In this document: in pieces, positions 1 through 64,000 of the stretch
Numbering within the stretch: the first letter of the stretch is position 1
How the letters are laid out: each line of letters opens with the position of its first letter
From: Chitinophagaceae bacterium
Lineage (GTDB): Bacteria; Bacteroidota; Bacteroidia; Chitinophagales; Chitinophagaceae
DNA: 64,000 nt
Direction of reading: 5' to 3'
Assembly: GCA_947476485.1 (NCBI GenBank)
Contig: CANJQU010000006.1
Span: forward strand, 1 to 64,000
The notes under the pieces: model-generated
Told to the model about the DNA's origin: nothing
Databases searched by the model: none
Seen by the model: only the letters and a program-made list of their open reading frames with translations
Made by a program: the position numbers and the translations under genes

Positions 1-1
1 G

Positions 2-649
<648 letters not shown>

Positions 650-707
650 CCCCTGGGCTGCCTCGCTCATGCATGCGCCACCTTAGCGTATATTGGTAGC
701 TGCCGCT

Positions 708-738
708 GGTGTGGCACATTTCACAAATGTGCCACACC
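708..738. repeat. Perfect 14-bp inverted repeat (hairpin) after rtcB
   Basis: The arms GGTGTGGCACATTT (708-721) and AAATGTGCCACACC (725-738) are exact reverse complements around a 3-nt CAC loop. It lies 59 bp after the rtcB stop and about 65 bp before the next start. The stem is strong, but no T-run follows it directly (a TTTTT occurs about 13 bp later). It could be the rtcB terminator, an mRNA-stabilising hairpin, or an operator for the next gene. The sequence is seen; the role is inferred. Confidence 0.6.
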
Positions 739-802
739 TGTGCGCGGGCAGTTTTTCTCATGAATTAAGGACTCATACTTCTTCTTCTTACCTTTAGACG
801 TG

Positions 803-1027
803 ATGACAATTGCAGACGTAACCTTTATTGATCCCGTACACGGACAACAACATATTGTCGTTTCATCGGCGCATGGCGGCGGCGGCAGCTTCTCTGTAGT
901 TATAAACAATTACTTTCGGGGGCAAATAGTAAAATATAATATAGGGTGGGTGTCTTTTGTCAAATCAGAGGTTCTAACACAGGATGATATTGACGCTATA
1001 ATGGATATGGTTGAAAAAGTCGACTGA
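803..1027 (+). CDS. Small hypothetical protein (74 aa)
   Basis: This is a 74-residue soluble protein from ATG 803 (a GTG at 800 is also possible). It has no signal peptide, membrane segment or cysteine. The pattern is a beta-rich N-terminal half with a glycine run (GGGG near residue 28), a central VVINNYFRGQIVKYN stretch, and an acidic helical end (DDIDAIMDMVEKVD). I know no named family for it, but the codon pattern and the coherent amphipathic C-terminus look like a real protein. A promoter-like TTACCTTTAG lies immediately upstream (789-798), so the mRNA may be nearly leaderless. A 14-bp inverted repeat precedes it. Function unknown. Confidence 0.6.
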   Translation: MTIADVTFIDPVHGQQHIVVSSAHGGGGSFSVVINNYFRGQIVKYNIGWVSFVKSEVLTQDDIDAIMDMVEKVD

Positions 1028-1109
1028 TTTCAAACTGAGACATTTCCGAATTTTTCGAATATTCTAAACCGAAAAATTGTGGGAATCTCTCCTGGCAGTC
1101 AGTACCGTC

Positions 1110-1124
1110 TGGCACATTTCTTGC
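1110..1124 (+). promoter_or_regulatory. Consensus sigma-54 (RpoN) promoter
   Basis: The sequence TGGCAC-ATTTC-TTGC matches the sigma-54 consensus TGGCAC-N5-TTGC at every fixed position, with the -24 GG (1111-1112) and -12 GC (1123-1124) 12 bp apart. No gene on the + strand follows within 480 bp, and the next gene is convergent. A chance match is possible, but the exact fit and intergenic position make a functional promoter plausible. Confidence 0.5.
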
Positions 1125-1236
1125 GGCAAAAAATGCATTAGCCACAACAATTAGAACGGATAAACAGGCTTAATTCGCAGTTATAAATACAGACAAAATC
1201 AATTCAATTTTTAGCTTCGAAAAAGCTTGAAAACCG

Positions 1237-1269
1237 TGTGATATTCTTGTGAGGTTATTGTGATATTTT
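1237..1269 (+). repeat. Three TGTGA direct repeats spaced by 11 bp
   Basis: TGTGATATTCT, TGTGAGGTTAT and TGTGATATTTT follow each other directly, starting at 1237, 1248 and 1259. They share TGTGA..TT and sit one helical turn apart, which fits side-by-side binding of a regulator on one DNA face. A further TGTGATATT occurs at 1329. No binding protein is identified. Confidence 0.45.
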
Positions 1270-1605
1270 TTGAAGATAAAACCCTGGTAACCAATACAAA
1301 CCTGTGCAAACTTTTTTTTCATCAAAAATGTGATATTTCAATCGCAACATAAAAAACACAATATATAGTAGCATGCCATACCTCAAAATCGTAAACTGCG
1401 TACTGCTCAATAACACTGGCAACTGCCAACTGAAAACTGCGAACTGGGTGGGGCATAATGGGAAATGCTAAATAACATTAATATTAGCCACAGTAAAGCA
1501 TTTCAGCGAATTGTAATGTCCCATTTCACAATATTTTTTTTCACGAAAGTGGGGCATGCGATACTTCCGCCAAAGAAAAATGATCAGTAGAACGCGATCT
1601 GAGGT

Positions 1606-4077
1606 TCAGACTTTTTTTCTAAATGCCTTCCTGATATCCAGGTAATCAAGATAGTAAATGACCTTCAGCGAAAGGCTGTTACTCTGAGGGGATTGAAATA
1701 CATTGCTCAGGTCACGTGAGTAATCGTTGATGATGGCAGAGCCGCTGGTATAAATAGCGTTTTGATACACAATGCTCATCTCGCTACCCGGCCGGAACTG
1801 CCACACAAAACTCAGGTAGACATTGAAGGAGTTATAGTTGATGTTGTGGTTGGTATTATAAAGCGTTGGTGCAAGTGTGCCGTCTGCATCCAGCAAATTG
1901 TAGGCCGAGTATCCGGCCTGCGACCAGTAGTGGCGCTGATTGAGCGACAGCGACATTACATTGCTGAAGATGTACGAAGCTGATAGTGTATTGGTGAGTG
2001 TATTAATGTTTCGCGTTCCTAAATAGATCGAGCCGTTCACATTGTTCACAAAGCCAACATCATTGTGCTGCTTTGTAAAGGCAAGGCTATAGATCACGGA
2101 GAACTTATCGCTGAACCGGTAGCGGGGCGACAACCACCAGTAAAAAGTATTTCGCCCCTTTGCCCCAAACCAGCGGTAGTTGGCCTCGCCATCCATGGCA
2201 AACTTCTTGCGGTAGTCGGACGAGATAAAGCCGCCGGCCATATAGTTTGTGGGATAAAGATAATACCGGCCTGGGGCGCGTGGCTCCAGGTAGTCGTAGG
2301 CGGTTATGGGCTGCGCACTCCAGTAGGGGCCAAAGGTCACATACTTCTTCGTGGTGGCGTTGTGAGATCCGCTGAAACCGAAGCTTTGAAAAACGGCAGG
2401 ATTAAACACCCTGTTGTAGTATATATTGAAGTTGTTGTTCATGTTCACCAGCTTCCAGAAAGGTTTGTAGATGTTATAGCTCTGGTCCACATTGTAGTAA
2501 ACAATGTTATTACGGTCCAGGTAACCCATATCATTTGGGTTAAAGTGATCGCTTATGGCCCGTGTGCTGAGCTGCCAGGTGTAGTTGCCGCTCACCTTGC
2601 CGGCGCCAAGATAGTAGCGATAACCTAGATCGGTGGCTTGGTTGCGGTAAAAGAGCTGGCTTACATCGCCCGAACCTTCGATGGCATACTTGTTGCCCTT
2701 GTCTGCCAGTCTGAACAGGAGCGCTGCCACATCGGCATTGTGGGTGCTGTCGTTGCGGGAAACATTAGTGTTTACGAAGCTGATGTAAGAGCTGTTCTTA
2801 AACGCCTGGTCCAGCACGATCTCGTTAAAGTTGGTTATAGGAGCTGTCTGCACCTGCCGGTGAGCGCCGGTGCCAAGGTCTTTTATTACAGCGGTTTGGG
2901 GTGCGGTTATGGCGTTGAAGACACCGATGCCCAGGTTGCCAGCCGTTCTGCCGGACAACTTTGTAGCATTATAGATGCGCGTAGTTTGCGGATTTGCAAC
3001 CACTGAATCATTTGCGCCCAGGGCACCGGCAACGCGGTTGAAATTGATGGGCATACCACCTACCCTGCGGGAGTAAAAGAGATCGTTCTTATTGAAGAGG
3101 TCAAAGCCTTCAGTAAAAAAGTACCGGAGATCATTGTAACGGACCTCTATGGGAGATAGGTTGAGTACACGGCTGTCGTAAAGGGTCTGGCCAAAGTCGG
3201 GCACCAGGGTCATATCCAGGGTGAAGGCATCATTGATGCCATACTTTATGTCCATTCCGCCATCTACCGTGTGCGCATTGGCGCCTGTGTAGTTCTCGGC
3301 ATAACCGGAGATGTAGGGCAACAATTGTAAACGTACGGGAGATACAATATCGTGGATACCTGTGAGCACACCGGCCTGGGCCACCATATTAGACTGTGCC
3401 GCCAATACCGGGCTCCAGAAAGATTGCTCACGGCACCGCCTGATGATCCGGCCGAAATTCAGACCCCATTTCTGAATATCGCTTTTGGGGAACCTGAGGG
3501 CAGAATACGGTATGCGCATCTCCACACACCAGCCCTTGCTGTTGATCACCGCCTTAGAGAACCATGCGGCGTTCCACGACAAGTCGCTGTTATCAAACTT
3601 CTGCTTCGCATCTGCCTGTACACCTGCCGCAGTTACGATAAAGAAAAAGGCGTTCTGGTTATCAGAGTAGGTGTCAAACATAACGCCAAAGGCGTCGTTG
3701 TTGTTGTCAAACACATCGCGCGGTGAGAGCTGCTTCAATATGCTGTCGGGATGCTCGTCATACAGCATTGCGCCAACATAGACGGCCTCATTATCGTAGA
3801 GTATGCTCACCTCCGAACGTTGAGATGCGGGCGTACCGGGATTGGGATCACGCTGAATAAAACCAGTGGCCTTATCCGCCTTTTGCCAGGCTGGCTCAGA
3901 GAGATTGCCATCAAGTGTTATCTTTTCGCTGATAGCGCTTGTACCCAGCGATTTCTTCTGTACCTGCGCTGCAGACCGCATGCTCACCAATACCAGCAGG
4001 AGCAGCAGGTATCTGTAAGGGCTTGCAACGAGGGAATAACGGTACATGTAATGGTGTTGCCGGCAAATATCATACAT
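1606..4077 (-). CDS. DUF5916 outer-membrane protein with CBM9-like N-terminal domain
   Basis: This is a protein of about 823 residues typical of Bacteroidota. After a late signal peptide (hydrophobic LLLLLVLVS ending near SAAQ) comes a region of about 190 residues resembling a family 9 carbohydrate-binding fold (LDGNLSEPAWQKAD, then the DEHPDSI and DNNNDAFGVMFDTY segments). It is followed by a long DUF5916 region rich in aromatic, alternating strands ending in a charged LDIRKAFRKKV tail, consistent with an outer-membrane beta-barrel. The upstream limit of the frame is a TTG at 4086. ATG 4077 is chosen, but ATG 4047 gives a more usual signal peptide. It follows a DUF6029 gene by about 65 bp on the same strand and may be co-transcribed. 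The molecular function of DUF5916 is not established; a role in surface binding or uptake is inferred. Confidence 0.8.
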   Translation of the reverse strand: MYDICRQHHYMYRYSLVASPYRYLLLLLVLVSMRSAAQVQKKSLGTSAISEKITLDGNLSEPAWQKADKATGFIQRDPNPGTPASQRSEVSILYDNEAVYVGAMLYDEHPDSILKQLSPRDVFDNNNDAFGVMFDTYSDNQNAFFFIVTAAGVQADAKQKFDNSDLSWNAAWFSKAVINSKGWCVEMRIPYSALRFPKSDIQKWGLNFGRIIRRCREQSFWSPVLAAQSNMVAQAGVLTGIHDIVSPVRLQLLPYISGYAENYTGANAHTVDGGMDIKYGINDAFTLDMTLVPDFGQTLYDSRVLNLSPIEVRYNDLRYFFTEGFDLFNKNDLFYSRRVGGMPINFNRVAGALGANDSVVANPQTTRIYNATKLSGRTAGNLGIGVFNAITAPQTAVIKDLGTGAHRQVQTAPITNFNEIVLDQAFKNSSYISFVNTNVSRNDSTHNADVAALLFRLADKGNKYAIEGSGDVSQLFYRNQATDLGYRYYLGAGKVSGNYTWQLSTRAISDHFNPNDMGYLDRNNIVYYNVDQSYNIYKPFWKLVNMNNNFNIYYNRVFNPAVFQSFGFSGSHNATTKKYVTFGPYWSAQPITAYDYLEPRAPGRYYLYPTNYMAGGFISSDYRKKFAMDGEANYRWFGAKGRNTFYWWLSPRYRFSDKFSVIYSLAFTKQHNDVGFVNNVNGSIYLGTRNINTLTNTLSASYIFSNVMSLSLNQRHYWSQAGYSAYNLLDADGTLAPTLYNTNHNINYNSFNVYLSFVWQFRPGSEMSIVYQNAIYTSGSAIINDYSRDLSNVFQSPQSNSLSLKVIYYLDYLDIRKAFRKKV

Positions 4078-4143
4078 CTTGTTCAATCTGAAATCCCCCG
4101 TATCATCCCCCTCAACGCCGGGCGGGAGACGAGGGAGTTCCGG

Positions 4144-5814
4144 TTAAAAACTTGAAGTAAGTGTCGCCTTAACACCGCTGAACGCAGGCTCGTAACGGCA
4201 CACACCGCCCGCACAGTTGATACCATCCACCTGCTTCACGTAAGCAAGTGAAAATCTGTGGGCGCCCTTGGTATAGGAAGTATAAACACTATAATAATGA
4301 TTGCCCGGATCTTTATAGTTTTTGTTGTCGTTATTCTTGTTAGGGATGATGTTGTACATATCAGAAGCAGAGATCGCCCATTGTGGAGCAATGTCAAACT
4401 CGACTATCATGTATGCCCATGATCCGTAATCCTGGCCTGAAGCCATATACTGTACTTCTGCCCTCAGTGAATGCTTCTCCGTGATACGGTAAGTTACATC
4501 GGCAAATGGAGTGATCGCAAATACAATAGGGTGCTCTTTAGATCCGTGAGAAGCGTAAGCGACATTATTGTACTCCATATACTGTATCCCGGCCTGCATT
4601 ACCCAGGATTTGAAGCCATGGTAAAACCCGTCAACATAGGCTTCCCGGTACAGCTTTTTACCGGTAAGCGTATTAATATGAGTGTAGGAAAGGGTAAAGT
4701 TAGATACGTCGCTGGGCGATAAAGCAAGGCTTGCACCACCCGCTATCTCCGAAATGTCCTGCGATGCCGGCGTGTAGCGGGCCATCAGGCGTTCAGGGCG
4801 CAACACAGCTACCATGGGTTGCCAGTTGAGCATACCATTGAGCAGGCTTTCATTTGGAGAAGTGCGCATAACGAAATTTTCCGTGCGTTTTCCGGAGATG
4901 CTCAGTGCGATACCTTTCTGGCCATAGTTTATAGAAGTGTACTGCACATTTCCAGGCTTATCTATAAGCATACTGGAAGCAGACGAGTCAACAGCAGTTG
5001 CATGCGGCACATAGTAGCCGGGCACAGTTATTGCCTCGTGGGTTTTATAAGCGCACTCCACATACCAGGAGAAGTTTTTGTAAGTGAGTGAGTTATAGAC
5101 ACTAAACGCGTACATGTTGTACATAGGTGAAAATCTGCGGGTTGTATCCTGCGCATTTATCTTGCTTACAATACTTCCCATGGAGCCTGCATCCAGCGTG
5201 CGGTTAAGCACACCGACACCCGGCATGACGTGAACCTTGCCTGCGCTGAAATCGCCCTCTGCATTGAAGCCCTTTATGACCGGCCCAAACGGAGGAGTAT
5301 GCAGCGCCTGGTTTGTGCCAATGCTGCTGTTATTGCGCTGCTGGCCCCCAAATGCCTTCAGATTTATTTTATCTGAAAGCTTGTATTTTAAGGAGAGGCC
5401 CATGATCGCATTGTCTATCAGCAGCCCCCGGTCTTCATAAGAGCGGAAAAGAATTCCGGCGCCGATCTGGTCATAAATAGAACCTAACGTGATACTTAGA
5501 TCATTAATATCCTTGGAAATGCTCCATGCTCCTATGCCGAAGTCAGTGCTGGGAGACGTTGGATTTTTAAGATTAGAGTTGTTAAAAATATCTCCGCGTA
5601 CAAAAAAAGTAAAACCACTCACGCTGTACCTGAGATTAAGCCATGCCTCATTACCGCTGAGCGCATTGTCATATAGTGGATTATTAGAGGCCTTTATATT
5701 AGTATCCCGGCGAAAAAAATTCAGGTTCATCATAAGGTCGCCTGAAAAAGTTCCCTGGGCGATCGAGTGCACCGATATAGCGAGCAGTAAAAATAAAAAT
5801 GCAGTTTTTTTCAT
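4144..5814 (-). CDS. DUF6029 family outer-membrane beta-barrel protein
   Basis: This is a 556-residue protein with a clear signal peptide (MKKTAFLFLLLAISVHSIAQ). The remainder is rich in strands of the type seen in Bacteroidota barrel proteins: NEAWLNLRYSVSGFTFFVRGD, KINLKAFGGQQ, ISISGKR-like segments and a terminal SGVKATLTSSF ending in phenylalanine, as many barrel proteins do. The family (DUF6029) is often found beside a TlpA-like thioredoxin, and here such a gene is divergent at 5909. Two cysteines near the C-terminus (NCAGGVC) could be a target of that thioredoxin. The function is unknown; location in the outer membrane is inferred. The next gene downstream (DUF5916) may share its transcript. 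Confidence 0.75.
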   Translation of the reverse strand: MKKTAFLFLLLAISVHSIAQGTFSGDLMMNLNFFRRDTNIKASNNPLYDNALSGNEAWLNLRYSVSGFTFFVRGDIFNNSNLKNPTSPSTDFGIGAWSISKDINDLSITLGSIYDQIGAGILFRSYEDRGLLIDNAIMGLSLKYKLSDKINLKAFGGQQRNNSSIGTNQALHTPPFGPVIKGFNAEGDFSAGKVHVMPGVGVLNRTLDAGSMGSIVSKINAQDTTRRFSPMYNMYAFSVYNSLTYKNFSWYVECAYKTHEAITVPGYYVPHATAVDSSASSMLIDKPGNVQYTSINYGQKGIALSISGKRTENFVMRTSPNESLLNGMLNWQPMVAVLRPERLMARYTPASQDISEIAGGASLALSPSDVSNFTLSYTHINTLTGKKLYREAYVDGFYHGFKSWVMQAGIQYMEYNNVAYASHGSKEHPIVFAITPFADVTYRITEKHSLRAEVQYMASGQDYGSWAYMIVEFDIAPQWAISASDMYNIIPNKNNDNKNYKDPGNHYYSVYTSYTKGAHRFSLAYVKQVDGINCAGGVCRYEPAFSGVKATLTSSF

Positions 5815-5908
5815 CTAAATAGTGTGTAATGTTAAAGTTTTTCCGAAATTAGCTTCTTTATTCAATTCCGGCAAAGTTTTAGCTTATTATTGTTAAAAAC
5901 AAGTACTT

Positions 5909-6403
5909 ATGAAAAAATATATCGTGGTGGCCCTCTGCATGTTAGCTGCATTTTCGATGCAGGCGCAAGGACTTCCAAACACCCAGATCAAGGACGTAAG
6001 CTCGGGTAAGAAGATACCTTTCGATCAGACTATTGAAAAGGGAAAGGTTACGCTGATCAGTTTCTGGGCTACATGGTGCATACCATGCAAGAAAGAAATA
6101 AAGAATTTATCGCTAAAATTGCCTGAGTGGAAAAAAGAAGCTGATTTCAATTACCAGACCGTATCGGTAGACGAAGCCCGCGCCGAAGGTCTGGTACGCA
6201 CGTATGCAATTTCCCAGGGTTGGACGTTTCCCTTTTATATCGATCCGAACTCTGACCTGAAACGCTCATTGAGTTTCCAGAATGTGCCTTATACAATGAT
6301 CATTGATAAGAATGGTAAAGTTGCTTTTACGCATACTGGCTATGAAGAAGGCGGTGAGGCTGAGATATTTGCGAAATTGAAAGAGTTGTCGGCAGCTAAA
6401 TAA
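5909..6403 (+). CDS. TlpA-like periplasmic thioredoxin-fold oxidoreductase
   Basis: This is a 164-residue secreted thiol-disulfide oxidoreductase. It has a signal peptide (residues 1 to about 19, ending MQAQ), then a compact thioredoxin fold with the redox motif WCIPC (Cys57 and Cys60), the cis-proline segment NVPYTMIIDKNGKV, and a C-terminal helix. The KVTLISFWATWC strand is typical of TlpA/ResA members. It probably reduces or isomerises disulfides in exported proteins. It is transcribed divergently from the DUF6029 gene. The partner is unknown; the NCAGGVC pair in the DUF6029 protein is one candidate, which is inference only. Confidence 0.9.
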   Translation: MKKYIVVALCMLAAFSMQAQGLPNTQIKDVSSGKKIPFDQTIEKGKVTLISFWATWCIPCKKEIKNLSLKLPEWKKEADFNYQTVSVDEARAEGLVRTYAISQGWTFPFYIDPNSDLKRSLSFQNVPYTMIIDKNGKVAFTHTGYEEGGEAEIFAKLKELSAAK

Positions 6404-6422
6404 CTGAATTGTTTTAAACTTT

Positions 6423-6460
6423 AAACATGTAGAGACGCAGCAATGCGTCTCTACATGTTT
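6423..6460. terminator. Bidirectional terminator between convergent genes
   Basis: A perfect 17-bp stem (6423-6439 with 6444-6460) closes a GCAA tetraloop. T-rich sequence follows on the + strand and A-rich sequence precedes it, so it can end transcripts of both the thioredoxin gene and the convergent glycosyltransferase gene, whose stop codon it touches. Confidence 0.9.
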
Positions 6461-7503
6461 TATCTGCCTGATTTGATCGTTTCAAGAATAAACTGGGCAG
6501 ATCGTTCATAGCTATAATTTTCACATAGTTTCTCTATATTATGAGGCGGAAATTCTGTTTGTACAACCTGTGCTAATACTGCGCTGATGTCTGGTATGTC
6601 ATTGGGATCGCAAAAGGTGGCGTGACCCTGGTACAGCTCACGGTAAACGGGAATGTCTGAGCAAACGACTTTGCAGCCGGCATATAACCCTTCCATCACC
6701 GGTATGCCAAACCCCTCATAAAGCGACAACGACACCACTATTGCGGCTTTGGCATACATATTGATCAGTTCTTCCGACGTCAGCCTGTCGTATATTTTAA
6801 TATTGCCGTTCCCGGGCCTGTCCCGATCAATACCGGTTTCGGCAAATACTTTGTTTTGATCGCCAATAATAACCAATTGGTATTCATCCTTAAGCTCACT
6901 GGCAAGATATGCCTGTATCAGGTTCTGATGATTTTTCCGTTTGTTAAAAGTACCTACGGCCAAAATGATCTTTTCCTTCGGAATACCTTCAAGCCCGGCC
7001 TGCATTTGAGCGGAAATACCATTGTAGGTTACAGAGATTTTAGAAGGAGCTGTTTTATAATATTTTATGATCTCGTTCTTTACAGTCTGGCTAACGGTGA
7101 AGAGGTGACGGCAACCAATAACCAGCCGGGGGATCAGGATGTTGTACCAGGTGGAAAAAGCCTTTGCATTCCATTCCGGGTGATAATAGAATGCAAGATC
7201 ATGCAGGGTAAGATAGTTGCGGCCATACAGTAACGGGGCTGTGTTGGCAGGGTTGAATAACGGCGGGCGACCATTGCGCAACAGGAAAAAAGGCAGATCG
7301 GCCTGTTCCCACAGATGCCCGGTGTTTGAGCCTACAATAACGGCGCCCAGCTCATCGGCAATGTTGTGATGGAGTATGTTCTTAGGTGCAAGGAATACGG
7401 TATCGGGATGTAACTTTTTTATTTGTCTGCTACATTCAATTCCATACCTTTGTACCCCCGAAACGGGTTGTGTAAGGAACCGTGCATTTACAAATATTTT
7501 CAT
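6460..7503 (-). CDS. GT4-type glycosyltransferase (group 1)
   Basis: This is a 347-residue cytosolic glycosyltransferase with a GT-B fold. The N-terminal domain begins MKIFVNARFLTQPVSGVQRYG, the glycine-rich acceptor-side loop of this family. The C-terminal nucleotide-sugar domain has AVGTFNKRKN and the E-x7-E motif (Glu263 in LYEGFGIPVMEG to Glu271). No signal peptide is present. It belongs to the polysaccharide locus but points away from the exporter genes, with a divergent start 52 bp upstream. The donor and acceptor sugars cannot be told from sequence; a mannosyl- or rhamnosyltransferase role is common for close relatives. Confidence 0.88.
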   Translation of the reverse strand: MKIFVNARFLTQPVSGVQRYGIECSRQIKKLHPDTVFLAPKNILHHNIADELGAVIVGSNTGHLWEQADLPFFLLRNGRPPLFNPANTAPLLYGRNYLTLHDLAFYYHPEWNAKAFSTWYNILIPRLVIGCRHLFTVSQTVKNEIIKYYKTAPSKISVTYNGISAQMQAGLEGIPKEKIILAVGTFNKRKNHQNLIQAYLASELKDEYQLVIIGDQNKVFAETGIDRDRPGNGNIKIYDRLTSEELINMYAKAAIVVSLSLYEGFGIPVMEGLYAGCKVVCSDIPVYRELYQGHATFCDPNDIPDISAVLAQVVQTEFPPHNIEKLCENYSYERSAQFILETIKSGR

Positions 7504-7555
7504 TTTCCGGCGGAAAAAAGTTTAGCTGCCGCAAAGTATCAACAAAATCCACAAC

Positions 7556-8302
7556 GTGCAAAATATCACGCGTATATATGCCTTAAGTAAACGCAACATT
7601 ATTTTAAGGTATAAAAACTCATTGGTCGGATTTTTTTGGGGATTTATCAAACCACTGCTATACCTGCTCATATTTATTGTAGTATTCAAGGCTAATTCGG
7701 GAGTACACAACTATATATTATATGTCACGTCAGGGTTGATCATGTGGTTCTTTTTCTCGAACGTTACGGGCCAGTCTGTGGGGAGTATAGTGGGTTCGAC
7801 GGGCATCCTGAAATCATTGAATATTCCCGCTTATTTTTTCCCGCTGTCTGAAACGATCAGCGAATTATTTAACCTGCTGCTTACGCTGATAGTATTTATG
7901 GTGATCATGCATTGGTGGGGAATTGTTTACAGCCTGCAGTTGCTATTAATATTCCCATGTGTGATCTTGTTTGCCATATTTGCACTGGGGCTAAATCTAC
8001 TGTTGTCGTCGGTGAATGTATTCTTCCGGGATGTTGGTATCATCTGGGGCACCATACAGCCTGCGATCTTCTTCCTTACTCCTATCGCGTACTCTGAAAG
8101 TAGTATTCAGTCGCAGTATCACCTGATCATAAAATGTAACCCGATCTACTACTTCATAAAGCTTGGGCGTACTATTCTTTATGATCCTGCACCTCCATCG
8201 TGGCAGATGTGGAGCCACTGCCTTATCATTTCTGCATTTATGTATATTGTGGGCCAGTTTGTTTTTAACAGGCTTAAAAATCAATTCATTTCGGCCATAT
8301 AA
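7556..8302 (+). CDS. Polysaccharide ABC exporter permease (Wzm/KpsM type)
   Basis: This is a 248-residue inner-membrane permease of the ABC-2 type. It has an amphipathic N-terminal segment (ALSKRNIILRYKNSLVGFFWGFIKPLLYLLIF, typical of Wzm/TagG) followed by about six hydrophobic helices. The start is GTG at 7556; no ATG in a suitable place was found. It lies 14 bp upstream of the ATPase gene, so the two form an exporter pair. It probably moves an undecaprenyl-linked polysaccharide (O-antigen, capsule or teichoic-like chain) across the inner membrane. Exact symbol (wzm or kpsM) not assigned. Confidence 0.88.
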   Translation: MQNITRIYALSKRNIILRYKNSLVGFFWGFIKPLLYLLIFIVVFKANSGVHNYILYVTSGLIMWFFFSNVTGQSVGSIVGSTGILKSLNIPAYFFPLSETISELFNLLLTLIVFMVIMHWWGIVYSLQLLLIFPCVILFAIFALGLNLLLSSVNVFFRDVGIIWGTIQPAIFFLTPIAYSESSIQSQYHLIIKCNPIYYFIKLGRTILYDPAPPSWQMWSHCLIISAFMYIVGQFVFNRLKNQFISAI

Positions 8303-8316
8303 CAGCTATACGTGCA

Positions 8317-9045
8317 ATGACCCAGGATCCGATCATAAAGGTGGAGAACGTATCTGTTAGCTTCTGGCAAAACAATGTGGGCGTTTATTCTCTAAAGGAC
8401 CTGATAACCCATCGTAAAAGCCCCTTCAAAAGCAAAACCATACTGAACGATATCTCGGTTGAAGTGAACCGGGGGGAAAGCATGGGTATTGTGGGGCGGA
8501 ACGGATCGGGGAAAAGCACTTTGCTGCGCACTATCGCGGGCATCATCAAACCGGTAAAGGGAAAAGTAACCGTCAATGGTACCTTTGCCCCGATACTAGC
8601 TATTGGAGCCGGACTTGAACAGGAATTAACAGGTTATGAGAACATCCATATGCTGCTGGCGCTGTACGGATCTGAGCGAAAAAATACTAACGCCATAGAA
8701 AACATCCGCGAGTTCTCTGAGCTTGGCGACGATGTGCTTCGCATGCCGGTGAAGCAATATTCATCGGGCATGGTGGCCCGGCTGGCATTCTCTATTTCGC
8801 TGGCTAATGTCTCTGATATCCTGATCATTGACGAAGTGCTGGCGGTGGGCGACCAGGGCTTTCAAGCCAAGTGTATGGATAAGATACACCAAATCAAGGC
8901 ACAAGGCACAACGATACTCTTTGTATCGCATTTTCCCGAGGGTGTGCTCAAGATATGCGACACAGCCATACTTATGGAAGCCGGACAGATAACGCATCGC
9001 GGGCCGGCAGCGGAGATCTGCGAAAATTACAAGCTTTTGTTTTAG
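8317..9045 (+). CDS. Polysaccharide ABC exporter ATPase (Wzt/KpsT type)
   Basis: This is a 242-residue ATP-binding subunit. Walker A is GRNGSGKST (residues 60-68), the ABC signature is YSSGMVARL near residue 148, and Walker B is ILIIDEVLAVGD near residue 170, followed by the switch histidine in FVSH. The insert GVYSLKDL before Walker A is typical of polysaccharide exporters. It lacks the C-terminal carbohydrate-binding domain found in O9a-type Wzt proteins, so chain-end recognition by that route is not expected. It is paired with the permease 14 bp upstream. Confidence 0.9.
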   Translation: MTQDPIIKVENVSVSFWQNNVGVYSLKDLITHRKSPFKSKTILNDISVEVNRGESMGIVGRNGSGKSTLLRTIAGIIKPVKGKVTVNGTFAPILAIGAGLEQELTGYENIHMLLALYGSERKNTNAIENIREFSELGDDVLRMPVKQYSSGMVARLAFSISLANVSDILIIDEVLAVGDQGFQAKCMDKIHQIKAQGTTILFVSHFPEGVLKICDTAILMEAGQITHRGPAAEICENYKLLF

Positions 9046-9093
9046 CCTGTTGACAATTATCCCCGGATTTTATTTTATTATCTTCACTCTGAA

Positions 9094-10863
9094 ATGAAGA
9101 CGAATTTTTCGAAAATTTCCGGACCGGGCGAGGAGAAGTGGAGCAGCCTTCTGAAATTCATTTCGTTTCTTTTTACAAAACAAGGGTTTGGTGTTTTTAA
9201 GGGCGCGCTCGCAAAGCGCCTGCAACACAAAGGCATCGCGAGGCGCCCCAAAACAGACTACAACTATTGGATACGTGCGCAGCAGGAAATCACACCAGTT
9301 AACCCGAATATTGATGCTTTTTATAATTCCCTGAAAATAAAACCCAGGATCAAGATCATAGTTCCAGCGTTGGGTGTACAAACTGAATATCTGCAAGCCA
9401 CCCGGGCATCTATTTTGGCGCAGTTGTATAGCAACTTTGATGAAGTGATTTTCGCAGATGCGCCGACATATGCAGACATTGAAAGAGAAGGCCCGGTGAA
9501 ACAAGTTATTGACAAAACGGGAAATGACAATTATTCTATTGACTATATATTTTTTGTTGCACCCGGCTGCATTCTAGCTCCGAACTGCCTGCTTGAGTTT
9601 GTAAAACATATTAATGCCCGCAACGCTGATGACATTATTTATGCAGATGAAGACCATATCGCAGACAGCGGAGAATTTCACACGCCGTATTTTAAACCCG
9701 ATTGGTCGCCGGATACCTTTTTGTCACGCAACTATATTGGCGACACATTCCTCGTCAAAAAAAAGCTGTTTGACCAACTTAGAGGTTTACCAGATGACTA
9801 TGAATACAATGACTGCTACGACCTGTTGCTGCGTGCCACCGAGCACACACCTAACATCGAACACGTGGCGCAGGTACTTGTACACAACCGGGCGAATATA
9901 GCCCCTGACATAAAGAACGGCCAGGCGAGAAAAGCAATTGAAGCCGCTCTGGGAAGACGAAACATTGAGGCACAGGTTGTGAACTCCGGTGTCCCCGATG
10001 TGTTTCACATAAAGTACGAGATAAAGTCTGCTGAGAAAGTGAGTGTCATCATCCCTACAAAAGACAATGTGGCATTGCTAAAAAAAGCCATTGACTCCAT
10101 TTTTCAACAAACGGACTATCCTGACTTTGAGATCATCGTATTGAACAATAACAGCACGTCCTCTGAGTTCTTCAACCTGATGAAGGAATACTCCGCGAAA
10201 TACGCCGGAAAATTCCGTTGCATTGATGCGAACATCCCGTTCAACTTTGCAAGGCTGATGAATATAGGTGTGGCTGCGAGTAAGGGAGCCTACATATTAA
10301 TGTGCAATAACGATATAGAAGTGACCCATGCGGACTGGATGACCCAAATGGTATCTTATGCGCAACATAACATGACAGGAGCAGTTGGCGTGAAGCTTCT
10401 GTACCCCGATGACACCGTACAACATGCAGGTATTGTCTCGGTTCCACAGGGAGACACCGGACATCTGTTTGTTGGGATGGACAAGAATGCGCCGGGCTAT
10501 TCCTATAACCTGAACGCCACAACAAATTACTCCGCATTAACGGCAGCGTGCATGATGTGTCGGAAACACGTATATAATGAAGTTGGCGGCATGGATGAAA
10601 ACCTGGCAGTGGAATACAATGATATCGACCTTTGCCTGAAATTCAGGAAACAAGGATATTACAATGTATACTTACCTACGGTAGAGTTGCACCATTACGA
10701 ATCGGCGACACGAGGGCATCCGCTGCGGAGTAAGGAATCGTTCCTCCAGCATGAAAAGGAACTGGCGGTCTTCAGACTCAAATGGCCTGACTTTATTGAA
10801 CGGGATCCCTTCTATAGTGCAAATGTGGGACTGGACGGGAGTTTTACAGGAAGCGCCGCTTAA
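9094..10863 (+). CDS. Two-domain GT2 glycosyltransferase
   Basis: This is a 589-residue cytosolic protein with two GT-A-like halves. The first half (about residues 85-290) begins KPRIKIIVPALG and has YADEDH at 183-188 as an acidic metal-site candidate, but its opening motif is divergent. The second half (about 305-560) begins VSVIIPTKDN and has the clear CNND (404-407) metal-binding motif plus the EYNDIDLCLK acceptor-side motif. This layout is common in enzymes extending rhamnan- or O-antigen-like chains. TTGACA (9050) and TATTTTAT (9071) upstream could give it its own promoter. Substrates are unknown, and whether the first half is active is uncertain. Confidence 0.87.
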   Translation: MKTNFSKISGPGEEKWSSLLKFISFLFTKQGFGVFKGALAKRLQHKGIARRPKTDYNYWIRAQQEITPVNPNIDAFYNSLKIKPRIKIIVPALGVQTEYLQATRASILAQLYSNFDEVIFADAPTYADIEREGPVKQVIDKTGNDNYSIDYIFFVAPGCILAPNCLLEFVKHINARNADDIIYADEDHIADSGEFHTPYFKPDWSPDTFLSRNYIGDTFLVKKKLFDQLRGLPDDYEYNDCYDLLLRATEHTPNIEHVAQVLVHNRANIAPDIKNGQARKAIEAALGRRNIEAQVVNSGVPDVFHIKYEIKSAEKVSVIIPTKDNVALLKKAIDSIFQQTDYPDFEIIVLNNNSTSSEFFNLMKEYSAKYAGKFRCIDANIPFNFARLMNIGVAASKGAYILMCNNDIEVTHADWMTQMVSYAQHNMTGAVGVKLLYPDDTVQHAGIVSVPQGDTGHLFVGMDKNAPGYSYNLNATTNYSALTAACMMCRKHVYNEVGGMDENLAVEYNDIDLCLKFRKQGYYNVYLPTVELHHYESATRGHPLRSKESFLQHEKELAVFRLKWPDFIERDPFYSANVGLDGSFTGSAA

Positions 10864-10903
10864 AAAACTTCACATAAAGGGCGCACAAGAGACAAGGATT
10901 TAG

Positions 10904-13066
10904 CTAGCCGATGATCTTTTTGAATACGGCCTTCATGTTTTCCATATTGAAATTACCGGCGACGTATGCCTTACCAAAGATGGATAGCTTTTGCCATTGG
11001 TTTTTATCTGTATAGACGCGTATGATCTCCGTCAGCATATCAGCCTGCGTATTTACACCTTTGTAAATGAAACCATCGTCCTTTGGCATACCTTCAAAAG
11101 CCACATCTGTGCCCACTACCGGCACGCCCTTTGCCATTGACTCTATGACTTTACCTTTCACACCAGCACCGGACTGCAATGGCGCTATCGCAATCCTCGT
11201 CCTGGTGTATAACGCTTCCAGTTCTTCGACACTCACATCCGGCAAGACACTAAGTGAAGAAAAACGTTCCCGGTGGTTGAAAATAAATTCCGGCATTTTA
11301 GAGCCTGCGATGGTAAGGTATATGCCCTGAGCCTCAAGCCCGGCATACACATTATCGAGGAACCATCTCATAGCATCCTGGTTTGGCGGATGATTAAAGC
11401 CGCCGACAAATAATATCCCTGCCCTGCTTTCATATGCAGCAGTATTGTCCTGCACATTAAAGAAATATGGCGGCACATAGTGTATTGGCTTTGTTATGTA
11501 TTTGTGCAGATAGGCAATCTCTTCGGAACTGATAGCGAGCGAGTCACTGGCGTGCTGGTACATAAAGTCTTCATCGCCCTTTATTTTTTTTGCCATTTTC
11601 AGCAGCGAGTCATCCCTTTTAAGAAGCCCTTCTTTTTCCAGGCGGAGATAGCCAAGATCGTGGCCATAATAAATAGTACGGCCGCTGAAGCGCTGTTGGC
11701 AAAGGAAAGCGAGAATTGGCTTGCACACAGACGACCTGCTGAGAACAATGGCATCGAGATATGACATATTCTCCTTTAAATACTGCCGCCACCGTTTCAA
11801 ATTGAAATCGAACTGGCTGCCATAAAGCACCTCGACCCCCTTTTGCTGAAAATGCTTTTGATAGGTCGTGCCTGCACCGGAGTTCTCGCCCATAAACTTG
11901 ACACTGTAACCAAGTTCCAGCAGCACATCAATGAAATTACTGATGGTACGTGAACCCGCATCCTTATCTATCTGGGGCAGGTAATGATCAATGACCAGGA
12001 CATGTTTTTGATTGGCCGTACGATCGCGCTCATAAAAAACATGTTGTCCTTTCTTCGATTTCAACTTTAACTCTTCTTCCCATTTTTTCCGGAATTTCTC
12101 CTGGTTGATGACCTGGTATGCCTTTATGCCGGCACTGGTATCTGTGCCATGAGTAACTCCTTCAAAATGTATTACCTGTGAAAATGGCTGATAAATAACT
12201 TTATACCCCTTCTGCCGTACCTTGAAACAAAGATCAGAGTCCTCGCAGTAAGCTGGCAAATACAGCTCATCGAAGCCCCCTATCTCATCCCATAGCTTCT
12301 TTGAGATCATTACAGATGCACCGGAAATATAGTCTGCCTCTTTTACATAATTGTACCTCGGATTAAGCGGATTGCCGGTATTACCATAATTCTGTCCGCT
12401 TCCATCGCGCCAGATAATGCCGCCGGCCTCCTGCAGCCGTCCATCAGGATAAACCAATTTTGACCCCACAAGCCCGGCGTCTTTGTTGTGCTCAAAAATA
12501 TACAACAGCTCTGCCAGCCAATTTTCCTGCACTTGAGTGTCATTATTCAGAAAAACCAGGTATTCGCCCCTAGCCTTTGTGGCTGCATTGTTGCAGTTTC
12601 TTAAAAAGCCAAGGTTTACAGGATTTAAAATAAAAACAATATTTTCAAAATTTTCACGCAGGATTGTTGTGTCTTCGGTAGATCTGTCATCGGCGAGAAT
12701 GATCTCATAGTCATTATACCCGGCATGCTCAAAAACAGAATGGAGACAATTGTATGTAAATTCGACCTGGTTGTAGGAAGGTACTATGATACTCACTTTC
12801 GGCCTTGTTACCAATGGCAATACTACCTTTTTGTTCCTGTCATATTGTTGAATAGAGAGTCCTGCCAGGTCAATACTGTCCACATGGTAATGATCATCAA
12901 CCTCACCAAAATAATAATGAGATTTCTTATGTAACAGGCTTTTTATACCAGTAACCGGACCCTTCTTTTTTATTTCGGCGGCGAGATCTTTTATCACTTG
13001 CTTTTTATGCTTGCTTTTCGCAAACCGGATGACATAAGTAATGTATTTCTTCGCCTTTCTTTCCAT
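10904..13066 (-). CDS. GT2-GT4 fusion glycosyltransferase
   Basis: This is a 720-residue protein with two different glycosyltransferase folds. Residues about 88-340 are a GT2 domain (VSIIVPSYNQ, metal motif NND at 174-176, and EDSDLCFK). Residues about 350-720 are a GT4 domain (HVLVIDHYLPQIDKDAGSR, ILFVGGFNHPPN, then SGAGVKGKVIESMAKGVPVVGT). The N-terminal 85 residues are basic and helical. Such fusions usually add two consecutive sugars to one chain. It is convergent with the two-domain GT2 gene and divergent from the initiating transferase. Linkages cannot be predicted. Confidence 0.88.
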   Translation of the reverse strand: MERKAKKYITYVIRFAKSKHKKQVIKDLAAEIKKKGPVTGIKSLLHKKSHYYFGEVDDHYHVDSIDLAGLSIQQYDRNKKVVLPLVTRPKVSIIVPSYNQVEFTYNCLHSVFEHAGYNDYEIILADDRSTEDTTILRENFENIVFILNPVNLGFLRNCNNAATKARGEYLVFLNNDTQVQENWLAELLYIFEHNKDAGLVGSKLVYPDGRLQEAGGIIWRDGSGQNYGNTGNPLNPRYNYVKEADYISGASVMISKKLWDEIGGFDELYLPAYCEDSDLCFKVRQKGYKVIYQPFSQVIHFEGVTHGTDTSAGIKAYQVINQEKFRKKWEEELKLKSKKGQHVFYERDRTANQKHVLVIDHYLPQIDKDAGSRTISNFIDVLLELGYSVKFMGENSGAGTTYQKHFQQKGVEVLYGSQFDFNLKRWRQYLKENMSYLDAIVLSRSSVCKPILAFLCQQRFSGRTIYYGHDLGYLRLEKEGLLKRDDSLLKMAKKIKGDEDFMYQHASDSLAISSEEIAYLHKYITKPIHYVPPYFFNVQDNTAAYESRAGILFVGGFNHPPNQDAMRWFLDNVYAGLEAQGIYLTIAGSKMPEFIFNHRERFSSLSVLPDVSVEELEALYTRTRIAIAPLQSGAGVKGKVIESMAKGVPVVGTDVAFEGMPKDDGFIYKGVNTQADMLTEIIRVYTDKNQWQKLSIFGKAYVAGNFNMENMKAVFKKIIG

Positions 13067-13407
13067 TTAGGTAACCGGGATATTTACAGGTCAGTATCAA
13101 TCATTTGCCCTTCATCAGCCTAAAGCGCTACATCAAAAGGACCCTGCTTACAAAATTAGATAAAGTTTCCGGCTTTCATTGAATTGAAATTCCTGCTCCA
13201 CGACCGTAATAAAACGGGTGTTAATGTTAACAGCGGCGTTTATTATCATAATTGAATTATCACTATAATGCTATGTTTGTATCATAAACTAATTTTCAAA
13301 TGAAGTTTTAACACTCTTTAAGGTAAATATTGGGTGTTAAATATTCTTTTTTTTGGAAAATTAGCACGATTTTTGCCCACCGGTAGATATTCTACCAAAT
13401 TACATTA
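13067..13407. promoter_or_regulatory. Divergent regulatory region with palindromic sites
   Basis: This 341-bp region between divergent polysaccharide genes holds no ORF. It has TGTTAA-TG-TTAACA (13219-13232) and TTAACAC (13308-13314) facing GTGTTAA (13334-13340) across 19 bp, so four copies of one half-site in two inverted pairs; GGGTGTTAA occurs twice. GATTTTTG (13368-13375) resembles the Bacteroidota -7 element. Just after it, GGTAGA-TAT-TCTACC (13382-13396) is a hairpin or operator ending 11 bp before the ATG. It probably controls the initiating transferase. No binding protein is identified. Confidence 0.45.
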
Positions 13408-14157
13408 ATGAAAGATCAGGCTACCTTAGAAATAACTCTAGAAAGATCATCCCCTGTACAGATCCTACCCCAATCTGACATGGCAAGCATACGCTATTTA
13501 TTTCACGAAATGAATCAGCAATATCTTGACCATGAGCCAGCAACATATTATTATACTGTAAAAAGAATGATGGACGTAGTGATTGCGACCTCATTTGTGA
13601 TCCTGGTGATGTCCTGGCTGACTCCTATCATTGCCTTGCTCATTAAGCTATCCTCCAAAGGCCCGGTATTCTTTGTACAGAAACGGACGGGCTATATAGG
13701 TGTGGAGTTTAATTGCTTTAAGTTCCGGACAATGTATGTCAATGATGAAGCAGATATAAAACAAGTTTCAATAAACGACAAACGCATTACGACAATTGGC
13801 AAATTTTTAAGGATCACACATCTTGACGAAACACCACAGTTCTTCAACGTTATCATTGGCGATATGAGTGTGATCGGGCCAAGGCCACATATGCTTTTTC
13901 ATACGCGTCACTATTCTGAATGTATTCCATATTACAATCTCCGGCATGAAGTGAAGCCTGGGATGACCGGTATGGCACAAATAAAGGATTATATCGGCGA
14001 GATAAGCGTGGAACGCGAATTGCGGAAGCGCATACAATGGGACATCTACTACATGAAGAACCGCAGCATTCGGCTTGACATAAATATATTGCTGAGCACA
14101 GCCGGCTGCGTATTCGAAAAAGCATACAGATTGATTACAGGAAAAGGAAAGAACTAG
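13408..14157 (+). CDS. Initiating sugar-phosphate transferase (bacterial sugar transferase)
   Basis: This is a 249-residue enzyme of the PF02397 family (C-terminal catalytic half of WbaP/WcaJ-type proteins). It would transfer a hexose-1-phosphate from a UDP- or GDP-sugar to undecaprenyl phosphate, starting the polysaccharide repeat at the inner membrane. Visible motifs are a re-entrant hydrophobic segment (about 53-75), KRTGY, FKFRTM, the DETPQFFNVIIGDMSVIGPRP core, and KPGMTGMAQI. The long multi-spanning N-terminal half of full-size relatives is absent, which is normal for the short PglC-like form. It has an elaborate upstream region and a strong terminator after it. Confidence 0.9.
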   Translation: MKDQATLEITLERSSPVQILPQSDMASIRYLFHEMNQQYLDHEPATYYYTVKRMMDVVIATSFVILVMSWLTPIIALLIKLSSKGPVFFVQKRTGYIGVEFNCFKFRTMYVNDEADIKQVSINDKRITTIGKFLRITHLDETPQFFNVIIGDMSVIGPRPHMLFHTRHYSECIPYYNLRHEVKPGMTGMAQIKDYIGEISVERELRKRIQWDIYYMKNRSIRLDINILLSTAGCVFEKAYRLITGKGKN

Positions 14158-14181
14158 TATTCCTTCTCGAAACGATACCTG

Positions 14182-14207
14182 AATGCCTGCGAAAGCGGGC
14201 ATTTTTT
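14182..14207 (+). terminator. Rho-independent terminator of the sugar transferase gene
   Basis: A 9-bp stem (AATGCCTGC, 14182-14190, with GCGGGCATT, 14195-14203, including one G-T pair) closes a GAAA tetraloop and runs into TTTTTTATTTT. Confidence 0.9.
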
Positions 14208-14370
14208 ATTTTAGATGAGCCGATCCTCCCGGGAAGAAATTAAAAGGATGGTCTAATTTAGCAACAACACCATCCGGAACACTGACCGGTATAGCGAGAG
14301 CGGTTATAGTGGAAAATCAGCTATCGGTCTGATATTGATCATTTTTTGACGGCATCGTTTTTGTAATTTT

Positions 14371-15219
14371 ATGAAAAACAATTTTATGCGACTCATTATT
14401 ACAGCAACCGATTTTTCAGACGTAGCGAAAAATGCAGCCCACTATGCCTGTAAACTTGCAGCAGACATGGACGCTCGTGTTGTGCTCTTACATTCGTTTT
14501 CGTTCCCTGTTATGTTCAGTGATGTGCCAATGCCAACCAATATGATCGACGACGTGGAAATGGATTCGGAGGAGCAGATCAAAGTAATGGTGGCCGAGCT
14601 ACAAAAATCGCATCCCGCTATCGATATTCATGGGCTGGTGATCGATGGCAACATTATCGATGCGCTGGAAAAGTATACAAAAGAAAACGAAGAGCCATGG
14701 CTGATAGTGCTGGGCAATAGCATGGCAAGCGAACATGCGTCGTCTATAGACAGCATAGTAGTATCGGCTTTCAAAAATCTTAAGTACCCGGTTTTGGCCG
14801 TCCCCCCGGGACTGGCATATGCACCAGTGAAAAAAATGTGCCTTGCCTTTGACAACCGGCATGAGGGAAATACAATCGCACTGACACAACTGAGCGACAT
14901 TGCTATACAACTTAACGCCGACCTTGAAGTGCTGAACCTGCAAGAAGATGTCCTGAACCGTGATAATACCACGGACCTTGACGAGGGCGCAATAAATATA
15001 CTGGCACCTGCTAAACCACGCTTTCATATTATTTATGAGGTAGAAAACATAGAAGCTACGCTGCAGGATTTTGCAGAAAAAAACAATACAGACTGGCTGG
15101 TGATGATACCGCGCAAATATTCGTTTTTCGAAGGGTTATTTCACAGGAGCCATACTACTGCAATGGCTCACAACCGCAATATCCCGATACTGGCATTGCA
15201 TGAGACGAAGGCGAATTAG
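14371..15219 (+). CDS. Universal stress protein, tandem UspA domains
   Basis: This is a 282-residue cytosolic protein made of two UspA-like domains. The first (about 6-148) opens RLIITATDFSDVAKNAAHYA and ends with FKNLKYPVLAVPP. The second (about 150-280) opens KMCLAFDNRHEGN and ends NRNIPILALHE. The ATP-binding G-2x-G-9x-G signature is not obvious in the second half; in the first, VLGNSMASEHASS is a weakened version. ATG 14386 would give the usual USP N-terminus, so the true start may be 15 bp downstream. It is monocistronic between two terminators. A role in stress or redox adaptation is inferred from the family. Confidence 0.85.
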   Translation: MKNNFMRLIITATDFSDVAKNAAHYACKLAADMDARVVLLHSFSFPVMFSDVPMPTNMIDDVEMDSEEQIKVMVAELQKSHPAIDIHGLVIDGNIIDALEKYTKENEEPWLIVLGNSMASEHASSIDSIVVSAFKNLKYPVLAVPPGLAYAPVKKMCLAFDNRHEGNTIALTQLSDIAIQLNADLEVLNLQEDVLNRDNTTDLDEGAINILAPAKPRFHIIYEVENIEATLQDFAEKNNTDWLVMIPRKYSFFEGLFHRSHTTAMAHNRNIPILALHETKAN

Positions 15220-15241
15220 AAATCACGCTAGCATGGTCCAA

Positions 15242-15275
15242 AAAGAAAGCGCCCGTTTTGAGCGCTTTCTTTATT
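15242..15275 (+). terminator. Terminator after the universal stress protein gene
   Basis: An 11-bp perfect stem (AAAGAAAGCGC, 15242-15252, with GCGCTTTCTTT, 15262-15272) with a 9-nt loop, followed by ATTT. It is nearly symmetric in A/T flanks and could also serve the minus-strand pseudogene that ends at 15294. Confidence 0.85.
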
Positions 15276-15293
15276 TGCTTACTATCGCTTTGG

Positions 15294-15613
15294 CTATCTT
15301 TCAATGATCACCTGGAAAACAACATGTTCATCACCAGACGTAACACTCACCGGGTAAGAACCTGCAGCAACCGACTTATCCAGTGTGATAGACCATGAAC
15401 CATTTATGTAACTGCCGTTTACTGGTGTAAGCCTGTCCCAGCCATTGCCTTGCCCGGGACCCGATGAATTCTTACATATCACTGTGCCATCGGTCAGCAA
15501 CAGAGTGACACCAGCGTTGTAGTGTGACGGCCTGTTCGAAGGGGCGTCCAGGTACCTGTTTGTGCAAATGCAGCGGAACACAATAAGCAAAATGAAACAA
15601 CAAAGAAAGACGT
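15294..15613 (-). pseudogene. Relic of a Kelch-type T9SS secreted protein (internal deletion plus frameshift)
   Basis: The 98-codon frame 15294-15590 joins two pieces that normally lie hundreds of residues apart. The first is an N-terminal Kelch/galactose-oxidase-like start (SHYNAGVTLLLTDGTV, then GWDRLTPVNGSYINGSW). The second is the end of a type A sorting domain (VAAGSYPVSVTSGDEHVVFQVIIER). The matching signal peptide is in another frame: TGT TCC GCT GCA TTT GCA CAA reads CSAAFAQ and continues TGTWTPLRT until a one-base loss shifts into the second frame at PSHYNAG. No proper start codon precedes the signal (ACG at 15613). So the gene has lost its start, one base, and its middle. It is a relic, not a small gene. 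Confidence 0.75.
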
Positions 15614-15895
15614 AGCGTTCCTACAACTGTGTACAGCGGAAGACTACATAGCAACGATATTATTACGAATTTGAAAATATGCACGAAAGACAAATCAAAT
15701 TCCTGATTTATCTATAGCAGTACAGCCGAGCAATGACTGGTCAATACAGAGGATAACAAATCAACATAAACGACGGCGAGGAATACTATTTGTTACCGCG
15801 TCAGGCATCCGGCCATGAAATAAAATTGATATCGAAGGATTTTTACGTAATAGCCGTCTAAACAATGCAGGACATAAAACACAGACCTTTACAAA

Positions 15896-17116
15896 ATGAG
15901 AAAGACCTTACTATTTTCCCCGGTATTCCTCCTATTTGCTGCAAATATGCAGGCACAGACCCAGCCGGTTATCACATCCTGGCTGCAGAATACTACCGCA
16001 ACCGGGTATGGAGGATACATCTCGAATGTGCAATTGGTGCAATACAATGCGACGTTTGTATATGTGAGCACTGATTGTATCCCCGCATATGACATTGGCC
16101 CATGGCCAACCAATCCTAACGTGCCTTCTCCGCAAAATTTCGTATGCGAGTTTCCGCGATACCCGGTCCAGAACACCGGGACCCCTACAAAGGTGGGTCT
16201 TGGCTCGATAGGCCTATGGATCAACGGGGTATCGATCTTCAATGCTGAAGATGGTTTTCACTGGGGCGGAACATCCTGGGCAATGGGGCCGGGAACGTCG
16301 TGGAACAGGAATGCGCTTCTCTTTGAAGCCGTGAGCTTCGATTCTTGCCTGGGCCACCCTGCACCGGGGGGCGATTATCATAATCATGTGAACCCAAGAT
16401 GCGTGTATAATGATGCAGACAGTACGCATCATTCGCCTATCATTGGTTTTGCATTTGATGGTTTCCCTATTTATGGCGCATATGGATATTCAGACCCTAT
16501 GTCGACAACAAGCGCCATCAAGCGGATGCATAGCAGCTATGCACTAACTACAGATACTACAAGAGCGGGAGGCCCGCACCCTATCAGCACATATCCATTG
16601 GGGTCCTGCGTAGATGACTATATCTATACTGCAAGCTCTGGAGACCTCGATGCACACAACGGCCGCTTCTGCATTACGCCTGAGTACCCATCGGGCACTT
16701 ACGCCTACTTTGTAACGATAGACGGCAGCCTTAACCCAGCCTATCCATTCGTGATCGGGCCAACTTATTATGGTGTTGTCGGATCAACGAATACACATAT
16801 TACACCAGTGGGTCCAGACACAACCTATACCGGTTCAACAACAGCTACTAACGTAACGTTAAATACAACGATCAAGTATAAAATAGCGCCTAACCCCGTA
16901 GTAGACCATCTCTATATCTATATGGATTCTGCAAACATGAACAATATAAAAGGAAGCCTGTTCGGTGCGGATGGCCGCATAGTAAAAACTGTAGACCACC
17001 TTATGCAGCCAAGCATCGCTTATGCGTTAGATATCAGCGACCTTCCAACGGGGACATATATCCTTTCGTTTGAGGGCAACGGGAAGACTGTTACGGAAAA
17101 GATCATGAAGAAGTAG
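15896..17116 (+). CDS. Secreted YHYH-domain protein with type A sorting domain
   Basis: This is a 406-residue exported protein with a signal peptide ending near MQAQ (residue 21). The YHYH domain occupies about residues 100-290, with the family motif GGDYHNH (Tyr161 to His164), then GFAFDGFPIYG and the closing GTYAYFVTIDGSLNPAYPFVIGPTYYG segment. The clustered histidines suggest metal binding. The C-terminal 75 residues (KIAPNPVVDHLYIY ... GTYILSFEGNGKTVTEKIMKK) are a T9SS type A sorting domain, so it should be displayed on or released from the cell surface. It directly precedes mbnP- and mbnH-like genes, which suggests a shared copper-related job. That link is inference. Confidence 0.88.
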   Translation: MRKTLLFSPVFLLFAANMQAQTQPVITSWLQNTTATGYGGYISNVQLVQYNATFVYVSTDCIPAYDIGPWPTNPNVPSPQNFVCEFPRYPVQNTGTPTKVGLGSIGLWINGVSIFNAEDGFHWGGTSWAMGPGTSWNRNALLFEAVSFDSCLGHPAPGGDYHNHVNPRCVYNDADSTHHSPIIGFAFDGFPIYGAYGYSDPMSTTSAIKRMHSSYALTTDTTRAGGPHPISTYPLGSCVDDYIYTASSGDLDAHNGRFCITPEYPSGTYAYFVTIDGSLNPAYPFVIGPTYYGVVGSTNTHITPVGPDTTYTGSTTATNVTLNTTIKYKIAPNPVVDHLYIYMDSANMNNIKGSLFGADGRIVKTVDHLMQPSIAYALDISDLPTGTYILSFEGNGKTVTEKIMKK

Positions 17117-17171
17117 CGCTGTGGAATTCCAATGAAGCGCATCAAGATCCGGTAAAAAAATTCCAATGAGG

Positions 17172-17179
17172 TACCTTTG
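17172..17179 (+). promoter_or_regulatory. Bacteroidota -7 promoter element before the MbnP/MbnH pair
   Basis: TACCTTTG fits the TAnnTTTG -7 consensus exactly and lies 15 bp before the GTG start at 17194, so the transcript leader would be very short. No clear -33 TTG is seen at the usual distance. An 11-bp sequence, AATTCCAATGA, is repeated at about 17125 and 17159, flanking the position of a -33 element. Confidence 0.5.
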
Positions 17180-17193
17180 TGTAAATCCAGGTT

Positions 17194-17955
17194 GTGAAGC
17201 TCAAGATTCTAACGATTGAATTGAAACGAACATTAGCAGTGATCGTGTGCATGGCAACCGTTTCGGTTGCCATGTCGTTTATCATCCGGCCACCTGCGGG
17301 ACACCTTACTGTTTCTTTTGCTCATTACGTGGGCGACAGCGTATTACATCTGGATAGTGTCAGTTACAAAAATGAGCTAGGGCAAGCTTTTACTGTAACG
17401 AAATTTAAGTACTACATCGGCAATATTCGTTTTAAAAAGGCAAGTGGCGGGATCGTTGCGTTTGATGAATACTACCTGGTAGACGAAGAGGAAGAAAAAA
17501 CAAAAAAGATAAACATAGACATCCCGGCCGGCGAATACACAGGTCTTGACTTCATAGTAGGTGTAGACAGCCTGCACAACTGCAGTGGGGTACAATCCGG
17601 AGCCTTGGACCCTGTGAATGCAATGTTCTGGGCATGGAATACCGGTTACATCTTTTTAAAATTGGAGGGCAGGTCACCCGCATCGAAATCGCCGGGAAAT
17701 ATGTTTGAGTATCATATAGGGGGGTATAAGCAGCCTGCAAATTGCATCAGGCATATATCACTTAACTTTACGCAGCCGGTGAGCATAGAAAACGCGACCG
17801 GCAGAGAACTGAGTATTAAAGTTAATGCCGCGGAAGTACTTAGAACACCTGCCGCAATAGACTTCACGACGCTTTCTTCTGTTACGGACTTTCATAATGC
17901 CGCTACTATCGCAGATAATTATGCAGACATGTTCTCTGTGAAAGACACAAGATAA
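17194..17955 (+). CDS. MbnP-like copper-binding periplasmic protein
   Basis: This is a 253-residue protein of the MbnP family (PF20243 type). It starts at GTG 17194, with a hydrophobic export segment around residues 14-31. The family core is visible: GHLTVSFAHYVGDSVLHLDS, FTVTKFKYYIGNI, DEYYLVDEEEE, IPAGEYTGLDFIVGVDSLHN and MFWAWNTGYIFLKLEG. It contains only two tryptophans, Trp146 and Trp148, both in the FWAW motif. In the methanotroph system the di-heme partner MbnH converts a tryptophan of MbnP into kynurenine, which creates a copper site. Here the MbnH-like gene overlaps the stop codon by one base, so translation is probably coupled. Copper handling is inferred from the pair. Confidence 0.85.
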   Translation: MKLKILTIELKRTLAVIVCMATVSVAMSFIIRPPAGHLTVSFAHYVGDSVLHLDSVSYKNELGQAFTVTKFKYYIGNIRFKKASGGIVAFDEYYLVDEEEEKTKKINIDIPAGEYTGLDFIVGVDSLHNCSGVQSGALDPVNAMFWAWNTGYIFLKLEGRSPASKSPGNMFEYHIGGYKQPANCIRHISLNFTQPVSIENATGRELSIKVNAAEVLRTPAAIDFTTLSSVTDFHNAATIADNYADMFSVKDTR

Positions 17956-18992
17956 TGAAGAAGGCTGTTGTCATATTGTCCATTGTGTGTTTCGCCCTGG
18001 TTGGTTTCACCGGTGTGAATAAATACTTCATAATTACGAACGAGGACGTGGCTTTGAAAGTACCGAAAGGATTTCCGAAGCCTCACTACAGATTCAAAAA
18101 CAATACCCCCAGCCCAGAAATATTTGTACTTGGGAGAAAACTCTTTTACGACCCCATACTTTCCAGGGACAGCACCATAAGCTGTGCAAGCTGCCACCAG
18201 CGCATCGCTGCGTTTGGTCATATAGATCATGCACTGAGCCATGGTATAAACGGGCTCATAGGGAAGCGAAATGTACCTGCCTTGCAAAACCTGATCTGGA
18301 AGGATGCCTTCATGTGGGATGGCGGTGTGAATCACCTTGAGGTGCAACCGGTGAGCCCGCTTACCAACCCGATAGAGATGAATGAATCCATTGCTCATGT
18401 GCTTGAAAAATTACGGCAACATAAAGCATATGCAGAAGAGTTCAGGATAGCATTTGGCGATACTGTTATCAGCTCCGAACGACTATTAAAGTCACTGGCT
18501 CAGTTCACCGGATTAATGATCTCTTCTAACTCACGGTACGATAAGTATATGCGTGGCGAGGATACATTCTCTTTTGCAGAAAAAAACGGACTGGAGATAT
18601 TTCGGAACAAATGCGCATCCTGCCATGAAGAGCCGCTGTTTACAGATAACTCATACCGCAACAATGGGCTAAGGCCGGATACAGCACTGAAAGACAAAGG
18701 AAGAAGCTCAATAACAGGAGCGCAGTTTGATGACTACAAATTTCTTGTACCCAGCCTGCGCAATGTGGAAATGACCTATCCCTATATGCACGACGGGCGA
18801 TTCAGAAAACTAAAGAATGTGATCGATCACTATGCAAGTCCGCAAAACTTCGCACCCGGCACTGCAAAAGAGCTGGATGAGATTGGCACACTCTCAGAGG
18901 AGGACAAGAAGAACCTGATCGCCTTTCTGCTTGCGCTTACAGATAAGACCTTTTTGTACGACCGGCGGTTTGTGGATCCGTTTATGCAGTAA
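17955..18992 (+). CDS. MbnH-like di-heme cytochrome c peroxidase family enzyme
   Basis: This is a 345-residue exported protein with an N-terminal hydrophobic signal/anchor and two heme c motifs, CASCH at 77-81 and CASCH at 220-224. This is the pattern of the bacterial CcP/MauG family. Segments GRKLFYDPILSRDSTISC, NVPALQN, PVSPLTNPIEM and the PSLRNVEMTYPYMHDGRF closing motif are all present. Its gene overlaps mbnP by one base, so an MbnH role (oxidising tryptophan in the partner) is more likely than simple peroxide removal. It ends 24 bp after PFMQ without a private terminator, but a hairpin at 19212 may serve. Confidence 0.9.
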   Translation: MKKAVVILSIVCFALVGFTGVNKYFIITNEDVALKVPKGFPKPHYRFKNNTPSPEIFVLGRKLFYDPILSRDSTISCASCHQRIAAFGHIDHALSHGINGLIGKRNVPALQNLIWKDAFMWDGGVNHLEVQPVSPLTNPIEMNESIAHVLEKLRQHKAYAEEFRIAFGDTVISSERLLKSLAQFTGLMISSNSRYDKYMRGEDTFSFAEKNGLEIFRNKCASCHEEPLFTDNSYRNNGLRPDTALKDKGRSSITGAQFDDYKFLVPSLRNVEMTYPYMHDGRFRKLKNVIDHYASPQNFAPGTAKELDEIGTLSEEDKKNLIAFLLALTDKTFLYDRRFVDPFMQ

Positions 18993-19204
18993 TCTTTACC
19001 GCTGAGGCCCTGAGTTGCAATTTGAAATACAATGTTCATTTATACCACTTAGACCTTTAAAAAATCATTCATCACCAAATCGAATGAGGTGAGATAGTTT
19101 CGGCGTTATCCACGCACAATGGCTATGCTGCTCCTCGCAATAATGGTTTCGTATGGTTTTGATGTTCAACTGGTATTATTTTTACGTGCGACACCTATCA
19201 CGAA

Positions 19205-19233
19205 ACAAAAACCCCGCAGTTCTCACCGCGGGG
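19205..19233 (-). terminator. Terminator of the giant type B sorting-domain gene
   Basis: CCCCGC (19212-19217) pairs with GCGGGG (19228-19233) around a 10-nt loop; on the minus strand the stem is followed by a TTTTTGTTT run. It lies 28 bp past the stop of the minus-strand gene. Confidence 0.8.
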
Positions 19234-19260
19234 CCTGATACGTGATAAAAATCAGTAAAA

Positions 19261-22200
19261 TTACCTAACCAGCGTTACATCGCCCTTTTCTTCGATAGTG
19301 TTGCCACCGCAATCATACTTTATGTAGTAGTAGTAAACATCCATATCCTGCTGCACCCCGCCAAAACCACCATCCCACTCGGGATAGGTGTTAGCGCTTT
19401 GGAAGACGGTTTGTCCCCAGCGGTTCACTATACGGAATTCATGGAAGTTATGAAAACCGTTGAGAATTGGCCGGAACCTGTCGTTACGACCATCGCCGTT
19501 CGGAGTGAATGCAGATGGAAATAAAACAGTACAGCATGCATCAGGATTGAACTGCTGGCTTGACACGGACGCACAACCAAAAGGATCTGTAACGGTAAGT
19601 GATATTTCCGTTCTGCCCTGCTCCAGCCTGCCCCATATGTTCGGCTTATTGTTATTGTTGAAGCAATGCTCCGGTTCCCACAGGTACGAGCAATTGGCAT
19701 TGTTGTAGCGAGCTACAAATAGTATGCTGTCTTCAAGACATAAGTTACCTGTTGATTTTGGTATCGCGTCAAACACTGCACTGGGCAACGCATGCACATG
19801 TATTGTATCCCTGATCGGCACTGATGGGCAGTTGAGATTAGAGATGGCGGTAAGCGTAATTGAGTAGATACCCGAAGCGGGGAATGTGACGATGAATGGT
19901 CCACCATGGTTAGACGATGCAACCAAAAGAGTAGACCCCCCAAAGTCCCACGTATAATCTGTAACGCCCGGCCCGATATGAGCCAAGGCAATGGTCACCG
20001 AATCGCCCAGACAAACATCAGGCTTCACATAGAAGGACGCATCTGGCGAATTAATGTACACCGTCATCGGAATGGTATCCATTGAATTGCAGGCGGCATA
20101 ACCATCTCCAACGATAAGCGTAATGATGTTGCTGCCAAGCACTGTATCGTAGTACATAGTCATTGAGGGGCCGGAAAGTGAGGAACCTGTGTAGAGCACC
20201 CCATTTGACGGCAGCACCCACGAGAATACCTGGCCGGGGAATGTAGGCCCGGAGTAATAGAAGCTGATCGTGTCATCCTGGCAGGCAGTGGGCCGTGCCG
20301 GCAATATTGAAAATGAGGGGTGTACATGAACTGTAACTTGCAACGGAGCACGGGGACCTTCGCATCCCCCCACACTCTGGCTCACATACCATGTGGTAAT
20401 ACCGGGAACAGCAGTTGATGGAATTGGCGCAACAAAATCACCCACACCTCCTGTAGCTGCTGTGTACCAAAGCAGGTTGTTACCTACTGCAGTAAGTGGT
20501 GCGGCTGGATCGCTTTGGCAATAATCAATATTAGTTGCAACAGGAGCCGCCGGCAGTGGAATAACAGTGATCATTTCAGTTATTAAACACCCCGTGGCAA
20601 GTGTATATGTAATGGTGGCAGTGCCTGCGGCAATACCGGTAAGCGTGCCTGCGCCATCTATGGTAGCAATACCAATATTGCTGCTGGCCCATGTACCTCC
20701 GGGACTTGCATCAATTAGAGTGGTTGAGGAGCCCAGACACACGCTTGCCGCCCCACCGATAGCACCGGGTAGTGGATTTACAACCACAGGAATAGTAGTA
20801 TAGCATCCGCCGGGCAGTGTATAGGTAATGGTAACCAGCCCCGCGGAAACACCAGTTACAATACCCCCGGCATTAACAGTCGCTGTACCAGTGCTGCTGC
20901 TGCTCCATGCGCCACCGGGTGAAATATCAGACAAAGAAGTAGTAAGCCCTTCACAAACATTAGTAATGCCCGATATCGCTGCCGGTACCGAATTCACGGT
21001 AACAACGCGGGTAGTCCGGCAACCGGCACCGGAGGTATATGTTATAGTAGCTGTTCCTCCAGAAATACCAGTAACAATGCCGGAGCCAAGACCAATTGAG
21101 GCAATAGCGGGTGTTCCCGAACTCCAGGTCCCGCCAACTGTGGCATCGGCAAGGTTAGTAGTAGCGCCTACACACAACACCGCAGTGCCGGTGATGGGAG
21201 CTACATTGACCACCGTAAATGTTACTGTTGCAAAGCAACCGGCCGGCGTCATATAGCTAATGGTTGTAGAACCAACAGATACGGCAGTTACAACACCGGT
21301 AGCGCTGATCGTAGCCACGCCAGTATTAGAACTGCTCCAGGTGCCACCGCCCGTGGCATCATTAAGAGCGGAGGTACCCCCAACACATGCCGTTGTTGTT
21401 CCTGTTATCGGTGTAATTGGATTAACGGTTACGACCGCAGATACTGAACATCCCGATGCTGTAGTATAAATGATGGTTGAAGTGCCGCCTGAAATACCTG
21501 TAACGACGCCTGTTGCCAGTCCGATAGTGGCAACAGAAGTAGTACCTGAGCTCCATGTGCCACCGCCCGCTACATCAGTAAGCGTTGTAGTGCTGCCCTG
21601 GCATACGATCATCGTTCCTGTGATCGGAGCCAGCGGGTTAACTGTAACAACAGCAGATGCAGTGCAGCCGGCCGCGGTTGTATAAATTATAGTAGTTGTG
21701 CCGTTGGAAATCGCCGTTACAAGCCCTGTGCCGAGACCGATAGTGGCAACAGCAGGCGTGCCGCTGCTCCATGTGCCGCCGGGTGTTGCGTCAGTAAGTG
21801 TGGTTACAGCGCCGGCGCATAAAGTAAGTGTACCCAGTATAGGCGAGATCGGGTTAACTGTAACGATCGCGTTGACCGTACAACCCGCGGCTGTCGTGTA
21901 TACTATCGTTGTAGTTCCCCCGGAAATGCCGGTAACAATACCGGTTCCAAGGCCTATTGTAGCCACACCCGGAGAACCAGAGCTCCAGGTACCGCCACCG
22001 GCAGCGTCTGTGAGTGTCGTTGTGTTGCCCTGGCACACAGTCAAAGTTCCGGATATCGGGGCGATAGGGCTAACTGTAACAACGGCAGATGCAGTGCAGC
22101 CGGCAGCTGTGGTATATACCACAGTCGTGGTCCCGTTAGCAACCCCGGTTACAAGCCCGGTACCAGCGCCAATTGTAGCAACTGCGGGAGTGCCGCTGCT

Positions 22201-25194
22201 CCATGTGCCTCCGGCTGTGGCATCAGTGAGTGTGGTCGTACTGCCCGCGCATAAGGTCAGCGTACCTAAAATCGGGGATATCGGGTTAACGGTAACTACA
22301 GCGCTGACCGTACATCCCGCGCCTGTTGTGTAAACTATCGTGGATGTACCACCGGCAATGCCGGTCACGATACCTGTTCCAAGACCAATCGTTGCAACGC
22401 CGGGTGAACCGGAGCTCCATGTGCCGCCACCGGCAGCATCTGTAAGTGTCGTCGTACTGCCTTGGCAAACCCTTAAGGTGCCTGAAATTGGGGCAAGCGG
22501 GGTAACGGTTACTACCGCTGATGCGGTACAACCTGCGGCAGTAGTATACACAACTGTTGTTGTGCCATTGGTAAGCGCAGTAACCAGCCCTGTAGCCAGA
22601 CCTATTGTAGCAACCGCGGGAGTCCCCGAGCTCCATGTGCCCCCCGGTGTAGCATCAGTGAGTGTAGTGGTGCTGCCGGCACACAAAATTAATGTGCCAA
22701 GGATGGGAGTTATCGGATTGACAGTAACTATCGCAGTGGCAGTGCAACCCGCGGCTGTGGTGTAGGTTATTATTGATGTACCGGAAGCAACGCCAGTAAC
22801 TATTCCTGTTGCACCAATTGTTGCAACGCCGGGCGTTCCTGAACTCCAGGTACCGCCACCAGTAGCATCATTGAGCGCTGTGGTCCCGCCGGGGCAGACA
22901 CTTAGTGTACCCGTGATGGGGGCAACGGTATTGACCGTGACGATAGCGGTTACATAACAGGTAGCGCTGCCATAAGTAATTACTGCTGTGCCCGCTGCAA
23001 CTCCGGTTACCAGCCCGCCGGCAGTAATAGAAGCTATGCCGGGGCTGCCACTGGTCCAGCCTCCGCCCACCGTAGCATCGGTCAATAATGAATTGCCGCC
23101 TATACATACAGAACGGTTACCTAAAATTGGCGTCGGAGGCGCTATAACAGTTACCACTACTGTGGCCTTGCAACCCGTTGCCGTGTTTGTAAAAGTGATC
23201 GTGGTAGTACCGGGAGAAACCGCATTAACAACGCCACCGGGACTTGTAATAGTAGCCACACCTGGTGTGCTGCTCGTCCAGGTATGCGCTCCGGCCGTAG
23301 CATCTGTTAGCGTTGTACTGCTGCCAACACATAGTGTCGTAGTGCCGGATATCGGAGCGACAGAATTAACGACAACATTAACGCTGCCCGTTGCAGTAAT
23401 GCCGCAGGCGTCAGTAATAGTGAGATTATATAAAGTCGTAGCACCGGGCGACACAACAACCGGCGAACCAGCAAGCGGACCCGGGGTCCACGAGTAGCTG
23501 TAAGGAGGCACGCCATACATACCTGTACCTGTGAGCGTTGTTGACCCGCCAACACAAATAGACGCAGGAGCAGCAGTTGCCGATACGAACTCCACTGTAT
23601 GGCCTTCCACTATGATGCTCAGGTTAGAGCCTGAGTTAATGTATAATGGACTGCACGCCGCTTTGGCGCCCAGAGTCTCATAAAAATACATGGTAATGCC
23701 CAGGTTGTGCGGCGCACACTGCGGCGGCGGAATACAGCCTCCAAAATCGGAGAACATAGTATAAAGCGCTGTACCGTCTGCTGTGCAGGTACCAGGCCCC
23801 GGAATATTACAAAACCAGTAAAGGCCGCCAAAACCAGTGGGAGGTATTGGGCTTCTGCATCCGCCCGTAATGTAAAAGTCAATAGCACCGTCTGACAACC
23901 ACCCAATACTGTTTGTAATGTAAATAAATGCATAACGGATATCCGTGAGCGTGGCGTTGGCCGGTGTTGTGGCGTTATTGAAATACGGACAGCCAGACAT
24001 TGGCGCCAGCGCAGCGCTGTATGAAGAACCGTTTACAACAGAGACTGTAGTGGTTGATACCAGCGGATCCACAATTACCGGGTACGATGCCGCAGGGCGA
24101 TCCAGGAAATCTCCCGGAACTGCGATATCGAGTGTATTGCCATCAATGTAATAATCGAGCAACTGCATGGTGTTCCTGATGTTGTTCTTTTCACAGACGT
24201 TCGCTGCAGAAATAACATACTCTTGTTCCCCCGCTGCATTCCTTACTTCCAGGTTGTCAGCAATCTTAGTCTTACCGCCTGAGAATAATGATAAGCCGTT
24301 ATCCATTTTCAGGTGATCCCGTATCAGCAGTTTGCCGCCTGCATATTCCGGCATCGCATGGTTAATGTAAAAGTTCGTCTTAACAGCGCCACGAACCGTG
24401 TGCATCTCAATATCGATCCCGGGCCATGCATTCGTCACATACACGCCCTCATCGCCGGCCGTGTGGTTGGTCCAGTTTGCATTACCTAATGTAACCATGC
24501 GGCCATCTGGCTTAGCAAACAACAGCTCCAGATTGTGGTTGAACTCCAGTCGCTTTCCTTCTTTGCCCAACGATGAGAAATTATCACCACTGGTAGTATT
24601 GATAACAACTGGCACGGGCTGCTCGGTAGCTGCATAAATACCGCGACGCAGGTTATCAGGTGTGAGTGACGCCTTTACTGTCATCCAGTTACCGCGCGCA
24701 TCTTTATAGTGTGCCGGCAATGACGTTGTCTGTACAAGTATGTCCTTACCTCCGTCTGTTCCCGATGTTCCCTCTTTTAAAAATGTCTTCGAAAATTCAG
24801 TGCGTTTCCCGATCAGCTCGTAACAATTGCTACAGGGCGCATCCGCAAAAAGCATTCCTGCTTCCGGATGATCTTCATAACCGGCATTCAGCAGCATAGC
24901 TTCACCGGTGGTATTTTTTGAAGGCCTCCTGAATGTAGAATAATTGCCTGGGGCGTTCCCCTTCACTGTGTTCTTGCTTTGTCTGCCTGTGGCATGCGCG
25001 GCATGCTGTGGCAATGCAGGTGTATTATGAGACAAGTCAGAAAGGAATGCGCCACCTGTGAGATGCGGTGTAACTGATTCCTTCACATGCTTCCCCATAA
25101 CACCCTGTGCGAAAACCCGGTTAAATGGAGAGATAAGTAGTGTTGCCCCGGTTATTATAAATGGGATAAATGACCGTGTAAAAACAAATTTCAT
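19261..25194 (-). CDS. Giant secreted BIG2-repeat protein with type B (CHU_C) sorting domain
   Basis: This is a 1977-residue surface protein. A signal peptide (to about residue 30, VFAQ) leads into an N-terminal region of about 500 residues, with a C-x2-C (CSNC) near residue 120 and several beta-rich segments, that I cannot assign. One Ig/PKD-like domain follows, then 13 tandem BIG2-like repeats of about 72 residues, each opening P-I-x-G-T-x-x-x-C-x-G and containing GGTWSSG..GVATIG...G.VTG. Several PKD-like domains come next. The last about 90 residues (LFPSAFTPNGDGRNDRF ... IVNRWGQTVF ... YYYYIKYDCGG) are the gliding motility-associated/type B T9SS sorting domain. It is the only type B protein in the window. 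It probably acts as a long adhesin or matrix fibre; ligand unknown. Confidence 0.9.
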   Translation of the reverse strand: MKFVFTRSFIPFIITGATLLISPFNRVFAQGVMGKHVKESVTPHLTGGAFLSDLSHNTPALPQHAAHATGRQSKNTVKGNAPGNYSTFRRPSKNTTGEAMLLNAGYEDHPEAGMLFADAPCSNCYELIGKRTEFSKTFLKEGTSGTDGGKDILVQTTSLPAHYKDARGNWMTVKASLTPDNLRRGIYAATEQPVPVVINTTSGDNFSSLGKEGKRLEFNHNLELLFAKPDGRMVTLGNANWTNHTAGDEGVYVTNAWPGIDIEMHTVRGAVKTNFYINHAMPEYAGGKLLIRDHLKMDNGLSLFSGGKTKIADNLEVRNAAGEQEYVISAANVCEKNNIRNTMQLLDYYIDGNTLDIAVPGDFLDRPAASYPVIVDPLVSTTTVSVVNGSSYSAALAPMSGCPYFNNATTPANATLTDIRYAFIYITNSIGWLSDGAIDFYITGGCRSPIPPTGFGGLYWFCNIPGPGTCTADGTALYTMFSDFGGCIPPPQCAPHNLGITMYFYETLGAKAACSPLYINSGSNLSIIVEGHTVEFVSATAAPASICVGGSTTLTGTGMYGVPPYSYSWTPGPLAGSPVVVSPGATTLYNLTITDACGITATGSVNVVVNSVAPISGTTTLCVGSSTTLTDATAGAHTWTSSTPGVATITSPGGVVNAVSPGTTTITFTNTATGCKATVVVTVIAPPTPILGNRSVCIGGNSLLTDATVGGGWTSGSPGIASITAGGLVTGVAAGTAVITYGSATCYVTAIVTVNTVAPITGTLSVCPGGTTALNDATGGGTWSSGTPGVATIGATGIVTGVASGTSIITYTTAAGCTATAIVTVNPITPILGTLILCAGSTTTLTDATPGGTWSSGTPAVATIGLATGLVTALTNGTTTVVYTTAAGCTASAVVTVTPLAPISGTLRVCQGSTTTLTDAAGGGTWSSGSPGVATIGLGTGIVTGIAGGTSTIVYTTGAGCTVSAVVTVNPISPILGTLTLCAGSTTTLTDATAGGTWSSGTPAVATIGAGTGLVTGVANGTTTVVYTTAAGCTASAVVTVSPIAPISGTLTVCQGNTTTLTDAAGGGTWSSGSPGVATIGLGTGIVTGISGGTTTIVYTTAAGCTVNAIVTVNPISPILGTLTLCAGAVTTLTDATPGGTWSSGTPAVATIGLGTGLVTAISNGTTTIIYTTAAGCTASAVVTVNPLAPITGTMIVCQGSTTTLTDVAGGGTWSSGTTSVATIGLATGVVTGISGGTSTIIYTTASGCSVSAVVTVNPITPITGTTTACVGGTSALNDATGGGTWSSSNTGVATISATGVVTAVSVGSTTISYMTPAGCFATVTFTVVNVAPITGTAVLCVGATTNLADATVGGTWSSGTPAIASIGLGSGIVTGISGGTATITYTSGAGCRTTRVVTVNSVPAAISGITNVCEGLTTSLSDISPGGAWSSSSTGTATVNAGGIVTGVSAGLVTITYTLPGGCYTTIPVVVNPLPGAIGGAASVCLGSSTTLIDASPGGTWASSNIGIATIDGAGTLTGIAAGTATITYTLATGCLITEMITVIPLPAAPVATNIDYCQSDPAAPLTAVGNNLLWYTAATGGVGDFVAPIPSTAVPGITTWYVSQSVGGCEGPRAPLQVTVHVHPSFSILPARPTACQDDTISFYYSGPTFPGQVFSWVLPSNGVLYTGSSLSGPSMTMYYDTVLGSNIITLIVGDGYAACNSMDTIPMTVYINSPDASFYVKPDVCLGDSVTIALAHIGPGVTDYTWDFGGSTLLVASSNHGGPFIVTFPASGIYSITLTAISNLNCPSVPIRDTIHVHALPSAVFDAIPKSTGNLCLEDSILFVARYNNANCSYLWEPEHCFNNNNKPNIWGRLEQGRTEISLTVTDPFGCASVSSQQFNPDACCTVLFPSAFTPNGDGRNDRFRPILNGFHNFHEFRIVNRWGQTVFQSANTYPEWDGGFGGVQQDMDVYYYYIKYDCGGNTIEEKGDVTLVR
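20548..23362 (-). repeat. 13-unit BIG2 repeat array inside the type B giant protein
   Basis: There are thirteen in-frame units of about 71-73 codons (about 216 bp). Units at the two ends are the most divergent; units 3-9 are the most alike. Boundaries are approximate, set at the P-I-x-G of each unit. Repeat DNA also produces long open frames on the opposite strand, which are not genes. Confidence 0.85.
21412..22713 (-). repeat. Higher-order (two-unit) repeat within the BIG2 array
   Basis: Units 4 to 9 alternate between two types. Units 4, 6 and 8 open PILGTL.LCAG and contain SSGTPAVATIG. Units 5, 7 and 9 open PISGTL.VCQG or PITGTM.VCQG and contain AGGGTWSSG. The block is therefore three copies of a dimer of about 434 bp. 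This indicates expansion by duplication of pairs, not single units. Confidence 0.8.
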
Positions 25195-25445
25195 GAGTTT
25201 GCGGTATTAATAAAACGAGCCTGAAAAACACTAATAATAAAGACAATGCTATGAATAAAGAAGTTGGGTATAACTCACTTCTTTACAATAGCACTACGTA
25301 ATATTATAAAAATCACATAAAAATAGCCTATTATCACATATTTTCAGAAAAATATTCCTGATTTTTGTTAACATTACAAAACAAATTATACCCTGCGTAG
25401 TCAACACATTCAGGGCTAATATCAGCGTATTATTAACCAATAAGC

Positions 25446-26042
25446 ATTGGCCACCAACCTCATTTTCGCAACATCAACAACTTAATCCCAGGCCTACGAT
25501 CAGGCGATAGCGAGGCCTATAGAAAACTGGTAGCAGACTACCAGCAAAAGGTGTTCAACACAGCCATCAGCATGGTGCAGGATCACGGGACTGCCGAAGA
25601 TATTTCACAGGATGTTTTTGTAACTGTATTCAAGTCGATTCTGTCCTTTAACGAGCAGTCGTCATTAACTACATGGATATACCGGATCACAGTGAATAAA
25701 TGTCTTGACCACCTGCGGACAAAAAAAAGGCAAAAGGCAAACCCGTTCAGTCAATTTTTTCAAAAAACAGGAGTTCAAATGGAGGACAAACCGGGTTTTG
25801 ACCATCCAGGCATACAATTGGAGCGAAGAGAAACAGCGCGATATCTGTTTGAGGCGATAGAACACCTGCCTGAAAACCAGAAAATCGCTTTCATCCTGGC
25901 ACACATAGAGGATCTGCCACAGAAAGAAATAGCAGAGACCATGAATATGTCGTTAAAAGCAGTGGAATCATTACTGCAAAGAGCGAAAGTAATGCTGAGG
26001 CGAAAACTATCAGACATCTACGACCGAAGGAAAAACACTTGA
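25446..26042 (+). CDS. ECF-type RNA polymerase sigma factor (start codon uncertain)
   Basis: This is a sigma-70 family group 4 factor. Region 2 is DISQDVFVTVFKSILSF with TTWIYRITVNKCLDHLR, and region 4 is LPENQKIAFILAHIEDLPQKEIAETMNMS with KAVESLLQRAK. The first standard start in frame is GTG 25551, but that would cut off conserved region 2.1. The frame upstream is open to a TAA at 25434 and reads NLIPGLRSGDSEAYRKLVADYQ, exactly what the family has there. No ATG, GTG or TTG occurs in that stretch, so an ATT (25446) or similar rare start is likely, and 25446 is a guess. It heads a trio with an anti-sigma candidate and a CnrX/CpxP-like sensor. It probably controls an envelope or metal stress response. 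Confidence 0.8.
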   Translation: MGHQPHFRNINNLIPGLRSGDSEAYRKLVADYQQKVFNTAISMVQDHGTAEDISQDVFVTVFKSILSFNEQSSLTTWIYRITVNKCLDHLRTKKRQKANPFSQFFQKTGVQMEDKPGFDHPGIQLERRETARYLFEAIEHLPENQKIAFILAHIEDLPQKEIAETMNMSLKAVESLLQRAKVMLRRKLSDIYDRRKNT

Positions 26043-26063
26043 ACAACGTCTAAACAATGTATT

Positions 26064-26360
26064 ATGGCAAATGATCTTAAAAAAGAAAACTGGATAAATG
26101 AGGCGCTTAACGCAGCTTCTGGTATACGGCGGGCATATCCGGCAGCAGGCTTTTATGAGCGTGTAATTGGTCAGATTAACCAGCCAAAAGATATCGCAGC
26201 GCTGCCAGGCAAACATTGGCTGGTAGCTGCCGTACTATTGTTTACCATAAATATCGCTTCGATAGCATATACGATTGAACAAAGTAAAAAAACACCCGGC
26301 ACTACAATATCGGGGCTGTTACTAACAGAAATTCAAACAGGCTCAACTTATAACTACTAA
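26064..26360 (+). CDS. Small single-pass membrane protein, candidate anti-sigma factor
   Basis: This is a 98-residue protein with a charged, helical cytosolic N-terminus (NDLKKENWINEALNAASGIRRAYPAAGFYERVIGQI), one transmembrane helix at about 52-68 (WLVAAVLLFTINIASIAYTI), and a short periplasmic tail. It lies 21 bp after the sigma factor gene and abuts the sensor gene. Size, topology and position match CnrY-type anti-sigma factors of the cnrYXH system. No sequence family is recognised, so the role is inferred from context. Confidence 0.6.
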   Translation: MANDLKKENWINEALNAASGIRRAYPAAGFYERVIGQINQPKDIAALPGKHWLVAAVLLFTINIASIAYTIEQSKKTPGTTISGLLLTEIQTGSTYNY

Positions 26361-26363
26361 GTG

Positions 26364-26918
26364 ATGAACGAATACAAAGGCCTGCGTTTTTGGAAATGGA
26401 CGGTAATCTTACTTGCGCTTTGCAACATTTGCCTGTTACTTGTAATGTGGATCAAACCACACTCCTTGTTTGGGCCACCGCACAAAGAGATGCCGCGCGA
26501 TTTCGTGATCCGCAATCTTAAATTCACTGATGACCAGGTAAAAAAATATGATGCATTGATCAGCAATCACAGGCATGCAATGGACCAGGCCAGGGATGAA
26601 GCAAACAACTACCGCAGACAGTTATTTGAGAACCTGTCCCAGCAAGGAAAATTCAATACTGATGCAGATTCATTGGCACGGCTTATCGGTAATGATCAGC
26701 GGCAGATCGAGATCATAACCTACAATCATTTTGTACAGGTGCGGGCAATATGCACTGACACTCAAAAAACAGAGTTTGACAAGATAATCGTTGAAGTAAC
26801 TAAAATGATGCATGGTAGTGGTCACAGGGGCGGACCACCTCATGGCGCTCCACGGAACGGAAAGGATGATAGCCATCTCCCACCCCGGGAGCAGCCTGTA
26901 CCTCCAGAAAATGAATAA
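26364..26918 (+). CDS. CnrX/CpxP-like periplasmic sensor protein
   Basis: This is a 184-residue protein with one N-terminal membrane anchor (about 11-31). Its periplasmic helical domain has the LTxxQ-type pattern LKFTDDQVKKYDALISNHRHAMDQARDEANNYRRQLF, seen in heavy-metal-resistance sensors (PF13801). A histidine-rich, disordered tail follows (MMHGSGHRGGPPHG ... HLPPREQP) that may bind metal. The start could be GTG 26361 or ATG 26364; either begins directly after the stop of the anti-sigma candidate. With the two genes before it, it forms a plausible sensor, anti-sigma and sigma relay. Confidence 0.8.
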   Translation: MNEYKGLRFWKWTVILLALCNICLLLVMWIKPHSLFGPPHKEMPRDFVIRNLKFTDDQVKKYDALISNHRHAMDQARDEANNYRRQLFENLSQQGKFNTDADSLARLIGNDQRQIEIITYNHFVQVRAICTDTQKTEFDKIIVEVTKMMHGSGHRGGPPHGAPRNGKDDSHLPPREQPVPPENE

Positions 26919-26956
26919 CGGATAATGATGTATTTTCACGCCGTTATTACGACACA

Positions 26957-27577
26957 ATGAAACAAAATTTATTCATAGCCCTGGAAGGAATAGACGGAAG
27001 CGGAAAAAGCACACAGATAAAACTGCTGGAGCAAAAACTCACCAATGCCGGACACAAGGTCTATGCAACATTCGAACCTACCGACGGAATGATCGGCTCG
27101 GTGCTACGAAATATTCTGAGAGGATATATCAAAGCCGATCACAGAACAATTGCAGGCCTGTTCCTCGCAGACCGGCTGGACCACCTGCTAAATGAGGAAA
27201 CCGGACTTGTGAAAAAATTGCAGGACGGCTACACGGTCATTACTGATCGTTATTACTTTTCCTCTTACGCCTACCATGCCACACATATGGATATGGACTG
27301 GGTGATCGCTGCTAATAAATTGTGTGCAGATATACTTAAGCCCACGATAACTTTATTCATTGATGTCTCACCCGAAACCAGCATGCAGCGAATAAATGCA
27401 AATAGGGCTGGGACTGAACTATTTGAAAACATAGAGAGTCTGCGTGCAGTGCGCGAAAAGTACTTCGAGGCCTTTACCAAACTGAAAACGGAAGAGCGCA
27501 TTTTCATTGCCAATGGAGACCGTACAATAGAGGCTATCGCAAATGAATTATGGGAAAAAGTGAGCGGTATACTGTAA
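26957..27577 (+). CDS. tmk: Thymidylate kinase
   Basis: This is a 206-residue enzyme that phosphorylates dTMP to dTDP with ATP. The P-loop GIDGSGKST is at residues 11-19, the DRYYFSSYAY segment carries the DR(Y) motif near residue 96, and LFIDVSPETSMQRI leads to the LID arginines (RINANRAGTELFE). Length is normal for the family. It starts 38 bp after the CnrX-like gene and ends before a strong bidirectional terminator, so it could be read through from the sigma operon, although it is a housekeeping gene. Confidence 0.95.
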   Translation: MKQNLFIALEGIDGSGKSTQIKLLEQKLTNAGHKVYATFEPTDGMIGSVLRNILRGYIKADHRTIAGLFLADRLDHLLNEETGLVKKLQDGYTVITDRYYFSSYAYHATHMDMDWVIAANKLCADILKPTITLFIDVSPETSMQRINANRAGTELFENIESLRAVREKYFEAFTKLKTEERIFIANGDRTIEAIANELWEKVSGIL

Positions 27578-27612
27578 TACGAAGTTGATCTTCACTACCG
27601 GTACATACCTAA

Positions 27613-27641
27613 AAAAAAGCGCCCTTGCGGAGCGCTTTTTT
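27613..27641. terminator. Bidirectional terminator between tmk and a giant secreted-protein gene
   Basis: A 10-bp stem (AAAAAAGCGC, 27613-27622, with GCGCTTTTTT, 27632-27641) and a 9-nt loop, with T-runs on both strands. It serves the two convergent genes. Confidence 0.9.
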
Positions 27642-27659
27642 GCAGTAGGTAAGTTTCAT

Positions 27660-30600
27660 TTATCTGTCGATCACTACATGGAATATCACACGCCCTTCGC
27701 CGGAAGTGACACTCACCAGGTACATACCTGCCGGAACTGAATTGGAGAGCGTTACCTGCTCATTGATATTGCCGTTGTTTGTCAATATCTTTTTCTTATA
27801 CACGACCTTGCCGAGCATATCTGTTACCACGATCTGCTCTTTGCCATCTATCTGTGATGCCAGTCCCCCCTTTATAGTGAAAGAACCTGCATTCGGATTC
27901 GGTTGCAATGTGATCATATTCTGCTTGCCGGCTTCTCCTACCCCCACCTGTATCACCGATATAGAAATTCCACCGCTCATTATCGTTTGCGGATCGGAAC
28001 ATGCGAAACTGCTGGTTTCCTGGCAGCTCACAATCTGTCCATTCTTAAGAGAGTCTGTAATGTAAACATTACTTGTAGCGCCCGATACGGCTACTCCATT
28101 GATATACCATTGAAACGAAGGCGAGACGCCTGCACCCGAAGCAACGGCTGTGAACGTATCCACACTGCCCGCAACCACGCTTGTCTGCGACACTGAAACC
28201 GACAGTGAATTCGCAACAGGCGTGAAAACATGAACGATGAATGTATCGCTCACTGCTACACTGTCTGTAAGACATGGAACATTGTGACTGGTCATTGTCA
28301 GCACAAGTGTATCCCCGTCCTGCGGCGCATAAATGTAGTACGGACCGGTAGCTACGTTCGTACCATTCTCTGTCCACAGGTATGTCGGGGCTGCACCGCC
28401 ATATACCGGCACCGCTATAAACTGAACGGTATCGCCGGCACAAACAGTATCAACGTGCGCTGATGTAATGCTTACCGAAGGCGTAAGCATTGGACTGATA
28501 GTCATTGTAATACTGGTCACGGCTGAATCAGGGAAAGCGCATAAGTCGCTGCTGATCATCACACATTTCACAACATCACCATTTGCCGGTGTATAGCTGT
28601 AAGAGCTTCCGGGGCCGACACCGGCGCCATTAACATACCACTGATAAGTAGGCGCACCGCCACCATTAGTAGGGATGGCGCTGAAAGTTTCCGCTGAAGT
28701 TATCGCACAAAGCACAGTGCCCAGGTCAGCTGAAATATTCACAGTAGGCACCACTATAGGGCTTGGATTAACGGTAACAGTAATGCCTGTGGAAGTAGCG
28801 GCGCAACCTGTAGCATTAGTAATGATCACGGTATATACGCCTCCGACACTGGCAACATAACTGGCAGCAGTAGCACCGGGGATATCCACACCGCCAAGCT
28901 GCCATTGGTAGGTATACCCCGCACCCGGCGTTGCATTAAGCCCAACAAAGCCTCCCGTACAGAAAGTAGTGGAACTGGCAGGCGTGATGCTTGCCGCAAA
29001 TGGATTAACAATATTGACAGTAATAAAAGTGTTGGATGTACAACCGGCAGCATTAGTCACTGTATAGTTGATAATCGCAGATCCGGTGGCAATGCCTGTT
29101 ACCAGGCCGCCAGCGGAAACCGAAGCTATACCTGGCGCCCCGGAACTCCATACACCACCCGGCGTAACATCGGTGAGCGATGATGTCTGCCCCACACAAA
29201 TTGTGGTGTTGCCGCTGATGGCTGCAATTGAAGTAGCTGCGTTAACGGTCATTACCAATGTTGCAGAAACGGACCCGCAGCTATTGGTGACGGTATAACT
29301 TATTGTTGCTGTACCGGCACTCACACCAGTGACATTGCCTGAAGCATCAATAGTAGCAACACCAATGTTACCGCTGCTCCACACACCGGAAGCGGTTGCA
29401 TCGGTGAGTGTAGTCACTGCGCCAATACAAACATTCGAAGTACCTCCGATCGGAGTCACCGTGGGGAGTGTAAGAATAGTCACAACCGTTATAGCTGAAG
29501 TAACAACACAAGGCCCCTGGGTGACGATGACATCGTAGCTACCGCCAGCTGTTGCGGTGAAACTAGAGGAAGTAGCTCCGAGGATATCGAAACCGCCTAA
29601 CTGCCATTGATAGGTGATACCCACGCCGGTATTCGCATTAAGCACTACACTACCGCCTGAGCAGAATGTTGTTGGCCCCGCAGGTGTAATAGTCGCACCA
29701 GGTCCCGTGGTTACGGTAACAGTTGTGACGGCGGACGTTGTGTTACAAGCGCCGCTATACACTATAACCGTATAATTCCCCGCTAATGTAGCCGTGTGAG
29801 ATGATGTGGTAGCCCCGCCAATCGGACCGCCGCCTAACTGCCATTGATAAGTATACCCTGCACCTGTATTAGCATTTAGCACAACGCTGCCGCCAGTACA
29901 AAATGTAGTAGGGCCGGCAGGAGTGATAGTCGCTGTTGGCGGTGTGTCAACCGTAACGGCAGTTATTGCCGAGGTTGCACTGCAACCTCCACTGCTCACT
30001 ATAACAGTATAGTTACCGCCAAGGGTTGCGGTATAAGAAGAAAGCGTTGCACTGCCTATAGGTCCACCACCCAATTGCCACTGGTAGGTAAGTCCGGCGC
30101 CGGTATTTGCGTTAAGTACTACGCTGCCGCCGCTGCAAAATTCGGTAGGTCCGGCGGGAGTAATAGTTGCCGCAGGAAGTGCATTAACTGTAACTATCGC
30201 AGTAGCCGCACAGCCCGCACCCGTGGCATAAGAAATCGTTGCTGTACCGCCTGCAACACCAGCCACGATACCGGACGTGTTCACTGTAGCAACACCTGTA
30301 TTCGTACTGCTCCAGATACCTCCTGTAGTGAGATCGCTTAGTGATGTTGTGGCGCCTTCACACAAAGATAGTGTCCCCAAAATCCCCGTAGGCGGCGGTG
30401 TAATAGACACCACAACCGGCAATGAAACGCTGTCGCAAGTGGCACTGTTGTAAACGATCACATTGTAGGTACCTGAAATTGTAGCTGTATAAGATGAGGT
30501 AGTTGCGCCAGTCAGCACTGCACCGTCAAGCTCCCACTGGTATGTGAGACCGGTGCCTGTGTTTGCGTTCAAAGTAACAGTAGCCGGTGTACAGACAGAA

Positions 30601-32252
30601 GTAGAACCCACAGGAGTGATCGTAGCAACGGGCGGTACACATACTTTTATGTACGCCCACCAGGTATCCCAGGTATTGGCTGGGTTATTGCTGCACTCCT
30701 GTATTGTCCAGAAGTCTGTGCTGTTAAGCGGATCAAGTACCGTGGCCGAATAGTCGCCCCATCGGTCGCGGGAACCGCCGAAATTTTTGAAATAAGTATT
30801 CAGTCCGTGCCGGTATATCCATGTTGGCCGCATTGAGTCGATCGGGTCCGTATGCATGTGGAGTGCATAACCCGCACTGGGATGTAACAGCTTAGAGGTG
30901 ACAGAAAAACCTATCAGCGCATCATCGCTCCTGTTAACAGCCAATGTTGGGAATGTGTAGAAATTATTATTGGTAGCTGAGGGATCATCTATCAATCCTA
31001 TCTGGGCAGGAACACCGAGCGTGTCGGTCTGCCACCACTGAATAGAAACACGGGTGGGGTTTGTTGTTGTACTGAACGGAAGGAAAACAGGGTGCGCCCA
31101 CCACAATTTATTGTTCATTTGAATCATCTGGGTCACGCGATCGTCGTTAGCCTGAATAAGGCTGGCCGTACCCAACTGAGGAACAAAATCAGCGCCGCCT
31201 GCTCCTGAAACTGCGTTTGACTGTGCCTGCCACCTGAAGCCCGCAGATGCGGGAAATCCGACAGACGTCATTGTTTCTGTACCAACGTTGCCAGCTATTT
31301 TCCAGAGTTCCATTTGCCCCCCGGCAGCGGCCGTTCCATCCCAGCTCTCCACCATAAACATGTTTTGTTCGGCAACATCATACGTTATTGCGGGGCAAAT
31401 AGTATAAGAGGTGCTCCTGAGAAAACTTGTATAAGGCGCGCTGATGCCAGCAACAACGTTTGCCTTATTGAAGACGAATACTTTTGCGCCGTGGTATGTA
31501 TTGGAGGCAACAGAGAACATATTTCCGGCTACTGTTATCCATTTGCCGTTAAAACCCACCTGCGGATAGTCGAGCCAGTCAACACCAGTAGCATCCACAA
31601 GGACCTTGTACATCCACCATCCACCTGTCGGGTTACTGGTTTTAGAGACACCTATCAGCAGTGAGGATGTTGTTGATTGCGCTCCCCAGTCAGTGACAAA
31701 TATCCAGCGGTTGATAGTTGGATCGTAATGAATACGCGGATCATAGGAACCGGACCCAACGATCGGGGACCAAAAACCGTTTAGCGACACTGTAGAAACG
31801 GTAACGCCTGCCCGTGTCTGGATACGCACATTACTGTTTATCGCGGTAACGCAATAGTTAGAATCTACCGCGCCGTGCGTATCTGGAGGAATAACGGAAC
31901 CCGGATCGAGTACCGCTTGAAATGTATCCACCGGTGCGGGAGAAACCGGCAGCGTAGGAGGTGCAAAGGTAAAGTAAGATAGCCCGCCGGGTGGTGTCGG
32001 ACGATAAAAGACCATAGCTGGGTCAACCGTCACCGACGTATGCGGCGGACGTTCGTCATTTTCCTCATCATTCTCAGGTTCCTCGATTATAATAGTCTCC
32101 GGGTGATCATGAAAATAACTTGCCAGGTCCATGAAATTCATTTCCGCCCGCGTTTCCTCATGACCATGCCCCACGATCACCTGTGCGGTTGACCGTAAGT
32201 TCGACATTAATAAAATCGCAATTACGACAACGTAAAAGTTACATTTCTTCAT
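27660..32252 (-). CDS. Giant secreted Ig/BIG2 protein with beta-rich head and type A sorting domain
   Basis: This is a 1530-residue surface protein starting at ATG 32252 (MKKCNFYVVVIAILL), preferred over the TTG at 32303 because it gives a clean signal peptide. After an acidic, histidine-containing linker comes a head of about 450 residues containing PPDTHGAVDSNYCVTAINSNVRI, DPRIHYDPTINRWIF and YPQVGFNGKWITV. It looks beta-propeller-like, and I know no enzymatic function for it. Then follow five Ig-like domains with a YQWQLGG core, three BIG2-like domains, three more Ig domains, and a type A sorting domain (LQPNPNAGSFTIKG ... GMYLVSVTSGEGRVIFHVVIDR). It is the first of three same-strand genes sharing this tail. 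Confidence 0.88.
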   Translation of the reverse strand: MKKCNFYVVVIAILLMSNLRSTAQVIVGHGHEETRAEMNFMDLASYFHDHPETIIIEEPENDEENDERPPHTSVTVDPAMVFYRPTPPGGLSYFTFAPPTLPVSPAPVDTFQAVLDPGSVIPPDTHGAVDSNYCVTAINSNVRIQTRAGVTVSTVSLNGFWSPIVGSGSYDPRIHYDPTINRWIFVTDWGAQSTTSSLLIGVSKTSNPTGGWWMYKVLVDATGVDWLDYPQVGFNGKWITVAGNMFSVASNTYHGAKVFVFNKANVVAGISAPYTSFLRSTSYTICPAITYDVAEQNMFMVESWDGTAAAGGQMELWKIAGNVGTETMTSVGFPASAGFRWQAQSNAVSGAGGADFVPQLGTASLIQANDDRVTQMIQMNNKLWWAHPVFLPFSTTTNPTRVSIQWWQTDTLGVPAQIGLIDDPSATNNNFYTFPTLAVNRSDDALIGFSVTSKLLHPSAGYALHMHTDPIDSMRPTWIYRHGLNTYFKNFGGSRDRWGDYSATVLDPLNSTDFWTIQECSNNPANTWDTWWAYIKVCVPPVATITPVGSTSVCTPATVTLNANTGTGLTYQWELDGAVLTGATTSSYTATISGTYNVIVYNSATCDSVSLPVVVSITPPPTGILGTLSLCEGATTSLSDLTTGGIWSSTNTGVATVNTSGIVAGVAGGTATISYATGAGCAATAIVTVNALPAATITPAGPTEFCSGGSVVLNANTGAGLTYQWQLGGGPIGSATLSSYTATLGGNYTVIVSSGGCSATSAITAVTVDTPPTATITPAGPTTFCTGGSVVLNANTGAGYTYQWQLGGGPIGGATTSSHTATLAGNYTVIVYSGACNTTSAVTTVTVTTGPGATITPAGPTTFCSGGSVVLNANTGVGITYQWQLGGFDILGATSSSFTATAGGSYDVIVTQGPCVVTSAITVVTILTLPTVTPIGGTSNVCIGAVTTLTDATASGVWSSGNIGVATIDASGNVTGVSAGTATISYTVTNSCGSVSATLVMTVNAATSIAAISGNTTICVGQTSSLTDVTPGGVWSSGAPGIASVSAGGLVTGIATGSAIINYTVTNAAGCTSNTFITVNIVNPFAASITPASSTTFCTGGFVGLNATPGAGYTYQWQLGGVDIPGATAASYVASVGGVYTVIITNATGCAATSTGITVTVNPSPIVVPTVNISADLGTVLCAITSAETFSAIPTNGGGAPTYQWYVNGAGVGPGSSYSYTPANGDVVKCVMISSDLCAFPDSAVTSITMTISPMLTPSVSITSAHVDTVCAGDTVQFIAVPVYGGAAPTYLWTENGTNVATGPYYIYAPQDGDTLVLTMTSHNVPCLTDSVAVSDTFIVHVFTPVANSLSVSVSQTSVVAGSVDTFTAVASGAGVSPSFQWYINGVAVSGATSNVYITDSLKNGQIVSCQETSSFACSDPQTIMSGGISISVIQVGVGEAGKQNMITLQPNPNAGSFTIKGGLASQIDGKEQIVVTDMLGKVVYKKKILTNNGNINEQVTLSNSVPAGMYLVSVTSGEGRVIFHVVIDR

Positions 32253-32270
32253 CTTTATCAAGTATTTATA

Positions 32271-32278
32271 CAAAGATA
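32271..32278 (-). promoter_or_regulatory. Bacteroidota -7 promoter element
   Basis: On the minus strand the sequence reads TATCTTTG, an exact TAnnTTTG match, 18 bp before ATG 32252. It supports that start over the upstream TTG (32303), which would lie before the transcript begins. Confidence 0.55.
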
Positions 32279-32369
32279 TGAAAGATCGCAATAAACAACA
32301 CAATTGACAGCCAACCGCCTTTAAATACTGAATTGACTAATATACATTTCCTCGAACACAATCAATGAA

Positions 32370-32394
32370 GAAAGGCTCTAAAATAGAGCCTTTC
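32370..32394 (-). terminator. Terminator-like hairpin after the reprolysin gene
   Basis: A perfect 11-bp stem (GAAAGGCTCTA, 32370-32380, with TAGAGCCTTTC, 32384-32394) with an AAA loop lies 24 bp past the stop of the minus-strand gene. The following T-run on the minus strand is imperfect (TTTCTTCATT). Confidence 0.65.
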
Positions 32395-32418
32395 CTAAAC
32401 ACGATTTCACCATTCTAA

Positions 32419-35400
32419 TTACTTATCAATAGCCACATGGAATACAATCCTGCCGTCACCCGAAGTAACGCTTACCAGGTACATTCCGGACGGTACCAGG
32501 TCACCTATTTCCAGGCGCTCGTTCACGTTACCCTTGCTGGAAGTGAGTGCCCTTGTATATACAGTTTGTCCCAGCATATTTGTAACCACGATGTTCAGCT
32601 TATCATCCGCCGAAGATCTGAGTGAGCCCTTTATTACAAATGAGCCGGCATTCGGATTTGGCAACAGTGTAAATGTGCTTAATCCGCCAACCACAGGAAT
32701 ACCTACCGCAACCACTGAGATAGAAATGCCGCCGCTTGTAACCGATTGAGGATTTGAGCAAGCAAAGCTGCTGGTCTCCTTACAGCTTACTATCTGCCCG
32801 TTCCTGAGGGAGTCGGTAACGTATGTGTCAGAAGTAGCTCCTGCAACCGGCAGACCATCTATGTACCACTGGAAAGAAGGCGATGTGCCTGCACCCGTAG
32901 TAACGGCAGTGAAAGTAACGACACTACCAGCAACCACACTAGACTGGGAAACTGTTACCGAAAGGTTGTTGACAGACGGAGTAAATGCATGAATGATGAA
33001 TATATTGCTCACCGCGATATTGGTAGCGAGGCAAGGGTAATTGCTTTGCATCGTGAGGATCAGCGTATCGCCATCTTGCGGAACATATTCGTAATATGGA
33101 CCAGTTGCTACATTGACACCATTCTTCGTCCACAAATAGGTGGGCGCTGTGCCGCCGAACACCGGAACTGCGGCAAACCTTACCGTATCACCAATACAAG
33201 TAGTATCACCGTGAATTGAGGTAATGCTTACTGCCGGTGTTACAGGTGGGCTGATCGTGACTACCACACTTGAACTGGCCGTATCTGGAGATGCACAGGA
33301 AGCATTGCTTGTGAGCAGCACACTTACAACATCCCCGTCTGCAGGAACATAACTGTAAGTAACGCCCGTACCGGTTGCAACCCCATTTACATACCACTGA
33401 AAGGTTGGTGATGAACCGCCATTTACCGAACTGGCACTAAACGTATCGAGACTGGAACTGCAAATAACAGTACCCGGTGTGGCAGAAATGCTAACCGAAG
33501 GAACGACAGTAGCGCCTGCACCGACAACTACTGTTACATATGCAGAAGTAGCCGAGCATCCCGTTGAGTTGTTAACGATCACGCGGTAAGTACCGGCAGC
33601 AATTGCTGTGTAAGAAGCGTTCGTTTCACCTGGGATATTACCCAGTCCATCCTGCCACTGATAAGTATATCCTGCACCAGAAGACACAGTAAATAATGCG
33701 CTGCCGCTTGCACAGATCGTATACGTACCGGCCGGCGAAATAACCGCAGTTGGTATTGCATCCACCGTAAACGTTGCAGTAGCGCTTGAAGTGCACCCAC
33801 CGCTGGTTACGCTGTAACTGATCGTTGTAGTACCGGCAGATAAGCCGCTAACCAGGCCTCCGGCGCTTATCGTAGCCACACCTGTATTGCTGCTGCTCCA
33901 CACACCTGCACTTGTAGCATCGGTAAGCGTTGTTGTTGCACCCGGACAGATGATCATAGTACCATTTATCGGCGCAACCGCTGCACCTGTTGTTACTGTA
34001 ATGGTCATAGTTACTACTGTTGCCCCGCAGGAATTAGTAACGGTATAAGAGATCACCGAAGTACCTGCAGCAACGCCACTTACGAGCCCTCCGGCGCTAA
34101 TGGTAGCAACAGCAGTATTGCTGCTGCTCCATGTACCTGTGCCTGTAGCATCTGAAAGGGAAGTAGTGCCGCCAATGCACACCGTTGATGTGCCTGAAAT
34201 AGGAGCCACAACCGGGAGCGGATTAACAGTGATCACCTGTGTGACTGTACCACCTGGGGCAATGTAGCTGATCGTTGAAGTGCCGGCCGAGATACCTGAA
34301 AGCAAGCCCGATCCTGAGCCGATAGTAGCTACACCTGTATTGCTGCTTACCCATGTGCCGCCGGTAGTACCATCTGTAAGTATAGTGGTAGCGCCCTGGC
34401 AAATAGAGAACGTACCATTGATGGGCCCTACAGAAAGCGGGTTATTATTTACGGTAAAGTTATTACTGTTAATATTAAAGAAAACGTTACCGTTGCCTTT
34501 CACTTTAATTCTCGTAGTTGTTGAAGATACCGCAGGGTTAGGAAGCGTTACGCTGGCCGTACCGGAGTTGGGGAACGTGCCCAGGGTATAAGGCCACGTA
34601 AACCCACCGTCTGTGGACATATATATATCCACATTTGCGGCATTTACCGGCGCGGCATTGGTACCCACTACATTCCAGGTAACTGTTTGTGTTGAGCCAC
34701 CTACATAAACGATACCTGTTGTACCCTGGCTGGTAACTTTAAAACCAGCCCTGGTAGGTGTCTGCACCGCATTGAGATGAATGGTATCATCAGGGAAGTG
34801 GAAGCAGCCCCGACCAAAAATAATGCCGCGTGCTACAAGTTTAAATGTAAGATAACGTGCGGTATCCGGCGCCTTTTCGCCTTCAGCCCCCTCAATACCT
34901 GCATTAGAAAGAACACCGGAAAGCACCATATTTATATTTGGGAAAATACGGGTTGTCGTGTAAACCGGGTTATAACTGCGGAAGATAGGGCCTGCGAAAA
35001 ATGTCTGGTTCAGTCTCTTGCCGAAATCACCAAGATTCCATTGCAGCCAGCCATAGGTTTTTGCAGTGTCTATTGTGGTTGAATCTATCGAAGCTGGGCC
35101 TATCAGCTCAAATGGCGTCTTGTAGGGTATAGAATAAACAGCAGAGAAATGCGGAAGTGTATCCACATGATTGCCTGACGGTGTAATTGCAGCACAAACG
35201 TTCTCTGAACCATTCAACTTGTTTACTATCTGCACAAGGCTTGATGCGCTGAAGTACGGATCACTGTGCATCTGCAGGTCATCAGGATTGCAAATACCTG
35301 CATAGTCCATGATGGTGGCGCCGCTGCCAGGCTCATAAGCACATGCCGATACTGCATTGCCGCTGCAACTTCCGTTTGCATTATTATTGAACGTGTGATT

Positions 35401-36552
35401 AGAACCAAACTCATGGCCCATTTCGTGCGCAACATAATCGATATCATAACCATCGCCCACCGGTGTTGGAGAACCGGTACAGCTCTGTGCTTTAGCACTG
35501 TTATTACAAACAACACCTAACGATGAGATACCGCCACCGCCAGTAGTAAATACATGGCCGAGGTCATAATTGGCAGTACCGATTATTGCGGTTACCGTCG
35601 TCTGATTTTGTGTCAGGCAAGCACCTCCGTTGTTATTGATAGCAGCAAATGGATCATTACCGTTAGTGTGACCGGCACAACCCCATATCAGCAAAGTTTC
35701 ATTTGTTACAAAATTCATCTGCACCGAGAACTCCCTGTTATATACACCATTGATGCGGTTCATAGAAGTCGTCATTGCGCTAAGCGCCTGTGCTATTGTT
35801 GGTAAAACAATCCCTGTTGCATACCTGCAATACATACTGTCGGCTGATAACGCAAGGCGGTAAGTTTTGAGGCTCCATCCATTAAGTGTCCTTAAGGTGC
35901 TATGATGCGATTCGTGATCAAGCTGTGGCAGGTGATTCTCCAGCATCTCCATCTGATCAGCCGAAGTCGGTCCATTTTCGTCGGGACTGCGAACTTCACA
36001 CCTCATGCGTTCATTGAATGAGCGCACCTCATCTTTTTTGTAATGCGCAAAATAGTAGCCGTCATGAAAATGATCGTAGGGATCAATGAACGCAGTCTTA
36101 TCGGTTTCAAATATCATTGCATGAAATCCAAAAACCGTGAAGTCGAGCTTTGCGGTCACCCGGCCGTCGTCAACAGCCTCGCCGGTGAACGTCTTAATGT
36201 CCGGAAACTGCGCTGCAAGTTCGTCCGGCATCATAGAAGCCTGCCATACTCTGAACTTACGGAAAGTACCGTCAGGCATCGGCAACTGAATGATAATGCC
36301 TTCATGCGGATCCGATGAGAGACCGAACATCTGCGCCCTCAACGGCGCTTCATCCAGCCTGTATGTGACATAACGCGTGGGATGAAACGGCATCACTGAC
36401 GTAGACGGTGCAGACAAAGCCGGGTGCCAATAATTCTCAGGCTCCGCATTTCCCCTGCCCAAAACACGGTTTCCGGAAGCAGTTTGGCCATACGTATTTG
36501 CTGTAAAAAAGATAACGATGGTGACTGCAAGAAAGGTAAATAATTGTTTCAT
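32419..36552 (-). CDS. Secreted reprolysin-like metalloprotease with BIG2/Ig tail and type A sorting domain
   Basis: This is a 1377-residue exported zinc protease. A signal peptide (residues 1 to about 22) is followed by a propeptide-like region and a metzincin catalytic domain. The zinc motif HEMGHEFGSNH spans His376, His380 and His386 with catalytic Glu377, and a Met-turn (ATIMDYAG) comes about 40 residues later. Next is a beta domain (STQTVTWNVVGTNAAPVNAANVDIYMS), three BIG2-like domains, an Ig domain, and the three-Ig tail plus type A sorting domain (LLPNPNAGSFVIKG ... FHVAIDK) shared with its neighbours. It should be cleaved on export and attached at the surface. The protein substrate is unknown. 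Confidence 0.92.
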   Translation of the reverse strand: MKQLFTFLAVTIVIFFTANTYGQTASGNRVLGRGNAEPENYWHPALSAPSTSVMPFHPTRYVTYRLDEAPLRAQMFGLSSDPHEGIIIQLPMPDGTFRKFRVWQASMMPDELAAQFPDIKTFTGEAVDDGRVTAKLDFTVFGFHAMIFETDKTAFIDPYDHFHDGYYFAHYKKDEVRSFNERMRCEVRSPDENGPTSADQMEMLENHLPQLDHESHHSTLRTLNGWSLKTYRLALSADSMYCRYATGIVLPTIAQALSAMTTSMNRINGVYNREFSVQMNFVTNETLLIWGCAGHTNGNDPFAAINNNGGACLTQNQTTVTAIIGTANYDLGHVFTTGGGGISSLGVVCNNSAKAQSCTGSPTPVGDGYDIDYVAHEMGHEFGSNHTFNNNANGSCSGNAVSACAYEPGSGATIMDYAGICNPDDLQMHSDPYFSASSLVQIVNKLNGSENVCAAITPSGNHVDTLPHFSAVYSIPYKTPFELIGPASIDSTTIDTAKTYGWLQWNLGDFGKRLNQTFFAGPIFRSYNPVYTTTRIFPNINMVLSGVLSNAGIEGAEGEKAPDTARYLTFKLVARGIIFGRGCFHFPDDTIHLNAVQTPTRAGFKVTSQGTTGIVYVGGSTQTVTWNVVGTNAAPVNAANVDIYMSTDGGFTWPYTLGTFPNSGTASVTLPNPAVSSTTTRIKVKGNGNVFFNINSNNFTVNNNPLSVGPINGTFSICQGATTILTDGTTGGTWVSSNTGVATIGSGSGLLSGISAGTSTISYIAPGGTVTQVITVNPLPVVAPISGTSTVCIGGTTSLSDATGTGTWSSSNTAVATISAGGLVSGVAAGTSVISYTVTNSCGATVVTMTITVTTGAAVAPINGTMIICPGATTTLTDATSAGVWSSSNTGVATISAGGLVSGLSAGTTTISYSVTSGGCTSSATATFTVDAIPTAVISPAGTYTICASGSALFTVSSGAGYTYQWQDGLGNIPGETNASYTAIAAGTYRVIVNNSTGCSATSAYVTVVVGAGATVVPSVSISATPGTVICSSSLDTFSASSVNGGSSPTFQWYVNGVATGTGVTYSYVPADGDVVSVLLTSNASCASPDTASSSVVVTISPPVTPAVSITSIHGDTTCIGDTVRFAAVPVFGGTAPTYLWTKNGVNVATGPYYEYVPQDGDTLILTMQSNYPCLATNIAVSNIFIIHAFTPSVNNLSVTVSQSSVVAGSVVTFTAVTTGAGTSPSFQWYIDGLPVAGATSDTYVTDSLRNGQIVSCKETSSFACSNPQSVTSGGISISVVAVGIPVVGGLSTFTLLPNPNAGSFVIKGSLRSSADDKLNIVVTNMLGQTVYTRALTSSKGNVNERLEIGDLVPSGMYLVSVTSGDGRIVFHVAIDK

Positions 36553-36702
36553 TTTTTTTGTTTATAAATAAATAAATGATGAAAATTTATGACTCTAAAG
36601 TTACAAAAAATACACACATGCACTAACAAAATATACCCCCATTGTTCACATGAACAACTGCAAACCAATGGGATGCATGCAATTGCCACTAGCCTAATTA
36701 AA

Positions 36703-36735
36703 GAACTAAAAAGAAAGGCAGCAATATACCGCCTT
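36703..36735 (-). terminator. Terminator of the M4 metalloprotease gene
   Basis: AAGGCAG (36715-36721) and CCGCCTT (36729-36735) form a 7-bp stem with one G-T pair and a 7-nt loop; on the minus strand it is followed by TTCTTTTTAG. Confidence 0.65.
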
Positions 36736-36759
36736 CCGTAATTTATTTTTTTTCGTACA

Positions 36760-39700
36760 CTACTTCTCTACCGATACATGAAACACTACGTGATCTGCAC
36801 CGGATGTAACGCTGACCAGGTACATACCACGGGCCAGTGTTTTCGGGAGATCTACCTGTTCGTTCACACTGCCGTTTTTCGCAGTCGAGGTCTTCGTGTA
36901 AATGGTCTGTCCCAACATATCTGTTACCACAATATCGAGGTCATTATTCGCAGCAGAAGCAAGCGACCCCTTTATTGTAAATGAACCGGCATTGGGGTTT
37001 GGCATCAGCGTCAAACTATTAAGACCTTTACCGTTGTGCCTGATACCTACCGGCACAACCGATATCGATATACCCGCGCTCGTTACGGTCTGAGGCTCGG
37101 CACAAAGGAAACTACTTGTTTCCATGCAGCTTACCACCTGGCCGTCCCTAAGCGAATCTGTGATATATGTAGCACTGTTCGCGCCAGTAACAGGCACCCC
37201 ATCTATGTACCACTGGAACGAAGGCGATGCCCCTGCTCCGCTCGCAACTGCAGTGAACGTATCTACCATTCCCGTTGAAATGCTTGACTGGCTGACCGAA
37301 ACAGACAGCGTATTAACTGTTGGCGTAAACACATGCACTGTGAACGTATCGCTGATTGCCAGGTTAGTAGCCAGGCACGGATAATTGCTGGTCATGGTAA
37401 GTACCAGTTTGTCTCCATCTAGTGGCGTATAAATAAAATAAGGCCCTGTTGCTACATTGGTATCATTAAGCGTCCACAGGTATGTTGGTGCTGTGCCGCC
37501 ATATACGGGAACCGAAATAAACTGCACCGTATCTCCGGTACAGGTACTATCTCCATGAATAGATGTGATGCTGACAGATGGACTCATGAGCGGACTTACT
37601 GTAATAACCATGCTCCTGCTCACCGTATCCGGGGTTACACATGCTTCGTTGCTCGTAAGCAGGCAGGTAACCACATCGCCATTTGCCGGTATGTAGGTAT
37701 AGATAGCGCCCGCGCCAACCACTGTGCCGTTCACACTCCACTGGTACACTGGGCCTGGACCGCCGTTCGTGGCGCTTGCGGTAAATGTTTCGGCTGCTGC
37801 CGGTGCGCACATGGTATCACCGAGGCTTGCGACGATGCTTACACCTGGAACAACAACTGTGCTGCTTACGGTTATAGACACTAACGCTGAACTGCCGGAA
37901 CAGCCGATACCGTCTGTAACCACTACACCATAGTTTCCGGTAGCATCTGCATCATAAGTAGCGCTGATAGCGCCTGAAATGTCTCCGCCACCCAACTGCC
38001 ATTGGTAATTGATGCCTGAGCCCGATGTTGCTGTCAGGGTAGCAGTTGCACCAAAGCACAGTGAAAGAGGTCCTGCCGGGGTAATACTCACGGTCGGCGA
38101 TGCATTTACGGTAACAACAATTGTAGCATTTGACAGGCAACCACCGCTGCTTGTTACAATATAACTGATTACCGCAGTACCCGCGGAAACACCGGTAACT
38201 GTTCCAAACGCATCAATTGAAGCTATGCCGGCACTGCCACTGCTCCAGGTGCCTGAAGCCGTCGCATCAGAAAGCGTGATAGTATTCCCGATACAGACAC
38301 CGGTCGTACCGGAAACAGGGGCGACTACCCCACCGGTGGAGACCGTCACTATTGCTGTGGCTGTCGCCGTGCCGCAGGAGTTGGTCACTGAGTATGAAAT
38401 AACTGCGGTGCCTGCAGATACACCGGTAACAACACCGCCTGCATCCACGGTTGCCACTCCAACATTACCGCTGCTCCATACACCTGATGCAGTTGCATCG
38501 GATAGTGGTATCGTGAAGCCGGCACAAACGCTTGCAACACCACTGATCGGCGCTGCTGAAACTGAGTTAACCGTAACAGACACCGGCAGTGATGCACTAT
38601 CGCAGAACGCGCTATTATATACTAATACATTGTAAGTGCCGGTGGTCGTCGCAGTATAGCTTGAATTTGTTGCACCTGCGATCGGCGAACCGCCGACCTG
38701 CCACTGATACGTAAGACTGGCACCAGTATTGGCATTCAACACCACACTTCCGGGATCGCAGAAAGTTGTAGGGCCGGCAGGGGTGATCGTTGCTGCAGGT
38801 TTATTACACAATGGGCCATCGACGAGGAAGAACCTTGAGAACCCAGTGAATGTTCCTTTGAAACCAACATAGTTTGTACCAGTGACCAATACAGGAGTAA
38901 CCTCAATAGAGTTTCCCGGATTAACGGTGGCATCTGTCGGCGCGTCTGATTTAAGCAGGAATAAGGTACCTGCAGCGATCCCGTTGAGCTCGGTATTGGT
39001 CATGTACATGGTTATGTCATAGGTGGTTGTAGCTCCGTTTATTGTCGGGGTCACTGATATCTCCTTCAATGATCTATTGATCGCGGCAAAAGACGCCGGA
39101 ACGAACCCAACCCCACCTTGCGTAACTGTAGCATTCACACACCCCAGTTCATTGCTGATATTTTTAAGGCCAGCTATAAGGTTAGTGTCTGCCGTCTGAG
39201 AGTAGAAATATACTTCGGAGCCCGAATGCACATACCATGTATGGGTGTTACCTGCCACAGTTTCGATAGGTGTTGGAAGAACGTTCTGCTTGAACCGTAC
39301 CACCGGCCGCGCGGAATTTTGTGTTCCCGCATTATATCCAAGTGTACAGCCCGTTCCCGTACCGCCATTTGTAATATTGTTATCAAATACTGTCGCACCG
39401 CCTTGTATGCCATCCATCCTGTCGTTGCCAGAGAATGCCGCCGCGTTTTGACCGTAACAAATATCCACTACAACATTGCTCACACCATCCCATGTAAACG
39501 TGCCGGTGTTGAAATTGATGGAGTCCATGCCCAGGTTAGTTGTAACATTTCCGGTGAATACCTGTGCGAGTCCGCCCACAAATGCAGGACCGCCAAGACT
39601 AGCCACTGCTGTGTTACCCATGCTGATCGTGTAACCAATAAATGGAGCCGTAGACACTTTAGTTGTAACGTTAAAGGCGATCTGTGAAATGGGCGCACCT

Positions 39701-41946
39701 TTACGCACTCCTGCAGCAGAAAGTTCGCTTGCGAAAAGCAGGAACTGCTCATGGGCTCTCCGGCTGCCGCCCGTAAACGCAGAGGTAAGGTTTGAGGTAA
39801 CCAGCGAACCCTGGTTCAAAATAGGATAATTGATCCCCCCTAATAGTGGGATGCTGTCATCATTATCAATAAATACCTGCAGCGTATCGGCCGTCGGAGA
39901 TATCGTGGCAGTACTTCCGCTGGCTGTCAGCGTAAATGCCAGCTTCACAAATTTATTATCATTAACCGCCCCGTTATCCGAAATGGTCATGGTCGCATAC
40001 TGCGTAGAGGTATCTCCCGGCGCCCAAATAAGCGAGGTAATGGCCAGGTTATAATCAATACCGGAAACGGCAGTGCCACCCGGCACCGCAACAACATTTA
40101 TTGAAGGACTGCCACCGGTGATTGGCGGGCCATATGGCTTGAGGCCGATATTGATCACTTTTATGGCAGGACAGCCCGTTGTCACTACCTTCTCAGACAC
40201 ATGCATTACGGTTGCAGTAAACCCGATCTGTGGGGTGCATGGATTAAATGCTGCGCCTACACCAACGGCATACCACGCATTTGTTACACTCTGTACTTCC
40301 GGCGAACAAGGGCCATACAATGTTGTAGCAGCAGCAATAGATGTGGTCCGGCAAACCGTATAAGTTGCCATACTTGACAACAGCAGTTCTGTCTGGTAGA
40401 GTATGTCTGCGGCTTTTGTCCAGCCCAGCGCATTAACGTTGTAGGAGTTGCCAAGGTCGTTTGTCCCGATACCACCCATAGTTACCAGGTAGTACCAATG
40501 ATTCAACACACCACTGTTGGTATGCACACCGCACTGGTCATTTCCGCCACCCGGCGTACAGCCCACTACATTAAACCAGTTGGTGCCTCCATAAGTATCC
40601 GGTTGTCCTTGTGATTTCGGGTCACTCATACTTCTGAGCGGGTTGCCGCAGCCTATCTCCTCTCCTACAAGCCATACCGATTTTGGAACGGCGTCTGCCT
40701 CAAGTGGGTTCGACCAATTCTCAATCGTAGCAGCCCAGCAGTCGCTGAACCCTTCGTTCATGCCACCAGACTCCCTCGAATAAACAAGGTTGGCGGTCGC
40801 CTCACATACGCCGTGCCCTATTTCATGCGCAGTTACATCAAGGCTCACCAGCGAGGTGAACCCACCCGCAGCACAACCCGTTCCGTCTCCGTATGTCATT
40901 TCCACCCCGTCCCAATAAGCATTATTATAATTGGTGCTGTAGTGCACATATTGCAGCAATATCCCATTCGCATCGTCCCAGCTCAGCCGGCCTTGTTGGG
41001 TGCTCCAGTAATCATAAACCATTTCACCCCCCCATTGCGCATCGAGCGCGGCTCTGTCTGCCACCGGAGAAGGCCAGGTATTGGTTGCACTTGTATACTC
41101 TGTTGCAGCAGCATAGTCCGTCCCATTCCCCATATTCAAGGTATGTACTCCGCTGCCACGTGTAGAGTCAAACAGCCTGTAACTTGCACCCACATGCGCA
41201 GTCTGGAAAGGAACAGTTCCGCTATACATAGATGTTCCGCTGGCAGCGGTATGCTTCAACAAGGAATTTGAAAACAGTACTTTGCCCGTTGTTGCATCAA
41301 TATATACCATCTGCCGGCTAAGCGGTTGTGTTGCGTAAATATTAAATGCCCAGGCAAGATGAAGCTTCCTGTCGGCGCTGCCGCTATTAATGTCTTCGAT
41401 CCATTCAAGCTGGCCTTTCGGCAGAAAAGATGTATCCGGGTTATGATACATTGTTTTAATACGCGCTTCTTCCCCTGCGTCCTGCCACATGTATTTTTCA
41501 GCCCCTACAAAACTCAGCGCTTTGGAAAAAGCCGTACCAGCTGTAATAGCGGGCACCGCTGATGTTGCATTATTAAAACGGTAATAGTTGCCGGTAATAA
41601 AACTAACACGGTTATCCTTGCTCATCAGGGTAAAGCCACCAAAAGAAACCTTTATACCCTTAAAATACTCAGTATATCTGTCCGATGTTATTTTCTTCTT
41701 GGTTGTTGTTGAGTACAGCCGCTTCATCTGCGTGTTCACGCCGTCCACCCCAAGATACTGTTTGAAAATCTCCTGTGCCTGGGTCGGGTTCCAGTTTGTG
41801 TTTTGGGTAAACGTAATAGCTATCGGAGTATTATCTTCTTTATTCTTCTCTACAGAAAGGATCGTATTGTCCTTACTTTGCTGCGCATTAGCCGAAGCGC
41901 TCAGCAGTAAAAAACAAACGGGCATCAGTATGGCATAATTTCTCAT
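36760..41946 (-). CDS. Secreted thermolysin-like (M4) metalloprotease with Ig/BIG2 tail and type A sorting domain
   Basis: This is a 1728-residue exported zinc endopeptidase, started at ATG 41946 (MRNYAILMPVC), not the TTG at 41970, because it gives a normal signal peptide. An FTP-type propeptide (about 30-220) precedes the M4 domain. The zinc motif HEIGH has His374, Glu375 and His378, and the third ligand Glu398 lies in GGMNEGFSD. After the protease come a Calx-beta-like region (ITSLIWAPGDTSTQYATMTISDNG), a domain of unknown type, Ig and BIG2 repeats, and the three-Ig tail with type A sorting domain (LMPNPNAGSFTIKG ... FHVSVEK) that it shares with the two genes downstream. Substrate unknown. 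Confidence 0.93.
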   Translation of the reverse strand: MRNYAILMPVCFLLLSASANAQQSKDNTILSVEKNKEDNTPIAITFTQNTNWNPTQAQEIFKQYLGVDGVNTQMKRLYSTTTKKKITSDRYTEYFKGIKVSFGGFTLMSKDNRVSFITGNYYRFNNATSAVPAITAGTAFSKALSFVGAEKYMWQDAGEEARIKTMYHNPDTSFLPKGQLEWIEDINSGSADRKLHLAWAFNIYATQPLSRQMVYIDATTGKVLFSNSLLKHTAASGTSMYSGTVPFQTAHVGASYRLFDSTRGSGVHTLNMGNGTDYAAATEYTSATNTWPSPVADRAALDAQWGGEMVYDYWSTQQGRLSWDDANGILLQYVHYSTNYNNAYWDGVEMTYGDGTGCAAGGFTSLVSLDVTAHEIGHGVCEATANLVYSRESGGMNEGFSDCWAATIENWSNPLEADAVPKSVWLVGEEIGCGNPLRSMSDPKSQGQPDTYGGTNWFNVVGCTPGGGNDQCGVHTNSGVLNHWYYLVTMGGIGTNDLGNSYNVNALGWTKAADILYQTELLLSSMATYTVCRTTSIAAATTLYGPCSPEVQSVTNAWYAVGVGAAFNPCTPQIGFTATVMHVSEKVVTTGCPAIKVINIGLKPYGPPITGGSPSINVVAVPGGTAVSGIDYNLAITSLIWAPGDTSTQYATMTISDNGAVNDNKFVKLAFTLTASGSTATISPTADTLQVFIDNDDSIPLLGGINYPILNQGSLVTSNLTSAFTGGSRRAHEQFLLFASELSAAGVRKGAPISQIAFNVTTKVSTAPFIGYTISMGNTAVASLGGPAFVGGLAQVFTGNVTTNLGMDSINFNTGTFTWDGVSNVVVDICYGQNAAAFSGNDRMDGIQGGATVFDNNITNGGTGTGCTLGYNAGTQNSARPVVRFKQNVLPTPIETVAGNTHTWYVHSGSEVYFYSQTADTNLIAGLKNISNELGCVNATVTQGGVGFVPASFAAINRSLKEISVTPTINGATTTYDITMYMTNTELNGIAAGTLFLLKSDAPTDATVNPGNSIEVTPVLVTGTNYVGFKGTFTGFSRFFLVDGPLCNKPAATITPAGPTTFCDPGSVVLNANTGASLTYQWQVGGSPIAGATNSSYTATTTGTYNVLVYNSAFCDSASLPVSVTVNSVSAAPISGVASVCAGFTIPLSDATASGVWSSGNVGVATVDAGGVVTGVSAGTAVISYSVTNSCGTATATAIVTVSTGGVVAPVSGTTGVCIGNTITLSDATASGTWSSGSAGIASIDAFGTVTGVSAGTAVISYIVTSSGGCLSNATIVVTVNASPTVSITPAGPLSLCFGATATLTATSGSGINYQWQLGGGDISGAISATYDADATGNYGVVVTDGIGCSGSSALVSITVSSTVVVPGVSIVASLGDTMCAPAAAETFTASATNGGPGPVYQWSVNGTVVGAGAIYTYIPANGDVVTCLLTSNEACVTPDTVSRSMVITVSPLMSPSVSITSIHGDSTCTGDTVQFISVPVYGGTAPTYLWTLNDTNVATGPYFIYTPLDGDKLVLTMTSNYPCLATNLAISDTFTVHVFTPTVNTLSVSVSQSSISTGMVDTFTAVASGAGASPSFQWYIDGVPVTGANSATYITDSLRDGQVVSCMETSSFLCAEPQTVTSAGISISVVPVGIRHNGKGLNSLTLMPNPNAGSFTIKGSLASAANNDLDIVVTDMLGQTIYTKTSTAKNGSVNEQVDLPKTLARGMYLVSVTSGADHVVFHVSVEK

Positions 41947-42140
41947 TATGCTTTTCGTAAAGAAATACATATATTTTCTATTTTACGTTGAAGAAGGATA
42001 ATAGCTGGAAATTTAACAAAATTAGGGAAAAACTAACCTCAAATGGGGTGAAAGATATTTATTTAGTGGCGAATACGGAATAAAACAACCACACATATGT
42101 AGCGCGAAATCATATTGATGCGAAATTAAAAAAGCCAACT

Positions 42141-42148
42141 TACATTTG
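42141..42148 (+). promoter_or_regulatory. Bacteroidota promoter for the large peroxidase operon
   Basis: TACATTTG matches the -7 consensus TAnnTTTG. A TTG at 42115-42117 stands 23 bp upstream, near the usual -33 spacing. The ATG follows 37 bp after the element. Confidence 0.55.
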
Positions 42149-42185
42149 ATATTTATATCCTTTTGGCGATATCGGGAAATACAAG

Positions 42186-44102
42186 ATGAGAAAGATACGG
42201 ATGTTATCTGTTATTGTGGCGGTGGTGATTTGTTCGTTTACGCTTGGGAAACAACACAGCCCTTATTATGACCATTATATAAATGCCGTCAACGGTTTTG
42301 AAGACGCAGCACGATTACTTTCAGATAAAATAAAAAAAACTGATTGCATGTCGGAAGCTGGCAGAAACGAGATCAGGCAGGAGATAGGCAGAGCCAGATT
42401 AAAATTAAAAAGCATAGATATTTGGTTACGTTACTTCGAACCGGTCGCTTATAATCAGCTCAACGGTCCGCTCCCGGTAGAATGGGAGAATGAGGTATTT
42501 GAAAAATTTGAGAAACCATACCGGCGAGAGGGAGCCGGCTTGTCGCTGGCCGAACTATACCTTAACGAACCGGATATAAATAAGGACACGCTTCAGCACC
42601 TGTTACTGCAGTCGCTTATCGCGATCAAAACCTTCAACGCAGATTCTATTACACTCCAGCTCGACACCTTCGATCATTTTTTCCTGGCCAACAGGCTATA
42701 CCTGCTGAATCTTGCGGCCATCTACACAACAAGCTTCGAGTGCCCGGACACCAAAAATATTATCCCCGAGTTGCGTGCAATGCTGACTGATGTTAAAACT
42801 ATTTATGGTTTATACAACCAATCATTCCCAGCCACTCCACTTACAAATGACTACCTCACACACTATGACAAGATGATAGTGTTTGTAAACAACCAGCCTG
42901 CTGATCATACGCTGTTTGACCACTACTCTTTTATTAAAGACTATGTCAATCCGCTTTTTGCCATCAATCAAAGGCTTATAAATACTTACAACGTCATTTC
43001 AAAGAGTTACAATGATTTCACGCTAAATAACGACCCTGCATCGATCTTCGACAAAGGGCTCTACACGCCACAGAATTCAAAGGGCATTTACTCCATGGTA
43101 AAGGATACAGAAACGCTCGGTGAAATAAAGCGAATTGGTAAACTGCTTTTTTATGACCCCATCCTCTCGGGAAACAACCAGCGCAGTTGTATATCCTGTC
43201 ATAAGTCAACACAATATTTCACCGACACAACGAGACAGACGAGTCTCCAATTCAATAAACAGGACGGTCTGGCACGGAATACACCGTCGCTCGTAAATGT
43301 GATCTATAACCATTTGCTGATGCTGGACGGTAAACATATTTCACTACAGGCACAGGGGCGTGCAGTAATGACCAACCCGATGGAAATGGGTGGTGATGAA
43401 AAAGATATTGTAAATAAGGTACTCAGTTGTAAGGAGTATAAAACTGCTTTCAAAAAATTCCTGAAATATACTCCCGAAGAAAAAACAATAACATTCGATC
43501 ACATTGTATCTGCGGTCACCTTTTATTATGCCGACTTCAGTAATTATTATGCCCCTTTTGACGATGCAATGAATAGCAATAAACCCATTGATAATGCAAG
43601 CATCAAAGGCTTCAACCTGTTTATGGGCAAGGCACGGTGCGCCACTTGTCACTTCGTCCCTCAATTCAACGGAGTGAAACCGCCATATATCAGTACAGAA
43701 TTTGAAGTGCTCGGCGTACCAGCCGATACCGGAGCCACCAGGCTGAGCGAAGACCGGGGACGTTTTGATGTGAACCCTGCTAACGAAACAATGAATGCTT
43801 TCAGGACTGGTTCTATAAGAAACGCGGAGTACACCAAACCCTACATGCACAACGGCATATTTACTACCCTTGAGCAGGTAATTGAATTTTATGACGCAGG
43901 CGGCGGCGCAGGAAGAAAGCTAAAAGTGAGCAACCAGACCCTGTCATCCGATTCACTAAAATTATCGGCATCGGAAAAAAAAGAATTAATTTCGTTTATA
44001 CATTCATTGAATGAAAAGATCATTTTCCAGAAAATACCTGAAAAATTACCCGTTTCTTCTAACGCCGGATTGAATGTCAGAAAGGTGGGTGGCGAGTATT
44101 AA
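42186..44102 (+). CDS. Di-heme cytochrome c peroxidase with extra N-terminal helical domain
   Basis: This is a 638-residue exported protein. Residues about 22-290 form a helix-rich domain (SIDIWLRYFEPVAYNQLNGPLPVEWE is its most distinctive part) that is not part of ordinary CcP enzymes; I cannot name it with certainty, although it recalls imelysin-like domains. The C-terminal 330 residues are a CcP/MauG-type module with heme c motifs CISCH (335-339) and CATCH (485-489) and the family segments GKLLFYDPILSGNNQRSC, NTPSLVNV, VMTNPMEMGG and TGSIRNAEYTKPYMHNGIF. It should act in the periplasm. A lipoprotein cytochrome c starts 15 bp downstream and may be its electron donor or acceptor. Substrate unknown. 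Confidence 0.87.
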   Translation: MRKIRMLSVIVAVVICSFTLGKQHSPYYDHYINAVNGFEDAARLLSDKIKKTDCMSEAGRNEIRQEIGRARLKLKSIDIWLRYFEPVAYNQLNGPLPVEWENEVFEKFEKPYRREGAGLSLAELYLNEPDINKDTLQHLLLQSLIAIKTFNADSITLQLDTFDHFFLANRLYLLNLAAIYTTSFECPDTKNIIPELRAMLTDVKTIYGLYNQSFPATPLTNDYLTHYDKMIVFVNNQPADHTLFDHYSFIKDYVNPLFAINQRLINTYNVISKSYNDFTLNNDPASIFDKGLYTPQNSKGIYSMVKDTETLGEIKRIGKLLFYDPILSGNNQRSCISCHKSTQYFTDTTRQTSLQFNKQDGLARNTPSLVNVIYNHLLMLDGKHISLQAQGRAVMTNPMEMGGDEKDIVNKVLSCKEYKTAFKKFLKYTPEEKTITFDHIVSAVTFYYADFSNYYAPFDDAMNSNKPIDNASIKGFNLFMGKARCATCHFVPQFNGVKPPYISTEFEVLGVPADTGATRLSEDRGRFDVNPANETMNAFRTGSIRNAEYTKPYMHNGIFTTLEQVIEFYDAGGGAGRKLKVSNQTLSSDSLKLSASEKKELISFIHSLNEKIIFQKIPEKLPVSSNAGLNVRKVGGEY

Positions 44103-44117
44103 ACCCAAAATAAGCCG

Positions 44118-44510
44118 ATGAACAAACGACATTTAATATCAGCGCTATCAATTATTGCAGCAGCCATTTTTATGCAGTGTAAAAGCAGCAATAAGATCAC
44201 CTACAATCTCCCTTCTACCATGACTAAGGAGCAAAAAAGTGAATTGCTTGAAAAGTGCAGGAAAGGACAGGAGTTGTTCAAGGTCAACTGCTCCGAGTGC
44301 CATGGGATATTTACAAAAGGGAAAGATAAAGTGCCCAATTTTACCAATGAGCAAATTGACAATTATTCGGCTCGCTTTCTTCGCCACGACCCTAAGAACC
44401 ATGCTGTTACCAAAGACATGAGCCCTGAGCAAATGAATTCAGTACTGATGTTCCTGCGGTTCAGGAATGTAAAGAAACTGCCGACTACTGTTGACAAGAA
44501 AGCTGCCTAG
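44118..44510 (+). CDS. Lipoprotein cytochrome c (single heme)
   Basis: This is a 130-residue exported protein with a lipobox ending at Cys21 (AIFMQC), so it should be lipid-anchored. It has one heme c motif, CSECH at 58-62, and a C-terminal methionine-containing region (KDMSPEQMNSVLMFLRF) that offers the second heme ligand. It lies 15 bp downstream of the two-domain di-heme peroxidase and is almost certainly co-transcribed, which suggests it shuttles electrons for that enzyme. Confidence 0.85.
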   Translation: MNKRHLISALSIIAAAIFMQCKSSNKITYNLPSTMTKEQKSELLEKCRKGQELFKVNCSECHGIFTKGKDKVPNFTNEQIDNYSARFLRHDPKNHAVTKDMSPEQMNSVLMFLRFRNVKKLPTTVDKKAA

Positions 44511-44558
44511 CGCCTGAAACGGCCAGGTGGACCCTTTGCATGGTATAAATTATGTCTT

Positions 44559-44566
44559 TACCTTTA
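44559..44566 (+). promoter_or_regulatory. Possible -7 element before the cysteine-free GPx-like gene
   Basis: TACCTTTA differs from TAnnTTTG at the last base only and lies 19 bp before the ATG at 44586, so this gene may have its own transcript in addition to any read-through from the cytochrome genes. Confidence 0.3.
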
Positions 44567-44585
44567 ATACTAAACACACAGCATT

Positions 44586-45122
44586 ATGAGATTGAATATA
44601 ATTTTCTTTTTTCTTTTTCTGCCATTTGTAGTGCTGGCAAAGAACAAGGTGCCAAAGAGCATTTATGATTTTAAGGTTATGGGGCTGAACGGCAAAACGA
44701 TAAATTTCGCAAAGTTCAAAGGCAAAAAAATACTTATCGTTAACACACCATCGATGGCAGACAATCACCGGGACTACGCAGAAATTGAAGCTGCTTACCA
44801 GAAGTATAAAGATAAGATGGTAGTGATTGGCTTTCTAGACGATGACTATGGACCTCCTCCCGGCTCAAAAAGAGAAGTAGATTACTCAACGAAGAACTAC
44901 CATGTTACATTCCCGTTGGCGGCCAGGGTCATTGTAAAGGGCAGTGAAATGACCCCGATCTATAAGTGGCTTACCCAAAGCAGGTATAATAAGTATAAGG
45001 ACACAGAGGTGAAATGGGACTTCCAGAAATACCTGATCAATGAAAAGGGAGTGCTGGTGGCGGAGTTTGACCCAAAAGTAAAAATGACAACACCCGAGGT
45101 GGTTGCTGCTATAGAAAAGTAA
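44586..45122 (+). CDS. Glutathione peroxidase-fold protein lacking all catalytic cysteines
   Basis: This is a 178-residue exported protein (signal peptide to about residue 18, VVLA). The glutathione peroxidase scaffold is clear: SIYDFKVMGLNGKTINFAKFKGKKILIVN at the start, YHVTFPLAARVIVKG in the middle, and EVKWDFQKYLINEKGVLVAEF near the end. However, the protein has no cysteine at all. The place of the peroxidatic Cys reads NTPSMADNH, the Gln motif reads FLDDDYG, and the Trp-Asn pair is WD in place of WN, so only the Trp of the catalytic tetrad remains. It cannot be a thiol peroxidase and is probably a binding or structural pseudoenzyme. It follows a heme peroxidase and a cytochrome c gene. 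Confidence 0.8.
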   Translation: MRLNIIFFFLFLPFVVLAKNKVPKSIYDFKVMGLNGKTINFAKFKGKKILIVNTPSMADNHRDYAEIEAAYQKYKDKMVVIGFLDDDYGPPPGSKREVDYSTKNYHVTFPLAARVIVKGSEMTPIYKWLTQSRYNKYKDTEVKWDFQKYLINEKGVLVAEFDPKVKMTTPEVVAAIEK

Positions 45123-45145
45123 GCTGCTTGTTTTGATAAATACGT

Positions 45146-45171
45146 TAGCCCCTTTCAGGGGCTATTTTTTT
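45146..45171 (+). terminator. Terminator after the GPx-like gene
   Basis: An 8-bp perfect stem (TAGCCCCT, 45146-45153, with AGGGGCTA, 45157-45164) with a TTC loop and seven Ts. It ends the + strand peroxidase/cytochrome/GPx-like group. Confidence 0.95.
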
Positions 45172-45184
45172 GTCGGGTACCTTG

Positions 45185-45625
45185 CTAAAACTCCCGGATG
45201 TCACGATCCGCCTTCTTTTCCTTGTGCCGCTTAATAAGGACACGTATCCCTTTATATGAAAGCTCTATCGCCTTCCATTTGAGATAACCTCCAATGAATT
45301 CAATGGCAAACGCCTTCAGGGGATGCTTACGTTTCACCGTTGCCTCGCCGGCCGAAGCAAACTGCTGTTTGGGAGCATTAGCTTTCTGTGCTAGCTTTCT
45401 CTGAATAAATTTTACCAGAAGATTTACAACAGGATTTGAAACCGGCAAAAGGTCGATCAGGGAACCTCCCCCTTCTTTTTCTTCACCGTCCTTCTTTTTC
45501 TTGCCAAGCACCCCATCCATAGATAAAACGCCCTCGTCGTCCATGCGCCTGCTTTCCTTGAGCAGGAGCTTTCGCTCCCGTTCAAGATCTTCTATGCCAC
45601 GTAGTTTTTTAGGATAAAGCCTCAT
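45185..45625 (-). CDS. Hypothetical basic protein of the YtxH/holin-like envelope trio
   Basis: This is a 146-residue protein with no clear signal peptide. It has a charged helical N-terminus (GIEDLERERKLLLKESRRMD), a lysine/glutamate-rich low-complexity middle, a hydrophobic patch (LLPVSNPVVNLLVKFI), and a basic C-terminal half with a possible short membrane segment (AFAIEFIGGYLKWKAIEL). It is the last gene of a three-gene run behind a YtxH-domain protein and a holin-superfamily-III-like protein, the position where enterobacteria have YqjK in yqjCDEK. Function unknown; membrane association inferred. Confidence 0.65.
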   Translation of the reverse strand: MRLYPKKLRGIEDLERERKLLLKESRRMDDEGVLSMDGVLGKKKKDGEEKEGGGSLIDLLPVSNPVVNLLVKFIQRKLAQKANAPKQQFASAGEATVKRKHPLKAFAIEFIGGYLKWKAIELSYKGIRVLIKRHKEKKADRDIREF

Positions 45626-45678
45626 TTGCGATCATTGGATATCGATATCCCTTGTAAATTCCGGAATAATTATTTTGC

Positions 45679-46038
45679 TCACTTTTCATTTTCATCGTCA
45701 TCGTCTTCGTCACCTTCCGTCAAAACACGGATAAATCCACTGGCGAAAAAGCGGGTGATGTTCTTACGAAGCGCAACCACCAGCAAAAGCAGTAAAATGT
45801 AAACGCCTATTACGATGAAAAACGAAACCATTTTCGACAGCCCGGCATTAATGAACACCTCGGTAAGTCCAAGCCCGACAAACAGAATAACGCAGAAAAA
45901 AATGAACAGGCATATAAGTGCGAACAGAAAATAACTAAAAACATTTGCACTGCGCCCGATAAAATTGATCTTGAACAATTTTACACGAACGTCAATATAA
46001 TCTGTCACCTTTTGCTTTAAATCGCCGAATATATTCAT
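45679..46038 (-). CDS. Holin superfamily III / YqjE-like membrane protein
   Basis: This is a 119-residue membrane protein with a short N-terminal helix (LKQKVTDYIDVRVKLFKINFIGR), two long transmembrane helices (about 33-58 and 68-90), and a very acidic tail (EGDEDDDDENE). This matches the PF07332 / YqjE type. Despite the phage-holin name these are chromosomal envelope or stress proteins. It lies 14 bp after the YtxH gene in the same operon. Confidence 0.8.
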   Translation of the reverse strand: MNIFGDLKQKVTDYIDVRVKLFKINFIGRSANVFSYFLFALICLFIFFCVILFVGLGLTEVFINAGLSKMVSFFIVIGVYILLLLLVVALRKNITRFFASGFIRVLTEGDEDDDDENEK

Positions 46039-46052
46039 CAGGGGGTTGGTGA

Positions 46053-46247
46053 TTAAGAATGGTAAATTTCTTCCTCCATATCCATGCCTTTCTTCGCAAA
46101 TTTACCTTTCAGATTATTCAAGCCCTTCTTGAGCTTTTCCATATCTTCCTGGCGGGTCTCTTTATCGGTTGCCAGTAAATAGCCCACTGCAACTCCTGCA
46201 GCAGCGCCGATCAATAATGTAGCGATGGTATTACCTATCTTTGCCAT
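46053..46247 (-). CDS. YtxH-domain small membrane protein
   Basis: This is a 64-residue protein with one glycine-rich membrane helix (ATLLIGAAAGVAVGYLLAT) followed by a basic amphipathic helix (TRQEDMEKLKKGLNNLKGKFAKKG). This is the classic YtxH pattern linked to general stress. It is first in the trio and has a good promoter about 45 bp upstream. Confidence 0.85.
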   Translation of the reverse strand: MAKIGNTIATLLIGAAAGVAVGYLLATDKETRQEDMEKLKKGLNNLKGKFAKKGMDMEEEIYHS

Positions 46248-46292
46248 ACAATTTAAATTTAGAATTTATATCCTAGTGTATAAATATCATGC

Positions 46293-46300
46293 CAAAGGTA
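46293..46300 (-). promoter_or_regulatory. Bacteroidota -7 promoter of the YtxH operon
   Basis: The minus strand reads TACCTTTG, an exact -7 match, preceded by TTTG. The expected transcript start lies about 35-40 bp before the YtxH ATG. Confidence 0.6.
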
Positions 46301-46344
46301 CAAATATCAGTTCGGAAATACATGACATATATCATGCGACCTCG

Positions 46345-46926
46345 CTATTTCTTCATTTCGGCATAATACCTGTGAGCATCTATATACTTCTCCACAGCAT
46401 CAGGTACGATGTATTTTATTGATTTCTTCTCCTTGATCTGCCTGCGTATATATGTGGACGAAATATGCAGCAATGGCGCATCCATTATCGTAATATCAGC
46501 GCCATAAGTATCTTCTATCTCGAAGCCCGGCCTGTTGTAAACCATAAAGGAATAGCGGGCTACAAGCTGTTCAAAGTTCTTCCACCTGTGGATATTCTGA
46601 AAACTATCTGCCCCCATGATCACGGAAAACCGCTCCAATGGAAATTTCTCAGTGAGATAAGTAAGCGTATCGATAGTATATGACGGCTTTGGCAAGTTGA
46701 ACTCTACATTACTGGCCCGGAACTTCGGATTATCTTCGATCGCAAGGTTTACAAGGTGTATGCGGTCGTACTCATTGAGCAATGAATGCGAGTCCTTAAG
46801 CGGGTTGTGAGGAGAGACCACAAACCAAACCTTATCTATTTCTGTGTGCGCTACAACATGATTTGCCACGATAAGATGGCCGGTATGGATGGGATTAAAG
46901 CTGCCGAAATACAACCCGATATGCAT
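46345..46926 (-). CDS. nadD: Nicotinate-nucleotide adenylyltransferase
   Basis: This is a 193-residue enzyme joining ATP and nicotinate mononucleotide to deamido-NAD. The nucleotidyltransferase motif GSFNPIHTGH lies at residues 8-17, the second motif ISSTYIRRQI near residue 155, and the MGADSF loop near residue 100. Length is normal. It is divergent from murF-alr. Confidence 0.95.
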   Translation of the reverse strand: MHIGLYFGSFNPIHTGHLIVANHVVAHTEIDKVWFVVSPHNPLKDSHSLLNEYDRIHLVNLAIEDNPKFRASNVEFNLPKPSYTIDTLTYLTEKFPLERFSVIMGADSFQNIHRWKNFEQLVARYSFMVYNRPGFEIEDTYGADITIMDAPLLHISSTYIRRQIKEKKSIKYIVPDAVEKYIDAHRYYAEMKK

Positions 46927-47014
46927 GCGGCAAATCTAAGGAAAGATGCACAGATAACAACCGGTAAAAATGATTTTGAAGATAAGATTTTCAAGCTTAA
47001 TTGAACACTTTCTA

Positions 47015-47022
47015 TATATTTG
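47015..47022 (+). promoter_or_regulatory. Bacteroidota -7 promoter element of murF-alr
   Basis: TATATTTG matches TAnnTTTG exactly and ends 9 bp before ATG 47032, leaving a leader of only a few bases. The TTG at 47020 lies inside this element and so is not a start. Confidence 0.6.
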
Positions 47023-47031
47023 CAACCCACT

Positions 47032-49539
47032 ATGAATAACATCGAGCAATTAAGAAAATGGTGCATTGGCGCGTGGCTTGCCAAAGAGCAGGCAGATGCA
47101 GAAATTGCAGAACTTGCTATAGACAGCCGCAGTCTGGAGCAACCGGCCAATGCGCTGTTCATAGCCCTCAGAACGCCGCTTCGTGATGGTCATATATTCC
47201 TGCAGGATGCGTGGCAAAAGGGTGTAAGGAATTTCCTGGTTTCGCAGCCAGCAGACAGCACCCTCCTCCCTCATTCAAATATTATACAGGTAAAGGATAC
47301 ACTTGTCGCCCTTCAAAAGATCGCTGCCGCACACCGCAAGCAATTTAACATCCCGGTGATAGGTATTACCGGCAGCAACGGAAAGACCGTGATAAAGGAA
47401 TGGCTTTATCAATTGCTCAGCGGTAAATATAACGCAGTACGCAGTCCCAAAAGCTATAACTCACAGTTGGGCGTGCCACTCTCCGTGTGGCTGATGAACG
47501 AAGCCCAGCAACTGGCGATCTTTGAAGCGGGCATCTCGCAACCAGGTGAGATGGAAAACCTGGAGCGCATCATACAACCCACCATTGGACTCTTCACAAA
47601 TATAGGCGAGGCGCATAGTGAAGGTTTCATGAATTCAAGGCAAAAAATAAATGAAAAACTCATTTTGTTCCGGCATGCAAAGCAACTTGTATATTGCCAT
47701 GACCATGCGGAACTAAATCAATGTATTGTGCAATACATGCACCAGGTAAAAGGGGGCCGGAGCGAAGAACCACTTCAGCTCTTTACCTGGTCTCAAAAAC
47801 AGGACGCCGATCTTCGGATCTATGGGATAGACAAGATAGGCGGCAAGACCACCATCCAGGGTTTACACAAAGGGAAGGAGATCAGCATTTCCATACCGTT
47901 TTCTGATGATGCATCCATAGAAAATGCGATACACTGCTGGTGCATTATGCTGTTGCTGAATGTAGACCACGAAGAGATAAAAACACAGATGGCACAGTTG
48001 CAGCAGGTGTCCATGCGGCTGGAGCTGAAACACGGCATTAACGGATGCACCGTGATCAACGACTCTTATAACTCAGACCTCACCTCCCTGCAACTTGCGC
48101 TCAACTATCTTGACCAGCAAAAGCAGCACAGCCACCATACGGTGATCATGTCTGATATTTTGCAGATAGGCCGTCCGGATATAGACTTGTATGAAGAAGT
48201 GGCGGCACTGGTGAGTAGAAAAAACATTCAGCGATTTATAGGGATTGGCCCGGCGCTCTATAAGAACAAAGCATCCTTCAGAAAATACAAAAGGGTGCGC
48301 AGCATATTTTTCAAGAGCACCGACGATTTTCTGAAAAACTTCCACCTCATCACTTTTGAGAAGGAAGCTATTCTGCTGAAAGGCGCGCGGGTATTCGCAT
48401 TTGAAAAAATAGGCTTGCTGCTGGAGCAACAGGTACACCAAACAGTAATGTCTATAGACCTTTCGGCGCTTACACACAACCTGAATGTGTTTCGTGCTGA
48501 ACTGGAACCGGGCGTGAAGACAATGGCCATGGTGAAAGCTTTCGCTTACGGCAGTGGCAGTTATGAGATAGCTAACCTGCTTCAATATGCAGGCGTAGAC
48601 TATTTGACCGTTGCGTACACAGACGAAGGTATCGCGCTGAGGAAGGCCGGCATCAAAATGCCCATCATGGTTATGAGCCCGGATGCTACGTCATTTGATC
48701 GCATGATCGTATGGAAACTCGAGCCCGAGCTGTTTAATTTCCAGTCATTTTCCGCCTTTCTTAGCATCGCAGAAACGCTGCAGACAAAAAAATACCCGGT
48801 ACATATAAAGCTGGATACGGGGATGCACCGGCTTGGCTTCAACCCGGAAGACATAGAAGAGCTTGGCACCAGGATGGCTGACAATACAGCTATAGAAGTA
48901 GTCAGCATCTTCAGCCACCTTGCAGCAAGCGATGACCCGAAAGAAGATGCTTTTACGCAACAACAGGGAAAACTATTTGAGCGAATGAGCCGCAAGCTTA
49001 TGGAGGCTTTACCCAACAAGCCCATGCGCCACATTTGTAACTCTGCCGGTATCGTGCGCCATCGCAACCTGCAACATAATATGGTACGATTAGGCCTCGG
49101 TCTTTATGGCGTTGACGCAAGCCGCATACTGCAAAACAAACTAAAACAAACAAGCACACTAAAAACAAGCATAGCCCAGGTGCGCACGATACCTGAAGGC
49201 GACAACATTGGCTACGGCCATCATACCATAGCACCGCACGATATGCGTGTTGCCACAATATGCATTGGCTATGCCGATGGCTACCCGCGAACCTTAGGTA
49301 ATGGCAAAGCGCATGTGCTCATACACGGCAAACCTGCGAAAACCATCGGCTCCATTTGCATGGACATGTGCATGGTGGACATCACAGATATACCTGATGC
49401 CAGGGAAGGTGATGATGTTATCGTTTTTGGTAAAGGGCTCACGGTTATAGAATTGGCTGCATGGGCAGGCACCATATCCTACGAGATCATGACCAGCATA
49501 TCGCAAAGAGTGAAAAGAGTGTACGTGAATGAGGAATAG
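47032..49539 (+). CDS. Bifunctional MurF ligase / alanine racemase fusion
   Basis: This is an 835-residue cytosolic enzyme joining two steps of peptidoglycan synthesis. Residues about 1-450 are MurF, which adds D-Ala-D-Ala to UDP-MurNAc-tripeptide; the P-loop GSNGKT is at 114-119 and the SYNS segment (INDSYNSD) near residue 345. Residues about 465-835 are alanine racemase, making D-Ala from L-Ala with PLP; the PLP lysine is Lys502 in MVKAFAYG, and the catalytic tyrosine candidate is Tyr728 in NIGYGH. The fusion is a known Bacteroidota trait. It starts at ATG 47032 because a perfect -7 element overlaps the upstream TTG. Confidence 0.95.
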   Translation: MNNIEQLRKWCIGAWLAKEQADAEIAELAIDSRSLEQPANALFIALRTPLRDGHIFLQDAWQKGVRNFLVSQPADSTLLPHSNIIQVKDTLVALQKIAAAHRKQFNIPVIGITGSNGKTVIKEWLYQLLSGKYNAVRSPKSYNSQLGVPLSVWLMNEAQQLAIFEAGISQPGEMENLERIIQPTIGLFTNIGEAHSEGFMNSRQKINEKLILFRHAKQLVYCHDHAELNQCIVQYMHQVKGGRSEEPLQLFTWSQKQDADLRIYGIDKIGGKTTIQGLHKGKEISISIPFSDDASIENAIHCWCIMLLLNVDHEEIKTQMAQLQQVSMRLELKHGINGCTVINDSYNSDLTSLQLALNYLDQQKQHSHHTVIMSDILQIGRPDIDLYEEVAALVSRKNIQRFIGIGPALYKNKASFRKYKRVRSIFFKSTDDFLKNFHLITFEKEAILLKGARVFAFEKIGLLLEQQVHQTVMSIDLSALTHNLNVFRAELEPGVKTMAMVKAFAYGSGSYEIANLLQYAGVDYLTVAYTDEGIALRKAGIKMPIMVMSPDATSFDRMIVWKLEPELFNFQSFSAFLSIAETLQTKKYPVHIKLDTGMHRLGFNPEDIEELGTRMADNTAIEVVSIFSHLAASDDPKEDAFTQQQGKLFERMSRKLMEALPNKPMRHICNSAGIVRHRNLQHNMVRLGLGLYGVDASRILQNKLKQTSTLKTSIAQVRTIPEGDNIGYGHHTIAPHDMRVATICIGYADGYPRTLGNGKAHVLIHGKPAKTIGSICMDMCMVDITDIPDAREGDDVIVFGKGLTVIELAAWAGTISYEIMTSISQRVKRVYVNEE

Positions 49540-49550
49540 AGAAAAAGATA

Positions 49551-50402
49551 CTACAGCAACCCTTTATAATACTTTATCAGCCCATCCATAGGGCTTTTAA
49601 TAACCTCGCCGATTTCCAGTTCATACTGGCCGCAAAGATTTTGGAGCACGTCCCGGAATTCATATGCAACTGAACCTGAGAAATACAGGGGCAGATTCCA
49701 GCTATTGCGGTGTTTCAGTATGCTGGTATGAAAAAAATCGTTGAGGCAATCTTCTATGATATTCTCCACCATGTAGTGGCCACGGTTTTCCTTGAGTAGT
49801 GTAACAAACGAAGCAAGATACCTGTTCGGATTAGGCTGATGGTAAAGTGTATTTATGATCTGCTTTATGTCATTGCCGAAACGCATCTCAAAACCGATCG
49901 TTAGTTCACTGTCGAACGTGCCGTAGGCATAGTATTGAAGTATGCGTTTACCCATGTAGTTGCCGCCCCCTTCATCACCCGCGATATAGCCAAGTGATGG
50001 CCTTTGCTCCTTGATCTTCTTGCCATTATAATAGCAGCTCGCGCTGCCCGTACCAAGTATGCACACTATACCCTTTTCTTCACCGCAAAGAGCCCGGGCT
50101 GCCGCAACCATATCACCCGCTACTTCAGTTTTTTTAATACCAAAATGCCTGACAAGTATTTCCTCAAGGAATGCCTGCTTTTCGGGATTAGCAGCGCCGG
50201 CACCGAAATAAGACATTTTATCTGCCTCATATTTCTCATTATCCCAGGGCAGTTCATTTTTCAGCATTGATTCTATTTCCTGCTTGCTTTGCAGGTATGG
50301 ATTGATTCCCTGTGTGCTGAAACGCACCGGCTTTTTACCTTTTTTTAAAAGGCACCAGTCTGTCTTTGTTGATCCACTGTCTGCTATAAGGTAAGAAGCC
50401 AT
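49551..50402 (-). CDS. N-acetylglucosamine kinase-like protein (BadF/BadG ATPase family)
   Basis: This is a 283-residue ASKHA-fold kinase. The phosphate-1 loop is DSGSTKTDW (about 8-16), the phosphate-2 loop GTGSASCYY near residue 119, and GYIAGDEGGGNYMG near residue 139 closes the substrate site. These match the GlcNAc kinase branch, which phosphorylates amino sugars, probably from peptidoglycan turnover. It is convergent with murF-alr with only 11 bp between the stops. The exact sugar is inferred. Confidence 0.85.
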   Translation of the reverse strand: MASYLIADSGSTKTDWCLLKKGKKPVRFSTQGINPYLQSKQEIESMLKNELPWDNEKYEADKMSYFGAGAANPEKQAFLEEILVRHFGIKKTEVAGDMVAAARALCGEEKGIVCILGTGSASCYYNGKKIKEQRPSLGYIAGDEGGGNYMGKRILQYYAYGTFDSELTIGFEMRFGNDIKQIINTLYHQPNPNRYLASFVTLLKENRGHYMVENIIEDCLNDFFHTSILKHRNSWNLPLYFSGSVAYEFRDVLQNLCGQYELEIGEVIKSPMDGLIKYYKGLL

Positions 50403-50554
50403 AAAGAACTATTGCTACACAAATATGCGCAAACAACAATGAATATCCTAATAAGTTCCGCAATAAATTTTATGACGCAAAAAGTGATAAAAAATCTATT
50501 GACTGCAGGCTGAAAATCTTTACTGGCACATGTTTCGTATGTTAGGGAAACAAT

Positions 50555-51523
50555 ATGCTGTCTCAACGTTTTATCTTCACCGCTTTAATATTGGTCCTGT
50601 CATATGCGGCAGCCGCACAGGCCATAGATAATACCCTAAGCTACAAGAACATAGGCAGTGAGCAGTATTTCCGGTTAAATTACGAGAACGACTTTTTTGC
50701 TACCACCGACAAGTACTATACACAAGGCATACACCTGGAACTTGTTGCACCTTGGATAAAGCATTTTCCTCTTGGACACGTTCTGATTCATCCCAATTAC
50801 AGCTATACCCGCTATGGTATCGGGATAGAACATAACGGATATACCCCCACCGACTTCAGCACTCCGCATATACTCTATGGAGACAGACCTTTCGCTGCCT
50901 GCCTGTTTCTGAAAACATTCGTTATCGCCCTGGATCCGGTGAAAAAGCAGCGCTTCTCTTCCTCATTGAGTACTGGTGTCATGGGCCAGGCCGCGGGAGG
51001 CATGGAAATGCAGACGGGCATTCATCGCTGGTTGAACAACATAACACCCCACGGCTGGCCAAATCAAATTCACAATGACGCCATTCTCAACTACCAAGTG
51101 AGTTATGAAAAACAGCTGCTCTCACTACGTAACTTCCTTTCTGTAGATGTCAATGCAATGGCAAGGGCTGGTACGCTTAGCGATAAAGCGGGCATCGGCA
51201 CTACAATAATTTTCGGCTATTTCAATTCGCCATTTACCGTTGTACAAACTACCAGAAAGAACTTTCGCGTGTATGCATACGAACACGCCGAAGTAAATAT
51301 AGTGGGATATGATGCCACACTCGAAGGCGGACTGTTAAACAAAACAAGCCCTTACACTATTAGTCCAAAGGATATAACGCCATTTGTCTTCCAAAATCGC
51401 TTTGGATTTGTAGCAGTATACCGCCGCATTTGGCTGGAGTATTTCCAATCACTGGTAAGCAGTGAATTCCAGGGTGGCAACTATCACGTATGGGGTGGCG
51501 TGCAAATAGCTTTCGGTCTATAA
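50555..51523 (+). CDS. LpxR-like outer-membrane lipid A deacylase
   Basis: This is a 322-residue outer-membrane protein with a signal peptide (to about residue 23). LpxR signature segments are present: YENDFFATTDKYYTQGIHLE, YGDRPFAACLFL, and GVMGQAAGGMEMQ leading to GIHRWL with His157 in the place of the catalytic histidine, then HGWPNQIHND. In characterised LpxR the enzyme removes the 3'-linked acyloxyacyl group of lipid A. A lipid-acyltransferase gene of the LpxL type follows 66 bp downstream, so acyl-chain editing may be linked. Activity is inferred. Confidence 0.88.
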   Translation: MLSQRFIFTALILVLSYAAAAQAIDNTLSYKNIGSEQYFRLNYENDFFATTDKYYTQGIHLELVAPWIKHFPLGHVLIHPNYSYTRYGIGIEHNGYTPTDFSTPHILYGDRPFAACLFLKTFVIALDPVKKQRFSSSLSTGVMGQAAGGMEMQTGIHRWLNNITPHGWPNQIHNDAILNYQVSYEKQLLSLRNFLSVDVNAMARAGTLSDKAGIGTTIIFGYFNSPFTVVQTTRKNFRVYAYEHAEVNIVGYDATLEGGLLNKTSPYTISPKDITPFVFQNRFGFVAVYRRIWLEYFQSLVSSEFQGGNYHVWGGVQIAFGL

Positions 51524-51564
51524 CTGTGGGCCCAGGAGAGATAGCATGATTGGGATAAATAATT

Positions 51565-51572
51565 TAAATTTG
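51565..51572 (+). promoter_or_regulatory. -7 promoter element before the acyltransferase
   Basis: TAAATTTG matches TAnnTTTG exactly and lies 17 bp before the TTG start at 51590, suggesting that the acyltransferase has its own transcript with a short leader. Confidence 0.45.
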
Positions 51573-51589
51573 TAGAAATTACCTGGTCT

Positions 51590-52483
51590 TTGTCTGCGCT
51601 TGTATACTATATAACACTTCCGTTTATTTACCTGATCTCTATCCTGCCCTTCCGGGTACTATACCTGTTTTCTGACTTCATCTATTTTGTGCTTTACAAA
51701 TGCTTCGGATACAGAAAGGTGGTTGTACTTCAAAACCTGCGTAACGCATTTCCCAACAAGACAGAAAAAGAGCTCAATAAGATCTGTAATGCCTTCTACC
51801 ACAATCTTTGCGATTTTATGGTTGAAACCTTTAAGATACTCACCATAAGCAAAGAAGGGATCATGAAACGCTGCAGGATGACACCTGAATGCAAAGCTGT
51901 TTTTGACAAATTCGCTGACGAAAATAAAAGCGTCATCATGGTAATGGGCCACTTGGGAAATTGGGAGTGGGCTGGGCATCCGTTCAGCCTGCAATGCAGG
52001 CAGCGCCTTGACGTCCTTTATCATCCGCTCTCCAATACGTATTTCAACGGACTGATGTATCGCATGCGCAGCCGCTTTGGAACGAGGATGATGCCAATGA
52101 GAACAGCATTCAAAGAGATGCTCGCCCACCGCAACGAGCTCACAGCAACGGTTTTCATTTCGGATCAGACGCCGTTACCTGAAAATGCTTATTGGACGAC
52201 ATTCCTTAACCAGGATACGCCGATATTCAAGGGCACCGAAGTGATCGCAAAGAAGATGAACCTGCCCGTTGTTTATTGCTCGATATTAAAAGTAAAACGC
52301 GGTTATTACGAAATGCATGCAGAGGTGCTGGTTGCAAACCCAACCGCAACTGCGGATGGCGAAATATCCGAAAAGCATACCAAACGCCTGGAAAAAGACA
52401 TTATCGCAACGCCAGCCTCGTGGCTATGGTCACACAGGAGATGGAAGTACAAAAGACCGGTTCGATCAGGTGTAGAAAATTAA
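51590..52483 (+). CDS. Lipid A biosynthesis (LpxL/HtrB-type) acyltransferase
   Basis: This is a 297-residue inner-membrane acyltransferase with an N-terminal membrane helix (about 4-35). The catalytic H-x4-E motif is HLGNWE (His121 to Glu126), followed by the VLYHPLSN and QTPLPENAYW segments typical of lipid A secondary acyltransferases. It transfers an acyl chain to the lipid A precursor. The start appears to be TTG 51590; no ATG is suitable. It lies between the LpxR-like gene and a secreted esterase. Confidence 0.88.
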   Translation: MSALVYYITLPFIYLISILPFRVLYLFSDFIYFVLYKCFGYRKVVVLQNLRNAFPNKTEKELNKICNAFYHNLCDFMVETFKILTISKEGIMKRCRMTPECKAVFDKFADENKSVIMVMGHLGNWEWAGHPFSLQCRQRLDVLYHPLSNTYFNGLMYRMRSRFGTRMMPMRTAFKEMLAHRNELTATVFISDQTPLPENAYWTTFLNQDTPIFKGTEVIAKKMNLPVVYCSILKVKRGYYEMHAEVLVANPTATADGEISEKHTKRLEKDIIATPASWLWSHRRWKYKRPVRSGVEN

Positions 52484-52505
52484 CTATTCAACTAAACACG
52501 CTCGT

Positions 52506-53225
52506 ATGAAGACGATACTTGGAATCTTGCTGTTGGCGATTGTCTCTGCTACAAATGCAATAGCCCAGGATGCATTGCAGAATGACCTCGCCTTAAAATA
52601 TCTCGCTCACCTCCCCTCCGAAAAATCAGAGCATCCCCCCGTGGTCATCCTCCTGCATGGCTACGGCAGTGATGAAAAAGATCTGTTTGGATTGAGCAGC
52701 TTTTTTCCAAAGAACTACCTTATTATTTCTGCAAGGGCCCCGTATCCGTTGCAAGGTGGTGGATATGAGTGGTACGAAATGATAGATATCAAGGGGCAAC
52801 GTGATGGCGACCCTTCACAGCTTGCAAACAGCATGGACCTGGTAAAGAAGTTCATACCGCAGGTTATCGCTAAGTACAAAGCAGACAGCAGGCGGGCATA
52901 CCTGATGGGCTTCAGCCAGGGTGGAATGATGAGCTACCGCGTTGGCCTAACCGCACCATCCATGGTCAGGGGCATTGGCGTGCTGAGCGGCACTATCTAC
53001 CCTTCCCTTAAGCCAATGATCAAAGTAACTCCAACGCTGAAGCAACTCCGGGTATTTATTGCACATGGCAAAACAGATAATCGTATTTCGTTCGAAGACG
53101 GCAAACGTGCCTATGATTATCTAACCGGTATCGGTCTGGCTCCTGAATTCCATTCTTACGAAGGAATGGGCCATACAATAAGTAAAGAGGTGCTCACTGA
53201 TCTCGTAAATTGGCTAAAGCGTTGA
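52506..53225 (+). CDS. Secreted phospholipase/carboxylesterase (alpha/beta hydrolase)
   Basis: This is a 239-residue exported serine hydrolase of the PF02230 family. After a signal peptide (to about residue 20, AIAQ) come the oxyanion loop LLHGYGSDEKD, the nucleophile elbow GFSQGG with Ser137, the acid Asp191 in GKTDNR, and His223 in GMGHTIS. All catalytic residues are present. It follows the acyltransferase by 22 bp and is likely in the same operon. The substrate is probably a short-chain ester or lysolipid; this is not settled by sequence. Confidence 0.88.
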   Translation: MKTILGILLLAIVSATNAIAQDALQNDLALKYLAHLPSEKSEHPPVVILLHGYGSDEKDLFGLSSFFPKNYLIISARAPYPLQGGGYEWYEMIDIKGQRDGDPSQLANSMDLVKKFIPQVIAKYKADSRRAYLMGFSQGGMMSYRVGLTAPSMVRGIGVLSGTIYPSLKPMIKVTPTLKQLRVFIAHGKTDNRISFEDGKRAYDYLTGIGLAPEFHSYEGMGHTISKEVLTDLVNWLKR

Positions 53226-53360
53226 AGAAGCAGTAGCAAAAACGAAATAATAAACCTAACACAATAGTAACGCCCGCAAACGCTATCGGAGCAGGCATAA
53301 ACGGTAACTTTGCGCCAACAAATTCTTTACAATTATTTATCTTGCCTTTAAAGCATTGCT

Positions 53361-54773
53361 ATGTTCAAAAATTTGTTGCTTTTTGCTTTTGTTGCTGCAT
53401 CATTGAATGCAAACGCAGGCAATAAAATAAGAATTTACTTTAACCACCCGGTAAACACCTCCGTTTCCACCGGCGTCAACGCCGTGTACCTCCCGGGGGT
53501 ATCGAGCGCCGACACTATAGTTGCTTATATCGATCGCGCGAAATACAGTATAGACATAGCCCAGTTCGAATACATACAGGATGCATCTTATGGTGCCTAC
53601 GCAAACATCGCCGCAGCGGTAGACAGCGCTTATGCACGTGGCGTTACGGTTCGTTGGATATTTGACAGTAGTATATCCAATAGCGGCATGTCCGTATTAG
53701 ACCCCGCTATTCATACTTTGACCAGGCCCGGAGGTTCCGGTATCATGCACAATAAATTCATCATCATAGACGCTAATTCAGCCGACCCGAATGACCCCGT
53801 TGTTTGGAGCGGTTCATACGACTGGACCAGCCATATGATGTACGCAGAGTATAACAATATGCTGTTCCTGCAGGACCAGGCACTTGCCCGGGCATATACT
53901 GCCGAGTTCAACCAGATGTGGGGCAGCAGTACTGCGATACCGGATGCAACGGCAGCGAAATTTGGAGCCGCCAAGAGTGACCTTGGAGCACATATCTTCC
54001 ACATAGACGGCCACCTTGTGGAGCTCTATTTCAGTCCGTCGGACGGGACCAATAACCATATCCAGGATGCAATATCGTCAGCGAATACGGACTTATATTT
54101 CGGCATGTACACTTTTACCTATACAGCGAATGCAAACATGATCGTAGATAAGTTCCACACCGGCGTCTATGTCTCCGGCATAGACGATAACTTCAGCAAT
54201 CCATACACACCATACGATCTTTTCACTACCTATCTTGGGAGCCACTTTAAAGTATATAGCGGAAGTGGCGTATATCATAGCAAGGAACTGATCGTGGACC
54301 CATCAGATACTTGCTCTGACCCGCTTGTGCTCACCGGCTCGCACAATTGGTCATTATCTGCCGACAACAACAATGACGAAAATACCCTGATAATCCACAG
54401 CGACACAATTGCCAATATGTATTATCAGTCATTTTATGCTGACTTCATTTCTTTAGGCGGAACACTTAGCAGCGTTCCCGGATGCGGTGCGGTAGTCAGC
54501 GTAAAAAACGTTGAAGAAAATAATATCAGCATATTCCCAAACCCAACAAACGGGAACATTACCGTTCGTTACGAATTACAGGCGTTCCAGAACGTAAGCA
54601 TTGACCTTTACGATATCTTCGGACAGAGGATACAGACAGCGGCAAACATTGATCCGCAACAAAGGGGTGAGCATTCTTATCAATTGTCGGTTAACCAACC
54701 GGGTGTATACTATCTGAAAATGACCATCGGCGGCAGACATCATACACAAAAGATAATTGTAACAACTCCTTAG
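53361..54773 (+). CDS. Secreted phospholipase D-like protein with type A sorting domain
   Basis: This is a 470-residue exported protein with a signal peptide (to about residue 19). Two PLD-like halves each carry an HKD-type motif: MHNKFIIID with His130, and YHSKELIVD with His306, followed by GSHNWS. Both keep H-x-K-x4-D, so a functional two-half active site is likely. Such enzymes cut phosphodiester bonds in lipids or nucleic acids; a short secreted form fits a nuclease as well as a lipase. The last about 80 residues (IFPNPTNGNITVRY ... PGVYYLKMTIGGRHHTQKIIV) are a type A sorting domain. It is convergent with a giant BIG2 gene 30 bp away. Confidence 0.9.
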   Translation: MFKNLLLFAFVAASLNANAGNKIRIYFNHPVNTSVSTGVNAVYLPGVSSADTIVAYIDRAKYSIDIAQFEYIQDASYGAYANIAAAVDSAYARGVTVRWIFDSSISNSGMSVLDPAIHTLTRPGGSGIMHNKFIIIDANSADPNDPVVWSGSYDWTSHMMYAEYNNMLFLQDQALARAYTAEFNQMWGSSTAIPDATAAKFGAAKSDLGAHIFHIDGHLVELYFSPSDGTNNHIQDAISSANTDLYFGMYTFTYTANANMIVDKFHTGVYVSGIDDNFSNPYTPYDLFTTYLGSHFKVYSGSGVYHSKELIVDPSDTCSDPLVLTGSHNWSLSADNNNDENTLIIHSDTIANMYYQSFYADFISLGGTLSSVPGCGAVVSVKNVEENNISIFPNPTNGNITVRYELQAFQNVSIDLYDIFGQRIQTAANIDPQQRGEHSYQLSVNQPGVYYLKMTIGGRHHTQKIIVTTP

Positions 54774-54803
54774 CCGAGGATCATCAGTTTTTTTGGCATA
54801 ACA

Positions 54804-57800
54804 TTACTTTCCTACGACAAAATGGATCACCTCATTTATTGTCTCTGACCTGAGCTCAAGGAGATACATACCATTTGCCACAGCATCGCCAAGACTCACT
54901 TGCTCATCGATCTTTCCGTTGCGAGCCGTCACTGTACGCTCATACACCACCTGGCCCAGCATATTCGTAACTATCAGGCTAATCTCGTCGATTGTGCCTG
55001 CATTTCCTTTTACAGCGAAAGTGCCATTATTCGGATTGGGTATAAGACCAATACGCGCAACTGGCGCCGCGCCGTACACACTAAGCTCTACCGTGTCAAT
55101 GATCACAATTTCTGACGAACGTGCGGCAGAACCGCAAACCGTTGTGCCGGTTACCCAACACCTTACGGTGTCTCGGTTATTGAATGTGTTGCTGACAAAC
55201 GTATCCGAATTAGCGCCGGGAACAATGCTACCGTTTATTTCCCATTGATAGGTTAAACTTAGTCCGCTGAATGCTACCGATGCCACCAGCGTAACAAGAT
55301 CTCCCGGTCGTATCCTCGCCCCCGGATATGCCGTTACAACTACCATTGGCACTATGATGGGCGGGACATTCATGTTTATGTTATTATCACTGTGCACCGG
55401 ATTTATCAACGGACAGGCATAGCTGCTATGCATCTCGCAGAAAATATTATCCCCGTCCATCGGCAGATAAGTAAGTACAGCCGCCGTATCCAGGGCTATA
55501 CCGTTTACGAACCACGTGTAAGTCGGCTCAGATCCTCCGTTCACAGGTAGCGGAGTGATGGTAACCGGTGTCCCCGGGCATACAGAGTCCGAAGGACTTA
55601 CAGAAATACTCACCGATGGCAGCACCCCTGTTACGGTAGTCATCGTCACAAAAGCAGTAGCCGTATCGGGCGCTGCGCAGCCCTCGTTGCTCGTAAGCTT
55701 TACGGTAACAACATCGCCACTGACAGGCAAATAACTGAAAACAGGCCCGGCACCGGCATTGACGCCATTTACTGACCACAGATAAGATGGTGATGTCCCC
55801 CCATGAACCGGCACAGCTATGAAGTATGCAAACGAACCTGCGCATATAGTAGTGCCGTCTATAGCGTTAATACTTACCGATGGAACAACGATAGGGTTCA
55901 CCGTAACCACAGCGCTCCCTGTCATACCCCTGGTGCAGCCCGTCACGGGATTCACAGCAATGACCGTATATACTCCCCCAGACGTGAACGGACCGAAATC
56001 GAGTGCCGAATCCGTACCCGCATGAAAGCCAACAGTTCCTCCGCCATAGATCAACTGGTAGTTGATCCCACTATCCGAACCATTAATGCCTATATGCACT
56101 CCTGTGCCACCAGAACAATAACTGCCACCGCCTGTGACATTGTATGAAAGAGGAAGATGATTCACGGTCACTGTCATCGTAGCCATGCAACCGGTACTTA
56201 AATGATACGTAATATAAGTAGCTCCTGAGGCTACCCCAGTTACAACACCCGTTGTGCTGCCTACCGTTGCAACAGTCGTTGAACCGCTACTCCATACACC
56301 GCCCGTCGCAAGATCGCTCAAAACAGTTGCTGCCCCTATACAGATATTGTGACTACCTGATATCGGAAACAATGGGTTCACTGTTACCACTGCTGCAACT
56401 CCGCAACCCGTAGATAATGTGTAAGAAATGTTGACCGTACCGGCGGAAATCCCGGTAACAAGTCCGACACCGGTTACTGTAGCTATCGCCGTATTTGCGC
56501 TGCTCCATGTTCCTGCGTGGGTAGTATCACTCAACATGATACTAAGTCCCTGGCATATAGCAACGCTATTGCCAAGAATAGCAGAGGGCAAAGGATTCAC
56601 TGTGATGATCGCAGTCACAGCGCAGCTTGTTGGCAGTGTATATGTCACCGTTGCTGTACCAAACGCCCTGCCGGTAACAATGCCAGAGGTCAGACCTATG
56701 CTGTCGACTGTTGTTGGGCTGGTGCTCCATGTGCCCCCCGGCGACGAATCGCTCAAAACAGAAGCCGCGCCAAGACAAATGCTCCTGCTGCCTGATATGG
56801 GCGCGGGTAAAGGATTTACTGAAAATAGCCGGGTAGCTACACAGCCTGTGGGCAGTCTATACGTAATAACCACAGTGCCCTCTGCAATGCCGGCAACAAT
56901 GCCAGAGACAGAACCGACAACTGCGAGCCCAACATTACTACTGCTCCATGTACCGCCTGTGCTGGCATCGGAAAGCATCGCGCTGGCACCAACACACAAG
57001 CCCGTAGCGCCTGTGATAGCAAGTGGCAACGGATTTACAGTAAGCACAGTCGTTGTGAAACAACCCGTAGGTAACGTATAAGTAACCATTGCAGTACCGG
57101 CGCTGATCGCCGTAACATTACCTGTGGTTGCTGCAACAGATGCAATACCTGCCGCCGCCGGGCCTATGCTCCAAAGCCCGCCGCCGGCGCCATCCGATAG
57201 TGTGGTAGTCGCTCCGGCACATAATTGCAGCGAACCCGAAATAGCAGACGGAAGTGGGTTTACGGTAAAAACGATACTTGTCCTGCAGCCCGTAGGCAGT
57301 GTATAGGTAATAGTAGATGTTCCCGCTAAAACAGTTGTAACCAACCCTCCGGCACTTATTATCGCTACAGCCGTATTACCACTATACCACGTACCACCTG
57401 CAGAAGCATCGCTAAGGATAGCGGTCGATCCGACGCAGACACTGGTTGCGCCTGATATCGAGGCAGGCAATGGATCAACCGTAACAACTGTGGTAGTGAT
57501 GCACCCACTGGCAACAGTGTAAGTAATGTTTGCAGTACCGGCCGAAACCCCGGTTACGATACCTGTTGCACTTATCCCTGCAATGCCCGGCGATCCTGAC
57601 GCCCAGGTGCCGCCCGGGCTGGCATCGGTCAGTGAAGTGGATGATCCTGCACAAACGCGCAGCCCCCCGGTGATCGACACGGGTAATGGCTGAACAGTAA
57701 CTACAGCACTGGTCGAACAACCTGTAGGTAACCTGTATGTAATAGGAACAATACCGCCCGACACACCGGTCACCACGCCGGAAGAACTGCCGACCGTGGC

Positions 57801-60743
57801 AACAGTTATATTACCACTGCTCCAGGTGCCCGCGGGCGCCGCGTCACTAAGCGTTATCGTGAGGCCCACACAAACATTAGCTGCACCCAGTATTGCAGGT
57901 GGCAGGGCATTTACGGTAACAACAGCCGTTGCGTTGCATCCGGTAGGTGAAGTGTAAGTGATCACTGCTGTACCGGCGGCATTTCCTGTAACCACACCAG
58001 CGCCTGCAGCTACAGACGCGATGGTCGCTGCGCCGGAGCTCCAGGTACCGCCGCCCGCATCTGAAAGATTTGTTGTAGAACCAACACAAACACTCAATGT
58101 ACCGGTGATAGGAGCCGGAGACGAATAGACGGCCATACTAGTAGTAGCAATGCACCCCGTAGGCAGCGCATAAATGATCGTCGCAACACCCGCTGCATTC
58201 CCTGAAACAACACCTGATGTACCAACAGACGCCACAAATGCAAACGAGCTGCTCCATGTTCCGCCCGGTGTAGGATCACTTAAGACAGTCGTATATCCGA
58301 TGCATACGCTTGTGCTGCCGGTAATCGGAGCAGGCGAAGGATTTACTGTTACGACAACTGTGGCCATACAGCCCGTTGGCAAAGTATAAGAGATATTCGC
58401 TGTGCCCGCTGCCACTCCGCTTACTATACCGCTGGTGCCTGTTGTGGCAATACCGGGAGCGTCACTTACCCATGTACCTCCTCCAGGCACACTACCGAGA
58501 CTGATCGCAGCGCCCATACAAACCGGGGCATTTCCGGAAAGTACCGGAACCGGATTAATGGTTACCTGCCTGGTAATAAAGCAGCCGGTACCTAATGAAT
58601 AAGTTATTGTAGATGTACCTGGCGCAATTCCGGTCACTATCCCCGATGCCGATCCGATCGTTGCGATAGCGAAAGCACTGCTGCTCCACACACCTGCAGC
58701 ATCAACAAAATCGAACAAGGGCGAAGTCGCACCTACACAAATATTGTCGTTCCCGATTATTGGCAACGGTATTGGGTTTACGGTTACACTTACAGCCTGT
58801 ATACAGCCTGTGCTAATCGTATATGTCACCATAGCTATACCTTCCGACACACCAGTAACAACTCCGGTCGTAAGTCCGACCGTGGCAACAGACGGCGTGC
58901 TGCAGGTCCATATCCCGCCGGGCGTAGCATCACTTAAAGTAACCGATGGCCCGGTGCATACAGAGAGCGGCCCGGTAATGGGTAATGGCAATGGCTGCAC
59001 GGTTACAACCCTGGTAGCTATGCAACCAGTAATGGGCGCCTGGTAAGTGATCGTTGCAGTACCCAGTAAATTACCGGAAACAGTGCCGGATGTACCCACA
59101 CTTGCAATTGAAGGAGCACTGCTGCTCCAGGTTCCGCCCGGCGTTGCATCACTTAGCACCGTCGCATACCCCAGGCACAGCCCTGAAAATTGAAGTATAG
59201 GCGAAGGCGGAGTAAATATCGTTACCGGCTTAGTAGTGATACAACCCGTAGGTAATGTATAAGTAATAAGCGTCGTGCCGGACGAAACACCGGTAACGGT
59301 TCCGGTAGCCCAATCCACGGTCGCAATAAGCGTGTTATTACTGCTCCACGTGCCGCCAAAGGTCGCATCGCTTAAAGTAGCAGACGCGAGGGGACATACA
59401 TTCACTGTACCTGATATCGCTGCAGGCGCCGGATTTACCGTTAGCGGCAACGTTGCCAGACAACCGGTGGGCAATAAGTAAGAGATCGTTGCATTACCCG
59501 CTGCGAGAGCAGTTAAAAAACCTGTGGACGAATTAATACTTGCAATTCCCGTATTGCTGCTTATCCAGGTTCCGCCCACTGCCAGGTCGCCAAGCGTTTG
59601 GATGGAGCCGACACAGATACCCGCACTGCCAGTGATCGGCGCTAACGGATATACCGTAACAACAGCAATTGCAAAGCACCCTCCTGCCCCGGTATACGTA
59701 ACGATCGCAGTGCCGGCAGCAACGCCGGTTACCACGCCGCCGGCATTGATCGTTGCAGTAGCAGCAGATGAAATGCTCCAGGTGCCACCCACTGTGGCAT
59801 CGCTCAATGTGGTTGTAAGGCCTGCACATACGGTCATTGTGCCGGTGATAACCGCAGGTGGAGAGAGCGCACTTATCGTAGCCGTGCTGGTCATTCCTAC
59901 AGAACAACCGGTAACCGAATAAGTCCCGGAAACGGAATAGATGCCAGCAACATGATTACCAAAATCCAGTGATCCGCTGGTCCCCGTGATCGCACTGCCC
60001 GTTGGCGTACTTCCCGAATAAAGCTGGTAATTCACTCCCGTTTGAGAGCCGCTGAGCTGTATATCTCTTCCCGGTCCGCCGGCGCAATAAATACCGTCTC
60101 CGCTGACTGTAAACGACACCGGCAAGGGATTTACGGAAGTGGACGCTGTCCCAACGATAATACAGTTATGTACATCGGTGACAGTGAGCGTATAAACCGG
60201 GTGCACAGGCACCGCAGGCATTGAAGTTTGAGTCACCGAATTCGTAATTGCCGATGTAGGGCCTGTAGTACTGGAGTAGCCGCCGGGGCCTGTCCATAAA
60301 TAAGTATACGGCCCGGCAGACGGACTGATAGAAGCATTCAGATGCAATGTACTGCCTTCACAAATTGAAGGGGCTGTAGCGCTGACAGATATAATGGTTG
60401 GCGTCACCGAATAAACAGTGATGGTGACCGTCGCCATCGCCGTGCATCCGAGGGAGGTTGTGCCTGCTACCGAGTAAACAGTAGTAACAGTCGGGGTGGC
60501 CGTGACCGCCGCACCCGTTATGGCAGATAAGCCTGCCGCAGGTGACCATACATAGGTACCACCGGTACCAGCGCCCGATGCAGTTATGCCTACACCAAGC
60601 CCACCGCCGCAATAACTGCCGGCAGACGGGGTTACATTGACCGTACATTGCGCAAATGCAGGGTCAACCAAAACAAGATTAGCCAGGAGGCCAAAGATTG
60701 AAAAACTTAAAATATTGCAAATAAAACTCACACCACGCGCCAT
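54804..60743 (-). CDS. Giant secreted protein with 17 BIG2 repeats and type A sorting domain
   Basis: This is a 1979-residue surface protein with no enzyme domain that I can see. A signal peptide (to about residue 31, AFAQ) is followed by PKD/Ig-like domains, then 17 tandem BIG2-like units of about 72 residues (each with C-x-G near its start, GGTWSS and a PTGC near its end), an Ig domain, the three-Ig tail and a type A sorting domain (LIPNPNNGTFAVKG ... GMYLLELRSETINEVIHFVVGK). It is likely to form a long rod on the cell surface and act as an adhesin, stalk or S-layer-like fibre. A sorting-domain relic lies just upstream (60781). Confidence 0.88.
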   Translation of the reverse strand: MARGVSFICNILSFSIFGLLANLVLVDPAFAQCTVNVTPSAGSYCGGGLGVGITASGAGTGGTYVWSPAAGLSAITGAAVTATPTVTTVYSVAGTTSLGCTAMATVTITVYSVTPTIISVSATAPSICEGSTLHLNASISPSAGPYTYLWTGPGGYSSTTGPTSAITNSVTQTSMPAVPVHPVYTLTVTDVHNCIIVGTASTSVNPLPVSFTVSGDGIYCAGGPGRDIQLSGSQTGVNYQLYSGSTPTGSAITGTSGSLDFGNHVAGIYSVSGTYSVTGCSVGMTSTATISALSPPAVITGTMTVCAGLTTTLSDATVGGTWSISSAATATINAGGVVTGVAAGTAIVTYTGAGGCFAIAVVTVYPLAPITGSAGICVGSIQTLGDLAVGGTWISSNTGIASINSSTGFLTALAAGNATISYLLPTGCLATLPLTVNPAPAAISGTVNVCPLASATLSDATFGGTWSSNNTLIATVDWATGTVTGVSSGTTLITYTLPTGCITTKPVTIFTPPSPILQFSGLCLGYATVLSDATPGGTWSSSAPSIASVGTSGTVSGNLLGTATITYQAPITGCIATRVVTVQPLPLPITGPLSVCTGPSVTLSDATPGGIWTCSTPSVATVGLTTGVVTGVSEGIAMVTYTISTGCIQAVSVTVNPIPLPIIGNDNICVGATSPLFDFVDAAGVWSSSAFAIATIGSASGIVTGIAPGTSTITYSLGTGCFITRQVTINPVPVLSGNAPVCMGAAISLGSVPGGGTWVSDAPGIATTGTSGIVSGVAAGTANISYTLPTGCMATVVVTVNPSPAPITGSTSVCIGYTTVLSDPTPGGTWSSSFAFVASVGTSGVVSGNAAGVATIIYALPTGCIATTSMAVYSSPAPITGTLSVCVGSTTNLSDAGGGTWSSGAATIASVAAGAGVVTGNAAGTAVITYTSPTGCNATAVVTVNALPPAILGAANVCVGLTITLSDAAPAGTWSSGNITVATVGSSSGVVTGVSGGIVPITYRLPTGCSTSAVVTVQPLPVSITGGLRVCAGSSTSLTDASPGGTWASGSPGIAGISATGIVTGVSAGTANITYTVASGCITTTVVTVDPLPASISGATSVCVGSTAILSDASAGGTWYSGNTAVAIISAGGLVTTVLAGTSTITYTLPTGCRTSIVFTVNPLPSAISGSLQLCAGATTTLSDGAGGGLWSIGPAAAGIASVAATTGNVTAISAGTAMVTYTLPTGCFTTTVLTVNPLPLAITGATGLCVGASAMLSDASTGGTWSSSNVGLAVVGSVSGIVAGIAEGTVVITYRLPTGCVATRLFSVNPLPAPISGSRSICLGAASVLSDSSPGGTWSTSPTTVDSIGLTSGIVTGRAFGTATVTYTLPTSCAVTAIITVNPLPSAILGNSVAICQGLSIMLSDTTHAGTWSSANTAIATVTGVGLVTGISAGTVNISYTLSTGCGVAAVVTVNPLFPISGSHNICIGAATVLSDLATGGVWSSGSTTVATVGSTTGVVTGVASGATYITYHLSTGCMATMTVTVNHLPLSYNVTGGGSYCSGGTGVHIGINGSDSGINYQLIYGGGTVGFHAGTDSALDFGPFTSGGVYTVIAVNPVTGCTRGMTGSAVVTVNPIVVPSVSINAIDGTTICAGSFAYFIAVPVHGGTSPSYLWSVNGVNAGAGPVFSYLPVSGDVVTVKLTSNEGCAAPDTATAFVTMTTVTGVLPSVSISVSPSDSVCPGTPVTITPLPVNGGSEPTYTWFVNGIALDTAAVLTYLPMDGDNIFCEMHSSYACPLINPVHSDNNINMNVPPIIVPMVVVTAYPGARIRPGDLVTLVASVAFSGLSLTYQWEINGSIVPGANSDTFVSNTFNNRDTVRCWVTGTTVCGSAARSSEIVIIDTVELSVYGAAPVARIGLIPNPNNGTFAVKGNAGTIDEISLIVTNMLGQVVYERTVTARNGKIDEQVSLGDAVANGMYLLELRSETINEVIHFVVGK
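56155..59858 (-). repeat. 17-unit BIG2 repeat array
   Basis: There are about 17 in-frame units of about 218 bp. Unlike the array at 20548-23362, no clear two-unit periodicity is visible and neighbouring units are more divergent, so this array looks older. Boundaries are approximate. Confidence 0.8.
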
Positions 60744-60780
60744 AGAACCTAGGTTTACCTAAAATGCCTTATAAAAACAG

Positions 60781-61023
60781 CTATTGCCCTAATGCAAAAT
60801 AAAGGAATTTATCCGTAGTTCCTGAAGTCACTTCCAACAAATACATTCATTAGCAATAGCGCCGCCAGGCGTGATCTCTTCATCCATCCTGCTGCTGCGC
60901 ACAGGTGCGGGGCCTGATTGAATAACCCGGCCATACATATCTGTGATCACTATTGATACTTCATTAATCGTGCCAAATGTTCCTTTTTCGAGAATGCTGA
61001 TTGGTCGGATTGAGTATAAGTTT
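60781..61023 (-). pseudogene. Relic of a type A sorting-domain gene (frameshifts)
   Basis: On the minus strand, three frames together spell a sorting domain. One frame gives GDNKLILNPTNQHS. The next gives KGTFGTINEVSIVITDMYGR, then MDEEITPGGAIAN. A third gives MYLLEVTSGTTDKFLYFALG and stops at 60781-60783. The joins are one-base changes: AAT-GA-ATG stands where AAT-GGA-ATG would restore the usual N-G-M-Y. The closest visible relative is the tail of the giant gene just downstream at 54804 (GTIDE.SLIVTNMLG, ANGMYLLELRSE). No upstream part of the parent gene remains before the nucleoside transporter gene, so only the 3' end survives. Confidence 0.75.
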
Positions 61024-61155
61024 ATTATCTCCTTGCTCCCATTTCAATCTGCGAAGTAAGTATCGCGGGTGCACAAATATGCGGGCGCGGCGTGATCAAA
61101 ATAAAGATAAAAACACTTGCCGATCCTGCTACATGCAACAAATGATTCTGCCGCG

Positions 61156-62388
61156 CTAAACCAGCATTCCGGCAATTGTAGCGGAAAGGTAGGAAGCAAG
61201 CGTACCGCAAAGCAAGGCCTTCATGCCTAGCTTGGCAAGGTCGCCACGGCGCTCGGGCGCCAGTGCACCAATACCTCCTATCTGCATACCCACACTGCTG
61301 AAGTTGGCAAAACCGCAGATAGCGATTGTGATGATCGTCAGGCCTTTTGGCGTAACTACAGGTACTGCGCTCGTTGTAAGGCTCTTAAAGGCCACAAATT
61401 CATTTACGGTTAGTTTCTGGCCGAGCAAAGTAGCCGCGTTTTGAATGTCTTGCTGCGGAACGCCCATAGCCCATGCGAACGGATAAAAGAGCTTACCAAA
61501 GATAAAATCAAGAGAAAGTCCATGATAAAGATGCCCAAGCATCCAGTTCACCATCGCTATCAGCGCTATGAACCCGATCAGCATTGCTATTACGTTCATG
61601 GCAATTTTAAATCCATCTGCCGCCCCATGGGTTATCGCGTCCACAAGATTCGTATAGTCGCTTTTCACATCCAGCTTCACTTTGCCCATTGTAGGAGATT
61701 CTTCTGTCTCCGGGAAGACGATCTTGGAAATGACCAATGCCCCAGGTGCTGCCATAAGGCTTGCCGCAATAAGATAATCAGGCCTTGCACCCATATTAGC
61801 ATAAACGATCAGTATCCCGCCTGCTATACATGCCAGACTTCCGCTCATAGACGCCAGCAATTCACTCCTGGTCATGGTCGGCAGGTAGGCTCTTATCATT
61901 ACCTGCGCTTCAACCTGGCCTACAAATGCACTGGCAACATTACTCAAGGCCTCAGCGCCGCTTACCCGCATTACAAAATTCATAGCCCTCGCCACAATAG
62001 ACACGAGGAACTGCATCACCCGCAGATGGTACAGTATAGCTACCAAGACGCAAACAAGAATGATCGTAGCTGTAATATTAAATGCAAACACGAAAACCGG
62101 CGCCATACCGTAGTTTACCAACTGTCCGGTCGGCCCGAACGTACCTATCCCGCCATAAACAAAACTAGCCCCTTCTTTCGCAAACCCTTCCAGCTTCTGC
62201 ATACCCTTCCCCAGCATCTGGAAAAATTGATTTACCGCCGGAACTTTCAGTACCAATAATGCTATGCACAGTTGCAGCGCCAGCCCACTCAGCACCAGCC
62301 TCACATTGATCCGCCTTTTATTATTGGAAACAAGAAAAGCTATACCCAATATCAATAGTATACCAATAAGCCCGGTAAATCGCCCCAT
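61156..62388 (-). CDS. Concentrative nucleoside transporter (NupC/CNT family)
   Basis: This is a 410-residue inner-membrane symporter with about eight or more membrane helices. CNT signatures are visible: SGAEALSNVASAFVGQVEAQVMIRAYLP in the middle, GAADGFKIAMNVIAMLIGFIALIA, and the C-terminal LLGQKLTVNEFVAF and FANFSSVGMQIGGIGAL segments. It imports nucleosides with H+ or Na+. It follows the cytidine deaminase gene by 22 bp, so uptake and deamination of cytidine are probably co-expressed. Confidence 0.93.
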   Translation of the reverse strand: MGRFTGLIGILLILGIAFLVSNNKRRINVRLVLSGLALQLCIALLVLKVPAVNQFFQMLGKGMQKLEGFAKEGASFVYGGIGTFGPTGQLVNYGMAPVFVFAFNITATIILVCVLVAILYHLRVMQFLVSIVARAMNFVMRVSGAEALSNVASAFVGQVEAQVMIRAYLPTMTRSELLASMSGSLACIAGGILIVYANMGARPDYLIAASLMAAPGALVISKIVFPETEESPTMGKVKLDVKSDYTNLVDAITHGAADGFKIAMNVIAMLIGFIALIAMVNWMLGHLYHGLSLDFIFGKLFYPFAWAMGVPQQDIQNAATLLGQKLTVNEFVAFKSLTTSAVPVVTPKGLTIITIAICGFANFSSVGMQIGGIGALAPERRGDLAKLGMKALLCGTLASYLSATIAGMLV

Positions 62389-62410
62389 GTTTTGTTATTT
62401 ACGCGACAAA

Positions 62411-62851
62411 CTACGGATTACTATTCTTATCTCCAATTCCCGCAACAGCTGCCATAGTTTCCTTTGTAAACGCGAAAGGCAATAACTCCTGTATTGTCTG
62501 CTGCACCATTTCGTCTCCGTGCATGAAAACGACTACAATATCATTGCCAAACTCAATTATGAACTGCCTGCAGGCGCCACATGGTGCAGCAGCATTTGTC
62601 TTACAGTATACAGCTATAGCCTTTACGTTCGTTTTGCCGGTAGATACCGCATGTCCGAGCGCCGTTCGCTCAGCGCAGATGGTCAGACCATAGGATGCAT
62701 TTTCCACATTCGTGCCGCGTATGATCGTCCCATCACCCGTAAGCACAGCAGCGCCTACCGGAAAGTTAGAGTAAGGCGAATAAGTGTACTCACTCGCCTT
62801 TTTTGCTTCTTCGATCAACTGTTGCGCTTCGCTGTCAGGTAGGTATTTCAT
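62411..62851 (-). CDS. cdd: Cytidine deaminase
   Basis: This is a 146-residue tetrameric-type cytidine deaminase converting (deoxy)cytidine to (deoxy)uridine. The zinc site is complete: Cys59 with Glu61 in TICAERTA, and Cys91 and Cys94 in PCGACRQ. The substrate loop SNFPVGAA is at residues 28-35. It lies between the oxygenase (2 bp upstream) and the nucleoside transporter, in one minus-strand operon. Confidence 0.95.
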   Translation of the reverse strand: MKYLPDSEAQQLIEEAKKASEYTYSPYSNFPVGAAVLTGDGTIIRGTNVENASYGLTICAERTALGHAVSTGKTNVKAIAVYCKTNAAAPCGACRQFIIEFGNDIVVVFMHGDEMVQQTIQELLPFAFTKETMAAVAGIGDKNSNP

Positions 62852-62853
62852 GC

Positions 62854-63801
62854 TTATTTTTTCAAGCCTATTTCACGCAGCCGCTCATCTAGGTACTCTC
62901 CCGCAGTATAATCCGTATACGCCTTCGGATGTGCATTCGTAATGCAGCTATCCAGGCACGCCAGGCTCATATCGCTGAGGGGATGCAGGAAAAAGGGTAT
63001 CGAATATCGCGCTGTGCCCCATTTTTCCTTCGGGGGATTCACTACCCTGTGCGTTGTAGACTTCAATCGGTCATTGGTAAGACGTTGCAGCATATCACCT
63101 ACATTTACGACGATCTGTTCCGGACGTGATGTTACCGGCACCCAGTCGCCCTGCATGCTCAGTATCTGTAATCCGTCGGCCGATGCACCTACCAGCAGTG
63201 TTATTAGGTTGATGTCTTCGTGCTGCTCGGCACGAATAGCAGATTTAGGTTCCTGCGTAATAGGAGGATAGTAAATGGCTCTCAAAATAGAATTGCCATT
63301 CTGGACATACCCATCAAAATAGTGCTCATCCAGATCAAGAAATAAAGCTATCGCCTGCAGCAATGAAATGCCGGACTTTTCAAAAGCTTTATAGGCCGCC
63401 AGCATTGTGGGTGTAAACGCCGGTATCTCATCTACCGTCACATTATCAGGATATTGATCTTTTATAGGATTATCACCTTCCACCACCTGGCCAAACTGGA
63501 AGAACTCTTTCAGGTCCGGGGCATCGTCATACCCCTTGGCATGTTCAGTGCCAAACGATGTATAGCCACGTTGGCCGGCAAGTTCCGGCTTCTTATATTT
63601 TTCCTTTGTGCTCAATGGAAGTGAAAAAAAACGCTCCACATCGCTATATAGCTCAGCAATTAGGCTGTCGGGGATACCATGATTTTTTACAGCCACAAAA
63701 CCCACTTCTTCATAGGCTTTGCCTAGTTGGTTCACAAAATGCTGCTTTAATTGCGGATCGCCGCTTACAAAGTCGGAGAGATTAACTACAGGTATATTCA
63801 T
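62854..63801 (-). CDS. 2-oxoglutarate/Fe(II) oxygenase, isopenicillin N synthase-like family
   Basis: This is a 315-residue non-heme iron oxygenase. The iron triad is His194, Asp196 and His251 (HEDINLITLL and STTHRVV), and the 2-oxoglutarate anchor is Arg265-Ser267 (RYSIPFF). The N-terminal DIOX_N-like region (PVVNLSDF, VGFVAVKNHGIP) is also present. No signal peptide. It is the first gene of a three-gene operon with cytidine deaminase and the nucleoside transporter, so a substrate from nucleoside metabolism is conceivable, but the family is broad and the substrate unknown. Confidence 0.9.
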   Translation of the reverse strand: MNIPVVNLSDFVSGDPQLKQHFVNQLGKAYEEVGFVAVKNHGIPDSLIAELYSDVERFFSLPLSTKEKYKKPELAGQRGYTSFGTEHAKGYDDAPDLKEFFQFGQVVEGDNPIKDQYPDNVTVDEIPAFTPTMLAAYKAFEKSGISLLQAIALFLDLDEHYFDGYVQNGNSILRAIYYPPITQEPKSAIRAEQHEDINLITLLVGASADGLQILSMQGDWVPVTSRPEQIVVNVGDMLQRLTNDRLKSTTHRVVNPPKEKWGTARYSIPFFLHPLSDMSLACLDSCITNAHPKAYTDYTAGEYLDERLREIGLKK

Positions 63802-64000
63802 AAGAATAAATTGGGCTGCTAAAGTAAACTGATTTCGCCTGAGGGATTATTATTATTGTGTAAAGTTTTCACACTATAGCCTATCGTTAAGTTAGCGAAA
63901 TAGCCTCAAAGGGATCACATATCTCAAGCGGATAAACAACAGCAACATTTCGATGCAGAAGGTATCGAATGTTCTAATGTTAAATTGAAGCCCTTACTTA

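Follow-up and report, generated by a model that had tools for sequence, protein, structure and literature searches.

The closest described relatives of the protein considered here are the thioredoxin-dependent, cysteine-based glutathione peroxidases (GPx) of profile PF00255, such as yeast Hyr1/Gpx3 and poplar GPx5, with which it shares the fold, the Trp of the catalytic tetrad and many scaffold residues. ERp29, a redox-dead chaperone of the thioredoxin rather than the GPx fold, provides escort without active cysteines. The AA5 copper-radical oxidases (galactose oxidase, GlxA and glyoxal oxidase) use two His as copper ligands. MauG oxidizes Trp residues of its partner protein, and MbnH oxidizes Trp of MbnP. 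MbnP and MbnH (TIGR04052 and TIGR04039) are described as a conserved pair (PMC3621798). In this pair, as at the locus reported here, the gene for a MauG-like di-heme enzyme lies beside that of a small exported protein (probably exported in our case). Human GPX7 and GPX8, PDI peroxidases with a GPx fold, are tied to oxidative protein folding in a secretory compartment according to PMC12781119, in which they are also described as reacting with H2O2, a difference from the protein described here, and in which ERFAD, of a different family, is given as a glutathione-reductase homologue without catalytic cysteines.

The window analysed is a 64,000-nucleotide stretch of a Chitinophagaceae genome (4.58 Mb in 215 contigs). 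Its open reading frame at 44586–45122 (+) encodes a protein of 178 amino acids that matches PF00255 (GSHPx) with 63.3 bits (cut-off 27), and a PDB sequence search returned glutathione peroxidases as top matches. An AlphaFold2 model (mean pLDDT 84.6, 24 sequences) was searched with Foldseek, and all 50 PDB matches listed were GPx or GPX4-based designs (best E 1.9e-13), GPX7 and GPX8 among them; the fold thus rests on the predicted model and on profiles, in agreement with the scaffold recognized in the preliminary description. The catalytic tetrad was judged against yeast Hyr1 chain 3cmi (C44, Q78 of QEPG, W133 and N134), which we take to be Cys36/Gln70/Trp125/Asn126 of Hyr1 plus a tag of 8 residues. 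By this comparison, the peroxidatic Cys is replaced by Ala58 (codon GCA at 44757–44759), the tetrad Gln falls in a one-residue deletion and the Asn is replaced by Asp145 (codon at 45018–45020), while Trp is retained as Trp144. Three of the four tetrad residues are therefore gone, in agreement with the preliminary description, the resolving Cys of thioredoxin-dependent GPx is absent as well and, as had been stated, not one cysteine occurs in the 178 residues. The gene order described earlier also holds, with a CCP_MauG di-heme gene (42186–44102) and a cytochrome c gene (44118–44510) preceding the GPx gene on the same strand, and the proposed export is probable as judged by the N-terminal sequence. 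A match to the GPx profile is usually read as a peroxidase; for this family, in which only the Trp of the catalytic features is left, such a label would be misleading.

The genome of the window contains seven GPx above the Pfam cut-off, two with and five without the Cys; the window protein has 53% identity to one of the ordinary enzymes and 49% to the other. Homologues were found in all 35 genomes of the genus (own genome included), and were fetched with flanks; 92 sequences in all were read, giving 26 Cys-less and 65 Cys-keeping copies (62 of the genus plus L012–L014), with L110 left out as split. The Cys-less copies are spread over 14 of the 35 genomes, and copy number across the genus ranges from zero to five per genome; such multiplicity, and a position near Kelch and cytochrome genes, set the family apart from the thioredoxin-dependent enzymes. 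At the peroxidatic position the 26 copies carry Ala (8), Asp (6), Asn (6), Leu (4), Glu (1) or Met (1). All 26 share an identical one-residue deletion of the tetrad Gln, a residue present in 65/65 Cys-keeping copies, and the resolving Cys is likewise found in 0/26 versus 65/65. Among the 25 Cys-less copies with letters in the respective columns, the tetrad Asn is Asp in 20 and Asn in five, and Trp is kept in 24 (L122 has Gly). Every one of the 65 Cys-keeping rows has Cys, Gln, Trp, Asn and the resolving Cys. The core is free of cysteine in 21 of the 26 Cys-less copies; the other five have a single one, at neither the peroxidatic nor the resolving position.

A tree of 89 rows was built with IQ-TREE after removal of the columns of the peroxidatic Cys with its neighbours, the resolving Cys and the Asn, with the Gln column left in, and in it the 25 Cys-less rows form one clade (support 100/99) nested among Cys-keeping members of the genus. 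Loss of the Cys maps to one change, a value as low as which was reached in 0 of 500 shuffles, and independent losses are not needed. Chance is excluded because the 26 copies with identical losses form a clade, and by the tree topology the loss of Cys is a single event followed by duplication. The window gene clusters with L112–L116 (100/92), and every member of this group carries Ala in place of the peroxidatic Cys. A greater age of the Gln loss had been suggested when the Q of NQF was taken as the tetrad column; comparison with 3cmi placed the tetrad Gln at the Q of QEPG, and the recount reversed that claim about order. With ordinary and dead copies in one genome and a single loss, the family would make a clean case for studying how a redox enzyme turns into a non-catalytic partner.

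The reading frame has been under constraint. In-frame stop codons were found in none of the genus matches, and among the Cys-less pairs the four with the least divergence (L112/L113, L112/L114, L120/L125 and L060/L069) have dN/dS of 0.03–0.09 (NG86 and YN00; dS 0.36–1.29), synonymous sites being saturated in most pairs. For five pairs that include the window gene, YN00 gave 0.10–0.19, largely saturated. Cys-keeping orthologues of the same six genomes gave 0.013–0.077 where computed (0.03–0.08 by YN00), and mean column entropy is 1.20 bits in the 25 Cys-less rows versus 0.94 in 62 Cys-keeping rows. As judged by these substitution patterns, the Cys-less gene is preserved, somewhat more loosely than the Cys-keeping enzyme. 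The conserved pseudoenzyme put forward in the preliminary description is thus borne out by descent (one clade, all 26 copies sharing the loss) and by purifying selection. The opposite outcome that it named, homologues mostly with the Cys and relaxed selection, is not what was found: the Cys is missing from the nearest homologues, although it is retained in more distant GPx, and the Cys-keeping enzymes are only somewhat more constrained.

The neighbourhoods of the Cys-less genes are distinctive. Neighbour clustering revealed large proteins at nearly every Cys-less locus, and a Kelch head domain was found within 5 kb of 19/26 Cys-less genes (14 within 1 kb) versus 0/63 Cys-keeping loci (L110 included). 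Matches to the Kelch profile of about 150–270 bits were left uncounted: the one at window position 19264 contains Ig repeats but, by Pfam, no Kelch motif, and those at window position 54807, L084, L102 and L209 were assumed to be of the same kind, L084 and L102 being two weak matches to the Kelch/Ig profile among the 63 Cys-keeping loci. The 19 pairs are arranged divergently (14), convergently (4) or codirectionally (1), and retention of the linkage through differing orientations suggests a function. At one locus (L121, 351–10107), a single Cys-less GPx gene sits between two Kelch genes. No Kelch head lies within 5 kb at L112, L115, L116, L067, L111 or the second L126 copy; L115 and L111 are near contig ends, and the L126 Kelch gene ends 2 kb from that second copy. 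The window GPx gene has no Kelch neighbour either, the only trace being a decayed Kelch gene 29 kb away (15294–15590, −), in which an N-terminal Kelch piece is joined to a T9SS-like tail with the middle missing and the signal-peptide part in another frame. This remnant matches best the Kelch gene of L191 and then that of L114, which adjoins an orthologue of the window GPx.

Scoring the first 40 candidates per genome, the genus search gave at least 63 Kelch hits of at least 190 bits in 22 of 35 genomes, with a Kelch gene in 14/14 genomes that have a Cys-less GPx and in at least 8/21 that do not; the lack of Kelch next to Cys-keeping GPx was confirmed separately from the fetched flanks. Among 43 Kelch hits without an adjacent Cys-less GPx, 40 loci were read and none had a GPx in reach, and because of these the Kelch protein does not always need the dead GPx. 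Beyond the genus, the Kelch family was found in 18 of 297 other genomes of the order searched, and no GPx occurs in the short flanks of the 11 such loci read.

The Kelch proteins appear to be type-IX-secreted exoproteins by their architecture. The first 500 residues of 12 of them form one family (alignment A1, 61% mean column identity), Pfam places Kelch motifs between residues 91 and 220 with Ig-like repeats in most of the 12, and a T9SS tail is present in all six proteins whose C terminus lay within the fetched stretch. When a model of the Kelch head (pLDDT 78.5, 12 sequences) was searched with Foldseek, the best 26 matches were AA5 copper-radical oxidases (best E 9.4e-18, TM 0.41–0.56). On the predicted model only, the partner shares with AA5 oxidases the propeller and the C-terminal Ig-like fold; it differs in its added Ig repeats and T9SS tail and in the copper ligands, which appear to be missing. 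Specifically, no invariant His was found in the 12 rows of A1, and beyond position 312 no His is shared by seven or more rows, so that by this sequence alignment the two copper-binding His appear to have no counterpart. An active copper-radical oxidase is ruled out on this ground, and because there is no conserved His the Kelch protein was not filed as an AA5 enzyme.

GPx and Kelch sequences partly share their history. Pairwise distances correlate across the 19 pairs (r 0.73, 0/10000 permutations, species kinship not removed), and four groups are supported in both trees (L070/L093/L128/L113/L114; L077/L075/L060/L069; L117/L123; L120/L125). The nearest relative agrees in only 10 of the 19 pairs, and the trees differ elsewhere, for example at L122, L063 and L124. 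Some genomes hold two or three GPx/Kelch pairs; the window's genome has three, which are spread over separate groups of the Kelch tree, and the position of L126 is not resolved in the GPx tree. Joint inheritance of linked genes together with species kinship could alone give such agreement between trees without physical contact.

Taken by its sequences, this is a real, conserved, genus-level family of GPx pseudoenzymes with a strongly linked, predicted secreted partner. The reading we prefer, at a rough probability of 0.42, is that of a redox-dead GPx-fold family, descended from an ancestor that lost its catalytic site once and spread since then by duplication, that serves as a non-catalytic periplasmic partner of a T9SS-exported Kelch protein. 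In the periplasm, the dead GPx would act as an escort, assembly factor or docking protein, its client being a type-IX-secreted protein with a galactose-oxidase-like Kelch propeller head; in the branch of the window it would work together with the MauG-like di-heme protein and the small cytochrome c. We infer the periplasmic location, the physical binding and the escort role. The family points to a module, with ties to MauG-like chemistry, that may export or mature type-IX-secreted Kelch proteins.

The gene row of the window bears on the most serious competitor. The di-heme gene (42186–44102, +) encodes a 638-amino-acid protein with two CxxCH motifs and a CCP_MauG domain (PF03150, 122.2 bits, residues 316–465), which places it in the CCP/MauG superfamily. 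It is closest to the MbnH and MauG models, far below their cut-offs; a true MbnH is ruled out by TIGR04039 (164–166 bits, cut-off 362.85). Compared with MbnH the protein is also longer, and its neighbour has a GPx fold rather than being an MbnP. The cytochrome c gene (44118–44510, +) encodes a mono-heme protein with one CxxCH and is a probable lipoprotein by the FMQC near its N terminus. At 10/26 loci, the one in the window included, a relative of this cytochrome c is encoded ahead of the Cys-less GPx. Seven of them have the di-heme, cytochrome c and GPx trio (window, L112, L114, L115, L116, L063 and L111), and three have cytochrome c and GPx without the di-heme gene (L124, L117 and L123). The 63 Cys-keeping loci gave no match to cytochrome c and a single weak di-heme match (102 bits, L108).

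The three genes of the window are possibly one operon. Upstream, TACATTTG at 42141–42148 (+) ends 38 bases upstream of the start codon of the di-heme gene and matches TANNTTTG, which we take to be the Bacteroidota −7 motif (not enriched in the window, with 31 found and 50 expected). We propose the operon because this motif precedes the di-heme gene, none was found between the cytochrome c and GPx genes (44511–44585) and a terminator-like hairpin with a T run (45146–45171, +) directly follows the GPx gene.

From this arrangement, the dead GPx could instead be the protein that the MauG-like enzyme acts on or docks with, in the role that MbnP has for MbnH, with the kept Trp144 or Trp128, for example, being oxidized and the cytochrome c acting as electron carrier. 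We consider this unlikely but worth weighing, given the gene order at seven loci, the retention of the tetrad Trp in 24/25 copies and the precedent of the conserved MbnP/MbnH pair (PMC3621798). It is further favoured by a second row in the window, composed of genes for a YHYH protein with a T9SS tail (15896–17116, +), an MbnP family protein (17194–17955, +; PF20243 175 bits, TIGR04052 49 bits against a cut-off of 140) and an MbnH-like di-heme protein (17955–18992, +; PF03150 172 bits, TIGR04039 202 bits, below cut-off). This MbnP/MbnH-related row starts beside the Kelch remnant, in the same order as at L191 and L194, where an intact Kelch gene faces it; there, MbnP takes the place of the dead GPx. 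At L114, one Kelch gene is flanked by a YHYH gene (identified by BLAST) and by the GPx row. Against a MauG partner, 19/26 Cys-less genes showed no di-heme gene in the stretch read, which in some cases was cut off by the end of a contig. At L195 (1–5659), a Kelch gene is divergent from genes for a MauG-like protein and a cytochrome c, and no GPx was found in the following 2.3 kb. Moreover, Trp128 and Trp144 are equally conserved in the Cys-keeping enzymes and so bear no special mark, and L122 has Gly in place of Trp144.

By analogy, the two rows might be interchangeable di-heme units, carrying either MbnP/MbnH or a dead GPx in the place of MbnP, that serve one Kelch exoprotein family as a module for secreted-protein maturation; we regard this idea as rather improbable. 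Under the same idea, a peroxidase fold would have been recruited to serve a heme oxidase as scaffold or substrate, and this oxidase would build or escort a pseudo-galactose-oxidase on the cell surface. The idea is not favoured, because of the same 19 of 26 genes without a di-heme neighbour in the stretch read.

The sensor or chaperone roles offered in the preliminary description, with binding of a peroxide, lipid or partner protein, fared differently from each other. A sensor would bind a peroxide, lipid or small ligand in the emptied active-site cleft and report it, and retention of the Trp and of much of the scaffold is consistent with such binding, as is D87 near the lost Gln, an Asp conserved in 92% of the 25 Cys-less rows. 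The peroxidatic position, however, is occupied by any of six residues and its neighbours are variable, and the lack of conservation at that position speaks against a single ligand chemistry being preserved in the pocket. In addition, the families that recur at Cys-less loci are those of Kelch/Ig exoproteins, di-heme proteins and cytochrome c, with no recurrent signalling gene seen, although most single neighbours are unannotated. On the combined ground of this variability and of the Kelch linkage (19/26 versus 0/63), the comparisons point to a protein partner more than to a sensor, and a sensor seems to us a poor prospect.

A decaying or hitch-hiking gene without function would fit the decayed Kelch gene in the same window, the weaker constraint relative to Cys-keeping copies and the very uneven copy number. 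The absence of internal stop codons from the genus matches, the low dN/dS of the least diverged pairs and the single old loss with 25 placed descendants leave this explanation, like that of a relaxed pseudogene, disfavoured and very improbable. Residual peroxidase or reductase activity through another residue is hardly credible despite the kept fold and Trp, as 21 of the 26 copies have no core cysteine and the other five have theirs away from the two catalytic positions.

Returning to the redox-dead family, its known range is the genus. The Cys is kept by every GPx at the best-scoring loci fetched from the family (28/28 loci, 147 genomes searched), the order (30 GPx in 29 loci, 396 genomes) or the phylum (28/28 loci, 395 genomes); these samples overlap and comprise best-scoring loci only, so divergent Cys-less copies elsewhere are possible. 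A DNA pattern for WDFQK, applied to 395 genomes, hit 34 sites in 30 genomes: the four in the window's own genome are Cys-less GPx, whereas the 29 loci fetched for the remaining 30 sites contain no GPx. Among open-licence PMC papers, judged by title and start of abstract, we found none that treats such a Cys-less GPx family. In named records, relatives come from uncultured Bacteroidetes MAGs (74–76% identity) and, in Cys-keeping form, from Lacibacter luteus (48%), a MAG of the Chitinophagaceae (47%) and a genome of the Pelagibacteraceae (28%); by these matches the genus probably belongs to the Chitinophagaceae.

Two further large genes of the window encode proteins with type IX signals. A 1,977-amino-acid protein (19261–25194, −) combines Big_2 repeats with a CHU_C type IX signal and is possibly a surface adhesin. 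A divergent M4 metallopeptidase (36760–41970, −), which carries Ig-like repeats and ends in a T9SS tail, has a C-terminal part (about residues 1050–1736) that is 49–58% identical to the tails of several Kelch proteins of related genomes, an exchange of heads on a common Ig/T9SS tail.
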